Shown here in pieces: positions 1-64,000 of a stretch of DNA of 64,000 nt; the first letter of the stretch is position 1; every line of letters starts with the position of its first letter. The position numbers and the translations under genes were made by a program. Source of the stretch: Scilla litardierei (taxonomy: Eukaryota; Streptophyta; Magnoliopsida; Asparagales; Asparagaceae); contig CM061138.1 in NCBI GenBank assembly GCA_030789695.1, positions 179,901,051-179,965,050 of the forward strand, read 5' to 3'. Below the pieces are notes generated by a model. That model worked only from the letters and a program-made list of their open reading frames with translations. It made no database searches and was not told where the DNA came from.

Positions 1-1434
1 TACTTATCAAGGTGTAGTTTTGTTTGAAGTTAAGTTTGTTTGTGCTAATCATGTTCTCAATGACATGCTCTTGATACATGTAATTATGCAGATGGTTCAT
101 GAAATATTCGTTATGTTAATAATGTTTAAGTTCAATTTGTTTATGCTTTTGTGCTCACATTAGTATGTTCATAACGATGAGTTTGTGATGATATTCCATG
201 CAATTCTTTAATTGAGGAGATGATGATGATGATGATGATGATGATGATATTTGTTAAAAGTTGGTTAAAAGCGGTATTCAAGACCGCTAGATGATTCGTT
301 GACAAACGAAGTAACATCTTAAAAACTGAGAGTGAGAATGAGGAATGTATCAGTCCTCCTAAAGGAGGGTGACACGGGTTTGGGGGCAAAACGGGTAAAC
401 TTTAGGAGTTAAGGAGCGGACGTATGAATTATGATTTCTCGCCCGATGTGTTGCCCCCAGAAGGGGAGTTGGAGAGGGCTAGAGAGGCCGCTGGTGTACT
501 CGTGATGCACCATGACGGTAACTGATGGTTTCCTCCGTTTGTCCGACAGAAAAACCGAGCTGGTCTCGCTCCAGTACCTTGCCCCGTTCGGGTACGGAGT
601 TGCGAGAGGCCCCCTCCGGTGCTCGTGTTGCTGGTTGGGGTACCACTTTTTCACCCACCCTGGGTGAAGTCCGCCTCCTTAGCGTCCTACGGTTTACACG
701 GGTTCCAAATATGTGAATCAACAACTTATAGTAATTGTCTTTAATTTATAAATGTTGTTATCTCATGTCTCCTTACTTTTGTTTACTTTAATGCTGCTAT
801 CCCATGGTAATATGTTCTTATGCTTCCTTTCAATATCTGCATTTCATAATATGGTTTCTATGCATGTTTTGCACGTTCTCATAACTAGGTTCGCATGTTG
901 GAATGTGATTACTTTTATGCACCATGAACCTTACTTGTTAGACCACCCTCCCTAGATAGAGAGACCAATTCTAAAACTGGGTCCTACTAGAGTGTTAGGA
1001 GTTTCTACTGGGTCACGCGTTGACGTGTCCCCGTTGACTTTCAGGTCATGTGAGTTGGAGGTTGGAGATAGCGGCCGGAGCTTTGGAGTTGGTGATCAGT
1101 TGTAGTATTGGGTGGTGAGGGGTATGATGAGAGACTTGTACTTTTGGTGTTTCTTTTTCGGGTGGACCTTTGTACTTAGAGTTGTGAATATGAAGATGTT
1201 GGTGTATGTATAAGATGTATCAATGTATCAATAAAATGGAATATTGTACTTTTGTTATTTTCTCAGTGTTTTTATCTGTGATGGAGTTTTACTTGTACTT
1301 CCCAGCACGTGCGTAGTACCTGCGGTGTTCTTCCTACTCTCTTCTTTTCTTTCTTTCTACGTAACACTCGCCTCTTCGGGAATACCTGATACGGATTCGT
1401 ACTTATCGGGTATCCCGGAGACCGGGTCGTTACA
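1..1434 (+). repeat. 5' LTR (3' portion) of LARD element
   Basis: This stretch repeats at 5855-7287 with few differences, including a (GAT)n run whose length differs between the copies (about 220-249 here). It ends CGTTACA just before the primer-binding leader. The first part of the LTR lies before the window. A GC-rich stretch at about 410-720 stands out from the AT-rich remainder. Small ORFs that recur in both LTR copies are not convincing genes. Confidence 0.88.
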
Positions 1435-1510
1435 GTTGGTGGCCCATGCAGGTCTTCGCACTGCGGCGTGCGTAAGGATAGTGCTGGTAATGCTCCATAA
1501 GGGTAGTTGT
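1435..1510 (+). other. LARD primer-binding site and leader
   Basis: The LTR is followed by TTGGTGGCCCATGCAGG and then a leader containing TGCGTAAGGATAGTG and AATGCTCC. The same landmarks in the same order occur downstream of the LTR of the + strand element at 11137-11210 and, in part, of the minus-strand element at 7900-7978. I do not recognise the priming tRNA. The shared leader suggests that this element is replicated by proteins of that family. Confidence 0.6.
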
Positions 1511-1569
1511 GTCCTAAGGTGGGTAGGTGATCGGGCTTAGGGTAAGTTCCTGGTATTAGGAGAACCGAG

Positions 1570-3093
1570 GCACAGAGCTTCTTGAGGGTAAACATGGGTA
1601 GTTGTTTGTATGTATACATATATGTATGGATGGGTACGTGTTTGCATGGATATATTAGTATTGTGTGCATATTGGCATGCATTCCTATAGGCATGTATCT
1701 ATAGGTATATCTGTAAGTAAGCAGCATTATAGATACTTGTATGTCTACTTGTGTGTATTCTTGTAACTCATAGTATAAGTGTTCGTATATGGACGAACTA
1801 TGAGGTGTATGTATAGAAATGTTATTTATATGAATTAAGGAATAGATAATATAGGATGTGTAAATCTAAGTGTGAGGCATACTATCTGTGTAATGAAGTA
1901 TTGTGTGTCGTATATAAATATGTGCTAATACATGTTTTATCTACATCTGAGTGTATGTGGATGACTATATGATTTTATGTATAGTTGTAGGTATAAATAC
2001 TGAATTATATATTTAAGGGATGTAAGGAGATAATTTGTATATGGATATCTGAGGGATGTTTATATATATGGAGTATTTGTGTGTATAAATATTAGTGTAT
2101 AAATAAATTCGTGATGTATGTGTTGGTATATGGATGTTGCTTGTACGTCTGGGTGGATGTACATGTGGATGTATAAGAGTATATGATGGTATACATGGAA
2201 TAATTATATGTGTATGCGGTTATGTGTTTGTATGAATATACAAGTATTATATATCCGTTGTCGAATGTATATGTGTGCTATACTTATGTGCGTATCTGTA
2301 TCTATACACACATGTATATGCTACTACCTTAGCTACATGTGTGACTATACGTTAGTATGTGATATTATAAGTATATGTGTTAGTATGTGGTTGCACTATC
2401 AGATGTAGGTGCAATAGAGTGATTGTATTGATTGAGATGTAAGTAGTAAGTATGTATATATATTTATAGTGTGTATCATGGACCGATATGGTTGATTGAG
2501 CTCTAGGCGATGTATAGATACGGTATACCGGATGTATTGGTAATATGTGATGTATTTGTACATGCTGATTGTGTAAATCCATGTGCGGATATTTTCCATT
2601 CAATCATGACTGGGCATGCCCTAGGTGTATTAGAGTTGTGTATTTGATACATATATGAAAGATGTATATGGTTGCCTGTCTGACTGTAAGCGAATACGCT
2701 TACACCGGTGTTGGATGGATATATCATTATGTGAATATCTGTGTGTGTTGGTATTATTGTATGCGACTCATGTGATGACGTGTATGTGTATGCATACTAT
2801 AAATGTGGTTGTGTAAATTGATATAGTGAGATATGTATATATGAGTAAAGCTACCATTGGATGTGTACCATAAGTAGTGTGTGAAATATATTGGCTTACT
2901 AATTGGTGTGTATAGATATACATAAGTAGGTATGCCAAGTTATGCAATTTTGGTGTACTTATATATCATGTGATAATATGTGAGTGTAGCATATGAATGA
3001 GATTTATATATGTATATGTATTGTGTATACAAGAGAGTGTGTGTGTATATGTACTAAATTAATATGATTCTTGTGCTATAGATAGATAGATAG

Positions 3094-3156
<63 letters not shown>

Positions 3157-4280
3157 CATTGAATATGTGTTACGTTGACTGTTTGTATGTAAGTATACTT
3201 GTGCAGTGTATAGGTGGTTAAATATAGATTTACGTGAGTGAATAATGGATATGAACATATATGTATGTATTCTTGTATATATATAAAGTGAGTGTGTACT
3301 AGAAGGTTGATATAATATACATATTTACTGACAGGACTATTTACTATAGTGATATTTACTGTGTACATTCTTGTGTGCGAACTATTATATATATTTGTCT
3401 ATATAATTGTAAGTGTTTATACTTATGTGCTTAAGTGATATATTTGCGTATGGTTACCCACTTGATATGCGGTGCACCATATCAATATGTATCATTATTG
3501 GTGTATGATTATTTACCATAAGTGCATCAATATATGGATTTACTTACTTATGTATGTATGTTAGCAAGGTTGCATACATATTGTTAGCAATGTTGCATAC
3601 ATATTGGATGTGATATAGTAGTATAGATGGATGTATACTTGGTTGTATACTTGAACTATACTTTGATGTATCTAGGTATACCCATAGGTATGTGTATGTG
3701 TAAGTATGCTAGCTCTGTGACTTATGAGTATGGTGTGTTTAAATATCGTGTGAACATGTATGTATGTAGATATATATATTTATAAGGAGTGTGTGATTAC
3801 ATGTAGAGGTGTATGTATTTAGATATACCTATATGTAACCAGGATATAGCATATGTCTTTGAACATATACTTGTGTGAATCTTTATGTGAGTACACATGT
3901 ATTGAGTGAATAAATATTGGTGTGTATATTAATGCCTTGGGTGTATATATATATTTCTACTTATTGCTATGTACGGCATTGACACATGTATATTGCTATG
4001 TACAACATTGACACATGTATCCATATGCATATGTGTACTAGCATGTGTGTACATATTAGTATGTACATATATGTGAGTGTTCTCATGTCCATATAGATAT
4101 ATATGTGAGTACATTGTGTATATGGATGAATGTGGAATGTATAGTACTATGTACGTGTTGTGATGATTTGTCTGTGTGTATACCTATATCTTTGGATAGG
4201 AATGTGTATATATATGTGTGTTTAATCTATGATATAGTGCAAGTATACATGGGTGTGTAGTATATAAATATAGTGTTGTT
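1570..4280. repeat. TG/TA-rich low-complexity interior of LARD element
   Basis: About 2.7 kb of non-coding DNA on the + strand made mostly of TGTATG, TATATG, GTGTGTA and similar words, strongly enriched in alternating purine-pyrimidine steps and poor in C. It has no convincing ORF; the short ORFs read from it are Cys/Tyr/Ile/His-rich by composition. It occupies the place where gag-pol would be. Short phrases recur nearby, such as the repeats around 3560-3605 and 3965-4020, which points to growth by local duplication. Confidence 0.75.
3079..3153. repeat. Compound microsatellite (GATA)n(TA)n(TG)n
   Basis: A GATA run changes into TATATA and then into about 24 uninterrupted TG units. It is the most regular part of the TG/TA-rich interior of the LARD element and should be length-polymorphic. 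Confidence 0.9.
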
Positions 4281-4368
4281 TGTATTTCGTCGGTAAGGGG
4301 GACCCTTAGACTATTCAATCTCCGGTCAGACCCTTAGCATGGAAAGTCCGAGGGCGGACTTTGTTTTT

Positions 4369-4381
4369 AAGGTGGGTAGAA
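4369..4381 (+). other. Polypurine tract of LARD element
   Basis: AAGGTGGGTAGAA lies directly before the 3' LTR and is preceded by AGTCCGAGGGCGGACT. The Tekay element at 16432-26345 has the parallel arrangement (TTCCGAGGGCGGAA, then AAGGTGTGGAGGA, then TGTAAC). This supports a shared family origin for the 3' ends. Confidence 0.7.
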
Positions 4382-7287
4382 TGTAATACACCGTTTCCAT
4401 ATGTACGCGTATTTATACGTATTTTGGCGTAAATGCGTATTGGGAGTATTCTCGTATTTTTTCTTTAAATATTTTGGTGTAGGAATTATTTTTAAAAGAT
4501 TTTAAACTCATCTTCTGAATTTAGTAAATAGGAGTATTTGGCTGAATACTTGTATTTATGGTGTATATGGTATTTCAACATGTATTTTTATTTTTGCAAA
4601 ATACAAATTCCAAAATTGTTTTACCATGACACCTTAGCTTATTAGGTGTCATCTTGCTAATTAAGAAGGAGACACATGGCTTAGACTTTGACTAAATGAA
4701 AGGATGAGAGGGTTTTAGGGAGACCTAAAATCTAGGCAAAGAAAAAACAAAAAAAACAAGAAAATCCCATATTCTCTCACTCTCCCTCTCCTTCCCAATT
4801 CTGGCTAAAATTTTGTCTCCCCCTCTTTCACTCATTTGCTTCATTTTAAGCACCCCTCTCAGTCCTCATCATTCCTCCATCAAAATTCATCTCAAAAATC
4901 ATCCCAAATCCATCTTTAGAAGCCAATTTGGAGCTTGAAGATAGGAGATTGAAGAAGGAGGCCCAAGAATTCTTCAAGGACTAAGAAGGGCCAAAGAAAT
5001 TTTGGAGGGCTTTGGAGGTAGAAATTCCTTTCACTTAGGTAGAATTTAGTTTTAGGACAAGGAGAATTGAGTTAACTTTTTCATGCTGAAATTTGATCCA
5101 GAAAAACTGAAACTTTGACTAAGTGCTGGGGTTAATTGGCTAATGGGAATGCTTTGGAAATTTTATATGTTGTGTATCTCATTGTTATGAACAACTTTCA
5201 TTTTGATCATTTTTCCAAATTATAGCCGTATGATTTTATAAAAATTCGGATATGCAAACTGGTGTTTCAATCAAAACTGTTCTGAAATTCCAGTATTTTT
5301 ATTCTCTGTTAAACTGAGAATATCTCTCAACGTAGATAAAAGAAAAATCTGAAAAAAATATATTCATGTAGATCTCGACGTCCTACCCCAACATCATATA
5401 ACATATGATATATGTTCAATTCAAAATGTAGGAGAAATATGACTTCTTCTGCAACTTGTCCAATTTCTGGCAGTTTTGACACTTTGTATTAAAACCAAGA
5501 TTTCGGCCACAATTCTTATTGAAATTAGATGTTCTAGGACATTTTGGACAACTACTCTTCAAGATGCACAATACCCAATTTTTTATTTCATCCATATCTG
5601 CTTGTAAATGGAAGAAAAGCACTGATGAAGTTGATGCAATGTTTCTGTTTTTTTTTGTATTGTCATCTGTTACTAAACCGATCACAATAAATCATCCATA
5701 CCATATTATTTTCTGAAATTTGGTATGGCAATGCAAAACACCATATCTACAACTTTCGTGAAGGGACCAGAGACAAATTCTGACTGTAAATAGGCTAAAA
5801 GTGATATTCTTTCTGCTGTAATAGTTTTGACAGGTTCATATGCTAATTTTGCTTAGTACTTATCAAGGTGTAGTTTTGTTTGAAGTTAAGTTTGTTTGTG
5901 CTAATCATGTTCTCAATGACATGATCTTGATACATGTAATTATGCAGATGGTTCATGAAATATTCGTTATGTTAATAATGTTTAAGCTCAATTTGTTTAT
6001 GCTTTTGTGCTCACATTAGTATGTTCATAACGATGAGTTTGTGATGATATTCCATGCAATTCTTTAATTGAGGAGATGATGATGACGATGATGATGATGA
6101 TATTTGTTAAAAGTTGGTTAAAAGCGGTATTCAAGACCGCTAGATGATTCGTTGACAAACGAAGTAACATCTTAAAAACTGAGAGTGAGAATGAGGAATG
6201 TAACAGTCCTCCTAAAGGAGGGTGACACGGGTTTGGGGCAAAACGAGTAAGCTTTAGGAGTTAAGGAGCGGACGTATGAATTATGATTTCTCGCCCGATG
6301 TGTTGCCCTCAGAAGGGGAGTTGGAGAGGGCTAGAGAGGCTGCTGGTGTACTCGTGATGCACTATGACGGTAACTGATGGTTTCCTCCGTTTGTCCGACA
6401 GAAAAACCGAGCTGGTCTCGCTCCAGTACCTTGCCCCGTTCGGGTACGGAGTTGCGAGAGGCCCCCTCCGGTGCTCGTGTTGCTGGTTGGGGTACCACTT
6501 TTTCACCCACCCTGGGTGAAGTCCGCCTCCTTAGCGTCCTACGGTTTACACGGGTTCCACATATGTGAATCAACAACTTATAGTAATTGTCTTTAATTTA
6601 TAAATGTTGTTATCTCATGTCTCCTTACTTTTGTTTACTTTAATGCTGCTATCCCATGGTAATATGTTCTTATGCTTCCTTTCAATATCTGCATTTCATA
6701 ATATGGTTTCTATGCATGTTTTGCACGTTCTCATAACTAGGTTCGCATGTTGGAATGTGATTACTTTTATGCACCATGAATCTTACTTGTTAGACCACCC
6801 TCCCTAGATAGACAGACCAATTCTAAAACTGGGTCCTACTAGAGTGTTAGGAGTTTCTACTGGGTCACGCGTTGACGTGTCCCCGTTGACTTTCAGGTCA
6901 TGTGAGTTGGAGGTTGAAGATAGCGGCCGGAGCTTTGGAGTTGGTGATCAGTTGTAGTATTGGGTGGTGAGGGGTATGATGAGAGACTTGTACTTTTGGT
7001 GTTTCTTTTTCGGGTGGACCTTTGTACTTAGAGTTGTGAATATGAAGATGTTGGTGTATGTATAAGATGTATCAATGTATCAATAAAATGGAATATTGTA
7101 CTTTTGTTATTTTCTCAGTGTGTTTTATCTGTGATGGAGTTTTACTTGTACTTCCCAGCACGTGCGTAGTACCTGCGGTGTTCTTCCTACTCCCTTCTTT
7201 TCTTTCTTTCTACGTAACACTCGCCTCTTCGGAAATACCTGATACGGATTCGTACTTATCGGGTATCCCGGAGACCGGGTCGTTACA
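4382..7287 (+). repeat. 3' LTR of LARD element (complete, 2906 bp)
   Basis: It starts TGTAATACACCG after the polypurine tract and ends CGTTACA. The part from about 5855 on matches the 5' LTR at the window start. The first 1.5 kb (4382-5854) is AT-rich, includes a pyrimidine-rich stretch near 4770-4830, and has no supported gene. It carries the same GC-rich block as the other LTR at about 6265-6570. Confidence 0.85.
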
Positions 7288-7858
7288 AGCGCCTAGCTCA
7301 GTTGGCATCCGTCTGTACTAGCTCCGTGGCATAATTGCTGAGTAGTGAAAACTCAGCATCATACTCATCCACGTTCCTCCTACTCTAGGTCAAATGCTCA
7401 AACCTCTACCTCAACTCGTCTCTAGCTGTCTCCGGAAGATACTTGGGCTTAAAGCACTTCCGGAACATCATCCAGGTGATAGTAGTCCCAGCCAAGTGCC
7501 GCTCATGTGCCTCCCACCAATCACGGGCCTGATATGTCAAACACCTCATAGCTACCTCCACCCAGCCCTCTTGTGGGAAATCAACCATAGTCAGATCATC
7601 CTCCATACGCCTCAGCCACTCGTCCACCTCCAGGGCACTCTCCTTCTCGGAGAAGGACTTCAGATGCATCTCCTTGAACTGCTTGTAGCCCGGCTTATTC
7701 TGTGCCGAAACACCAGCCAACTTCTCATCCTGCTGGCCCAGGTGGTTTAAACTCCCCATCAGTATCTTTGCCATCAAGGCAGACTCAGACGACCTAGATG
7801 TCCCGTCCATGGATCCCCCAGATCCACCAGTCCCAGATATCTCGTTCCCGCCTTCCAT
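7288..7858 (-). pseudogene. gag fragment of minus-strand Tekay-like Ty3/gypsy element
   Basis: Reading from ATG at 7858 on the minus strand, the product begins MEGGNE and contains a retrotransposon gag (capsid) domain with GWVEVAMRCLTYQARDWWEA and a FRKCFKPKYLPETARDELR stretch. Capsid proteins of this type package the element RNA in cytoplasmic particles. The frame is interrupted by stops near 7402 and 7385, and the gene ends abruptly at 7288 where the LARD element is inserted; protease, RT and integrase are absent from the window. The N-terminus and layout closely match the gag at 11258, so the two elements are relatives in opposite orientation. Confidence 0.85.
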
Positions 7859-7978
7859 CTGTTAAGAGAGAACAAAATAGTTCAGATTAGCATCATATGC
7901 TGAAGTATCAGAGTACTGTATGTATCATCCTTACGTATGTCGCAGTGTTAGTAGACCTGCATGGGCTGCCACAAAACC
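7859..7978 (-). other. Leader and primer-binding region of the minus-strand Tekay-like element
   Basis: On the minus strand the LTR end (GGCGTAACA) is followed by TTTTGTGGCAGCCCATGCAG and later by GACATACGTAAGGATGATAC, matching the leader at 11137-11200. This places the start of the transcript of the element and fixes its orientation. Confidence 0.65.
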
Positions 7979-10637
7979 TGTTACGCCCTAATCACTCAAC
8001 TACCTCAAGTTTCGAGGTAGCTGGGAAAGAGGGTTTAACAGGCTGCGGTATTGCACCAAGCGTAGAATCAAAAAATACTACAGGCAGGCCAATGTGCATA
8101 CTAGGAAAACACAAACAACAAAAGATAAGGAAACTATACAGTGCTCCAGCACAGACAACAATAATTACTTCTCATCACAGAACTGTACACTGGCAAAAGT
8201 ACAAGTGGAAGGCAAGTACAAGTACAAAAAAAGTAACCGTCCGATATAAAAGTACATCTGAATTCCCCAACTCAAAAGTACAATATTATGACTAAACCCC
8301 TCAAGGTCCACAAAAGAACAACTCACACTCAATCCTAACCCTGGGAACCAATGTGAAAGGTAGCGTCTCTGGTAGGGTCCACAACCTGCTCCTGCTCCGA
8401 AGTCGCCTGCTCTGGCCCTAAAAACCATGGGAGGGAACACGTCACAGCGTGACACAGTAGGAACCCCATCTCATGCAGAAAGTACATATTAATTGGGGAT
8501 TATTGTTATTATTATTATATTTTACTATTTTTCTTTCTTTTCTTACAAATAGCGCAAAGCATGAAAGGAAACACAGTCAGGCAAGAAAAGAGGAATCACA
8601 CATTGTAAATTTAAAGTACTTAAATATAATTAACTTCATTGAAAACCTAGGTCCCCCTTTTTACCTCTCATCCAAAAACCAAAATAATCATTAATTTAAT
8701 TACTAATTAACAGAATCACATCTAAAAATCGTGCGTCGTAGAATATGATGAACTGGACTCCACCCCAAGGTGGGGCGGTAAAGAGCACCTGTCAGTAGTA
8801 CACAAGCATTGTTTCCTTAACGGGGCCTCTCACTCCACCCACTCCCCCCACACCGAGTGCAAGTGAGGAAAACTCCACAACCGCACCACTCCATCACCAA
8901 GTACCCGAAACTGAGCAATGTATTGTACCCGAAACTGATCAGGGTACAATAATTTCTATCACATTCTAGTCCAGTCCTTATGCCATACTAGCACCCAGTT
9001 TTCCCCTAACCCATTTCTAGGGTGATGACCTGCCAAGTGGCAGACCGAGACATCCCTATACTTTATTATCATTTAAGTTAGGTAGACTAATGTACGATGT
9101 TAAAAAGGTTATAAAGGATTTTCAAGAATGTGAATTACATTTAACTACTAGACTATTATGCAATATTAAGATGAACGTAATAGGAATTAACAAGTATTAG
9201 CGTTTAAATGAAAGGACTAGCATGCAACATGAATTAGTATGGTATTAATGAACTTTATTATCATTATGTGATTAAAGCAACATAAACTTTATTATATAGC
9301 ATTAGCAACATGAACCTTATTATATCGTATTAGCAACATGAACCCTTTTATATATCATTAGCAACATGAACCTCATTACATTGCATTTGGCAAGCAATAT
9401 GCATCATTAGCAATCAACATAAAACATCATTATGGGATTTAAAATTTGCAAGCAACATGAGCCACATGAACCACATAACATCCTTGGAGTACACTTGCAA
9501 TGGTCACAAAGCCATTCTCCATAAACATAATTCTACAAGCAACCAACTTATTGAGGCCACCAACATAAACAAATCTACAAGCTACCAACATGAACCAATC
9601 TACAAGCCACCACTTGCATGCATCACAACACCATACAACATGAACCATACAACCATTCTACAAGCTACAAGCTACCACAAGGATCTCCATATGAAAAAAC
9701 ACGCAACTTTGATTCATATTAATAAGAACTAATTGGTACTACACTACTACTACAACCTTAAGTTCATAATTTTTTTTACAAAGTAAGGAATTCTACCTTA
9801 ATGATACAGGCTTCCTCCTCTTCTCCTTCTTCCTTCTCTTTGATTTCTTTTTCTTTCTTCCTTTCTTTTCTTTCTTTTTCTTCCTTCTTTGTTTTTTGTG
9901 TCTCTAAGGGAATTCGGTCAACAAGAGAAATTAGGAGAAAAGACAAAAGAAAGAAGAAGGGATAAGTAAAGAAAAATGTGGGGATTTCTAGAAAAACTTG
10001 GAATATCTTCTCTTTTATTATCCTTTCCCCCCTTTTCTTTTATTTGTTTTTTGTGTGTTAATAAGATGAATTCGGCCTTCCCCTTGGAGAAAGAAAAGTC
10101 AAATGGAAAAATAAAAAGGAAAGAAAAAGAAAGAAAAAGAAAGTTGTAGAAGGGTGAAGAGATACTTCGTAAAAGAGATGTCTCCTAAACATCCATTTAA
10201 TTGAAAGTTTGCCATTACTCACAAGCACTCACAATCCTTTCATAATTTCCCTCTATCTTTATACCTTAATTACAAGAATGCCATCGATTTATGCTTCTAA
10301 AGAAATGCCATCAATCTTAGTGTTTTATTTACAAGTTTGCCATTGCACAAAACTTTTTAATAAAATCCCTTATCTCAATGTTCTTTTTTTTACTTACAAG
10401 TTTTCCATAGCACTAAGCCTAGTCGTCATCATCATCATCATTATTTATTTATTTATTTATTTTACCCTCAACTTTAGTCTATATTAACAATGATGCCATT
10501 TGTGCAAAAATAGGAATAAAATTGCACATATACTTGTATGCTTATTTACATCTCATGCCATCCTAAATATAAATCACAAATGGCCATTCCCACACACCAC
10601 TTGGCATGAATTCCAAGTGTAGGGAATGGTCCCAACA
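7979..10637 (-). repeat. Probable 5' LTR of the minus-strand Tekay-like element
   Basis: On the + strand it begins TGTTACGCCC right after the primer-binding region, and the best TG...CA partner end is GGTCCCAACA at about 10637, giving roughly 2.66 kb. The right boundary is inferred, because the other LTR lies outside the window. It has no supported gene. It contains stretches of pure pyrimidine (9820-9900) and purine (9925-9965, 10105-10145), a run of repeated AACATGAACC words at 9290-9660, and (TTTA)n near 10441-10461. Confidence 0.55.
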
Positions 10638-11136
10638 TCTACGTACACGGTTCAATAGAGGTGTACCCAAAAGAGTGTACTATAGTCGTATTATACTCTA
10701 CGAGGGGTTACATGTTACCTCTCAAAAGGGACCCTCGGGTTAGACTAGTTTCAGGGTGGGTTCTTTTGCGGGTGTGGACACCGGGGCAGGGTGAGATGAG
10801 TGTAGATAGTTTTGTACCCCTTTTCCCCTTGTACCCCGAGAACTTTCAGATGTACTTTTGTTTGTACAGTTCTGTGATGATGAGGTAAATTGTTAGTCTC
10901 TTTATGTTGGTTGTAGACTTCTCCACTGGTTGTTTACCTCTGTGATGATAGTACTTATTTCTGTTTGTGATGGAGCATTGTACTTACTTTACCTTTTAGT
11001 ACTTTTCATTTTCTGTATAATCCGAGCTGTTGCAGTGGCCTGCGCGATTGAACGTAACCAAAAATACGCTCAGTACTTAGTACCACGGCCTTGTTACACC
11101 CCTATCTCCATAGTCTTTGGAGAATGGGGCATGACA
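10638..11136 (+). repeat. 3' part of the 5' LTR of a + strand Tekay-like element
   Basis: It ends GGGGCATGACA and is followed at 11137 by GGTTTTGTGGTGGCC, the family primer-binding region. Its words TGTGATGGAGC...TTGTACTTACTT also occur in the LARD LTR at about 1265-1300. Only about 500 bp is present. The simplest reading is that the neighbouring minus-strand element inserted into this LTR and moved its first part outside the window. Confidence 0.6.
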
Positions 11137-11257
11137 GGTTTTGTGGTGGCCTATGCAGATCATCGCTCACTGTGACATGCGTAAGGATAATATGTGCAAT
11201 GCTCCAATACGTCAGTATATGGTACTAATTCAGTTTGTTATGTTCTTCCTCTGTAGG

Positions 11258-12412
11258 ATGGAGGGTGGAAACGAGACGTTTGGTGGGATTGGGGCTTTTG
11301 GTGGCAGGCTGTCTTCTGGAGATAGGATCTCGGAGTCAGCTCTGCTGGCAAAGGTCTTGATGGGGATCATGGAGCATTTGAGTCAGCAGGAGGAGAGGAT
11401 GACTGTCCTTGCGGCGTCGAAGGCACCGAGCTACAAGCAGTTTCAGGCAATGCGACCGAAATATTTCTCGGGCAAGGAAAACGGTCTGGAGGTAGACGAG
11501 TGGTTGAGGCACACAGATGATGACCTGACCTTGGCTGAGTTACAACGAGAGGGATGGGTGGAGATGGCCAAGAGGCAGTTGACTCACCAGGCCCGAGACT
11601 GGTGGGAGGCCCAGGAGCGGCATATGACTGGGAACATCCCGTGGGAGACTTTCAGGGAGTGCTTTGAGGCTAAGTACCTTTCGGAGGCAGTGACGGATGA
11701 GCTGAGGCAGAAGTTTGAGCACCTGCCGCAGAGTCGCAGGACTATGGATGATTATAACGCGGAGTTCTCACTACTTAGCAAGTATGCCCCATAGTTGATA
11801 GCGACAGACGCCACCCGAGCTAGATGCTTTCGCATGGGTCTTGACGCAGAGTTTCGAGGAGCATTGTCTACCCTAGAATTGCCGATGCACAAAGCCGTGA
11901 TGAAGGTGGCTAGGCGGCATGAGACTCGTTTGCAGAGTTTGGGGAGATTGCTGGCTAGTGACCGACGACCGACCATTTCGTAGAGGACCACTCCTCGGCC
12001 GGTCCAGATTGTGCAGTTCAAGCGGCCGGGGTTCCACTAGCGCCTCAGAGGGGAGTCTTTTATCAGCATTGTGGGAAGCCGGGGCATGAGCAGAGAGATT
12101 ACCGAGTCATGAGCAGGTGGTGCTACACATGCAGGGACGTAGGACACATCAGTAGATTCTTCCCTCGACAGGGCCGTCCTCCTGTATCACCAGCACCAGT
12201 GGTAGCTAGACCACCTCCGCAGAAGTCTCTTCCGCAAACACCCCAGAGACTTGCACTTTCGACACCTTGGGGACTGAGACCGACGGCTCCGAGAGGACCT
12301 CCTTTGCTCCCTCAGCAGCAGGGATTCGAGAGGACGACTCCTGCTCCCTCGAGGCGACAGAAGTTCATGATGACTACAGTTGAGGCTGAAAGCACATGCC
12401 AGGTGATATCAG
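11258..12412 (+). pseudogene. gag of + strand Tekay-like element (decayed)
   Basis: The ATG at 11258 starts MEGGNE. A capsid domain follows (GWVEMAKRQLTHQARDWWEA, then FRECFEAKYLSEAVTDEL). A TAG at 11792-11794 interrupts it where relatives have Gln, and the same frame resumes at once for 62 codons before further TAG stops. Degenerate zinc knuckles follow near 12060-12170 (YQHCGKPGH and CYTCRDVGH), each missing at least one Cys, so RNA binding would be impaired. Coding ends at an apparent splice donor at 12413. The protein would have formed the particle core; this copy is dead. Confidence 0.85.
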
Positions 12413-12500
12413 GTATGTTCTTGACCTTTGAGTTAGACTATGTGAATCTGTTTTCAACTGCATTGTCTAGATAGTTAGTTGTTTCCTTGTGTTGTTATAG
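12413..12500 (+). other. Putative gag-protease intron (88 bp, phase 1)
   Basis: GTATGTTC follows the Ser-Gly codons at the gag end, and the stretch ends GTTGTTATAG directly before the protease reading frame. Removal joins a G to GAATTG and keeps the frame (VISG to IVKV). The segment itself is T-rich and contains an in-frame stop. Two other Tekay-like elements in the window have an intron-like segment at the same place and phase (20256-20365 and 50648-50745). Confidence 0.65.
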
Positions 12501-14365
12501 GAATTGTTAAGGTAGTTTCATATCCCACCTTGTCCTTATTTGACTCTGGAGCATCTCACTGTTTTCTATCTAAACGATTTGTGAACAAGCATGCCATAGT
12601 AGGCGATTCCTTTGCTGTTGGTTGGAATGTCCATATAGGGAATGAGTTTATATGTAGTGCTTCTGGTTTGCGTAATTGTCCAGTTGAGATAGGCGGGCAG
12701 GAGTTGTTTGTAGATTTTCTAGTAATTGAGATACCCATTTATGAGGCTGTGTTTGGAATGGATTGGTTAGTTATGTTTTATGCTACTATAGATTGTAGAC
12801 TAAGGAGGGTAGCTTTTCATATCCCTGACCATCCGGAGTTCGAGTTTCGTAGTGGTAGGACACTCGAACCCGTGACGTTCAGAGCAACATCAATTGAATT
12901 TCTGGAGATGGCTATGGAAGTGGAGCCAATTTTACCGAAGGTTGTACATGAGTTTTAGATGTTTTTCCAGATGATATCTTTGGACTTCCCCAATAGGTCT
13001 TTATAGTTTACTATTGACCTGATGCCAGGCACGCGCAACCGATTGCAAATCTCCATACCATATGGCCCCACCTGAGTTAGCTGAGCTTCGCAATCAGTTA
13101 ACAGATCTATCCGATAGAGGACTGATACGTCCGAGTCTATCACCATGGGGAGCGCCAATGTTGTTGGTAGATAAGAAGGATGGATCCCGGAGGATGTGCA
13201 TTGATTATATGGAATTAAACAAGGTGACTATGAAAGATAAGTACCCTCTCCCTTGGATTGATGACATTTTTGATCAGCTTGGTGGATATCGGGTGTACTC
13301 AAAGTTGGATTTACGAGTGGGTATCATCAGGTAAAGGTTCGAGGGTCTGATGTTCTGAAGACTGCATTCCGAACCTGCTATGGTCACTATGAATTCTTGG
13401 TAATGCCTTTTAGAGTTACAAATGCTCTAGCTACCTTTATGAGACGGATGAACCAAGTTTTTTTTTGAGTACTTGGATAAGTTCGTGGTAGTTTTCATCG
13501 ATGATTTCATGGTGTGCTCGAAGGATGAGAAGAGCATGCTGAGCATCTGCGAATCATGTTGAGGACTCTTTATATGCCAAGTTTAGTAAATGCCAATTCT
13601 GGTTGTACAAGGTTGCATTTCTTCGGCATGTAGTTTCTAAAGAATGAGTGTCTGTTGACCCGGATAAAGTTTCTGCGGTAGAGAGATTGCATATCCATCA
13701 GACAGTCACATAAATCAGAAGCTTCTTGGGATTAACTGGATACTATCGGAAGTTATCAGATACTTCTCTAAGATTGCCTCATCCCTGACTCACCTGACTA
13801 AGAAGGATGTTGCCTACAACTGGTCTGAGGACTGTCAGCGTGCATTTGATGAGTGGAAGCATCGAATAACAACTGATCATATTCTTACAATCCCAGATCG
13901 TTCTGGTGGGTTTGAGGTTTTCTATGATGCATCAGGTAAAGGGCTTGGCTGCGTCCTTCATTAGCATAGGTGAGTTGTAGCATATGCTTCTAGATTGTTG
14001 AAGGTGCACGAGCAGAACTATCCCACTCACGACTTTGAGCTGGCTGCAGTGATATTTGCCTTGAAGCTATGGAGACACTTCTTATTGGGTGAACATGTGA
14101 AGATTTACACCGACCATAATAGTTTGAAGTATGTCTTTACCTAGAAGGAGCTCAACATGAGGCAGCGTCGATGGCTTGAGTTGATGGCAGAATATGATAT
14201 CGATCTGCAATATCATCCTGGGAAGGTTAACATGGTACCTGATGCCCTTAGTCGACTTCCGACCATGATGAGGTTAACTTCTCAGCCACAACTTCGTTGG
14301 GTACTACGGCATATTGAGATAGATGTTATACTTCCAGGAGAGAAGAATATTGTGTTTGGTCTGCA
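12501..14365 (+). pseudogene. pol remnant (protease, RT, RNase H) of + strand Tekay-like element
   Basis: The protease has the catalytic LFDSGAS motif near 12540. The RT segment begins about 13062 with [13 protein letters not shown] and includes [20 protein letters not shown]; frameshifts near 13330 and 13460 and several stops break it, including one next to the catalytic loop. RNase H is recognisable at about 13900-14150 ([26 protein letters not shown]) but has TAG codons at 13962 and 14142. The chromovirus-type linker ([18 protein letters not shown]) follows, then homology stops near 14365. Integrase, chromodomain and 3' LTR are missing, so this element is truncated as well as mutated. Confidence 0.85.
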
Positions 14366-15240
14366 GATTCGATTTTTGGCAAAATACAATTTTGATATGA
14401 ACATACAATTTTTTTGCCCTAAATTGATGCACATACCTCCACAATATGGTAAGAATTGATGCATACCAAGAATTGATGCACATATCAAATATGTTCTTGA
14501 CGTCCAAATATGGAGGAGTAATATGTTCTTGCATGTTGTGTGCAATGAGTAAAAAGTGATGTACATACCAAAATTATTCACCGCGTACACCGTGCTAAAA
14601 TTTTGCATGTTGTGCGCGGTGAGTAAAAAGTGATGCACATCTCAAAAATTACTCACCACGCACAATAAGAAATTTTTTGCCTGGTGTACGTGTGAGTAAA
14701 AAACGATGCACATACCAAAATTATCACTGTACACAACAGTCAAATTTTTGATTGCTGTGCGCAGTGAGTAATTTTGATATGTGCATCACTTTTTACTCGC
14801 AGCACACAACAGAGAGCAATGGAATTTCAAATATTTTCTTTCCATCCAACAGAGATCTGACTATTTCTTGAAGGATTTTCGTGACCTAAAATTGTTCGTG
14901 TAGCGAAATCGTTCGTGCCCTAAAATTGTTTTGCGAGATCGTCACCTTTAAGGTTTGTCATACCCTAAAATTGTTCGAAATAAACCAACCACGACTTCAG
15001 ATCATCCTCCAGTAGGTCTGCTTATGTAATAAATTTTTAAATGAATTAAACTGAATTATACAATGTTATGTAATAGCTTTGTTTTCGCATAAGAAAGTAG
15101 GAAACCAATTTAGGGTTTTTTGACTTATGGGTATTTGCGGTATTTTTGGTTGTGCACAAATCAAAAAGTAAATTAATATTATTTAATTGATTTGTTGCCA
15201 CTTCCTTTCACATCCACTCACACACCCATTCTTTTTTTTT
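14366..15240. other. Intergenic region upstream of prohibitin, with foldback repeats
   Basis: AT-rich DNA between the truncated retroelement and the host promoter. It holds the repeat cluster at about 14450-14830 and a set of CCTAAAATTGTTCG words at 14887-14985. I see no gene. It may include distal promoter elements of prohibitin, but nothing specific can be supported. Confidence 0.5.
14450..14830. repeat. Foldback-like cluster of about 70-bp repeats
   Basis: A module containing GTAAAAAGTGATGCACATA, CAAAATTACTCACC and GCACAACA is repeated in direct orientation (around 14545, 14620, 14690) and then inverted. The unit 14612-14660 pairs with 14757-14806, so the RNA or single-stranded DNA could fold into a long hairpin. 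It lies about 0.4-0.8 kb upstream of the prohibitin TATA box. No coding capacity and no clear transposon ends were found. Confidence 0.7.
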
Positions 15241-15270
15241 CATTTGTCCCCACTTCCTTTCACATTTGCC

Positions 15271-15278
15271 ATATATAA
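15271..15278 (+). promoter_or_regulatory. Candidate TATA box of prohibitin
   Basis: ATATATAA lies 235 bp upstream of the prohibitin start codon, in a context CCATATATAACC. A transcription start about 30 bp downstream would give a 5' leader of roughly 200 nt. This is positional inference. Confidence 0.5.
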
Positions 15279-15466
15279 CCGAGTTTTCTCATAGGAATAA
15301 AAACCGGTTGTTGCCATTTGGTTGACTGGAGCCGGGTTCGGTTGGTTCGAACCAGAAGTTATTCACCCGAATAGTCCATAAATCGGCGTTTTTCGGCGCC
15401 GAGACAAAAGCAAAACCCTGGCGCCCTCTCAAGTCTTTCTCCATTTCTAGGGTTTTAGGAGGAGGA

Positions 15467-15493
15467 ATGGAAATTAAATCATTCCCTGCATGA
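15467..15493 (+). CDS. Upstream ORF in the prohibitin leader (8 codons)
   Basis: ATG at 15467 opens a frame MEIKSFPA that stops at 15491-15493, 12 nt before the main start at 15506. Its start context (GGAATGG) is fair. If the leader is unspliced, ribosomes would meet it first, so it could lower prohibitin translation. No evidence beyond position. Confidence 0.35.
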   Translation: MEIKSFPA

Positions 15494-15505
15494 GATCGGT
15501 TCCAG

Positions 15506-15673
15506 ATGAACTTTAAGAACGTGAAGGTCCCAGGCTCGGGCTCAGCCGGAACCATCGTGAAGGTCGCTGTCCTAGGCGGAGCCGCCGCTTACGCCGCCCT
15601 CAACAGCCTCTACAACGTCGATGGTGGCCACCGAGCCATCGTCTTCAACCGGATCCAAGGCATCAAGGACAAG
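15506..15673 (+). CDS. PHB: Prohibitin exon 1 (56 codons)
   Basis: It begins ATGAACTTTAAGAACGTG and ends at GGCATCAAGGACAAG before GTCCGT. It encodes the N-terminal membrane anchor and the conserved [14 protein letters not shown] motif. The intron that follows, 15674-15750, is only 77 bp and ends TTTGGTGCAG. Confidence 0.93.
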
Positions 15674-18600
15674 GTCCGTTAAAAAAAATTTCTATATCCC
15701 GAATTGTGCGCTTCATTTTTAGTCGCTTTGTGTTGTGGGATTTGGTGCAGGTTTATCCCGATGGCACGCATTTGATGATTCCGTGGTTCGAGAGGCCTAT
15801 AATTTATGATGTCCGTGCCCGTCCCCACCTCGTCGAGAGCACTTCCGGCAGCCGTGATCTGCAAATGGTAATAAAAGCTTTTCTTTGATAAGTTTGCATA
15901 GCTCGGATAAGATGAAGTAATATGATTGCAGCTTGTGAGGTTCCTTAAATGAGGTTGCTGGAACTTGAAAGCGGCATAATCTTGTTTGTTTAACGATGTT
16001 ATCCAATTTAGTGGCGTATTTTATCAGTTCAGATAGCTTGCTTGGAAATTTCTTACTGGAGTTCTGTTTAAGAAGGCGTGAATGAAAGGTAAAGAAGGGC
16101 CACCAAAGATACTATTTGGAGAAGAGAAAATTTTAGAAATTATTTGGGAAACTAGAAAGACTGTATCCAATTCATATTTAGAAATCACAGTTACTTAAGG
16201 AAGAATGTCATAAATGTAAGTGGTTTTGGCTTGATATGGCCAAATATCCGGTACCTGACCTGATAGTTTGTTGATGATTTTCCTCAACCGAATGACCGAG
16301 TCTCACATGTCCATTGAGAGAATCAATGGTCAATTGAGGAAATTTCGGGGACGGCTGCAGTGGTGGAGGATATGGCGGTGACCATATATATAGGTAAGCG
16401 TGTTTCTCTTCTAAAGTATCAAGATGTCAGCTGTAACGACCGGTTTTTGTAATGACAATGATATGAATAATATTGGATGTTTCCCCTCTTTGTGTGCTTT
16501 TCCCCGTTAGAAGTTCTTACGATTAGCTTCATAGCGTCTTAATTTTAGAGCTAGAGTGATCCTAGAGGCCATAGGAATCTTCCCGACGCTTCGCACTTCG
16601 TTTCGGCACTTTTGGTGCACTTTAGTCGGTTCATGAAGGAGAGCCAACCGACTAGATTGCCATCTAGTCGGTCGGCAACACTTCACAGACCGACTAGTTC
16701 ATCTTAATAATTTCAGCTAAGTTACTGTTTACGTTTAGTCGGTCTAAGCACATTCTTCGACCGACTAGTTCCCAAATTAGTCGGTTAGAACTTGTACTCA
16801 GACCGACTAATTCTGAGTTCTTCTGTACAGCCGAGTTACTGTTTATAGTTAGTCGGTCAAAGAACATCTTCCGACCGGCTAGTTTCCAAACTAGTCGGTT
16901 AGAATTCCTTCTCCGACCGACTAACTCTCAGTACTTAATATCCATCTAATTTTACCCTTAGTCGGTCTATGAACAATCACCGACCGACTAGTTCCCAGAC
17001 TAGTCGGTCGACGGGCCTTCGCAGACCGACTAAATCTGTCTACCATGTACCGACCCTGTTCACTGTTTGCTTTTAGTCGGTCTCAATTGGACGACCGACT
17101 GACTAGTTTCCAAACTAGTCGGTCGACTACTCTTCACTGACCGACTAGTTTGCCCAGTAACCCTAGGTTAAGTCGTAGCCGCCGCTATTTCTTTCTATTT
17201 AAACCCTCGACCATTTCTATTCTTTCTTCACTTCTCCAAGCCAACCTTCTTCCCCAATCATCCCCCAACCTTCCTCTTACCATTCTTCATCCTCCCGTGC
17301 TCCCTCTCACCTTCCATTGCACCGGCACCACCCCGTAGGCCGCCGGCCGACCCCAAAAACCCTAAAATCTCCTTTTGCTCCAGATTTTCCCGACGAACCT
17401 CAATCTCCAGATCTGTAGCATTTCCGCGGCGAGGAATTCTTTCAACTGTAGTTCTTCGGGATCGCTTCTTCCGTTGCCGTGCTAGATCCGATTTGGCGAC
17501 GGCAATCCGGAATCCAGCGAGATCTTCTCCTACTGCAGATCCGTAGGCATCTCGATCTTCGCTTCGTAAACGGTTAGTGACCTACCTTTAATTTCCCGTA
17601 ACCCACACTGTAAATTAGAAAACCCTAATTAAAAATGGATTATTAGACGTTATAGGATTCCAATACAAAACTGGTTTAGAACTCTCAAATCTGATTTTCT
17701 GTTTTGCCATAACAGCGAACCCAAATCCCCGTAGAATAGTGATCTTGACTCGACGATCAACAACCTCGGTACCAGGCAAGTGAAACTTGCCAACCTTGTT
17801 TTAGGCCATGTTTTTAGGCCATTATCTTGTTAGCGTGAAAGAGACTAGACTGTGAAATGATAGCGGTCTAGGCGCAAATTCAAATTCTAGCTTGACAACG
17901 AAGCTAGAATTTCCCTTGTCATGTCATGTCATACATTTGCCTGTCATGTTTAATTTTCTTTAACGGTACGCAATTTCATTTCGAATAATTTTCATGTGCA
18001 TCCATTTTATATATCATGTTTGCATGTTGCATCGTAGCACACGCTACAAATCCTTGTACAAATCCGTGTTTCCGTGTTACCGGCTAGGCACCCGTTATGC
18101 GGGCATAGCCCTACGCCATCCTTGTTAAAAACACTTCCTGGCTCGTGATTCAGAAGCGAGCATTCCGTGTTTGGGGGTAATGCCCTGGCTCGATACACGT
18201 GGAGGGGTAGGGATAAACGGTCACTTGAGCGTAAGAGTTGGCCCGTACAGCCACTCTATCCAAAGGGCGGAATCTCTGTGCACGACATGCTTACATACTT
18301 GTACTTGTCCTTGTCAATGTCAATCGTTTCCATGCCATGTTTACTTGCCATGCTATAATCCATGTCATGTTAAAACTGCTGTTTACTTTACTTGCTGCTC
18401 TTGTTGCATAATATGTCATGTCATACTATACTCTAGAACTGCTAAGTTGTTTTCACTTTCTTTTGTTTCCTTGCACAAAGTCTTGTAGACTTTGCTGACA
18501 TGTGCCCCTTCTCTTTGGGTGACGCATGTTAGTTGCTGAGTCAGAGATTGCTGTTGAGGGCGACGAGTTCGTGGAGTTTGTGCCCGATCCCGTTGCTGAC

Positions 18601-21600
18601 ATTGAGTACGAGGACCCCGGTGACCAGTCCTAGTGTTCCTTCACAGTTCTCCCTTTTAGTTGTGGTTGTTGTCGGTGAGTAGCACCGTTTGTTGTTAGTT
18701 TCTTTGTTGGCCATGCTGGGCCTTTTCTTTTAAACTCTTTTTGTTTGCCGGGTGGCATTTCTGGTTGTTGAAATTATATCTGGACTCTGAGATGAATAAT
18801 TTTATTTATTTTTCGTCTCTTTCTATTATTGTTATCTTTGCTCCGATGTCACATTACAGGGACCTGCATGTATTTTATGTTGATTGACGCTTATCGGACT
18901 TGCGGCTTTGTAGCTTCAAGTCTGAGCGGGCCTTCTCACGCTTCGCCTCCATATTTTTGGGAAGCGGGGCGTGACAGGTTTTGTTGGTGGCCCATACAGG
19001 TCCAATCTCTGAAACTGTGACCTAATCGGAACAACGATAAGAATTATAGAATGTCCGATAAATAATTTCGACACCGAGTCATAAGGCTGAGAGTCTAACT
19101 TATTTCGTTTTCTGTGTCATTAGATGGCTGGAAGACGGAATACCCGTGCTGGTGGTGGCGTGCCCCCTCGCGTCGAGGAGCCGGATCGGGAGCCCACCAA
19201 CGGGGAGATTATGCGGATGATGCATCAGATGATGCAGGTGCAGCAGGGGATGCTGCAGAATGCCCGGAATGTTCCGCCTGCTCGAGTAGCGCAGCCTGTC
19301 CAGAATGTCCCTCGCTTCGAGCCAGTAGCGAAGCAGTTTCGGGAGCTGGGTCCCGCTTACTTTGATAGGACCGAAGGACCCCTAGCTGCGGATGAGTGGA
19401 CTAGGAACTTGGAGGACAACTTGAAGATGTCGAAGGTCGACCCGACTGGATGGGTTGACTTGGCGAAGAGGCAGCTTAAAGATAATGCTCGGAACTGGTG
19501 GGATGCCGAGGAGGAGATGCTGGAGGAGCCGATATCTTGGGCTACTTTCAAGTCCAGATTCGATGAGGAGTACTTTCCGAAGGCTGCCAGGAGGGAGATG
19601 GCGCAGCGCTTCATCGACCTGAAGCAGGGGAGCTTGACGGTGGACCAGTACCACCAGGAGTTCACCAGGCTGAGTCGTTTCGCACCGAAGATGGTGCAGG
19701 ATGCTGATGAGAGAGCCCAGAGGTTTCTGCAGGGGCTTTCTTTGGATCTTCAGAGCTTTGTGACTTCTTCTGATTTGGAGTCCTATCAGAAGGTGCTGGT
19801 TGCGGCGAAGAGGCAGGAGCTGATTGTGAACCAAAAGAGAGGATGTGCTTCTGGAGCTGGGAAGAGGCCTGTGGAGCAGGCCAGGGTAGTGATGAGACCA
19901 GGGTTCAGGCCCAATCAGCCGGTGCAGTTCAAGAGGCCCGGAGGACCTCCTACTTTGAAGACTTACCATTTCTGTGGCAAGACTGGGCATGTCAAGGATC
20001 AGTGCCGGAAGATGTTGGGGCAGTGTTTGGTTTGTGGTGATCCTGCGCATACCATGAAGGACTGCCTGAAGTCCAAGTAGCCGTGGAAGGGACCTGTTGC
20101 AGCTCAGCCGTTGCAGCAGAGTGCGCCTGTACCTGCTGGACGTGGAGCGCCTCTCGTACCGCAGAGGCAGGCTTTTCAGCAGGCCGTTCAGCCAAGGAGG
20201 CAGGCTTTTCTGATGACTGCAGTCGAGGCTGAGGCGGTGGATGAGGTTATTGCAGGTAACTCTCAATCTAGTTGTTCTTTTCTTAGTTAGTCTTGTTGTT
20301 GGAAATTTGTTTGGTTGTTTGTTATGTATGCTAGAATAGAATTTGATCGTTAGATTGCCCGTTAGGTGTGATTTTGGTTTGCACATTTCCTGCACGAGTT
20401 CTCTTCGACTCTGGTGCATCGATGTGCATTATTTCCCGGAGCTTCGTGGAGAAGCATTCCTTCTCGACGTCCCCTCTTTCCAAGAGTTGGAATATCGTTA
20501 CGGGGAATGGCGTGGTCTCGATGCATCGTGGTTGCAATTCTTGCCCTTTGGTGGTCTGTGGACATGAGCTCTACGCTGATTTCATCGTCCACGACATCAT
20601 CAACTATGATGCCGTCTTAGGGATGGACTGGCTCGGGAGTTTCTACGCCACGATCGATTGTCGGAGGAAGAAGGTGGTGTTCGAGATTCCTGGACATCCG
20701 GTGTTTGAGTTCAGCCGTGGCAGCAGTTCGCTTGGTCCGGTCAGGTTTCGGGCTAAGCCGGTGGAGATCGTTGCTTTGCAGATGGAGCAGTGTCGACCTG
20801 CGGTAGTGCGTGACTTCGACAACGTCTTCCCTAAGGAGATGTCTGGATTGCCGCCCGATCGAGCTCTCGAGTTTTCGATCGATCTCATTCCGGGAGCGCA
20901 ACCCATTTCGAAGGCGCCGTATCGTATGGCACCAGCAGAATTGGAGGAATTGCGGAATCAGCTGGACGAACTTCTTCAGAAGGGTTACATTAATCCCAGT
21001 GTGTCTCCGTGGGGAGCACTGGTCTTGCTGGTAAAGAAGAAGGACGGTTCGCGTCGCATGTGTGTGGACTATCGGGAGTTGAATGCGGTGACCGTCAAGA
21101 ATCGTTATCCGTTACCTCGTATTGATGATATTTTTGATCAGCTGGGAGGATCGAGTGTATTCTCTAAGCTGGATCCGAGGAGTGGTTATCACCAGCTGAA
21201 GGTGAGGAAGGAAGATGTTCTGAAGACAGCGTTCAGAACGAAGTATGGATACTACGAGTTCGTGGTTATGCCTTTTGGTGTAACCAATGCACCCACAGTT
21301 TTTATGAATCTGATGAATCCGATCTTCTATGACTTTTTAGACAAGTTTGTCGTTATCTTCATTGACGACATTCTGATCTACTCGAAGTCAGAGGAGGAGC
21401 ATGCGTCGCACTTGAGGACAATATTGGAGATCTTGAGGAGGCATCGGTTGTATGCTAAGTATTCCAAGTGCGAGTTTTGGCTGGACAGAGTTGCTTTTCT
21501 CGGGCATGTGGTGACTGGAGATGGTATTTCGGTGGACCCTGAGAAGATCAAGGCTATCAGGGAGTGGCCTGTTCCGCGGTCAGCGTCTGAGATCCGGAGT

Positions 21601-24600
21601 TTCCTGGGATTGGCTGGTTATTACCGGCGGTTCATTAAGGACTTCTCCCGTATTGCCGAGCCGATGACCAGACTGACGCGGAAGGATGTATCTTTTGTTT
21701 GGTCTGATGACTGTGAGAAGGCTTTTGGTGTTCTGAAGGAGAGGCATACGACTGCCCCTGTTCTTGCTGTGCCTGATCGGAGTGGAGGATTCGAGATCTT
21801 TTGCGATGCTTTTGGCAAGGGTCTCGGTTGTGTATTGCATCAGCATGGTCACGTGGTTGCGTATGCTTCTCGTCAGCTTAAGGCTCATGAGAAGAATTAC
21901 CCGACGCACGATTTGGAGTTGGCTGCTGTCGTGTTTGCGCTGAAGATTTGGAGGCACTTCCTGCTGAGTGAGAAGGTGAAGATTTTCACCGATCACAAAA
22001 GCTTGAAGTACATTTTTACTCAGAAGGAGCTCAACATGCGATAGCGTCGATGGTTGGAGCTCATGGCGGATTATGAGATTGATCTGCAGTATCACCCTGG
22101 CAAAGTGAATGTGGTTCCTGATGCGTTGAGTAGACTTCCGGGGGTGATGTTGACTTCGCAGTGGAGATTGTAGTAGGATTTTTGCGAGTCCGGTATTGAG
22201 ATTGTTCTGCCTGGAGAGGTCTCCTCGTTGATGTGTATGCAGATACAGTCGACGATCGTGGATAGGACCAAGGCTGGGCAGGCTGGAGACCCGAAGTTGG
22301 TGAAGATTCGGGGGCTGGTGGAAGCCGGTCTGCGGACTGATTTCTTGATTCATGAGGATGGCTCGTTGAGATTTGGAGCCAGGTTGTGTGTGCCAGCTGG
22401 AGACATCAGAGAGGAGCTGTTGGTGGAGGCACACAGTTCGCCGTATTCTGTGCATCCTGGTGGGACCAAGATATACAAGGATCTACGCTTAAACTTTTGG
22501 TGGCATGGTATGAAGAGGAGTGTGGCTCGGAGTGTAGCCAAGTGTATGGTTTGCCAGCAGGTAAAAGCGGAGTATCAGTGTACGGCAGGGTTGTTACAAC
22601 CGCTTTCGATTCCGGAGTGGAAATGGCAACACATCACTATGGACTTCGTGACTGGACTATCTCGGAGTCCGAAGCAGAATGACGCGATTTGGGTGATCGT
22701 AGACCGATTGACCAAATCCGCGCACTTTATTCCTTTCCGAGTAGGACAGTCTACGGAGGCGCTAGCGAGGATATATATGGAGGTAAATCTTTTTACTCTC
22801 TGTTTTTATTTCCTTTTCCAGTTTAGATAGTGATGTAACGTGAATCGTGCAGGAGATCGTACGACTTCACGGAGTCCCTGTGAGTATCGTGTCGGACAGA
22901 GACACGAGATTCACGTCTCAGTTTTGGCAGAGTCTGCAGAAGAGTTTGGGTACGAGTCCGAGTTTTAGCACGGCGTACCATCCACAGACGGATGGCCAGT
23001 CCGAGAGGACGATCCAGATCTTGGAGGACATGCTGAGGGCGTGTTTGTTGGACTTTAAGGGATCCTGGGAGGATCATCTCCACCTTGTGGAGTTTGCCTA
23101 CAATAACAGCTAGCAGGCGAGTATTGGCATGGCGTCTTTTGCTGCGCTATATGGGAAGAAATGTCGATCGCCACTGAGCTGGGATGACATTGGAGATCGG
23201 GAGCTGTTAGGACCTGAGATGATCGTGGAGGCTGTGGATGTTGTGAGGAACATACGGGAAAGGCTGCGGATTGCTCAGGACCGTTTCAAGCATTGGGCTG
23301 ATGCTAAACGACGTCCGTTGGAGTTTCAGCCAGGTGACCATGTGTTCCTGAAGATTTCCCCGAATCGAGGAGTGATTCGCTTTGGGAAACGTGGGAAGCT
23401 GAGCCCGAGATACATTGGACCGTTTGACGTTCTGGAGAGAGTTGGCGAGGTAGCCTACCGCTTAGCCTTGTCGCCATTTTTGGAAGGAGTTCACGATGTC
23501 TTCCATGTGTCGCAGCTTCGTCGGTACATCAGTGATCCGTCTCACGCTGTGGATTTCTCGGAGATCACTGTTCGCCCCGATCTGACGTATGACCAGCAGC
23601 CAGTGCAGATTTTGGACAGACGTCACAAGTCACTTCGGAACAAGACCGTCGATCTTGTTAGGGTGATGTGGCGACACGGTTCGTCAGGAGAGTCTACTTG
23701 GGAGAGAGAAGACGAGATGAGAGAGCGTTACTCACTCTTGTTCCCTGACATGTGAGTGTTAGGAAATTCCGAGGGCGGAATTTTCTTAAGGTGTGGAGGA
23801 TGTAACGACCGGTTTTTGTAATGACGATTATATGAATAATATTGGATGTTTCCCCTCTTTGTGTGCTTTTCCCCGTTAGAAGTTCTTACTATTAGCTTCA
23901 TAGCGTCTTAATTTTAGAGCTAAAGTGATCCTAGAGGCCATATGAATCTTCCCGACGCTTCGCGCTTCGTTTCGGCACTTTTGGTGCACTTTAGTCGGTT
24001 CATGAAGGAGAGCCAACCGACTAGATTGCCATCTAGTCGGTCGGCAATACTTCACAGACCGACTAGTTCATCTTAATAATTTCAGCTAAGTTACGGTTTA
24101 CGTTTAGTCGGTCTAAGCACATTCTTCGACCGACTAGTTCCCAAACTAGTCGGTTAGAACTTGTACTCAGACCGACTAATTCTGAGTTCTTCTGTACAGT
24201 CGAGTTACTGTTTATAGTTAGTCGGTCAAAGAACATCTTCCGACCGGCTAGTTTCCAAACTAGTCGGTTAGAATTCCTTCTCCGACCGACTAACTCTCAG
24301 TACTTAATATCCATCTAATTTTACCCTTAGTCGGTCTATGAACAATCACCGACCGACTAGTTCCCAGACTAGTCGGTCGACGGGCCTTCGCAGAGCGACT
24401 AAATCTGTCTACCCTGTACCGACCCTGTTCACTGTTTGCTTTTAGTCGGTCTCAGTTGGACGACCGACCGACTAGTTTCTAAACTAGTCGGTCGACTACT
24501 TTTCACTGACCGACTAGTTTGCCCAGTAACCCTAGGTTAAGTCGTAGCCGCCGCTATTTCTTTCTATTTAAACCCTCGACCATTTCTATTCTTTCTTCAC

Positions 24601-27600
24601 TTCTCCAAGCCAACCTTCTTCCCCAATCACCCCCCAACATTCCTCTTGCCATTCTTCATCCTCCCGTGCTCCCTCTCACCTTCCATTGCGCCGGCACCAC
24701 CCCGTAGGCCGCCGGCCGACCCCAAAAACCCTAAAATCTCCTTTTGCTCCAGATTTTCCCGACGAACCTCAATCTCCAGATCTGTAGCATTTCCGCGGCG
24801 AGGAATTCTTTCAACAGTAGTTCTTCGGGATCGCTTCTTCCGTTGCCGTGCTAGATGCGATTTGGCGACGGCAATCCGGAATCCAGCGAGATCTTCTCCT
24901 ACTACAGATCCGTAGGCATCTCGATCTTCGCTTCGTAAACGGTTAGTGACCTACCTTTAATTTCCCGTAACCCACACTGTAAATTAGAAAACCCTAATTA
25001 AAAATGGATTATTAGACGTTGTAGGATTCCAATACAAAACTGGTTTAGAACTCTCATATCTGATTTTCTGTTTTGCCATAACAGCGAACCCAAATCCCCG
25101 TAGAATAGCGATCTTGACTCAACGATCAACAACCTCGGTACCAGGCAAGTGAAACTTGCCAACCTTGTTTTAGGCCATGTTTTTAGGCCATTACATTGTT
25201 AGCGTGAAAGAGACTAGACCGTGAAATGATAGCGGTCTAGGCGCAAATTCAAATTCTAGCTTGACAACGAAGCTAGAATTTCCCTTGTCATGTCATGTCA
25301 TACATTTGCCTGTCATGTTTAATTTTCTTTAACGGTACGCAATTTCATTTCGAATAATTTTCATGTGCATCCATTTTATATATCATGTTTGCATGTTGCA
25401 TCGTAGCACACGCTACAAATCCTTGTACAAATCCGTGTTTCCGTGTTACCGGCCAGGCACCCGTTATGCGGGCATAACCCTACGCCATCCTTGTTAAAAA
25501 CACTTACTGGCTCGTGATCCAGAAGCGAGCATTTCGTGTTCGGGTGTAATGCCCTGGCTCGATACACGTGGAGGGGTAGGGATAAACGGTCACTTGAGCG
25601 TAAGAGTTGGCCCGTACAGCCACTCTAGCCAAAGGGCAGAATCTCTGTGCACGACGTGCTTACATACTTGTACTTGTCCTTGTCCATGTCAATCGTTTCC
25701 ATGCCATGTTTACTTGCCATGCTATAAACCATGTCATGTTAAAACTGCGGTTTACTTTACTTGCTGCTCTTGTTGCATAATATGTCATGTCATACTATAC
25801 TCTAGAACTGCTAGGTTGTTTTCACTTTCTTTTGTTTCCTTGCACAAAGTCTTGTAGACTTTGCTGACATGTGCCCCTTCTCTTTGGGTGACACATGTTA
25901 GTTGCTGAGCCAGAGATTGCTGTTGAGGGCGACGAGTTCGTGGAGTTCGTGTCCGATCCCGTTGCTGACGTTGAGTACGAGGACACCGGTGACCAGTCCT
26001 AGTGTTCCTTCGCAGTTCTCCCTTTTAGTTGTGGTTGTTGTCGGTGAGTAGCACCGTTTGTTGTTAGTTTCTTTGTTGGCCATGCTGGGCCTTTTCTTTT
26101 AGACTCTTTTTGTTTGCCGGGTGGCATTTCTGGTTGTTGAAATCATATCTGGACTCTGAGATGAATAATTTTATTTATTTTTCGTCTCTTTCTATTATTG
26201 TTATCTTTGCTCCGATGTCACATTACAGGGACCTGCATGTATTTTATGTTGATTGACGCTTATCGGACTTGCGGCTTTGTAGCTTCAAGTCTGAGCGGGC
26301 CTTCTCACGCTTCGCCTCCATATTTTTGGGAAGCGGGGTGTGACATCAGCCATATGCCGGAACCCCAAATACAATTCTTTCTCAAATACAATTCTCTCTC
26401 TCATTCTCTCATTGGTATCTGTTTCGGGGTGTTTTCTCACCGTTGATTGGTAGTATGGATGTCCGAATGTCTGCGCTGACATGGAAGACGTACCTTCAAG
26501 ATCGATCGGCCAAGCAGACTCCAATGCGGGGGCGCTCGGATCCGAGTGATGGGACTCCAAAGTGAAGCTTCGGCGGGGTGATGACCTCCTGGATCAGCCG
26601 GTCGTGTGGACCCTTGACGCAGGATGCTCTTGGAGCCGATCGACGGGATGCTGAAGGGAAGCTTCACGGGATGACGTCTCTTCGGATCTGCAGAACAAAG
26701 AACTTGTCAGGTGGTCAGACATTGATTCCGACCAAGTCCCATCTCGTCTGATAAGTGTTCGGTGGAATCGAGATTGGTTCCCAGAGATACCAAGCACGAG
26801 TTTTCGAGCCAAGCTGTGGATGATAAATGTAAGGTGAAAGAAAGTCTGAGGAGATGATACACCTTCATTTTAGATTGCGAAGAGATCCCCTTGAAGCTGC
26901 CGCCTCATGGCCTTCATATAGGCGAGTCCTCCACTCTCTCATCTCTAAGGCAATGAAGAGGCCTTAATGTCGCCCTTGATGACGACATGCTTATTAGGAA
27001 GTAATGACCCAGTAATTGCATCCATTTGATGAAGAGATAAATGCCATGAAGGCTGGCCATGATTGCTGGAATGATGGCTTTGAGTGACTCCATAATTGTC
27101 AAGCACTTCCTCGGTTTGGAGAGCGATTTCCTCAACCACGAAAAGCGGGCGGTCTATTGGGCCTTCGTCTCAGGTGGAGAGGCACTACACACACGTGAGG
27201 TTTTTGGTCTAGAGCCCAAGGCCGTAGTCGATCGAGTGACTAGTCGTGGTTGACTTGGTGTCCCCCGACTCGGTCAGAGGGTTGTATCAATGGACCACAT
27301 CTTTCGAGCTCAACTGCTGTAATGGTTGAGGTCGGGTGATGTATAGGAGAGAGAAGTGGCATCGGTTGTAAAGCTTGGTTTGCCTTGTGAGACAATAATT
27401 GGTCGGCCCGAGAAGTTTGTCGGCCCGCTGGGGGAGTGGCCCCCAGCCTTGTGGTCAACTGGTTCGTTCGGTGGCGAGGGAAGTGTCCCCTCGACTTACG
27501 ACCGACAAAGAGATGGGTCGGTCTGCTGTAGGAGTGGCTCCCAGCCTTACGATCGGTACGTTCGTTCGTTGGCGAGGGGAGTAGCCCTACAACTTACGGT

Positions 27601-30600
27601 CGACGAGGTAATGGTCCATGTTTGTTTGGTGGCGAGGGGGACGGCGCCATGACTTATGGCCGACGAAGGAGAGAGTCTCCGTTCGTTCGGTGGCAAGGGA
27701 AGTAGCATCACGACTTACGGCCGACGAAGGAGAGCGTCCACGTTCGTTCGATGGCGAGGGGAGTGCCCCACGACTTATGACCGACGATGGAGAGGGTCCC
27801 CGTTCGTTTGGTGGCCGGAGGAGTGGTCTCTCGACTTACGGCCGACGAGGAGATGGTCTCCGTTCGTTCGGTAGCCGGAGGTAGCCCCTCGACTTACGAC
27901 TGACGAAGGAGAGGGTCTTCGTTCGTTCGGTGGCACGGGGAGCGACCCCCCTGACTTACGGTCGAAGAAGGAGAGAGTCACTGTTCGTTCGGTGGCGAGG
28001 GGAGCAGCCCCCCAACTTACGACCGACGAAGGAGACGTCGGTCCGCTGGGGAGTGGCCCCAGCCTTACAACCGATCCGGGTTTGGTCGACCTGTTGGGGG
28101 AGTTGCCCCAGCCTTCGACAAACCGTACGGGTCGGCATGCTTGGGGAGTTGCCCCAGCCTTACAACCGATCCGGTTTTGGTCGTCTTACTGGGGGTGTTG
28201 CCCCCAGTCTTACGAAAAACCGATGGGTCGGCCTGCTGGGAGAGTTGTCCCCGATTTTATAACCAATTCGAGTTTGGTTGGCCTGCTGGAGGAGTTGTCT
28301 CCAGCCTTACGGCAAACCGATGGATCGGCCTGATGGGGGAGGTGACCCCAGCCTTACGGCAAGCCCTACGGGTCGATATGCTGGGGGAGTTGTCCCTAGC
28401 CTTACAATCGATTCGGGTTTGGTTGGCCTGCTGGAGGAGTGACCCCCAGCCTTACGGCCGTATGTGTCGGCCTGCTGGGGGAGTTGCCCCCAGTCTTACA
28501 ACCGATCCGGTTTTGAGCGGCCTGCTGAGAGTGGTTCTCAGCCTTACAGCCGATCACAGCTCCAGCTTTTGTCTGGATCCTAGCTCCAGCTCCAGCTTTT
28601 GTCTGGATCCTAGCTCCGGCTCTGGCCCCCGTCTAGATCCTAGCTCCGGCTCCGGCTCCGGCTCCAGTTCTAATTCTCGTCTGGTCGGCGGCCTCACGCC
28701 CGATTCGGGTTGTGAAATTGGAGATCTGGAGATCTGCTTCGATTGGGGAAGCAGTGATGGGGGCTGGAGATTGCCGCATTAAACGCCAGATGCGGGCAGT
28801 GCGTGAGGAGTTTGACGTTGACGGAACGACCTTATGTGGTCGCCGACATGGCCCTCGGGCTCTCGTTGAGGCAGTCAGCAAGCTTTGAACGAAGGCAAGG
28901 ATGCATGGTAGGGCTTGGTCGGCAACTCTGCTCGCTTTTCGGAAGCTCGGTTGGCGAGGCTTTGGCGAGGCCCCTTGCAAGCTTAGTTGGCGAGGCTTTG
29001 CGTCACCGCCGCCTTATTCCGTCACCCGAGATCCAAGTCAGCACCGGCAAAGATCTCTTGATTCCTCGCGGCCGGGCCGGCTTGGAAGCAAGCTATCTCT
29101 CGCCTATCTCACCCGACACTTTTAAGGGCGAGCCTTCGCTTTTTGGATCGTCTTCTGCCTAATGCGGTACCCCCCGTTTTTGGTTCCCATCCCATTGGGT
29201 TTACCTTGTTCACAGGTTGACCTCTCAGTTTCTACATCGTCGCTTCAGCTTGATAATATCTTATCCATGCCGTTGGATGAACTTGGAAGGTGGATGTGGG
29301 CACGAGTCCCCCTGCGTATGTCCTCTTCCTAGGGCCCCCTCCACGACTCGGGTTTACCCCAAAAATGAAAAACTCGAGTCATTGGAAATTTTCCCATGTT
29401 GGTGCAGGTCGGCGGGCTCGGACTGAGGTAGGTCCGCAAGCTAGGCTGGTTGGACAGGGGCGAGCTCGGCTTTGAGTGTGGCTCGGCAGCTCATCATGGA
29501 GTGCGATTGGCAGCTCGACATGGATGCTTGGGCTCGGTAGCTCTGTAAGCTCAGCACCCCTAGGCTCGGTAGGATCGGCAACCTTGTAAGCTCGGTAGGA
29601 TCGCCGTCAAACTCGAAGACAAACCTCGGATCTGGCTCCGATTCTACTCATAAGTTAGTAGTATTGAGACGGTGTCACGGGTTCTCTAGAAAGACACAAT
29701 GCGCCTGGTTTATAGCTTTCTTGGTTAACGAAAAAGAGGAGTTGCCTGGCCCGTAATATAGATGATCGACAGATAAGAGGTTTTGAATTTGAATCCATAA
29801 ATGAAACATTTTCTCTGTTTTCTTCATTCTTTTTTCCCCTAAAAACCGAGAAGTGCCGTGGGGCACTTTTATTTGATTGCCAACACCCTATTTGTGTTGC
29901 ATTGTATATTAGCATGTGTAAAAATATTTACCTATGTAGCTGTTCGTCTGTTCTGTTTTCCAAAGGAGTCCGGCTGTAAACATTACCTAGATAGCCGCGA
30001 GGAGTTGATTGTTGATCTACCTTGATGTACATTGGAGCCAACAACCCAACTGCTTAAGCTTTTTGATGAAGTGGCTTTCTGACACTTGCTTTTCCACAAG
30101 CCTTTGTAGTGGTTCATCTCAGATGGCAGATCCATATGGGGTGACCACTAAATAGTTATGTTTTGATTACTAAAGAAATAAAAATAAATTAGTTGGCATT
30201 TCATGCAATTTCTATTGTATAACATTTTCATAAAATTTGTGTTCAAGTTATGTGTATTCTATTCAAACAGGTGAAAATCGGGCTTCGAGTTCTTACTCGA
30301 CCCATACCGGATCAACTACCTACAATCTATCGCACTCTTGGAGAGAACTACAACGAGAGGGTTCTTCCTTCTATCATTCATGAAACTTTGAAGGCCGTCG
30401 TAGCACAATACAATGCCAGCCAACTGATCACTCAAAGAGAGGTATGCTTTATTTGATCATTATACCAATTAATGCACCATTAAGCCTTGGTGAGCATTTG
30501 CAAACAATCATTTACAGAAGTGTCCATCTGGATGACTCTTGTGATATAAAAAGCTCCTTCAATGCATGTCATGGGCATCCAACCCCTATTATGAATTGTG

Positions 30601-30823
30601 TTGTCTGCAGGCTGTGAGTAGGGAAATACGGAAGATTTTGACTGAAAGAGCTGCCAACTTCAATATTGCACTAGATGATGTATCCATTACAACCCTAAGC
30701 TTTGGGAAGGAGTTTACTCATGCAATTGAAGCTAAACAAGTAGCTGCTCAAGAAGCTGAAAGGGCAAAGTTTGTTGTTGAAAAAGCAGAACAAGATAAGA
30801 AAAGTGCTATTATCAGAGCACAG
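15506..30823 (+). CDS. PHB: Prohibitin (type II), exons 1-4; last exon outside window
   Basis: Joining 15506-15673, 15751-15867, 30271-30441 and 30611-30823 gives 223 codons in one frame, all introns GT-AG and phase 0. The product starts with a basic N-terminus and a hydrophobic anchor (residues about 17-33), then the PHB/SPFH domain ([74 protein letters not shown]) and the start of the C-terminal coiled coil ([20 protein letters not shown]). Prohibitins form ring complexes of alternating type I and II subunits in the inner mitochondrial membrane and act as chaperones and scaffolds. Plant members are about 280-290 residues, so about 65 residues after IIRAQ are missing. No further exon is visible up to 32372, where a retroelement begins that runs past the window end. 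Confidence 0.93.
15751..15867 (+). CDS. PHB: Prohibitin exon 2 (39 codons)
   Basis: It runs from GTTTATCCCGATGG to GATCTGCAAATG before GTAATA. It encodes [15 protein letters not shown] and the SGSRDLQM motif of the PHB domain. The next intron is 14.4 kb because of retroelement insertions. Confidence 0.93.
15868..16431 (+). other. Prohibitin intron 2, 5' part
   Basis: Ordinary AT-rich intron sequence after the donor GTAATA. It holds no gene; short ORFs here are by chance. It ends with TCAGC, the target-site copy at the left edge of the Tekay element. Confidence 0.8.
16623..17148. promoter_or_regulatory. U3 array of ten inverted-repeat modules (five doublets), 5' LTR copy
   Basis: Ten modules of about 33-34 bp each have the form CTAGTCGGT-N(about 15)-ACCGACTAG. 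They are paired with 8-bp spacers (such as ATTGCCAT and TTTCCAAA), and the doublets start at 16623, 16736, 16850, 16959 and 17074. Each arm contains ACCGAC, the core of the DRE/CRT element (A/GCCGAC) bound by plant DREB/CBF factors; one arm, near 16875, has changed to ACCGGC. The array ends 48 bp before the TATA-like box. The regulatory role is inferred. Confidence 0.8.
17196..17203 (+). promoter_or_regulatory. TATA-like box of the Tekay LTR (5' copy)
   Basis: TATTTAAA in the context CTTTCTATTTAAACCC, 48 bp after the hairpin array. The same sequence is in the 3' LTR at 24565-24572. Confidence 0.6.
18977..19123 (+). other. Primer-binding site and leader of the intron-2 Tekay element
   Basis: The LTR is followed by GGTTTTGTTGGTGGCCCATA, a variant of the site seen after the other Tekay-like LTRs in the window. 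The leader runs to the gag ATG at 19124. I do not recognise the tRNA. Confidence 0.6.
19124..20255 (+). pseudogene. gag of the intron-2 Tekay element (one stop codon)
   Basis: The ATG at 19124 starts [12 protein letters not shown]. The capsid domain covers about residues 65-230 ([38 protein letters not shown]). Two zinc knuckles follow: [13 protein letters not shown], with Tyr where the first Cys should be, and an intact [14 protein letters not shown] near residue 304. A TAG at 20078-20080 ends the open frame, but similarity to relatives continues in the same frame to the apparent splice donor at 20256. Gag forms the particle and binds RNA. The gene is nearly intact and is the best preserved gag of its family here. 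Confidence 0.9.
20256..20365 (+). other. Putative gag-protease intron (110 bp, phase 1)
   Basis: It starts GTAACTCTC after GCAG and ends GCCCGTTAG before GTGTGATTTTGG. Removal joins VIAG to VILV in frame and bypasses several stop codons. Position and phase match the segments at 12413-12500 and 50648-50745 of related elements. Confidence 0.65.
20366..23755 (+). pseudogene. pol of the intron-2 Tekay element: protease, RT, RNase H, integrase, chromodomain
   Basis: The protease has LFDSGAS at about 20404. The RT has an intact FIDDIL catalytic loop (21358-21375) and [20 protein letters not shown]. RNase H follows ([30 protein letters not shown]). Integrase has a zinc region with [11 protein letters not shown] and CMVCQQ, and catalytic residues in [20 protein letters not shown] and TDGQSERTI. 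The C-terminus has a [10 protein letters not shown] region and [17 protein letters not shown]...WEREDEM, typical of Tekay/Del chromoviruses, which use it to target chromatin. TAG stops at 22042, 22171, 22174 and 23111 break the frame, and an intron-like insert lies at 22783-22852. All catalytic motifs that I checked are intact. Confidence 0.92.
22783..22852 (+). other. Putative intron inside integrase (70 bp, phase 0)
   Basis: GTAAATC follows ATATATATGGAG and the segment ends ATCGTGCAG before GAGATCGTACG. Removal joins YME to EIVRLHG in frame. The related element at 38074-54591 runs through the same place without any insert (YMD followed by IVKVHRV). The segment has a T-rich 5' half and in-frame stops. 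Confidence 0.65.
23788..23800 (+). other. Polypurine tract of the intron-2 Tekay element
   Basis: AAGGTGTGGAGGA lies immediately before the 3' LTR start TGTAACGACC and primes plus-strand DNA synthesis in such elements. Confidence 0.8.
23801..26345 (+). repeat. 3' LTR of the intron-2 Tekay element
   Basis: Same length as the 5' LTR (2545 bp) with scattered substitutions. It ends GGGGTGTGACA, followed by the target-site copy TCAGC. Confidence 0.95.
23992..24517. promoter_or_regulatory. U3 array of inverted-repeat modules, 3' LTR copy
   Basis: Same five-doublet arrangement as at 16623-17148, with the same offset within the LTR. Differences are point changes. In the fifth doublet this copy reads GACCGACCGACTAG where the 5' copy has GACCGACTGACTAG. 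Confidence 0.8.
27409..28545. repeat. Two-module minisatellite
   Basis: The first part (to about 28040) has about nine units of near 60 bp built on CGTTCGTTCGGTGGCGAGGG and ACGACTTACGGCCGACGAAG. The second part (about 28040-28545) has about eleven units of near 50 bp built on GTCGGCCTGCTGGGGGAGTT, GCCCCCAGCCTTAC and ACCGATCCGG. The second module contains a short palindrome, CTGGGGG...CCCCCAG. Early copies of the second module occur at 27409 and 27518 among the first type. ORFs through the array are products of the repeats. Confidence 0.85.
28553..28665. repeat. Short tandem repeat (about 35-45 bp units)
   Basis: Three units built on CAGCTCCAGCTTTTGTCTGGATCCTAG follow the larger minisatellite and end in a (GGCTCC)n run. 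Confidence 0.75.
29651..30270 (+). other. Prohibitin intron 2, 3' part
   Basis: AT-rich sequence leading to a T-rich stretch and acceptor ATTCAAACAG at 30261-30270. No gene is visible. Confidence 0.7.
30271..30441 (+). CDS. PHB: Prohibitin exon 3 (57 codons)
   Basis: It is preceded by ATTCAAACAG and begins GTGAAAATCGGGCTTCG; it ends CTCAAAGAGAG before GTATGC. It encodes IGLRVLTRP through ASQLITQRE. The frame continues exactly from exon 2. Confidence 0.94.
30611..30823 (+). CDS. PHB: Prohibitin exon 4 (71 codons)
   Basis: It is preceded by TTGTCTGCAG and begins GCTGTGAGTAGGG; it ends AGAGCACAG before GTAAGT. It encodes [20 protein letters not shown], the [13 protein letters not shown] strand and the first part of the coiled coil. 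The intron before it is 30442-30610 (169 bp). Confidence 0.94.
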
Positions 30824-32372
30824 GTAAGTCATCTTGCAGAATGGAATCTTCAACCATTCTCTTAATCTATTCTTTTGGGAGTAGTCGAGTGGGGTTGTTT
30901 TATAAATTTCTGGGTTTTTCACATCCACCTTTGACCATTTTCCGTCTTTTTTCATCATCTTATGCTAGGGCAGTGATGTTCCAAGTGGAAGGTTCTGGTT
31001 TGAACATGCTTTCTTTTTAACTTTTCTAGGACCATTTTCTATAGCCGTTGCCATCCTGACATGATTAGGATTAGATTGAATTATTGTTATTTTTGAACAT
31101 GCTTTCTTTCTTTTGAATTATAGCATGCATGGGAAAGAACAGCTTCTTGAGGGGGGAAACATTTGGCTTTGAGGGTGAAAAACGGAAAAATAGAAAAAAT
31201 GGAATAGTTGAGTTTCTTGGTAAAAGAAAATAAATAGATCATACTTTTTTTTCTTCCCTGGAATCATTCGGTGCTTGAAGCTGCTTTGTTCTTCCTTTGA
31301 TCCCCCTTGTTAATCATTATGAAATACCCATCAGTAGTAGTCATAACGGTTCAAATTTGATGAGAGATGCTCACCCCAAGCACTTATATGGTGCGGCCTT
31401 CCAGAGAGATATAACTCTAGAGACTTCCTGTCATTAGGAAGGGACACACGACAAATGAGAACTGAGGTTTTGTTTTTTCAGTTATGTTCTCCTGTGACTT
31501 TTGGGGTTTTTGGAGAGGATGTTCAGAAGAAGTTGACTTGTAGATGTATTGCAGGATTCAGGAATTATTTTTTGGGATAGTTTATGAAACAGAAATACTC
31601 AAATAATATCAAAAGGGTCTGTTTTGTTTTAGATTTCAGATCTGGAAAGAAATTTAGAAAAGTATTCATGGATTTAATTAGGGTTGCAAAGAGATCCAAT
31701 TTTATTATTTTTGATCCGTTAGGGTTGTGTAACAGAACAAACGATAAGAAAAAAAGGGAAATAAAAGCTTTGCACCTGATTTGAGTGGTCTCATCCCCTT
31801 TATCCGGCATTATATCAGAGTTGGATCTTGCGTCGAAATCATTATCTAATCATAGGCATATTAGGTAATCATATGAATAAAAGAGGAGAAAGACTTTTTC
31901 CCATGGTGAAATTTTTTTTCATTCAAATTTTTTTGAATTCAGTCTTCCGCTAGCCAACAGCCCCGGAAATATTCATTGAAAGTTAGATTTTTTTTTAAAT
32001 TTACAAAAATACCTTTGGCTGTACTTAGTTCTAAACAGCCCAATAAATAACAGAAAATTCAAAAAAATCAAATGAAAATAACTAAGCATATTATCTAAAT
32101 ATTGACTTAAACCCCAACTATTCAAGCATGACGTGTATATTTATTTTTTACTTGGTTCTAAACGGCCCAAATAATCACAGAAAATTCCAAAAATCAAATA
32201 AGAATAAATAAACATATTATCTAAATATTGACTTAGAAACCAACTATTCAAGCATGATTTGTATATTTACTTTTCTAATCTTCCAATTTTTTAGTCTTCT
32301 AGCTGGTTATTTGATCCCCGTTAACTCTCAATGACTCGAAAGAATTCACCTCTGGTGAATCTGGGTGATTGG
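30824..32372 (+). other. Prohibitin intron 4, part before the Tat-like insertion
   Basis: It begins with donor GTAAGT at 30824. It is AT-rich, with no exon resembling the prohibitin C-terminus on either strand. A tandem duplication lies at about 32022-32280. It ends with ATTGG, the presumed target-site copy at the left edge of the Tat-like element. Confidence 0.75.
32022..32280. repeat. Tandem duplication in intron 4 (about 128 bp, two copies)
   Basis: Two adjacent copies share CTTGGTTCTAAAC(A/G)GCCCAA, CACAGAAAATTC, ATATTATCTAAATATTGACT and CCAACTATTCAAGCATGA. They have diverged by several substitutions. Confidence 0.85.
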
Positions 32373-33126
32373 CGTTGACAAGTGAGTTTGTCAAACAGTG
32401 AGGTGGAGCTGACAAGGACGCCTCCGGTGACGTGGCGCTCTATCGGCTAAGAAGTAGGACCCATGGATGACTGGATCTGGGTCCAGGAGAGCCGAGTCCG
32501 AGCTATCAGGTGAAGCCAGACCTAACTCCGAGCTGACTGCTGAGTTGACTGTTGAGCTATCTGCAACACAAACAAATCGTCAGGTGGGTCGGATCCGGGT
32601 TCCGACCCAAATCCACTCCGATGCTTAAGTCAGTAAAAGGTTTGAAGATGACTTGGGGCAGCCAAGGCCGACCTATTGGGATGTCGTCTTGGTACTGTCA
32701 CACCGAGCTATGGAAGCAAATGTGAGTGGAAGTAAGAGAATGAGTTGTCAGAGTACATTGTGCTTAGTATCTCTGGAGCTTGTCTCCAGTCCCATCGTCG
32801 TTTGGACTATTTATAAATGAGTGTGTCTCCTCAGTGTCGTTAGTAGACAACGACTCTGCGGTAATGGTGTCATGATTGTCCCTGAAAGATAGGCGTAACT
32901 GTTGTCCACTTACCCCACCATTAATATCAAGCCCACCATCAACCACCCCTTGAGGCTCGGAAGCTCAACATGCAGAATATGGCTTGATTTTGACTGTGTA
33001 AGCGTTTAACTTTTTATGAGGACTTCTCGGGCATTTGGGCCAAGGTCGTGCGCTCTTGGTGGGCTTCTTCATTTGTGTAGCATAGCCCCTTTTTTCTGCT
33101 TCGTGGGCTGGACCAATGTATTAACA
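32373..33126 (-). repeat. 3' LTR of the Tat-like element
   Basis: 754 bp, aligned over its length to the sequence from 63352 to the window end (GTCAAACAGTGA, GGATCTGG(G/A)TCCAGGAGAG, AGTACAT, GATAGGCGTAACTGTTG). Its + strand left end CGTTGACAAG has lost the TG seen in the other copy (TGTTGATG). A TATA-like TATAAATAG reads on the minus strand near 32808-32820, in the sense direction of the element. Confidence 0.85.
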
Positions 33127-33142
33127 ATGGCCCCCCCCATCG
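33127..33142 (-). other. Polypurine tract of the Tat-like element
   Basis: On the minus strand CGATGGGGGGGGCCAT abuts the 3' LTR start TGTTAATAC. Position and composition fit plus-strand priming and fix the orientation of the element. Confidence 0.8.
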
Positions 33143-33459
33143 CTTGAGCTCAGACGAAGCTTCGGTTAAGGTCAAGTAATGCGATGTCTCATTAAATGGG
33201 CACGACAGTCGAAGCGGGACTTTTTGATTTTGACCACCAAAATCCCCATACCTCTAATTTAGCCGTTGCGTCGTTATGAGGCTTGGGGTACGTATGCGCG
33301 TGGATCATTGACATGTGTCCTCTAGTTAGAGGGTCGGACCCGATTGTAGAGAGACAGTATGCAATATAAATAAGGATAATATGGGAATGAGGCGAACTTG
33401 GTCTCTTTGTTGTTCGTCTCTCTTCCTTGAGTTTCTTCGTCATCTGAAACTGCTGAGCA

Positions 33460-35763
33460 ATGGGACGAGATGGAGAAAGCAGAATTGGCTCTGTCCCAGA
33501 TCCCCTGACTAAAAGGTTCTTCGAATGTTGATGAAGCATTAACAGACGCGAATCCCTCAGAACCGGTCACAAAGAAAGGGAAAAGCTTGGCCCTGGTTAC
33601 TGTCGATTTGGAGGCCTCGATCTTATGAGATAACAAGGAAAGTCCCGATGTACCGGATGTAGTCGCCAACCAGGCTTCTGCGGTGACGGCTTATCAACTT
33701 CATGTGCTCCAAGAGGATTACGTTCGATATCCCTACCTGGGTCGGATTCCTTTGCCTGATGAAAGTGTGTTTTTCCGGAGAGAGGTGGGGATGTACACCA
33801 GAGCTTTTCGTTATGGACTTCGCTTCCCCATACACCCTTTCCTTCTTCAAGTGTTGAACGTTCTGGGGCTATCCATCTGTCAGCTGATGCCCAATTCTGT
33901 GGACTGTCTGGTCGGCTTCATTGTACTCTGCAAGATGGTCAGAGTGGGGACGACACTGGTGTTGTTTAACCATTTTTTCTGATTGCAAATCTTTGCATCC
34001 TCTGCATGGTATTATTTCTCCACCAGAAAGAATAAGCAGCTAATTAAAGATATGCCCAGTTCTAATCGTGGGTGGAAGGAGCAATTTGAGTTTGTAGCCT
34101 TTCCCGGTGTTGCGGCCTTCCGTGCTCATTGGGAGCTTTTGAGCCTCGCTGCAAATGAAGCAATGCCTCTTTGGGGATGACTTAGGCCATCGAACACTTG
34201 CTGGCCTTGCCAGAGAGCCTTAAGTTAGTAACGAAGCTCTTCAACCTAGAGACGTTGCTGAAAACTGTGTGGGCGAGGGGTACAGTACTTTCACTAGTCC
34301 CGTATTCGCTTTCGCTTCTTCCTAACCCTCTTTGTTTTGCTTACAAATGTGAAGGGTTAGGAATATCAAGATGATCCTGAACTTCACGATGTTTTTCGAA
34401 CTTCTCTTCAAGTAGCTGAAGTAAGCTTGCCACCCCATCAAGTGGTTCATCCCGAACGAAGCCTGAGCAGGACTATCGTGGGCTCATATCCAGTTGCCCA
34501 AGATATCCTTCAGACGGGTCAGGCCCTGAAAAAGAGAAAGCTGTGAACCATGGTCGAGGTTGAAAGAGAAAACGCCAGAGAGAAGAAGAAGAGAAGTGAG
34601 GTTGCCCTCACGAGCTCGAGCTTACCGGGTAGGGATGTTACTGAGGCTTTGGTCGTGGCCCCCCGAGCGAGTTCGGGCCTCGGCCCGGGAGGAATCTTTA
34701 ACGGAGTTGGCGTCACCTCAAGAATCAGGCTTCTACCAGGACATTTGGTCGTGTGGCGGTCTTCTCCCTTCGGTGTCGTTGCCCAATGAGATCCCTCCTG
34801 AGCTTAGGTCGGTCCTTTTGGAAGACAGGTCACCTCAGGTTCTGTCGGAATGTCCTGAAGATGAGCTTCATTAGTTCACTTATCATGTAGGAAAGGATGA
34901 ATCATCTTTCCAGAACTGTGGGATTGCCTCTCGACTTATGGAGAATTCGATTCTTCCTAGGGACTGTCATCTTGGAGAAGGTCGACCATGAGAGACTGGA
35001 ACGTTCATAGTTCAGCAAAGTCACCAAGTGGGTAGCTCCCTCTATCACCCATATCAGATATCAATTTTAACCACCTCGTTGCTTTGTGATATGCAGATGG
35101 CCATGGTGGCCGTCGTGTTGCGACGACGCTCGTTGGCGGTGTCATTTTAGCTGGAAAACAAAAATGGATAGGCACTACCCAGAAGGCCATCAACAAGGCG
35201 AAGTTGAACTTGGAGAAATCAAAGCTTCGCATGGCCAAGCTCACATCTCGTGTGGAAGTGACGGAGAAGGAGGTGGCAATGGCCAAAATGATGGCTGAAG
35301 ATGATGCAACCCGTAAGAGACAGGCCGAGCAACAATTGCTGGAGGAAGTGGCCCTCTGGAAGCAGGTTGAGGAACAGCTGATTGAGGAGGTTGCCATCAG
35401 GAGGTAGGTCGAGGATCGACTGCTTAAAGGGGAGGAGTGAAAGGCAAAGGAAGCTGACCTCCGAGCTCAGCTGCCTAAGTCAGAAGCAGTCGATCCGTTG
35501 AAAATTGCAGAAGAGGTGGTGGAAAGATATAAAGAAAGCATCGGCTCCATCGAGGATTTATATAATGCAGGCTTTTCACACGGTCAACTGGAAATTGAAC
35601 GCGAGTTCCCCGCCTTGGGAATTGACTTCGGTCGGCGTACATTGATGTCCGACGATGAGCTTGACGAAGAGAATGAGGATACCCTTGCCGAGGGGAAGGA
35701 TCATGCCTTTGCGGAAGAAGCTGCTTCCCTGGAGGGTCGACTTCATGACTTTGTCGCCCCGTG
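33460..35763 (+). pseudogene. Antisense extra ORF, plant putative gypsy type transposon family (PF04195-like)
   Basis: The ATG at 33460 (MGRDGESRIGSVPDP) begins a broken frame opposite to gag. The recognisable domain is 33683-34180: FPIHPFLLQVLNVLGLSICQ, LMPNSVDCLVGFIVLCKM and LVLFNHFF, then a FYFS-like block (WYYFSTRKNKQLI) and W(K/R)EQFEFV. Downstream, about 35170-35760 encodes a long Lys/Glu-rich coiled coil and an acidic tail. Several stops and frameshifts (33622, 33980, 34177, 35404, 35438) show that it is dead. Proteins of this family are encoded by Tat-like elements in many plants and their function is unknown. The upstream LTR could have driven it as an antisense gene. Confidence 0.75.
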
Positions 35764-36117
35764 AATTCGCCACTTATCTTGGGGTGTATGGCTCTTCTTT
35801 TTGTAAAAGAAAGATTTATTATGGGAAATTAACATTCGTTCATCTTGTCGTGAAGTACCTTTTTGTTTACATGGGATAGTATTGCTTGTTTACCCCCTCA
35901 ACAGCTCAGACTCATGCATGTGAAGAATGCTTTGTGTGAGCTGGTGAGCAACAAGCTTCGCTCTCAGCTTGAGGGTTTCATGCTCTGCGTTGTAGGAGGT
36001 TCACCTCATTTGATAAATCTAGCCCCACCCTTAAAGGTATAGCATGCCGATAAGTGAGCTGACACATGAGCTCAGATGGGTCATCCCCAGTCACATAGTT
36101 AGGTCGACCTGCGAAGG
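35764..36117. other. Non-coding spacer of the Tat-like element
   Basis: Lies between the antisense ORF and the tandem array. It has no ORF with family features. T-rich sequence at 35780-35880 could hold a 3' end for the antisense transcript, but no specific signal can be assigned. Confidence 0.5.
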
Positions 36118-36656
36118 GTATAGATAGTTCATCCTCGATCGTATTGCTCGGTCAGCCCGCGAAGGGGATGCCCCCTCTGTTCGTATAGATGAGCGGCCCA
36201 CCGCGAGGGTATAGCTATTTCATCCCCGATCGTATATCTCAGTCGGTCCGCGAAGGGGATGCCTCATCCGTTCGTATAACCGAGCGGCCCGCGAGGGTAT
36301 ATATAGTTTATCCCCGATCGTATAGCTCGATCGGCCCGCGAAGAGGATGCACTCTCTGTTTGTATAGCTCAGTCGGCCTGCGAGGGTACAGATAGTTCAT
36401 TCCCGATCATATAGCTCAGTTGGCCCGGGAAGGGGATGCCCCCTCCGTTCGTATAGCTAAGTGGCTCGCGAGAGTATAGATAGTTCATCTCCGATCGTAT
36501 AGCTCGGTCGGACCGCGAAGGGGATGCCCCTCTGCTCGTATAGCCAAGCGGCCCGCGAGGGTATATAGATAGTTTATCCCCGATCGTATAGCTCGGTCGG
36601 CCCGCGAAGGGAATGCCTCCTCCGTTCATATAGCCGAGCGGCCCGCGAGAATATGA
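36118..36656. repeat. Tandem repeat, about 88-bp unit, six copies
   Basis: Each unit contains TAGTTCATCCCCGATCGTAT, AGCTCGGTCGGCCCGCGAAG, GGGATGCCCCCTCCGTTCG and GAGCGGCCCGCGAGGGTAT. GATCGTATAG and CGGCCCGCG recur with few changes. The array sits between the gag end and the antisense ORF, as expected for Tat-lineage elements. Confidence 0.88.
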
Positions 36657-36760
36657 ATCGGCTGCGTAACCCTGAATACTTGGAAGGGAAAGAAGGTCGA
36701 TAGAAAACGGCCCTCATAAAGTACATTGGTCGCAAACGTTGTTGGTTTGACACATTGAAG

Positions 36761-37427
36761 GGCTTAATTTCGGAAAACAACCTCATACTTTCGCTGAATT
36801 CCAAAAATACCTCTTATTTTGATATACTCGCAAAACTACCTCTTACTTTTCTGGTTTCGATAAACTCACTCATCCACATATCCACCTCCCCCCACTGCTG
36901 CCCTTCACCCTTTATCCATCACCGTCCATCCCCATTACACCCACCGCCGCCCTCCCACTCCCCTACCATCATCCCCCCTCCCCACACCACCACCATTCGC
37001 CTCCATCCATCGCTGCCCATCCCACTTCCACCCTCCCCCTCCCCCTCCCCTCCCCTCCCCTCCCCCACCGTCCTTCCCCCTTCTGCCACCGCCACCGCTG
37101 CCCCCCTCCCCTTCCGCCCTCCCTCCACCGTAGCCTCCCGCCCCCTCCCCCACCGCCGCACTTGTCCACCACTTCCCCCCATCGTCGCCCTCCGCCCTGC
37201 TCCACCATCCCACATATATCAAACTATGAGGTAGTTCTACGAAATTAAACCAAAATATGAGGTAGTTCTACGAAATTAAGTAAAGTATGAGGTAGTTCTA
37301 CGAAACTAAAGTATGTGAGAGTTTATCGAAACCTGAAAAGTATGAGATAGTTTTGCGATTATATCAAAATTAGAGGTATTTTTTTGGAATTCAGCGAAAG
37401 TATGAGGTAGTTTTTCGAAATTAAGCA
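36761..37427. mobile_element. Non-autonomous TIR element with C-rich core, 667 bp
   Basis: The first about 105 bp (GGCTTAATTTCGGAAAACAA...) and the reverse complement of the last about 105 bp (TGCTTAATTTCGAAAAACTA...) match closely, including CCTCATACTTTCGCTGAATT, so these are long terminal inverted repeats. A 7-bp direct repeat ATTGAAG flanks it (36754-36760 and 37428-37434). Next to the right arm are three tandem ATGAGGTAGTTCTACGAAA units. The core (about 36886-37210) is almost pure C/T with CCCC runs. It encodes no transposase; Pro-rich and Gly-rich ORFs through it reflect composition only. I cannot assign a superfamily. Confidence 0.8.
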
Positions 37428-37434
37428 ATTGAAG

Positions 37435-38073
37435 TGTTAAAAGAAAAGAATTTTTATTCGGTAATTGGTAAAAAAAATGAAAACAATAGAAATTCGTTCA
37501 TGCGTTTATTCCATGCGAGGTTAGAGAGTCATTTTGCACCCTTCATGCTTTCAACCGACAGGGTCCTCCTTGCTGGTCATTCGACGACCCGAGTGATGGG
37601 CGAGCCCGGCATGGCCCCTTTTCCTGTATCCTTGTTTCTCGTTTTGCCCTCTGTTGCTTTTGTCCCCGAGTTATCGACAAACTTCTTCAAGTGGCCACAC
37701 TTGATTAAGGCTTCTATGTCCTTTTTAAGCGTTCAACAATCCTCGGTATCGTGGCCATTGTCTTGGTGATACCTGTAATATTTGAGGTCACCCTTTTTTC
37801 ATATCTGCCTTTCATCTTGAAAGGAGGTTGGTCGAAGAGTCCCTTGCCTGTTGCATATGCCAGGACTTCGGCCTTGTTGGCGTTCAGTCTAGGGAAGACC
37901 TCGTCGGTTGCACGTGTATGGCCTTTGGGACTCCCTTCTTGTTGTCGCCGGTCTCTAAGATATCGGTCATAGCCATCATTGGGTCAAGGCTCTCTCCTAG
38001 CTTCTGCAGGGGGCTTGGAAGAGCTTTTTCTCCGGGCAGCCATCACCTCCTCTGACAGCATGTATCGCTCCGC
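37435..38073 (-). pseudogene. gag of the Tat-like element, 3' fragment
   Basis: On the minus strand it encodes the Tat/Athila-type gag landmark YRYHQDNGHDTEDC followed by a LKKDIEALIKCGHLKKFV block (about 37670-37800). The piece begins at 38073, where a Tekay element interrupts the gene (target copy TCCGC at 38069-38073), and becomes unrecognisable near the TIR element at 37427. A stop codon sits just after the DTEDC motif. Confidence 0.75.
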
Positions 38074-40490
38074 TGTAACGCCCCAGACACAGGTGCCGTC
38101 ACACTCTCAATAGTTTTGCATGTCTTGCAGATACTAGTGGGGTCAATATAGTTTAAGCATGAAATATTTAAGACAAAGATAACAATACTCATTTTATTCA
38201 ACCTTGAAAAGAAATACAGGGTTTAGGTAGAAAGGAAAACTACAACGCTCAACTAAAAAGATACTGAAAGAAAAAGACAAAGAAAGAGAAAACTCTCCTG
38301 GTAACACAAATAATCAAAAATCCGCGTCCTCAACATGAAAGCCAGACTCATCGTACTGCGGAGTCTCTCCTTCAAGCTGTGAGTCACCTGATGGAATTGA
38401 ACCACCGTTAATAAAGTAGATTGAATTCATATTAAACAGTTAATTAATTTATTTTACAGGAATTTAAAAGACACAAAAAGGAACTATAAAGGAAACTAAT
38501 GACCTGGCATGATTTTAAGTAACGGTAGGGATCAAGCAACTAATCAAAAGAATTATTGTTGTGACTTATAAGAGGAGAGCACGATCTGCAACATGAAGTC
38601 CACATTGGACCGCATGGTGCTACCCCGGGCCAAGTATAAAGGTCAACTGTACCAAGCACTCAGGATCCATAAAAGGACATTCTCCCAGATAGTGGCCATA
38701 ATAAGCATGTCTTCAATCGCTCCCACACCCTCTCAATTATAAGTTACCCCATAGCCGTGATGTCAAGTATAGTTCTAGTTCTAAGGTGTCAAGTATCATA
38801 TTCATGTAGTTGTCCCCTAAATTAGATAATTAGATAGTTATGCAAAACTATGTTCAGGATTGTCTTGTCTTGTACAAGAAAAAGCAGGCGTACCAATACA
38901 GTTGTATAATCTCATTGCATAACTTCTAATCATGTAATTTTGTATATTCAACAACTTAAACTTCCAGATTTAACATGTTTAGTCATATTATTCAGGAATC
39001 ATAACGTTCAACAATTAAAGTTGACAATTTCAGAAAGAATATATTTAAAGCACAATTTGTAAGTAAAATAAAGTAAACGACGAAAACATTGAATAATTTA
39101 TGGAAGATGACTCAATGGATCAGATTCATGTTTTTGGCACCATTATCGGGTTGTGGTCTACCTGCCTAGATGGGTTGCTTGACCCAAAATTTGCATTTAA
39201 AAATACCATTTTAGGCCAAAATCAACGTAATAAAAGACGTACATGTTCCCAGCTACTTAGACTGAACTTATGAGGGCAACAGAACTGGATTTATAAGGCA
39301 AACCGAACAAAATTTATAGGGACAGAACTGAATTTTAAAATGAACAAAAACTGATTTTATAAAGAAGAGTAACCGAGTTTATAAAGAACAAGAAAAACTG
39401 AAACTTCTAAAGGAGAACAACAGGACTGAAACTTATAAGAAAAGAAACTAAACTTATAAGAAAAGAAACTGAACCGAACTTGTAAAGGAGAAAAACAGAA
39501 CTGAAAAAGAAAAAGAACTGAACATATAGGGGAAAGAACAAAACTGAACATGCATACAGGTCCCCAACATGCAGGATCAGCAAGGAAAAAGGTCACAAAA
39601 CAGCAAGTGTAAAGGTCGCAGAATAACAAGTGGGCAGGAAAAGGTGATCACAGAAACCATGCAACTGATATCACACATAAAGGCTCGACATCCCACGACA
39701 ACTACCACTGTCAAGGGGAAAACCCCAACAACCACCTAACCGACTACCCACGGCCAATCCTTCCACCTCAGTGGCAAAAAACAACCAAATAAACAACACA
39801 AAGTCCAACACGAAAATTGCGAACGACGACAAGGAATGCCGTAAACCTAGATTGGTGCCAAAATATTCACGGAGGAAAAATCCTATCAAATTCTACATGA
39901 ATCATCATATCCATTCCAAAAATAAAATAATTAAAAGTTCAATAGGGATCGAATCTACCCGAGACGAAGTTTACGCGAGAAAAATTAAGAAATCCGAGCG
40001 TCCAAGGGCAAAACCGAAACTCCAGAGCAAAAACCGAAGATCCCAATAGCAAAAACTGAAACCCTAGAGCAAGATCCGAGCCCCAGGAGCAGAACCGAAA
40101 TCCCAAGAGCAAGATCCGAAAGATTTTGTAGAGGAAAAACAATTTTCGCTTACCTTCGCCCTAGGAGAAAACGGCTCATACAAATAGGAAGAGAGAGAAC
40201 GTGTGAGAGGAAGCGGACGATCTTGCTGTTGAGATTTTTGAAAAAATCCAGAGGAGAGAGATCGGTGCGGATTTTGCTAGGGTTTCAAATCGGAGTCATC
40301 GATTGTGTTCGCCGTTGCTCGTGAGGGGAACAAAAAGGAGCATCGGGTTCGTGCGGGGTGAGATAAGATGAGTGGGTTATAAAAAAATTAGTTAGGTTAT
40401 TTAAATACAAAGGGAAAACCCCTTACGGGCCTGGGGCTTTAAAACAAAAGGGAAATGGAAAAAGAAAAAGATGAGAAGTTGGGCCTTTAC
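38074..40490 (-). repeat. 3' LTR of the minus-strand Tekay element
   Basis: About 2417 bp; on the + strand it begins TGTAACGCCCCAGACAC and ends GGGCCTTTAC. It matches 52199-54591 along its length with small indels. The end next to the internal region has lost one base compared with the other LTR (TAAAGG against TGTAAAGG on the minus strand). It contains an A-rich run of AGAACTGAAC words near 39320-39550. Confidence 0.9.
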
Positions 40491-41401
40491 TCCTTATACA
40501 CCTTCAAAGAAATTCCGTTCAAAGAAAGCACTAATCGGTGAATAAGTACAGATATCGCTTCTTCATCTCATCTTCTTGTTCCCAAGTAGTCTCTCCTGGT
40601 GAATCACGACGCCACATCACTTTGACCAAATCCATTATCTTGTTCCCGAGAGCCCTCTGTCGACGATCAATAATCTTCACTGGTTGCTGTTCATAGCTAA
40701 GATCTGGTAGTACTGTGATCTCTGAATGATCGACCATGCGAGCCGGGTAACCTACATACTTTTGAAGCTGAGATATGTGGAACACATTATGCACCACTTT
40801 CAGAGATGGAGGCAGTACAAGTTTGTATGCCACCTCGCCCATATGCTCGAGTATGTTGAAAGGCCTAATGCACCGTGGACTAAGTTTTCATTTGCGACCA
40901 AAACGAATCATGCCTCTATTTGGTGAAATCTTTAGAAATACATGATTTCCAGGCTGAAATTCCTGATGCCGTCTTTGGATCTGTCCAGTGCTTGTATCGG
41001 TCTTGTGCCACCTGTAATCTCTCTCTGATACTTCGTACCACATCGACTGCTTCTACAATCATCTCGGGCCCAACCAATTCTCTATCGCCGACATCGTCCA
41101 AGCTCAAAGGTGAACGACACTTCCTTCCATACAAAGCAGCAAATGGTGCCATTCCAATACTTGCTTGATGACTGTTATATGCAAATTCTACAAGGTGTAG
41201 ATGGTCTTTCCACGACCCCTTAAAATCCAACATGCATGCCCGTAACATGTCCTCCAAAATCTGGATGGTATGCTCTGACTGTTCGTCCATCTGAGGATGG
41301 TATGCTATGCTAAACTTCAACTGTGTACCTAACTTCTCCTGTAGACTATTCCAGAAATGCGAAGTAAACCGGGTGTCTCCATCTGAAACTATACTCACTG
41401 G
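40491..41401 (-). pseudogene. pol 3' part of the minus-strand Tekay element: integrase end and chromodomain
   Basis: Reading down from 41401, the integrase core resumes with VSIVSDGDTRFTSHFWN, where the conserved DRD reads DGD. Then come a TDGQ-like region changed to [33 protein letters not shown] and the KDFT linker. A frameshift near 40900 separates the C-terminal block (VFHISQLQKYV, LSYEQQPVKIIDRRQRALGN, TTWEQEDEMKKRY), the Tekay-type chromodomain region. The piece starts exactly at the target-site copy ACTGG of the inserted gag-only element. Confidence 0.88.
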
Positions 41402-41793
41402 TGTTGAGTATTGATTCCCCGGATTTGGTTTTGGATGATGAGCAAACATAAATATATCGTGAACTAACACTTTGTGAGCGCAATTATGGAGATCGTCGCC
41501 AAAATATTACGTACATCTAAAGCGACTTCTCAATACGCATGATCGAGTGCCTGAAGCTTCGTTGAAGCTCAAGGAGCAATATTGAAGTCAAGAGGAATGA
41601 AGATTGAAGCTTTGAAGACGGTTCGTCATGTATTATTTATTGTCTTCTAGCTTCATAGTTAGAATGTTAAGCCTTGAGTAGGACTTACAATATAATCTTC
41701 ATTTCGCTCATGTCTTAGAGCTAGGATTATCATAAAAGCCATTAGAAACTTTCCCGAAGCCTATCGCTTCTTCCCTCGGCTTCTAGTGCATGT

Positions 41794-42323
41794 TAGTTGG
41801 TTCACGAAGAACACCCAACAGACTAGATGACGATCTAGTCGGTCGGCAATTCCTCTTGAACCGACTAGAATGCCTTGCTCATTTCAGCTCATTCCATATT
41901 GGTCAATTGGTCGGTCAAAGAAGAGTCACCGACCGACTAGATGACGATCTAGTCGGTTAGGAATCCTTCTTAGACCGACTAGTTGAGCTTGCCTCTGAAC
42001 AGCCTGAGTTACTGTTTCGAGTTAGTCGGTCAAAGAACGTTTGTCGACCGACTAGTTGAGAAACTAGTCGATCATCATTTGTTCTTAAACCGACTAATTC
42101 ATCTTGTAGTCAACCTACTCTATTTCGACTGTTAGTCGGTCAAAGATCATTCCCCGAACGACTAGTTGTGAAACTAGTCGGTCGGCAAGTCTTCTTAGAC
42201 CGACTAGTTGTCATCTCCTGTACTTCGACCTTTTGGGTGTTCAACCGTTAGTCGGTCTACGTTATATCACCGATCGACTAGTTGATGAACTAGTCGGTCA
42301 GTGATCCTTCTTTGACCGACTAG
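41794..42323. promoter_or_regulatory. U3 array of inverted-repeat modules in the gag-only element, 5' LTR copy
   Basis: Ten modules CTAGTCGGT-N-ACCGACTAG are grouped into five doublets that start at 41794, 41908, 42023, 42133 and 42249, with 8-bp spacers (ATGACGAT, TTGAGAAA, TTGTGAAA, TTGATGAA). The first module is degenerate (TAGTTGG...CCAACAGACTAG). The layout, spacing and parts of the linkers match the array of the Tekay element at 16623-17148. The array ends 54 bp before the TATA box. ACCGAC in the arms is the DRE/CRT core. Confidence 0.8.
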
Positions 42324-42377
42324 TCTGGTTCAGAATAGAGCCGTTGGGATCTTTTTGAACTCGTTTTTCCTTGCCCC

Positions 42378-42385
42378 TATAAATA
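42378..42385 (+). promoter_or_regulatory. TATA box of the gag-only element (5' LTR)
   Basis: TATAAATA in the context CCCCTATAAATAGAATCC. The same sequence occurs in the 3' LTR at 47490-47497. Confidence 0.75.
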
Positions 42386-43120
42386 GAATCCTGATTCATT
42401 TCTTGAAGGGGTTAAGCAATATATTAGAGATATTTTCAGATCAAAAGAGAAGAGCAATCAACTCTATTTCCAAGCTCTCTCTTCTCACAAGAATCTCTCC
42501 CTCAAGTTCTTGAGCCCTAAATCCTCAAGAGAGATTCTCTCCATTGTGAGCCATTCAAGCTAGAAGCTTGATTCTAGGTCACCATCTCCACCCCAGGCTT
42601 CCATTGCTGGTCATCTTCTTGAAGCTAGGGTTTGGTGCCATCTTCCTCCATCAAAATCCCACTTGCCCTAATTTGGTAAGAATACTCAAGGCATAGGTGT
42701 TTTGTTGGTAAGCATTTCATTTCATTTACATTCGTTATTTGAATTGTATACTCTCGGTTGTGAGAGTTTGCGTGATCCCGGGTTGTGGGATTCACGGACA
42801 TCCTTTGTAGTTAGTTTGCACTTGCGTGGTTTTCGCAAGTGGGCATATTGGAAATCTTGAGTTAGGGTTTCTAACTCAAGTATCCGGAGGGGATCCGGGT
42901 GGTTGGGACGTAGGATCACCGGGAACAAGTCGGGGAGACTTGGGTGGATCCGAACCCATTAAACCATTTGTTTGCGTTTGCATTTATTCTTGTTGATCGT
43001 TGTTATTCCGCATTGTTGTTTGTTAATTGCACGATAATTAGGAATAACTCTCCCTATTATTTAAAAGTACTATTCACCCCCCCTCTAGTACATGTGCAGT
43101 AGCTATACAGGGCACTACAA

Positions 43121-43134
43121 TTGGTATCAGAGCC
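43121..43134 (+). other. Primer-binding site of the gag-only element (initiator tRNA-Met)
   Basis: TTGGTATCAGAGCC begins one base after the LTR and is complementary to the 3' end of plant initiator methionine tRNA, the usual primer of Ty1/copia elements. Confidence 0.9.
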
Positions 43135-43169
43135 AAGTTCAAAGCTACACATAGCCAAAGTTGAGAGCT

Positions 43170-45469
43170 ATGACGAACAACGACTACAACGTCTTCAAGA
43201 ACCGCGATGGTGCTTCTTCAGTTATGGAAGGACTATCCTCCGTCAGGCCTCCACACTTCAACGGTACCAACTACGGGTACTGGAAATGCCGGATGCAAAT
43301 TTTCCTCCGGAGCGCTTCACTATGGAGAGCCACCATGACGGAGTATGTCGAGCCTTCCGAAGAAGATTTCGCAAAGTGGACTCCCGCGGAGGTCGCCGCG
43401 GAAGTAGCCAATGCCAAGGCAATGAATGCCTTGAATTGTGCGTTGGAGCCCGAGGACTTCAACAAGATATGCACATGTAAGAGTGCATATCAAATATGGA
43501 ACCAACTCCTCATTTTGCACGAAGGATCGAGTACGGTAAAAGACTCTAAACTCGTCGTTGCTAACAAAGAATTTGAGTTGTTTCATATGGAGCAGGGTGA
43601 AACCATGAAGGAGTACTATGCTCGCTTCGTGGATATATCCAACGACTTGGAAGCTCTTGGGAAAACCTACACCCAAAAGGAGAAATGCTCAAAGATTATC
43701 GACGGTCTTCCATCATGTTGGGAAAAGCGTACCTTCGCCATCGAGGAAGGTAATGACATGAATAAATATACCGTCGTACAACTAATGGGTACCTTGTTGT
43801 CTTATGAGGTACGCAAGGATAGTAAGATCCGGATGAGGGAAAAGATGAAGGCGTACTTGAAGCAAGACGAGCCAAAGAAAAAGGCAATTGCATTCAAGGC
43901 CGCTCCATCTACCGATGATGAAGAATCGGAAAACGAATTGGACATGGAATCCATTGCCCGTATGGCAAGGAAGTTCAATCGATTCCTCCGAATAGGTAAA
44001 TCTTTGAATAAATCTAAAGTTAGTTCGACTAATGCCTCTACTCCCGTGTGTTATAAATGCATCAAGCCAGGACACATCAAATCGGATTGTCCTCTCTACA
44101 AACACAAGGAGAAGGGGAAGGCATCTAAGTACGACAAGTCGAGAAAGCACAAGAAAGGGCTTGTTGGCACATTCACCGACTCCGAAGAGGATTCCTTAAG
44201 TGGAGAGTCGGATGATGGAAGAGTGGAGAAAGCAAAAATTTGCTTCATGGCTAATGATGAGGCAAAAGGTCAAAAGTCCTCCTTCGATGATAGCGAGGAT
44301 GAAAGCGAGGATGGTAGCGAGGATGAAGGCGGAGAACCTACTATAGAAGAAATGAGGTTAGCTAACCAAGAAATTTGGTCTAAATTTACTAAATTAGTAG
44401 ATATAATAAGACCAAAGATGAACTTGTTAGCCTCCAAACCTCTCCTAAGTCTATCATCACCAATAATGACACCATTGTTGAGACACTCGCCAATGAGAAA
44501 GCAAGTTTGCTTACTCATAATGGCTTGTTGAGAAATGAGGTGAAGAACCTCAAATCTCAACTTGAGCATGTTCATTTTGAGAAATCGGATGAACACAAGA
44601 TGGCGGATTTGACGTCTCAAAACTCAACCTTGAGTATTGAGAATAAGAATCTCAAATCTCGTGTTTATGCACTCACATCGCAAGTATCCACTTTGGATGC
44701 TTCGATGCATTCTCTCAAAGAGAAATATGAGTGCACGTTAGGCCGTATCAATGATTTCAATAAAGGTAAGGGCCATTTGGATAATATCCTAAATGACTTA
44801 CTTCCGGCCAAACACCACATTGGCTTGGGGTATAAGATGGGAGACTCATCCAAATCGTCTACAACCTTTGTTAGGCCTACTTCCGACGCCTCAACGAGTG
44901 GGAGCAAACACCCCATTGGTAGTTCTCCTACCAATAGTGCTTCCACTTCGTACACACCCCCGATTGGAAAGAAACCCACTTTGGGTGGACCTCCAAAGAG
45001 GGGTCATGCATTTTTGTACTCACATGCTATGCCACGTAGGAACACACATCCTACTCCACCGGTTCATATTAATGATGATTTTTATGCTCCGCACCCACGA
45101 GCACGTGCAAACACTCATATGAGACACCCACATGCACGTAAACATGCTCATGCATATCCTAATGCTTATGTTCAAACATCTCATCCACATGTGCATGCCT
45201 ACTCTCATAATCATCCTCATGCATACACACATCATCATACTATTGCTAGATCCCATGCTCCTAGGCCACATGCACCACATAGAAATCAAACTTTTGTGCA
45301 TGCAACCACTAGGAAGAGGATTCCCAAAATGTACACTATTTGGGGTCCCAAAAACACTAGCGATGATGCTATGAATGTTTATGTGAAATCATATATTAAT
45401 GATGTTATTTTGAATGATGATTATGTTGGGAAGTCAAGTTCCTTTTGGACTTGGTTTCCGAAGGGTTAG
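43170..45469 (+). pseudogene. gag of the gag-only element, one frameshift
   Basis: The ATG at 43170 starts MTNNDYNVFKNRDG. A copia-type gag follows (PPHFNGTNYGYWKCRMQIFL near residue 27, then an UBN2-like helical region to about 230), a CCHC knuckle CYKCIKPGHIKSDC (about residue 293), and acidic Ser/Glu/Asp repeats. The frame shifts by one base between about 44410 and 44450. The second part, open to 45469, encodes a coiled coil (LRNEVKNLKSQLEHVHFEKS, NSTLSIENKNLKSRV), a His-rich stretch (about 45055-45300) and a C-terminus ending SSSFWTWFPKG. The long coiled-coil tail is typical of Sirevirus gag. With the frameshift mended by a sister copy, the gene would be intact. Confidence 0.85.
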
Positions 45470-46513
45470 TTCCTTTAACCCTTCAATGCTTGGTACCATG
45501 AGTTTATGATCATGTTATGGGTACCAAGGCATGTGTTTATAAAATTGATTTTGATTATATTAATTTATGGGTTACAATAATTTTTATTTCGTATTTCAAA
45601 TTTGTTGTCTAACCCATTGGATCCAAAAGGATTTTTGGATACCAAAATGAAGTTTTCTAGATTCAATCCGCTTTGGGATACCAACCCTACCAACTCCTCG
45701 ATTTGCAAAGACTTTCATTCAAACGGAGTTGATGGTGCTTGATCGATGCACCAATGTAGGGGGAGCTTAATGTTGTAAGTATGATATTACATTTGGTATC
45801 CATGTGTGATTGTATGCATGCATAGATAGAATTTTTACTTTTGATATCAATTCGATACATTTAGTATTGGTATTCTCACTGCATTTTGGTCTCTGATATT
45901 GACTATCGTCACTTGACGATTATTTTGATTTAATAGCTTTAGTTGTATGAAAACATAGAATTGTTTTCCATGCACTAATATAGCTACAAATGTTGATATT
46001 GGAGAATAAATTCCTTTCATCAATGCGTGAATTTACAATTGGTATTTTGATGACTTCATTTTTTTTTTCATTTTTCGTTTTTCGACTAAGGTCTCCTTGG
46101 CACACCTTTAATATGTTTTGGTATTTTTACTTTGGTGACATTGGACCGAGGTCGTATTCTTCGACTCCCGTGATTCATGTATTATTTGGCCATGATTTGT
46201 TATCATTGACTCCCTCCCGCACTTTTTGGATTATGCCAAAGGGGGAGAGATATAATAATGACGTGCTAAATGATAGTTTAGCATGAATCTAATTTGATAT
46301 GTTAGATTTAGGGGGAGTTAAGAAAATATAAATGTATTTCAAATTCGATAACTGGATTTGTATTTTTAATTTTCTCGCCTGATTGATGCATTTGTTTATT
46401 ATTTCATATGGAACTAATGTGTCATCAATGCAGGGGGAGTAAGTAAATTTCATTTAGTACATTATTATTGATTATTATTTATGTTGGTTTGTCATCACCA
46501 AAAAGGGGGAGAA
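45470..46513 (+). other. Non-coding 3' region with repeated purine tracts
   Basis: No reading frame resembles pol or an envelope-like gene. GGGGGAG occurs at about 45758, 46240, 46310, 46433 and 46505. The last one, AAAGGGGGAGAA, abuts the 3' LTR and is the likely polypurine tract. Multiple purine tracts before the 3' LTR are a reported Sirevirus trait. Confidence 0.75.
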
Positions 46514-48231
46514 TGTTGAGTATTGATTCCCCGGATTTGGTTTTGGATGATGAGCAAACATAAATATATCGTGAACTAACACTTTGTGAGCGCAGTTATG
46601 GAGATCGTCGCCAAAATATTACGTACATCTAAAGCGACTTCTCAATACGCATGATCGAGTGCCTGAAGCTTCGTTGAAGCTCAAGGAGCAATATTGAAGT
46701 CAAGAGGAATGAAGATTGAAGCTTTGAAGACGGTTCGTCATGTATTATTTATTGTCTTCTAGCTTCATAGTTAGAATGTTAAGCCTTGAGTATGACTTAC
46801 AATATAATCTTCATTTCGCTCATGTCTTAGAGCTAGGATTATCATAGAAGCCATTAGAAACTTTCCCGAAGCCTATCGCTTCTTCCCTCGGCTTCTAGTG
46901 CATGTTAGTTGGTTCACGAAGAACACCCAACAGACTAGATGACGATCTAGTCGATCGGCAATTCCTCTTGAACCGACTAGAATGCCTTGCTCATTTCAGC
47001 TCATTCCATATTGGTCAATTGGTCGGTCAAAGAAGAGTCACCGACCGACTAGATGACGATCTAGTCGGTTAGGAATCCTTCTTAGACCGACTAGTTGAGC
47101 TTGCCTCTGAACAGCCTGAGTTACTGTTTCGAGTTAGTCGGTCAAAGAACGTTTGTCGACCGACTAGTTGAGAAACTAGTCGGTCAACATTTGTTCTTAA
47201 ACCGACTAATTCATCTTGTAGTCAACCTACTCTATTTCGACTGTTAGTCGGTCAAAGATCATTCACCGACCGACTAGTTGTGAAACTAGTCGGTCGGCAA
47301 GTCTTCTTAGACCGACTAGTTGTCATCTCCTGTACTTTGACCTTTTGGGTGTTCAACCGTTAGTCGGTCTACGTTATATCACCGACCGACTAGTTGATGA
47401 ACTAGTCGGTCAGTGATCCTTCTTTGACCGACTAGTCTGGTTCAGAATAGAGCCGTTGGGATCTTTTTGAACTCGTTTTTCCTTGCCCTTATAAATAGAA
47501 TCCTGATTCATTTCTTGAAGGGGTTAAGCAATATATTAGAGATATTTTCAGATCAAAAGAGAAGAGCAATCAACAATATTTCCAAGCTCTCTCTTCTCAC
47601 AAGAATCTCTCCCTCAAGTTCTTGAGCCCTAAATCCTCAAGAGAGATTCTCTCCATTGTGAGCCATTCAAGCTAGAAGCTTGATTCTAGGTCACCATCTC
47701 CACCCTAGGCTTCCATTGCTGGTCATCTTCTTGAAGCTAGGGTTTGGTGCCATCTTCCTCCATCAAAATCCCCCTTGCCCTAATTTGGTAAGAATACTCA
47801 AGGCATATGTATTTTGTTGGTAAGCATTTCATTTCATTTACATTCGTTATTTGAATTGTATACTCTCGGTTGTGAGAGTTTGCGTGATCCCGGGTTGTGG
47901 GATTCACGGACATCCTTTGTAGTTAGTTTGCACTTGCGTGGTTTTCGCAAGTGGGCATATTGGAAATCTTGAATTAGAGTTTCTAACTCAAGTATCCGGA
48001 GGGGATCCGGGTGGTTGGGACGTAGGATCACCGGGAACAAGTCGGGGAGACTTGGGTGGATCCGAACCCATTAAACCATTTGTTTGCGTTTGCATTTATT
48101 CTTGTTGATCGTTGTTATTCCGCATTGTTGTTTGTTAATTGCACGATAATTAGGAATAACTCTCCCTATTATTTAAAAGTACTATTCACCCCTCCTCTAG
48201 TACATGTGCAGTAGCTATACAAGGCACTACA
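46514..48231 (+). repeat. 3' LTR of the gag-only element
   Basis: 1718 bp, same ends as the 5' LTR, followed by the target copy ACTGG. Confidence 0.95.
46906..47435. promoter_or_regulatory. U3 array of inverted-repeat modules in the gag-only element, 3' LTR copy
   Basis: Same arrangement as 41794-42323. Here the sixth and seventh modules keep better arms (CTAGTCGGTCAAC, CACCGACCGACTAG) than the 5' copy, while the second reads CTAGTCGATCGGC. Confidence 0.8.
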
Positions 48232-50647
48232 ACTGGGACCCTATGTACTTTCACAATTTAATCCATGTATCTCTTAGCAAGAGTCTCTGTAGATTGTCCA
48301 ACCCTGAAAGGGATAAAGTGGACCGACTTGGTTAATCGATCAACAATCACCCAAACAACGTCATGTTACTTTTTGCGCTTTGGAAGTCCCGTCACGAAAT
48401 CCATCGTGATATGTTGCCACTTCCATTCATTAATGGACATGTGCTATAACAGACCGGCAACGCGGTGATGTTCAACCTTCACCTGTTGACATACTATGCA
48501 TCTGGTCACACTTGGCGCTACGCATCTCTTCATTCCATGCCACCAATAATTTCATCGTAGATCTTGTTACATCTTGGTGCCTCCTGGATGGATGGATGGA
48601 GTACGAGAAACTGTATGCTTCCTTTACTAGCTCTTCTCTGACATCTCATGAAGGTATGCATATTCTACTGCCATATTTCAGAGACCCATCTGCATGTATC
48701 TTGAATTTTGACCTCTGCACCGCCAATGCCATGTTTCTGATCCGCTGAAGCTTTGCATCTCCTGTCTGATCGGCCTTGATTCTGTCTACCAGTGTTGACT
48801 GTATCTCCTTGTTCATCAATGATGAGGTCAAACCTGGTAATACCACATCTATTTCCATTTCACGGATCTTCTGCTATAGCCTCCACTGCGTCGTAAGCGT
48901 AATCACTCCTGGAAGCCGACTTAAAGCATCAGGTACCATATTAACCTTCCCAGGATGGTACTGAAGGTCAATGTTGTAATCCGCCATGAGCTCGATCCAT
49001 CTCCGTTGTCGTTGGTTCAGATCCTTTTGAGTGAAGATGTATGTTAAGCTCTTATGATCCGTATATACCTTCACACACTCCCTAAGTAGAAAGAGTCCAG
49101 ATTTTCAAGGCAAATATTACTGCCGCCAACTCAAGATCATGAGTGAGGTAATTCTTCTCGTGATTCTTCAATTGTCTTGATGCATATGCGGCTACGCGTC
49201 CGTGTTGATGAAGCACACATCCAAGACCTTTACCAGATACGTCGCAAAACACTTCAAAAATCTCCCATACGCTCTGGAATAACAAATATCGGTGCTGTCG
49301 TCAACCGCTTCAATTCTTGAAAAGCATCGTTACAAGTCTTCAACCACACATGCATTACATCCTTCCTTGTCAACTGTGTCATGGGCTCTGCGATCCTCGA
49401 AAAAACCTAGATGAATCTTCTGTAGGAACCAGCTAGTCTCAAGAAGCTTAGAATCTCTGATATTGTCTTAGAGACCGGCCAATTGTGAACTGCTGCAACC
49501 ATTTCTGGGTTCACAGAGATTCCTTCTCCCGAAACCGTGGCATAGAAATACCACTTTGTTCAACCAGAACTCGCACTTACTATAGTATAGCTTGCTCCGC
49601 CTCAATGTTTCTAGAATCGTTCTCAAATGCTCGACATGCTTCTGTGCATTCTTCAAGTATACCAATATATTGTCAAGATACACCACTACAAACTTGTCCA
49701 GATACTCATATAATATTTGGTGCATGAGATTTATGAATATTGCAGGTGCATTAGTCACACCAAACGTCATCACCATGAACTCACAGTGTTCGTATCTAGT
49801 GCTAAATGTTGTCTTATGCACATCTTCTTTCTTTACCCTCAACTGATGATAGCCGGTTTTCAAGTCCAATTTTAAAAAGGCACATGCTCCTCCAAGCTGA
49901 TCAAATAAGTCGTCGATATGTGGAATGTAATACTTGTTCTTCACCGTAAGCTTGTTTAGTTCCATGTAATCAACGCACATCCGTTTGGGTCCATCTTTCT
50001 TGCTCACCAATAATATTGGAGCGCCCCAAGGAGACATACTGGGACGTATCTACCCTTTCTTCAAGAGATCATCCAACTGTATCCGCACTTCATACAACTC
50101 AGATGGTGACATGCGGTAAGGCTATCTGGAATAAGGCTGAGCACCAGGCACTAGCTCAATTGCAAACTCAACTCTGTGGTCTGGAGGTCACCCAGTAAGT
50201 TCATCCGGAAAAACATCCAGGAATTCTCGAACTACCTCTGGCTTCTTCTCTATCTCAATATCCATGACAGTTGCTGCTGTCGGTTTAGCTCTGAATTTTG
50301 TCGGTCTCTTTGTTTTGACAAATTCAAATTTGAGTTGGGTTGGCATGTCAAACACCACTCTTTGCGACATTCAATCGTGGCATAGTGTACCTCCAACTAA
50401 TCCATCCCGAGGACAACGTCGAAACTTGGCATGTCGATGGCGATAAAATCCGATGGCAGTTTGTGTCCGCATATGTCCACACGACAGGAAAAACACACAC
50501 TAGTAGTTGTCAATACTCCACTACCCGTGTTAACGCCCCAACAAGAGTCAAGGGGCGAAACGGGGATGTGCTAATCGACAAACCGCTTCGACATGAAGCA
50601 ATGTGAAGCTCCTGAGTCGAATATGGCGATGATGGGTCTACTGGCAA
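48232..50647 (-). pseudogene. pol 5' part of the minus-strand Tekay element: protease, RT, RNase H, integrase N-terminus
   Basis: Reading down from 50647: the protease motif IFDSGASHCFMS lies near 50600-50630 and a VFPDELTG linker near 50190. RT at 49468-50037 has [20 protein letters not shown] and [14 protein letters not shown], but its catalytic loop reads YLDN where YVDD or FIDD is expected, so one metal-binding Asp is lost. RNase H follows ([36 protein letters not shown]), then [18 protein letters not shown] and the integrase N-terminus ([20 protein letters not shown]). Stops and frameshifts separate the blocks. It ends at the target copy ACTGG of the gag-only element. Confidence 0.9.
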
Positions 50648-50745
50648 CTAGTATAATACCGACGGTCACATATACTAAGTTTAAGCATATATATACTAAT
50701 GTATGAAAACATAAAAAATAAACGATAAATCTGTAAACTACATAC
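50648..50745 (-). other. Putative gag-protease intron (98 bp, phase 1) in the minus-strand Tekay element
   Basis: On the minus strand, GTATGTAGTTTAC follows CAAGTTATCACGG and the segment ends ATTATACTAG before TTGCCAGTAGACC. Removal keeps the frame into PIIAIFDSGAS. The interior is very AT-rich. An alternative acceptor (GCCAG, 7 bases further) would break the frame. This is the third element with an intron at this position and phase. Confidence 0.6.
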
Positions 50746-52093
50746 CCGTGATAACTTGGCCATTGGCATCTGCCTCTTCCGCAGTCTTAGTAAAAACCTG
50801 GCGTTTAGATGATGATGAGGCTTGAGACCTTGCCTGTTGATACACCTTTTGCTGAGGTGGAAGTGGAGCTCTACGTTGATTGCTCCCTGCTGGGGCTGGA
50901 GCTGGAGCGAAAACTGGTCATTAGTCTGGGCTAGGGCAGCTGGTCTCTATCCCCTTCGCTGGCAATCTCTCGCAGCATGATCATTGGCTCCACAGACCAT
51001 GCAAAAATTCGGATAAGACCGACATTTTGGTTTGATGTGACCCGACTTGTTCCAGTAGTGCCAGATAGGCGGGTCGCCTGGGTTGCTGGGGTTGCTGGGG
51101 TGGTGCATGCCTCTTAAACTGTGTCTGATGCATAGGCCTGTGAAATTGCTTAGTGGGAGGAGCATGGGGCTTTTTATGATGCACTGCAGAAGCTGTCGAA
51201 GATGGAGGTGGTCGTTGTGGGGCAGCCACCTGGCGCTCTCGTGCTCGCTCCCGCTGTACATACTCGTACTCTTGAGCCGTGGAGAGCATGTCAGCATGGG
51301 TTTTCAGTTTGAGCCCGACTAGCTTATCACAAATATCGATGTCTAAGTCCTTCTGGACTCTCTTAGCTCGGGCCAGGGAAGTGGACACCACGTCCTTAGC
51401 AAACCTGCTGAGCTTAGAGAACTCAGCATCGTATTCTTCCACAGTCATGGAACTTTGCTCTAGTTTCATAAATTGTTCCTCGAGCTCCATTTTCGCCTCA
51501 GGTGAAAAGAATTGGGCATTGAATTCCTCTTTAAATGTAGCCCAAGAGATCGGCTGTGGTAAACGCTCCTCCGCAGAATCCCACCATAACATGACATCCT
51601 TGGTCAACTGCAGCTTTGCCATATCTACCTAGGAATTTGCAGGAGCTTGTACCGTCTTCAGCACGTTAGTAGTGGACCGCAACCATTCCTCTTCATCTAG
51701 AGGATCCTCCCGTCCAGTGAAGATTGGTAGGCGTAGTGACCGAAACTCTTGTACTCCCACTTCTCGCATGGCTTCCTGTCGCATGGCTTCCTGTCGTATG
51801 GCTTGAACCATTTCTCGCAGTGCTCGATCAGATATCTGGTGCACCATCGGAGGTTGATCAGTATCATCATTGTTATAGTTGCTGACGTTGTTTGCATTGG
51901 GGTCAGCTTCAGGGTTGGTATTGTTGACGTTCCCGTTAACGATCTGGTTGTCGACTTCATTGTTGGCGACGGGATATTCATTATTGGTGACATGGTTCCC
52001 ATTTTTATTCAAATTCCTCTCTATCTCTGCGTTGGCAGTAGCAGGATTTGTTCCAGTGGTGGTACGTGCATGTCGGTTAAACACTTTCGACAT
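50746..52093 (-). pseudogene. gag of the minus-strand Tekay element (decayed)
   Basis: The ATG at 52093 (minus strand) starts MSKVFNRHARTTTG. An Asn-rich stretch precedes the capsid domain (LPIFTGREDPLDEEEWLRST). A TAG at 51629-51631 replaces a Trp-like position, and the capsid continues at once (AKLQLTKDVMLWWDSAEERL, SMTVEEYDAEFSKLSRFA). A later frameshift near 51080 leads to the zinc knuckles, WNKSGHIKPKC (degenerate) and CMVCGANDHAARDC (intact). A Gln/Pro-rich linker runs to the splice donor at 50745. A short direct repeat (RQEAMRQEAMRE) is a local duplication of a 15-bp unit. Confidence 0.88.
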
Positions 52094-52198
52094 TCTGTAT
52101 TCAAGGATTCAGTTTATAATTTGAGTATCTTATTCATATTTTCCGTTTATCTTATACTATTCACGAGGTGGTTGCGCGGACTTGCATGTGCCACCAAT
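52094..52198 (-). other. Leader and primer-binding site of the minus-strand Tekay element
   Basis: On the minus strand the LTR end GGCGTTACA is followed by ATTGGTGGCACATGCAAG, a variant of the GGTGGCCCATGCAGG site of the other Tekay-like elements. Confidence 0.6.
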
Positions 52199-54591
52199 TG
52201 TAACGCCTCAGACACGAGGGTCGTCACACTCTCAATAGTTTTGCATGTCTTGTAGATACCAATGAAGTCAATATAGTTTAAACAGGAAATATTTAAGACA
52301 GATAAAAATACTTATTTTATTCAACCTTGAAAAGAAATACAGTGTCTAGGCAGAAAGGAAAACTACAATGCTCAACTAAAAAGATACTGAAAGAAAAAGA
52401 CTAAAAGAAAGAGAAAACTCTCCTGGTAACACAAATAATCAAAAATCCGCGTCTTCAACATTAAAGTCAGACTCCTCGTACTGCGGAGTCTCTCCTTCAA
52501 GCTGTGAGTCACCTGATGGAATTGAACCACCGTTAATAAAGTAGATTGAATTCATATTAAACAATTAATTAATTTATTTTATTTTAAAAGACACAAAAAG
52601 GAACTATAAAGGAAACTAATGACCTGGCATGATTTTAAGTAACGGTAGGGATCAAGCAACTAACCAAAAGAATTATTGTTGTGACTTATAAGAGGAGAGC
52701 ACGATGTGCAACATGAAGTCCACATTGGACTGCAGGGTGCTACCCCGGGCCGAGTATAAAGGTCAACTGTACCAAGCACTCAGGATCCATAAAAGAACAT
52801 CCTCCCACATAAGGGCCATAAGCATGTCTTCAATCGCTTCCGCACCCTCTCAATTATAAGTTACCACAAACCCGTGATGTCAAGTGTAGTTGGTCTAGTT
52901 GTAGGGTGTCAAGTATCATATTCATGTAGTTGTCTCCTAAATTAGATAATTAGATAGTTATGCAAAACTATGTTCAAGATTGTCTTGTCTTGTGCAAAAA
53001 AAAGCAGGTGTACCAATATCGTTGTATAATCTTATTGCATAACTTCTAATCACGTAATTTAGTATACTCAACTTAAACTTCCAGATTTAACATGTCTAGT
53101 CACATTATTCAGGAATCATAACGTTCAACAATTAAAGTTGACAATTTCAGAAAGAAGATATTTAAAGCACAATTTGTAAGTAAAATAAAGTAAACGACGA
53201 AAACATTGAAAAATTTATGGAAGATGACTCAATGGTTCAGATTCATGTTTTTGGCACCATTATCGGGTTTTGGTCTACCTGCCTAGAGGGGTTGCTTGAC
53301 CCAAAATTTGCATTTAAAAATACCATTTTAGGCCAAAATCAACCTAATAAAAGATGTACATGTTCCCAGCTACTTAGACTGAACTTATGAGGGCAACATA
53401 ACTGGATTTACAAGGCAAACCGAACAAAAATTTATGGGGACAGAACTGAATTTTAAAAAGAACAAAAATTGATTTTATAAAGAACAATAACTAAGTTTAT
53501 AAACAACAAGAAAAACTGAAACGTGTAAAGGAGAACAGGACTGAAACTTATAAGAAAGAAAAGAAACTGAACCGAACTTGTAAAGGAGAAAACAGAACTG
53601 AAACTAATAAGAAAAAGAACTGAACTTTTATAGGGCGGGGAAAGAACACAACATGCATGCAGGTCCCCAAATGCAGGATCAGCCAGTAAAAGGGTCACAG
53701 AACAGCAAGTGTAAAGGTCGCAGAACAGCAAGTGGGCAGTAAAAGGTGAGCACAGAAACCATGCAGTGGATATCACACATAAAGGCTCGACATCCCACGG
53801 TAACTACCGCCGTCAAGGGGAAAAACCCAACAACCATCTAACCGACTACCCACGGTCAAACCTTCCACATCGACGACCAACCACAACCAAATAAACAACA
53901 CAAAGTCTAACACGAAAATAGCGAACAATGACAAGGAACGCCGTAAACCTAGATTGGTGCCAAAATATTCCTCGGACGAAAAATCCTCTCAAATTCTACC
54001 TGAATCTTTATATCCATTCAAAAAATAAAATAATTAAAAGTTCAATAGGGATCGAATCAACCTGAGACGAAGTTTACGCGAGAAAAATTAAGAAATCCCA
54101 GTGTCCCAGGGCAAATCTGAAACTCCAGAGCAAAAACCGAAAATCCCAGTAGCAAAAACTGAAACCCTAGAGCAAGATCCGATCCCCAGGAGCAGGACCG
54201 AAATCCCTAGAGAAAGATCCGAAAGATTTTGTAGAGGAAAAACAATTTTCTCTTACCTTCGCCCTTGGAGAAAACAGCTCATACAAATAGGAAGAGAGAT
54301 AACGCATGGGAGGAGGTGAAAGATCTCGCTGTTGAGATTTCTGCTCCGAAAAATCCGGAGGAGAGATCGGCGCGGATTTTGCCAAGGTTTCAAATCGGAG
54401 ACGCCCGATTGTGTTCGCCGCTGCTCGCGCGGGGAACAAATAGCGGCATCTGGTTCGTGCGGGGTGAGATGAGATGAGTGGGTTATAAAAAAATTAGTTA
54501 GGTTATTTAAATACAAAGGGAAAACCCTTTGTGGGCGTTGGGCTTTAAAACAAAAGGGAAAAAGAAAAAGATGAGAAGTTGGGCCTTTACA
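52199..54591 (-). repeat. 5' LTR of the minus-strand Tekay element
   Basis: 2393 bp; on the + strand TGTAACGCCTCAGACAC to GGGCCTTTACA. Indels against the other LTR include loss of TTTATTTTACAGGAATTT-like sequence near 52578. It is followed by the target copy TCCGC. Confidence 0.92.
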
Positions 54592-55040
54592 TCCGCCCTA
54601 GTGATGAGGTGGTCGAGGTCACGTGGCGGTCGCTGATGCAGCCATTTCACCAAGTCTTCACAATAGATTCCTTACGTGAGAGCTGCAATGACCGTATGAT
54701 TAGTGCAGCCCTCGACGTTCAGCCTTTCATTATTGAAGCCCGCGAAGAAGTCCCACATCGTTTCTCCTTCACTCTGCTCCAGAGTGAACAGATGGCCTAA
54801 ACTTTGTTTCCGCCTGCGCCCCGCCATAAAGTGCCTGTAAAAAGCTTGGGATAAGTTCTTGAAAGACACGATGCTACGACTGGACAACACATATTATTCA
54901 TTTGCTGCTCCGGTCAACGTCGTGTGGAAAGCTCGACAGAGGAAAGGTTCGTCTGCATGTGTATTTCCATCACACTCTTGTACTTTCGGACATGCTCGTG
55001 AGGATTGTCCTTGCCATCATATTGGTTCAGAGGAGGCATC
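54592..55040 (-). pseudogene. gag of the Tat-like element, middle fragment
   Basis: On the minus strand it encodes PPLNQYDGKDNPHEHVRKYK and SIVSFKNLSQAFYRHFMAGR, then FTLEQSEGETMWDFFAGFNN, the classical capsid landmarks of Tat/Athila gags. It is bounded on both sides by later insertions with target copies GCATC (55036-55040) and TCCGC (54592-54596). A stop and a frameshift lie near 54910. Confidence 0.85.
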
Positions 55041-55326
55041 TGATAGATCCGGAAGCAAATCTGAACTTTATTGAAGAAAATAGCGATAAAAAGGATAACT
55101 TTGGCTACAATTGTATGGCCAACCACCCTCCCAAGACGTCGTTAATAGGACGTCCGCACTCTTCCCCATATAAACCCACTGCAAAATTAAAACAAATTAC
55201 AAGTTTACCCTTATGCTAATAAAATAATAGAAACTAAATCATAAGGATGCGAACACGACCCTGAGTCAAGTGGTTGAGCCGGTTCCTCTGGTGCGTCGCC
55301 GCCTCGAGTACGTGATGAGTCCATCA
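55041..55326 (-). repeat. 3' LTR of the Reina element
   Basis: 286 bp, lacking about 53 bp that the other LTR has at 62432-62484, just before the CCCCATATAAACCC stretch. Confidence 0.92.
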
Positions 55327-55342
55327 CCACTCCCCCCAAAAG
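55327..55342 (-). other. Polypurine tract of the Reina element
   Basis: On the minus strand TTTTGGGGGGAGTGG abuts the 3' LTR. Confidence 0.8.
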
Positions 55343-56651
55343 AGCTACATATCCTCAAAGTGGAAATCTGGAAACTGTTGTGCCACGATGCTCGCCAACT
55401 CCCAGGTGCTCTCATGCTCTGACAAGCCCTTCCATCTCACCAACACCTCCTACTCTCCAGCACCCCCTACACACCACCTTCAACTCCTCAGGCTCCAATA
55501 TGACCTGCATATCCCCCGTCAATGTCTCTAAAGTGATGGAGGTGTATGCTCCCCAATCGCCTGCCGCAGCTGGGACACGTGAAACACCGGATGAATGACC
55601 GATCCTGGGGTCAACTTTAATCTATAAGCTACTGGCTACACCTTGGCCTCCACCTCCAAAGGCCCGAAATATCGGGAGAGAGCTTCTCATTTCTTCGATG
55701 GGCTAGGGACTTCTGCCTGTACGGACTCAATTTCAGATATACCATGTCCCCCACGTCGAATTGTACATCTCGACGGTGTAGGCCAACCCTCGCCTTCATG
55801 ACCTGCCGAGCTCTAGCTAAATGGAGCTTCAGCTCCATAACCCGGTCCCGCTCTGTCAAGTACTACACATCTGATACTGACATCGTCTCCTGCCCATAGT
55901 GCAGCAAGTGAGGGGGTTCCCGCCCATACAAGATCCTGAAAGGCGTCTGAGCGGCCGTGTGATGGGAGATGCTGTACCAATATTCCGTCCACGCCAGCCA
56001 AGGGGCACACTCCTTCGGACTCTCCGAGATGAAACACCACAAGTAAGTCTCGATGCTCCTGTTGACGACCTCAGTCTGGCCGTCAGTGTACGGATGATAG
56101 GCGGCACTTCGTCTCAAAACTATCCCCTGCAACATGAAGAGCTCCTGCCAGAATCTGCTCAAAAAAACATTGTCTCTATCAGAGACAATGGACTTTGGGG
56201 GCCCATGTAAGAGGATGACCTCCATCGCGAACACCTCCGCCATCGAAATTGCGCTGTAAGGGTGTCTAAGCGGTATGAAATGTGCATATTTGCTGAGGCG
56301 ATCCACCACCACAAATATCAATGTGAATCCCCCAGACTTAGGCAACTCGTCTATGAAGTCCATGGAGAGATCCTTCCAGACTCGCTCTGGTAAGGACAGT
56401 GGCTGCAGTAACCCTCCTGGGGACATCGCCATATACTTGTGACATTGACACACATCACACTCAGCTACCATCCTTGATTCGTCCTTCATTCCCCGCCAAT
56501 AAACCTCTTTAGCCAACATCTGATAGGTCTTGAGGACTCCAGAATGCCCGCCCACAGCAGTGCAATGAAACTCCTGAAGTATGTCTGGAATGTGGGTGGA
56601 TATCCTCAGTAACACTAGGCAACCCCAATATACCAATCTCCCTTCCTGCAA
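55343..56651 (-). pseudogene. pol 3' part of the Reina element: integrase and chromodomain
   Basis: Integrase reads open at 55863-56651 with the zinc region (HCTAVGGHSGVLKTYQML, CDVCQCHK), MDFIDELPKSGGF, VSDRDNVFLSRFWQELF and TDGQTEVVNR, so the catalytic D, D and E are present. Frameshifts follow. The GPY-type region (DMVYLKLSPYRQ) is near 55700-55780, and [15 protein letters not shown] near 55555-55600. The chromodomain end VLVRWKGLSEHESTWELA is at about 55375-55450. The chromodomain directs integration towards heterochromatin in this group. Confidence 0.9.
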
Positions 56652-59330
56652 CGCATATCCGGGTGATCTGCTGACACATGTAGAAGTGCCGCCCGAATGC
56701 CTGCCAGCTCCTGGTCTCCCTCGACCTCCCTCTGTAATGGCTCCCAGTCCTGAAGCACTGATATAGATAATGCCGCCAACTGTATATCCTCATCTCTCCG
56801 TGACAGAGCGTCGGCCTCCTTATTCTCTAGCCCCGGGTGGTATTCTATCTCGAATCTGTACCCCATCAGCTTCCTCAGCCACGTTTGGTGCTCCTCCGCT
56901 ACCATACACTGCTCCAACACATACTTAAGGCTACTCTGGTCTGTGCGCACTAAGAAGCACCTCCTCAGCAAATACATGCTCCACTTCTTAATAGCCAGGA
57001 CTATAGCCATCAGGACTTTAGTAAGCGATAGGGCGATGATCCTGCATCAGCACCGCCCCTAGTTCATGTCCCGAGGCATCAGCCTCCACAATAAATGGTC
57101 TCAAGAAATCGGGTAGCGCCAACACTGCCACAGTAGTCATGGCCTTCTTCAAGGCCTCAAAAGCAATTGTCGCCTCGTCACCTCACACAAACTGATCCTT
57201 CTTCAACAACTTCGTGAGTGGCCAGGCAATCGCACCATATCCATCTAAAAACCTTCTGTAGTAACCTGTAAGGTCTAGGAGCCCCCTCAAAGTGGTGGGA
57301 CACGGCCAGTACAACATTGCCGCTATCTCCGCCTTGTCTGCAGTTATTCCCTCCGAGGACAGCTTACTCTGGTCTGTGCACACTAAGAAGCACATCCTCA
57401 GCAAATACAGTCTCCACTTCTTAATAGCCAGGAATATAGCCATCAGGACTTTAGTAAGCGATATGGCGATGATCCTGCATCAGCACCGCCCCTAGGTCAT
57501 GTCCCGAGGCATCAGCCTCCACAATAAATGGTCTCAAGAAATCGGGTAGCGCCAACACTGGTACGGTAGTCATGGCCTTCTTCAAGGCCTCAAAAGCAAG
57601 TGTCGCCTCGTCACCTCACACAAACTGATCCTTCTTCAACAACTTCGTGAGTGGCCAGGCGATCGTACCATATCCCTCTAAAAACCTTCTGTAGTAACCT
57701 GTAAGGCCTAGGAGCCTCCTCAAAGTGGTGTGACACGGCCAGTACAACATTGCCGCTATCTCCGCCTTGTCTGCAGTTATTCCCTCTGAGGACAGCTCCC
57801 TCTCATATACCGACTTCAATCTGGCCCTTGCTGTCAGCACCTGGCTGTAAAAAGCGATAGGGCGATGATCATGCATCAGCACCGCCCCTAGTTCATGTTT
57901 CGAGGCATCAGCCTCCACAATAAATGGTCTCAAGAAATCGGGTAGCGCCAACACTGGTACGGTAGTCATGGCCTTCTTCAAGGCCTCAAAAGCAAGTGTC
58001 GCATCGTCACCCCACACAAACTGATCCTTCTTCAGCAACTTCGTGAGTGGCCAGGCGATCGCACCATATCCCTCTACAAACCTTCTGTAGTAACATGTAA
58101 GGCCTAGGAGCCCTCTCAGAGTGGTGGGACGTGGCCAGTACAGCATTGTCGATATCTTCGTCCTGTCTGCAATTACTCCATCTGAGGACACCACATGTCC
58201 CAGTACTCTACCTGTGGCTGCCCAAATAAGCACTTCTTTCTATTCACGTACAATTGGTGGTAGTGCAACTTCTGTAACACACCTTTAAATGGTCCAAATT
58301 CTCCTCCAAAGAGCGGCTGTATATCAAGATATCGTCAAAGAATACAAGTACAAATCTACTCAGGTATGGATGGAATACCTTGTTCATCAGGGACTGGAAC
58401 GTGGCAGGCACGTTAGTCAAGCCAAAGGGTGTGACTAAGAACTCATAGTGGCCTTCATGAGTCCTGAAGGCTGTCTTGGGAACATTAGCCTTCCTCATCC
58501 TGATCTGGTGGTAGCCTGATTTGAGATCTATCTTCGAAAAGATAGCTGACCCATGTAACTCATCGAGGACCTCGTTAATCACCGGTATGGGAAACTTGTC
58601 TGGCACTTTTTCCTTATTAAGCGCTCTGTAGTCTATGCAAAAGTGTCAGCTCCCATCCTTCTTAACTAACAGGACGGGACTGGAGAATGGACTCACACTG
58701 GGCTGGATAACACCAGCTTGAACCATCTCTGCTACCCTCCTTTCTATTTCATCCTTCTGTATCTGTGGGTAGCGATAGGGCCTCGCACTAATGGGGGACG
58801 CGCCCTCCCGCAAGACTATGGCGTGCTCGTGGTTCCTAGGTGGTGGGAGGCCCCCGAGGCTCCTGAAAAATCTCGCCAAACTGCTCCAGCATAGCCTGCA
58901 CCTCTCTCGGGATCTGCTGCTCCCTACCTGCCTAAGCGCCACTCTCTCCTGCCATCATGTGTAACTCTACCAGAAAGCCTGCTCCATCTGACTGGATGGC
59001 CCGTACTATGGTCTTCAGTGAGACCAAAGCTCTGCACAGACTGGGGTCCCCCTGCAGCACCACTGCTCTCCCATCCTCCTGGAACTCCATCGTGTGAAGT
59101 TTCCAGTTCACCTTCATCTTTCCAAATGTCTGCAGCCATGTCATGTCCAGAATGACATCCGTACTCCCTAAGTCCAGGGGTAAGAAATATGCCAACACCT
59201 GTCACCCCTGCAGTGTCAGCACCCGTCCTTGGCACACACATCTATTTCTCTCATTGCCCGTCCCCATCAGCACTCTAAAACTACCACGGTCCACCAGCTG
59301 TAGCCCTTACTGCTCTACTACCCTTCGGAA
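56652..59330 (-). pseudogene. pol 5' part of the Reina element: protease, RT, RNase H with triplicated segment
   Basis: Reading down: protease from about 59330 (VIDSGTTHNFIS near 59320, then a VILDMTWLQTFGKMKVNW block), the RT entry region ([35 protein letters not shown]), RT with [13 protein letters not shown] and an intact [19 protein letters not shown] (58244-58606), and RNase H with VEADASKHELGAVLMHDHRP (57616-58233). The RT-thumb/RNase H segment appears three times between about 56930 and 58230. The last RNase H part (MAIVLAIKKWSMYLLRRCF, HPGLENKEADALSRR) is at 56615-57010. Stops and frameshifts are frequent. Confidence 0.88.
56930..58230 (-). repeat. Triplicated RT/RNase H segment in the Reina element
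   Basis: A segment containing GGGCGATGATC(C/A)TGCATCAG, ATAAATGGTCTCAAGAAATC, CTGATCCTTCTTCA and GTCTGCAGTTATTCCCTC occurs at about 57028-57365, 57458-57795 and 57850-58200. Copies one and two also share TACTCTGGTCTGTGC...CATCAGGACTTTAG upstream, giving a period of about 435 bp. Only one copy would exist in a normal element. Confidence 0.88.
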
Positions 59331-60787
59331 ATGAAATTGTGGGTAGTTCCACTGTCAATGACTATTGTCACATCCTGATCGCCGATATGATCACTCAACT
59401 TCATGGTATGGTTCGGAGTGAATCCTACCACGGAGTTCAGAGAGACCTCTGCTACATCCAACTGAGGGTCCTCTGTAGCCTCCTTATCGATGGTCTCATC
59501 ATCCAGTTCCGTCTCTGCGTCCTCATCCTCCAACAACACCTGCAGTTTGCGTCTTGCGCACCTGTGACCTGGGGTAAACATCTCGTCACATCTGAAGCAG
59601 CCGTTTCTCTCTCATCTCAGCATCAGTCATCCTCCTGAGTTGTCCCCTGCTGGCGGCGCACTGCTCCTCTCCCCAGCCTTCTCCTTGCCTACCTGATCTG
59701 CTCCTGTGGTAGCCTTCACCCTCCATGAAACTGATGAAGCTCCACGCTGAACCTGTCCGCCCCAACCGCTCCTGGCTATTCTCTCCTCTGCCTGGTTGTC
59801 CTCTACCAGTTGTGCCATGTACATGACCTCCACCATCCCTTGAGGTTTGTATGGCCGAATCCCTGAGCGGATAATGGGCTTTAGGCCCTTCATGAAAGTG
59901 CCTTTCAGTGACTCGTCAGTGACTCCTCGCTCTCGCCCTGACAGTTGCTCGAACTTCTCTATGTACTCCCTCACGGGCCCGTCCTGCCTGAGTGCAAACA
60001 ACTGCTCGTGGAGGTTCCCCATGTGTGGATCACGAAACCTCTCCAAGATGCGGTCCCTAATCTCCTCCCAACTGCGAAATGGGTGTCGCTGCTCACTCCA
60101 CTGGTATCATCCCAAGGCTCTTCCCTCCATGCATACTACCGCTGCCTCCAGCTTCTGCGTCTCTGTCATGCGGGACACAATAAAGAATCGACCTGCTCGA
60201 TAAATCCACGCATGTGGATCCGCCCCCTCAAATACGGGCATCTTCAACTTCCGTACTCTGCCATCAATCCAAAGGTGTCACAGCTTGGCTCGTCCGTCTG
60301 CATGTCTAGGCTGTGTTTGTTAGTGCTGCTACCTCTCCCGATGTGTTTCATGTCCTCCATGTAGCCCTCTCCTACGATCTCCATAGCCCCCTCGAGGCCC
60401 TCCTCTCGCCCTCCGTAGCCTCCCTAGTCTCCACCACCCCCATAAGCAACTCCCCCTCCATCGTCATAGTAGCCGCCACCCCCTTCATCCCCATAGTGAA
60501 TCCCATCACCATGTACCTGCCCTGGATAGCCGCTGGACGTCGGATAGTGCTCTTCGTAGCCGGGACGCGTCACAGAAGGCTGAAAAACAGCAGATCGGGG
60601 CCCGCTACGCTCATGAAACCCACTGGCGGCTGCCAGGGGGCTGCCGTAGGCTGTCGGACCTCCGGCGGCCCTTGCCGGGTCGGGCGACCCTGTCGAAGGC
60701 TGGCACGGGTTGGTCGCCCCTGCCGTGGCTCCTCCGGGGCGGGGCGGCTGCCCCCGCCCAGTTCTAGGGCCGGCCGCCCCTCCCAGT
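59331..60787 (-). pseudogene. gag of the Reina element, 3' part
   Basis: On the minus strand the capsid domain is recognisable (KLKMPVFEGADPHAWIYRAG near 60230, then MERFRDPHMGNLHEQLFALR, REYIEKFEQLSGRERGVTDE, PYKPQGMVEVMYMAQLVEDN). A degenerate zinc region and the acidic EDEDAETELDDETIDKEATE linker to protease follow (59318-59600). The part at 60380-60787 is Gly/Arg-rich. The gene is cut at 60787 by a solo LTR; its start is at 62285. Confidence 0.85.
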
Positions 60788-61822
60788 TGTTAGTGGTTAT
60801 GCCCTAGCCAAACATTTGGACCTTTATGTTATGTCATTTTTCATTTATAAAATGTTTCTCTTATTGTTATTGTTATATTGCTTGCATGTTTCATTATAAA
60901 AATGTTTGAATAGTTGTTTTATTTTATTCTAAGCATTCCTAGTCAGTCATCGTTAAAGGTATAATGACGAATTGAGACTAGTATGAGTTTGGTTGATACT
61001 TATGATGTAATTATATGTATGGTGATACAAATCAAACTTATAGGTACTTGTTGGAGAACAATGTACTGAATAGACTCGTTATGAGATCATTACATGGATC
61101 AGTGTCATAAATGATCTCATAATAGTTGTCATAGAATCCTTAGACATGAAATCATCACATTTTCCTATATAAGGAACGTCATGTTTTGACATAACCAAAC
61201 ATTATTTTTAATCAGATAATCATAAAGGTTATGATTAAACATGATGTGAATTATGCAGAAGAAAGTGAATGAACAAGATGGAATTTGTCCCTCTCTTATG
61301 AGAAAGATATCTAATGGGCCCCTCGATAAGTAGCACTGAGAAATGCATGGCCGTGCTCAAATGAATGTCAATTTGATTTTATCAGTCTACTTAGTAAGCG
61401 AGAAATTAAACGTTTGAACAATATGAGTATAACACTGTCCATGACTTGTGTTCAAATCAGATATCATGTGACAAAAGGATTATGACATGTTCTATTGGTT
61501 AGGTTAATATCGGACTAACGATATTCATATTAATTGGGTAGTCATAATGTTTTGATAGAGACCAATTATGACTTGTGGGCTTTTAATGGGATTATGCCCA
61601 TTGTCAATTTGGTTGAGCCTATTGGGTCGCACACAAAGAGCGTAATGGATAGGATATGGTTTAAACGTGATTTCGAATTTGATTTGAAATTCGTAATAAT
61701 GCAAAATATCTTAACTGTCAGGTTTCTATTTTTCCGTAAATTCGTATTAATGCATGGATCTTGGTAGGTTTCTATTTTTGCGTTGCGTATAAACTTGTTT
61801 ATGCATGATAGAAATCCTAACA
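60788..61822. mobile_element. Solo LTR (1035 bp)
   Basis: TGTTAGTGGTTATG to AATCCTAACA with near-identical 5-bp flanks (CCAGT at 60783-60787, CCAAT at 61823-61827). The base composition turns from GC-rich to AT-rich exactly at its edges. No coding region or second LTR is present, so unequal recombination probably removed the rest. Copia origin is likely from the ends, but orientation is uncertain. Confidence 0.75.
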
Positions 61823-62285
61823 CCAATGATTCCTAGGGTTGCGTCGACCCTCTTTGGCCCCTCCGATGGATCGTTTTGCGGTAATCTTCTTTTCACTACC
61901 CTTCTTTTTCTTCGTAATACTCTCCATCCTCGGGAAGCAATCCCTCATCAAATTTCGTCATGTTCTTTCCCTTGTCCAAATGCTGCACCTTTTTCGAAGA
62001 TCTAGGGTTCATGCATTTCAAAGGTGGCGCTTTTATCGAAGAGCTAGGGTTCGTGTCGTCTTTCCCTCCTTCACCGTGAGAATCGATGAAGATTATTTGC
62101 GCGAGGGCCTCGTCTTGTTTGTTTTGCCTTGCGTTCAACCTCTCGTTGGAAGGCTCGATCCGTTCAACTGAAGCCGTCAACTTCTCAATTGCTTCTGTTA
62201 CGGTTTTCTTCACCACATCAATCTCCGCGTTGAGTTTCTCTTCCACCGCATTAATTCGATCTTTCGCCCTTGTCGACGCCACCAT
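61823..62285 (-). pseudogene. gag of the Reina element, N-terminal part
   Basis: ATG at 62285 on the minus strand, 10 bp after the primer site. The product MVASTRAKDRINAVEEKLNA continues as a coiled coil (VTEAIEKLTASVERIEPSNE) and a Lys/Asp/Glu-rich region, open to 61896. Such a coiled-coil N-terminus is usual for Reina-type gag. The frame then stops and the gene is split by the solo LTR. Confidence 0.8.
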
Positions 62286-62294
62286 GGATCGATG

Positions 62295-62308
62295 CTCTGA
62301 TACCAAAT
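62295..62308 (-). other. Primer-binding site of the Reina element (initiator tRNA-Met)
   Basis: On the minus strand TTTGGTATCAGAGC follows the LTR end TCTATCA, complementary to initiator methionine tRNA. Confidence 0.9.
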
Positions 62309-62647
62309 TGATAGAACCGGAAGCAAATCTGAACTTTATTGAAGAAAATAGCGATAAAAATGATAATTTTGGCTCAATTGTAGGGGCAACTACCATCCTA
62401 AGACGCCGTTAAGAGGACACCCGCACTTTCCTAGATTAATCATTCAAAACTCAATATTTGCATGCCCGAGGGCCGGTGGCCGCATCCCCATATAAACCCA
62501 ATGCAAAATTAGAACAAATTACAAGTTTGTCCTTATGCTAATAAAATAATAGAAACTAAATCATAAGGGTGCGAACACGTCTCGAGTCAAGTGGTTGAGC
62601 CGGATCCTCTGGTGCGCCGCCACCTCGAGTACGTGATGAGCCCATCA
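62309..62647 (-). repeat. 5' LTR of the Reina element
   Basis: 339 bp, TGATAGAACCGG to GAGCCCATCA on the + strand, followed by the target copy GCATC. On the minus strand a TATA-like TTTATATGG precedes the 53-bp stretch missing in the other LTR. Confidence 0.93.
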
Positions 62648-63303
62648 GCATCTTGAACTTTGGCGGAGTCGCGCTCGTCATCTGAACCAGAATAGTTAGG
62701 ACGATGTACATCATCGCGGCGTTTGGTCAACCGATAGGTGGATGCGCTGGATGAATCGACTGCTCCCCCTTCCGAACCATTGGGTGAGTTCAAGGGGAGG
62801 GGACTGTCCTTTCGGCTCTTCTGCTTGTGCCCGGACTTGGCCTTCGGGGGAGGACTGCGGTTGCGATCACGCATGCGATGAGCCTTTGTTTGCTCCACAT
62901 CGCTTTGAGTAGGTCGACGAAAAACTTTTCCATTGGTAGAGGATCCCGGGCCCTTTGGCCCAATGGAGTGGTTGTTGTCGCCCCTCTGACCACCATGGTC
63001 TCCATCTATGTTGTTGACCTCAGGTCTCTGTCGAAGTGGAGCAGTAACATCAATCAGATGGTTGACTTGTTGCTCTAAGTTTAGCTCGCCGTCCCTCTTG
63101 TTCCTCGGTGCGGCATTGACTAGATGCCTGGATGCTGGCATTGACCACTTGCGAAAACGCCTGGAATTGCTCATCGTGACTAGATGCGGCTCTGGCCTCC
63201 ATTGGGGAGAAGAAGAGCCAGAATCTTCCTCGATGATTGGGGCATCCGGGTCTCGACCGGCGAATGGTCCTGTGGACCCTCGGTTGGTGGGTTGAGTCAA
63301 CAT
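62648..63303 (-). pseudogene. gag of the Tat-like element, N-terminal fragment
   Basis: The ATG at 63303 (minus strand) starts MLTQPTNRGSTGPFAGRDPD. About 218 codons are open up to the Reina insertion at 62647. The stretch is rich in Arg, Ser, Pro and Asp (RMRDRNRSPPPKAKSGHKQK), like the disordered N-termini of Tat gags, and includes LNLEQQVNHLIDV. The next part of the gene is at 54592-55040. Confidence 0.8.
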
Positions 63304-63330
63304 TGTTGGTGATTAGGATGTTGACTTTAA

Positions 63331-63351
63331 TTTCCCATAGATGGCGCTAAC
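63331..63351 (-). other. Degenerate primer-binding site of the Tat-like element
   Basis: On the minus strand the LTR is followed by TTAGCGCCATCTATGGGAAA, which resembles the TGGCGCCGTCTGTGGGAA site common in plant Tat-lineage elements with a few changes. Confidence 0.65.
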
Positions 63352-64000
63352 TGTTGATGTGTGATTTTGTCAAACAGTGATGTGAAGCTGACGAGGACGC
63401 CTTCGGTGTCGTGGTGCTCCGTCGGCTGATGAGTAGGACCTAATGTTGAATGGATCTGGATCCAGGAGAGCTGAGTCCGATCTATCGGGCGAAGCCCGAT
63501 CTAACTCCGAGCTATCTGCTGAGTTGACTGCTGATCTATTTGTAGCACAGACAAATCGTCAGGGGGTCGGATCTGTGTTTCGATCCCTCCGATGCTTAAG
63601 TCAGTAAAAGACTTGAAGATGACTCGGGGCAGCCAAGGTTGACCTATTGGGAGATCGTCTTGGTATTATCACACCGAGCTATGGAGGAAAATGTAATTGG
63701 AAGTAAGAGAATGCGTTGTCAGAGTACATATTGCTTAGTATCTCTGGAGCTTGTCCCTAGTCCCATCGTCGTTTGGACTATTTATAGATGAGTGTCTCCT
63801 CGGTGTCGTTAGTAGACAACGGCTCTGCTGTAATGGTGGTATGATTGTTTTTGAAAGATAGGCGTAACTGTTGTTGACATACATGCCATTAATATCAAGC
63901 CCACCATTAACCAGCCCTTGAGGCTCGGAAGCCCGTGCTCAATGGGTTGAACGTGGTTTGGTTTTGACTGGGTAAGCATTTAGCTTTTTATGATGACTTC
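63352..64000 (-). repeat. 5' LTR of the Tat-like element, cut by window end
   Basis: It begins TGTTGATGTGTGATTTTGTC on the + strand and aligns with 32373 onwards. By comparison with the 754-bp 3' LTR, about 100 bp remain beyond the window. Confidence 0.85.

Follow-up and report, generated by a model that had tools for sequence, protein, structure and literature searches.

The 64-kb window (the whole stretch of DNA analysed here) contains two recent LTR elements, designated T (16432-26345) and C (41402-48231), that carry an array of palindromic doublets in the U3 region of their LTRs. As T is of the Ty3/gypsy type and C of the Ty1/copia type, the locus raises the question of how elements of two superfamilies came to have the same array, and from which side it came. 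Modular change of U3 within retrotransposon families, for example in Tnt1/Retrolyc1, is familiar, and U3 evolves apart from the genes. In contrast to Tnt1/Retrolyc1, the module described here is common to two superfamilies; it is this crossing that is unusual, module-wise change of U3 being already known within families. No report of U3 transfer between Ty1/copia and Ty3/gypsy was found in the literature searched, which covered few subscription papers.

The structure of C was determined as follows.

41402-43119, + strand, 5' LTR of C (target site duplication (TSD) ACTGG at 41397-41401; ends TGTTG...CTACA)
41793-42323, + strand, array of five palindromic doublets in the 5' LTR
43118-43133, + strand, Sirevirus 16-bp junction CA/ATTGG/TATCAGAGC (LTR end, spacer, primer site), exact match
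43155-44531, + strand, copia-type gag ORF (PF14223, CCHC knuckle)
46504-46511, + strand, terminal AGGGGGAG tract, 10 bp before the 3' LTR
46514-48231, + strand, 3' LTR of C (TSD ACTGG at 48232-48236)
46905-47435, + strand, the same five-doublet array in the 3' LTR

The two LTRs (1718 bp) are 98.7% identical over 1723 aligned columns (K2P 0.013). No copia-type pol was found in the two ORFs scanned for domains; C is gag-only, and thus its placing among the Sireviruses rests on non-coding marks. The 16-bp junction motif is that reported for Sireviruses (PMC2829016). In addition to the terminal AGGGGGAG tract, four others start at 45758, 46240, 46310, and 46432, and no further copies beyond these five were found on the + strand of the window. 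An inverted repeat borders the last tract, its left arm ending at 46503 and its partner lying inside the 3' LTR. By its primer junction, its AGGGGGAG tracts, and this inverted repeat, C is classified as a gag-only Sirevirus. After the last tract, C has AA/TG rather than the AT/TG attachment site, which was reported in 20 elements as a common feature and was not stated to be universal (PMC2829016). The first arm of the array is located 391 bp into the LTR, and the array, about 530 bp long with a CpG observed/expected ratio of 1.23, precedes the TATA box; this agrees with the place of the Sirevirus CGG-CCG boxes, which begin 200-400 bp inside the LTR and precede TATA. The C family is multi-copy and gag-only, with several near-full copies (41402-48231 in the window; pairs in L021, L024, and L030); its enzymes are therefore likely borrowed from a full Sirevirus.

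The features of T, and of an older element, D, into which C was inserted, are listed below.

16432-18976, + strand, 5' LTR of T (TSD TCAGC at 16427-16431)
16622-17148, + strand, array of five doublets in the 5' LTR of T
19124-23755, + strand, coding part of T in separate ORFs (gypsy gag PF03732, protease, RT and RNase H, integrase zinc domain, Tf2-type SH3, sub-threshold chromodomain)
23801-26345, + strand, 3' LTR of T (TSD TCAGC at 26346-26350)
23991-24517, + strand, the same five-doublet array in the 3' LTR of T
38074-54594, - strand, D, older Tekay-like element hosting the C insertion (LTRs at 38074-40493 and 52199-54594)

The LTRs of T (2545 bp) are 97.9% identical to each other (K2P 0.022). 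The domains of T are in the Ty3/gypsy order (PF03732, PF00078, PF17917/PF17919, and PF17921), and the match to the chromodomain PF00385 (E 9.8e-4, 19.4 bits) is below the cut-off of 25.1 bits. We took the label 'Tekay-type' from a sequence-only reading of this locus and from the domain layout. Within the window, D is the nearest relative of T, with 47-85% protein identity in five pieces (tblastn). The array was not found in the LTRs of D, each of which has one arm-like match versus the 20 arms of an array. A minus-strand gypsy element has a tandem duplication in its RT/RNase H region (56932-58190; period 433 bp, 95% matches).

The LTRs of C and T have in common a colinear block of about 640 bp, composed of about 105 bp of unique sequence and the five doublets.

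16516-17149, + strand, shared U3 block (unique part and array), 5' LTR of T
17196-17203, + strand, TATTTAAA box of T, outside the shared block
41684-42324, + strand, shared U3 block (unique part and array), 5' LTR of C
42378-42385, + strand, TATAAATA box of C, outside the shared block

In self-BLAST, 16545-17149 and 41715-42324 were 72.0% identical over 621 columns (E 1e-38), and the 3' LTR copies of T and C were 72.7% identical over 622 columns (E 2e-45). The true start of the block lies about 30 bp upstream of the BLAST limit. The sequence-only reading had described an alignment of about 100 bp upstream of the array, and we confirmed it in both LTR pairs: the local score of 16516-16619 against 41684-41790 was 39 (shuffle maximum, 30) and that of the 3' LTR pair was 47 (shuffle maximum, 31), scores that 0/1000 shuffles reached in each case. 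Similarity beyond the 9-bp arms, on which the proposed transfer depended, is thus present. Over the first 120 bp past the last arm, the T/C score was reached by 652/1000 shuffles, and over the remaining downstream parts of the LTRs by 18/300; shuffle-controlled alignment of T and C from the TATA region onward gave no clear similarity. The distance noted originally was also reproduced, the array being 54 bp before TATAAATA in C; its counterpart in T is 47 bp before TATTTAAA. The TATA regions and genes of T and C differ, and so do their LTR ends and primer sites, as had been said of the latter two and of the gag type. The expression 'promoter exchange' claims too much: T and C have the enhancer-like part in common, and not the TATA region.

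All 20 doublets in the window have the layout 9-16-9-8-9-16-9 (arm-spacer-arm-centre-arm-spacer-arm), and variation in length between them is limited to the linkers. Taken as a whole, each doublet (about 76 bp) forms a single imperfect palindrome. The doublet periods are 114/115/110/116 bp in C and 113/114/109/115 bp in T, in agreement with the first description. The spacers match their own mirror at 83/160 positions (letter-shuffled mean 40.6, sd 5.4, maximum 59); pairing left and right spacers doublet by doublet gave no match (own mean 8.3 versus 7.9 of 16 for others). When the arms were masked, the T and C arrays aligned with scores of 124 and 129, versus letter-shuffled maxima of 32 and 29 (300 shuffles each), and 2/480 permuted unit orders in each LTR pair scored at or above the order as found. 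That order ranked 1 of 24 for the linkers in both LTR pairs, and 3 and 2 of 120 for the spacers in the two pairs, because a swap of units 2 and 3 scores slightly higher. The claim that the unit order is preserved thus stands for largely colinear units, with the exception of units 2 and 3, whose order is ambiguous in the T/C pair taken alone.

We surveyed the host genome (3.68 Gb) for further copies. The C array has at least 40 scored copies at 96-100% among 5,460 first-look candidates, and the T block has at least 40 at 93-100% among 10,936. The 21 stretches fetched (L010-L030) represent 20 sites, L011 lying inside L028; all were picked from the list of C-type arrays and thus form a non-random sample, selected for holding such an array. 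A diverged Sirevirus LTR with the array is present at 6/20 sites (L013, L017, L018, L021, L027, and L028), a two-doublet array outside the LTR and beside an env-position ORF at 2/20 (L016 and L017), and a Tekay-type LTR with the array at 2/20 (L012 and L029). The array therefore occurs in two Sirevirus LTR groups besides that of C. The LTRs of C and C2 are homologous on both flanks of the array, as expected of relatives; thus, the block has long been resident on the Sirevirus side. The extra array in L016 is located between the end of a copia RNase H and the env-position ORF. We named this RNase H from its letters and the neighbouring RVT_2, as a Pfam search of the stretch gave no match; the adjoining L032, an array-bearing copia element, has RVT_2 (E 7e-79) and an integrase. 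The env-position ORFs (L017:510-2219 and L016:7519-8562) match PF20167 (putative plant transposon protein), with the hit of L017 exceeding the cut-off and that of L016 falling short of it, and their position suggests an env-like gene. Protein searches gave three unnamed hits for gag and none for the env-position ORF, and three proteins searched against NCBIfam had no match.

On the Tekay side, the LTR of L029 continues into L031, and the two belong to one Tekay-type element, whose identity to T is 76% in gag, 91% in pol, 87% in integrase, and 89% in the C-terminal part. Its second LTR, on the other side, is 99.1% identical over 2357 bp. This second LTR is followed by GGTTTTGTTGGTG, the same sequence as after the 5' LTR of T (L033:1-513 with L031); thus, LTR and internal parts may form a tandem LTR-internal-LTR-internal row. 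The third Tekay-type LTR, in L012, is truncated where the contig ends. The arrays of L012 and L029 have three doublets each. Their best assignment to the doublets of four Sirevirus arrays was in order in 7/8 comparisons, with up to 33/40 spacer letters equal; an in-order assignment of three doublets has a chance of 1 in 6, and the eight comparisons are not independent. When T was compared with four Sirevirus arrays, the best in-order assignment was never at the top (it ranked 2, 3, and 9 of 120 in three of them and 16 of 720 in the fourth). In pairings with units 1, 4, and 6 of L028, the two three-doublet arrays agree at 106 and 104 of 108 arm positions and at 85 and 89 of 120 spacer positions. 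The upstream unique part of T and L012 aligned with those of C, C2, and L028 C2 in 6/6 comparisons at scores that 0/200 shuffles reached, and the upstream part of L029 aligned weakly with the Sireviruses (35, 5, and 1 of 200 shuffles). For the downstream parts, shuffles reached the score in every one of nine Tekay/Sirevirus comparisons; the lowest counts, 2 and 7 of 200, were both from short matches of L029 (with C and C2). The TATA-like box follows the array after 43-47 bp in the three Tekay-type LTRs and after 54 bp in C and C2, and the intervening letters differ.

We constructed an unrooted tree of 17 blocks, consisting of 4 Tekay rows from three elements and 13 Sirevirus rows, five of which were hand-picked C copies from the fetched loci. 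The Tekay and Sirevirus blocks formed a group each (99/99), recovered in all 200 bootstrap trees. The grouping of the sampled Tekay arrays fits a single transfer before the sampled families split. In an earlier tree without L012 and L029, T was placed beside C2 (84/84), and the addition of these two sequences moved the Tekay group to the base. Among the Sirevirus arrays, the K2P distance between C and C3 was 0.47, with the C3 row long and uncertain; arrays on that side thus diverge as much as those of the two superfamilies do (0.37-0.44 in four pairs).

Thirteen Sireviruses, from both monocots and eudicots, were reported to contain palindromic CGG-CCG boxes (Bousios et al. 2010, PMC2829016). 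In the LTR, the boxes begin at 200-400 bp and precede the TATA box, and further copies are located before env; they are absent from the classic copia elements of that study, and stress-related factors were suggested for them from database matches (PMC2829016). As the boxes are a published Sirevirus trait, the array would be ordinary in a Sirevirus and foreign in Tekay. From its distribution and this published specificity, we infer the direction Sirevirus to Tekay, as in the sequence-only reading; the Sirevirus marks, the env-side doublets, and the absence of the array from D support it, and, as the tree is unrooted, the direction stays inferred. The block transfer between Ty1/copia and Ty3/gypsy is itself supported by homology outside the arms and by units that are colinear and not independently amplified. 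Probably, then, a Sirevirus U3 block was transferred once into the ancestor of several Tekay families and would act there as an enhancer on a Tekay core promoter. The block, which resembles a native repeated-motif array of the Sireviruses, would have entered the Tekay-type ancestor as a whole, and the acquired array would serve as the enhancer while the core promoter would remain that of Tekay. One possible route is template switching by reverse transcriptase between co-packaged RNAs. The genomic RNA carries U3 at its 3' end, and thus two template switches inside U3 would yield such a product. The other is insertion of one LTR in the other (nesting), followed by trimming; as L012 and L021 have Sirevirus and Tekay-type LTRs that lie within or directly beside one another, this route is as plausible as template switching.

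If this is true, elements that belong to different superfamilies can exchange a U3 enhancer. Several families could then answer one host signal, and shared enhancers would offer a handle on why certain families expand jointly. Palindromic boxes, which are used as a mark of Sireviruses, could also occur in gypsy LTRs.

Three other origins of the shared block have to be weighed. A transfer in reverse, from Tekay to the ancestor of these Sireviruses, would be compatible with the unrooted tree, which splits the two sides cleanly, and Del/Tekay LTRs from several groups of grasses possess their own CpG-rich 5' region, which is variable (PMC4029996). We consider it unlikely: the boxes were described from 13 Sireviruses and are absent from the classic copia elements compared with them (PMC2829016), the Sirevirus side here too has the array in both the LTR and the pre-env position, and D lacks it. 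In addition, the rice Tekay element Retrosat2 has its TATA box about 230 bp into the LTR (PMC3485330; lineage, PMC4029996). Quite unlikely, in our estimation, is a third source, another transposon or a host sequence, that gave the block to both sides independently. No donor junction was found when the block ends were inspected by eye, and maize Helitrons are reported to carry a Sirevirus palindrome (PMC10760457), so that such palindromes travel in other elements. Against a third source, the homology of the C and C2 LTRs on both array flanks indicates long residence in Sireviruses, and a doublet is also present in the env-side linker. Independent amplification of the arrays from a short common binding site could appeal to the many Sireviruses that form palindromic arrays with different letters (PMC2829016) and to the imperfect unit order of T. 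The upstream unique sequence common to T and C (0/1000 shuffles), the scores of the arm-masked arrays (124 and 129 versus maxima of 32 and 29), and the one-by-one pairing of the L012 and L029 doublets with Sirevirus doublets all stand against it; on these alignments it is already disfavoured, and we regard it as very improbable.

The preferred reading, a Sirevirus block acting as an enhancer in Tekay, leads to the question of what the arms do. In the two T/C LTR pairs, 169 and 172 of 180 arm positions are identical, compared with 120 and 123 of 200 spacer positions and 100/137 and 99/136 linker positions; the arms are more conserved than the spacers (Fisher p 1e-15 and 5e-17). Arm positions 1-8 are kept in 17-20 of 20 arms and the ninth in 11-14. 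The arms were probably held during family activity and drift after insertion; homogenisation inside the arrays could also explain the conservation. The arm core that is kept is ACCGACTA, which contains ACCGACNA. The latter is present in 68/80 arms, in the form ACCGACN followed by A, G, or C (DREB2A-type DRE), and the four arrays hold 68/82 of the ACCGACNA sites and 0/11 of the RCCGACNT sites in the window; as the arm is one repeated letter string, the 68 sites count as one fact, not 68. The DREB2A-specific target core is reported as ACCGACNA/G/C, and the DREB1 target core as A/GCCGACNT (PMC3146422). As the arms keep ACCGACNA, the array would offer many binding sites to DREB2-like AP2/ERF activators, which answer drought, heat, or salt. 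We favour this putative DREB2-like platform, at slightly less than an even chance on its own; the enhancer role of the array is likewise putative. More tentatively, a DREB2-type stress enhancer of Sireviruses may have been captured as a ready-made block by a Ty3/gypsy chromovirus and maintained by selection across several families of both superfamilies. Two unrelated genomic parasites would then follow one host signal, with bursts rising together, and the borders of superfamilies, closed for genes, would be open for enhancers. Heat-shock elements in the spacers were considered and rejected (GAANNTTC is absent from the four arrays, and TTCNNGAA occurs in them 4 times). ONSEN-type LTRs are heat-activated and driven by a host stress factor. 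Compared with these, the arrays have DRE-like arms, not heat-shock elements, and their stress induction is putative.

Alternatively, the array may act mainly through RNA hairpins of U3, as a source of small RNAs or as a packaging signal, the block still being shared. The predicted RNA fold is far stabler than that of letter-shuffled sequences (z -13.5 for T and -19.5 for C; 40 shuffles each), and palindromes of maize Sireviruses are reported as hotspots of small-RNA mapping (PMC5311732 and PMC10760457). We find this main role doubtful: conservation falls on the 9-bp arms, with position 8 kept and position 9 free, which resembles a protein site more than a stem, and hairpins that feed silencing would leave the retention of the block by Tekay unexplained. 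The hairpin or small-RNA role and the activator-site role may coexist with each other.

The array resembles the RM boxes of Sireviruses (PMC2829016) in its palindromic CGG-CCG core, its multiple copies ahead of TATA within the first LTR half, its extra copies before env, and its richness in CpG. Unlike the 13 RM motifs listed in that paper, which do not include the arm ACCGACTAG, the arms here are in fixed four-arm doublets, and they are also found in Ty3/gypsy LTRs. The Del/Tekay LTRs of Cruz et al. 2014 (PMC4029996), whose 5' CpG island is variable, are likewise Ty3/gypsy LTRs with a CpG-rich, fast-changing part; the main text of that study contains neither 'palindrom' nor 'tandem' and mentions no palindromic array and no copia origin.

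A search with a 26-bp palindrome pattern gave 0 matches in viral contigs and a lone copy in one prokaryote contig, from a Chamaesiphon (cyanobacterial) MAG (L001, JANYIT010000178.1:1848-1873). The window has another G+C-rich tandem array at 27400-28560 (periods of about 61 and 97 bp), whose units have short palindromes and CGG/CCG ends and for which no LTR partner was seen in the window. A further tandem array at 36115-36649 has a period of 89/177 bp and consists of GATCGTATAGCTCGGTCGGCC-like units.
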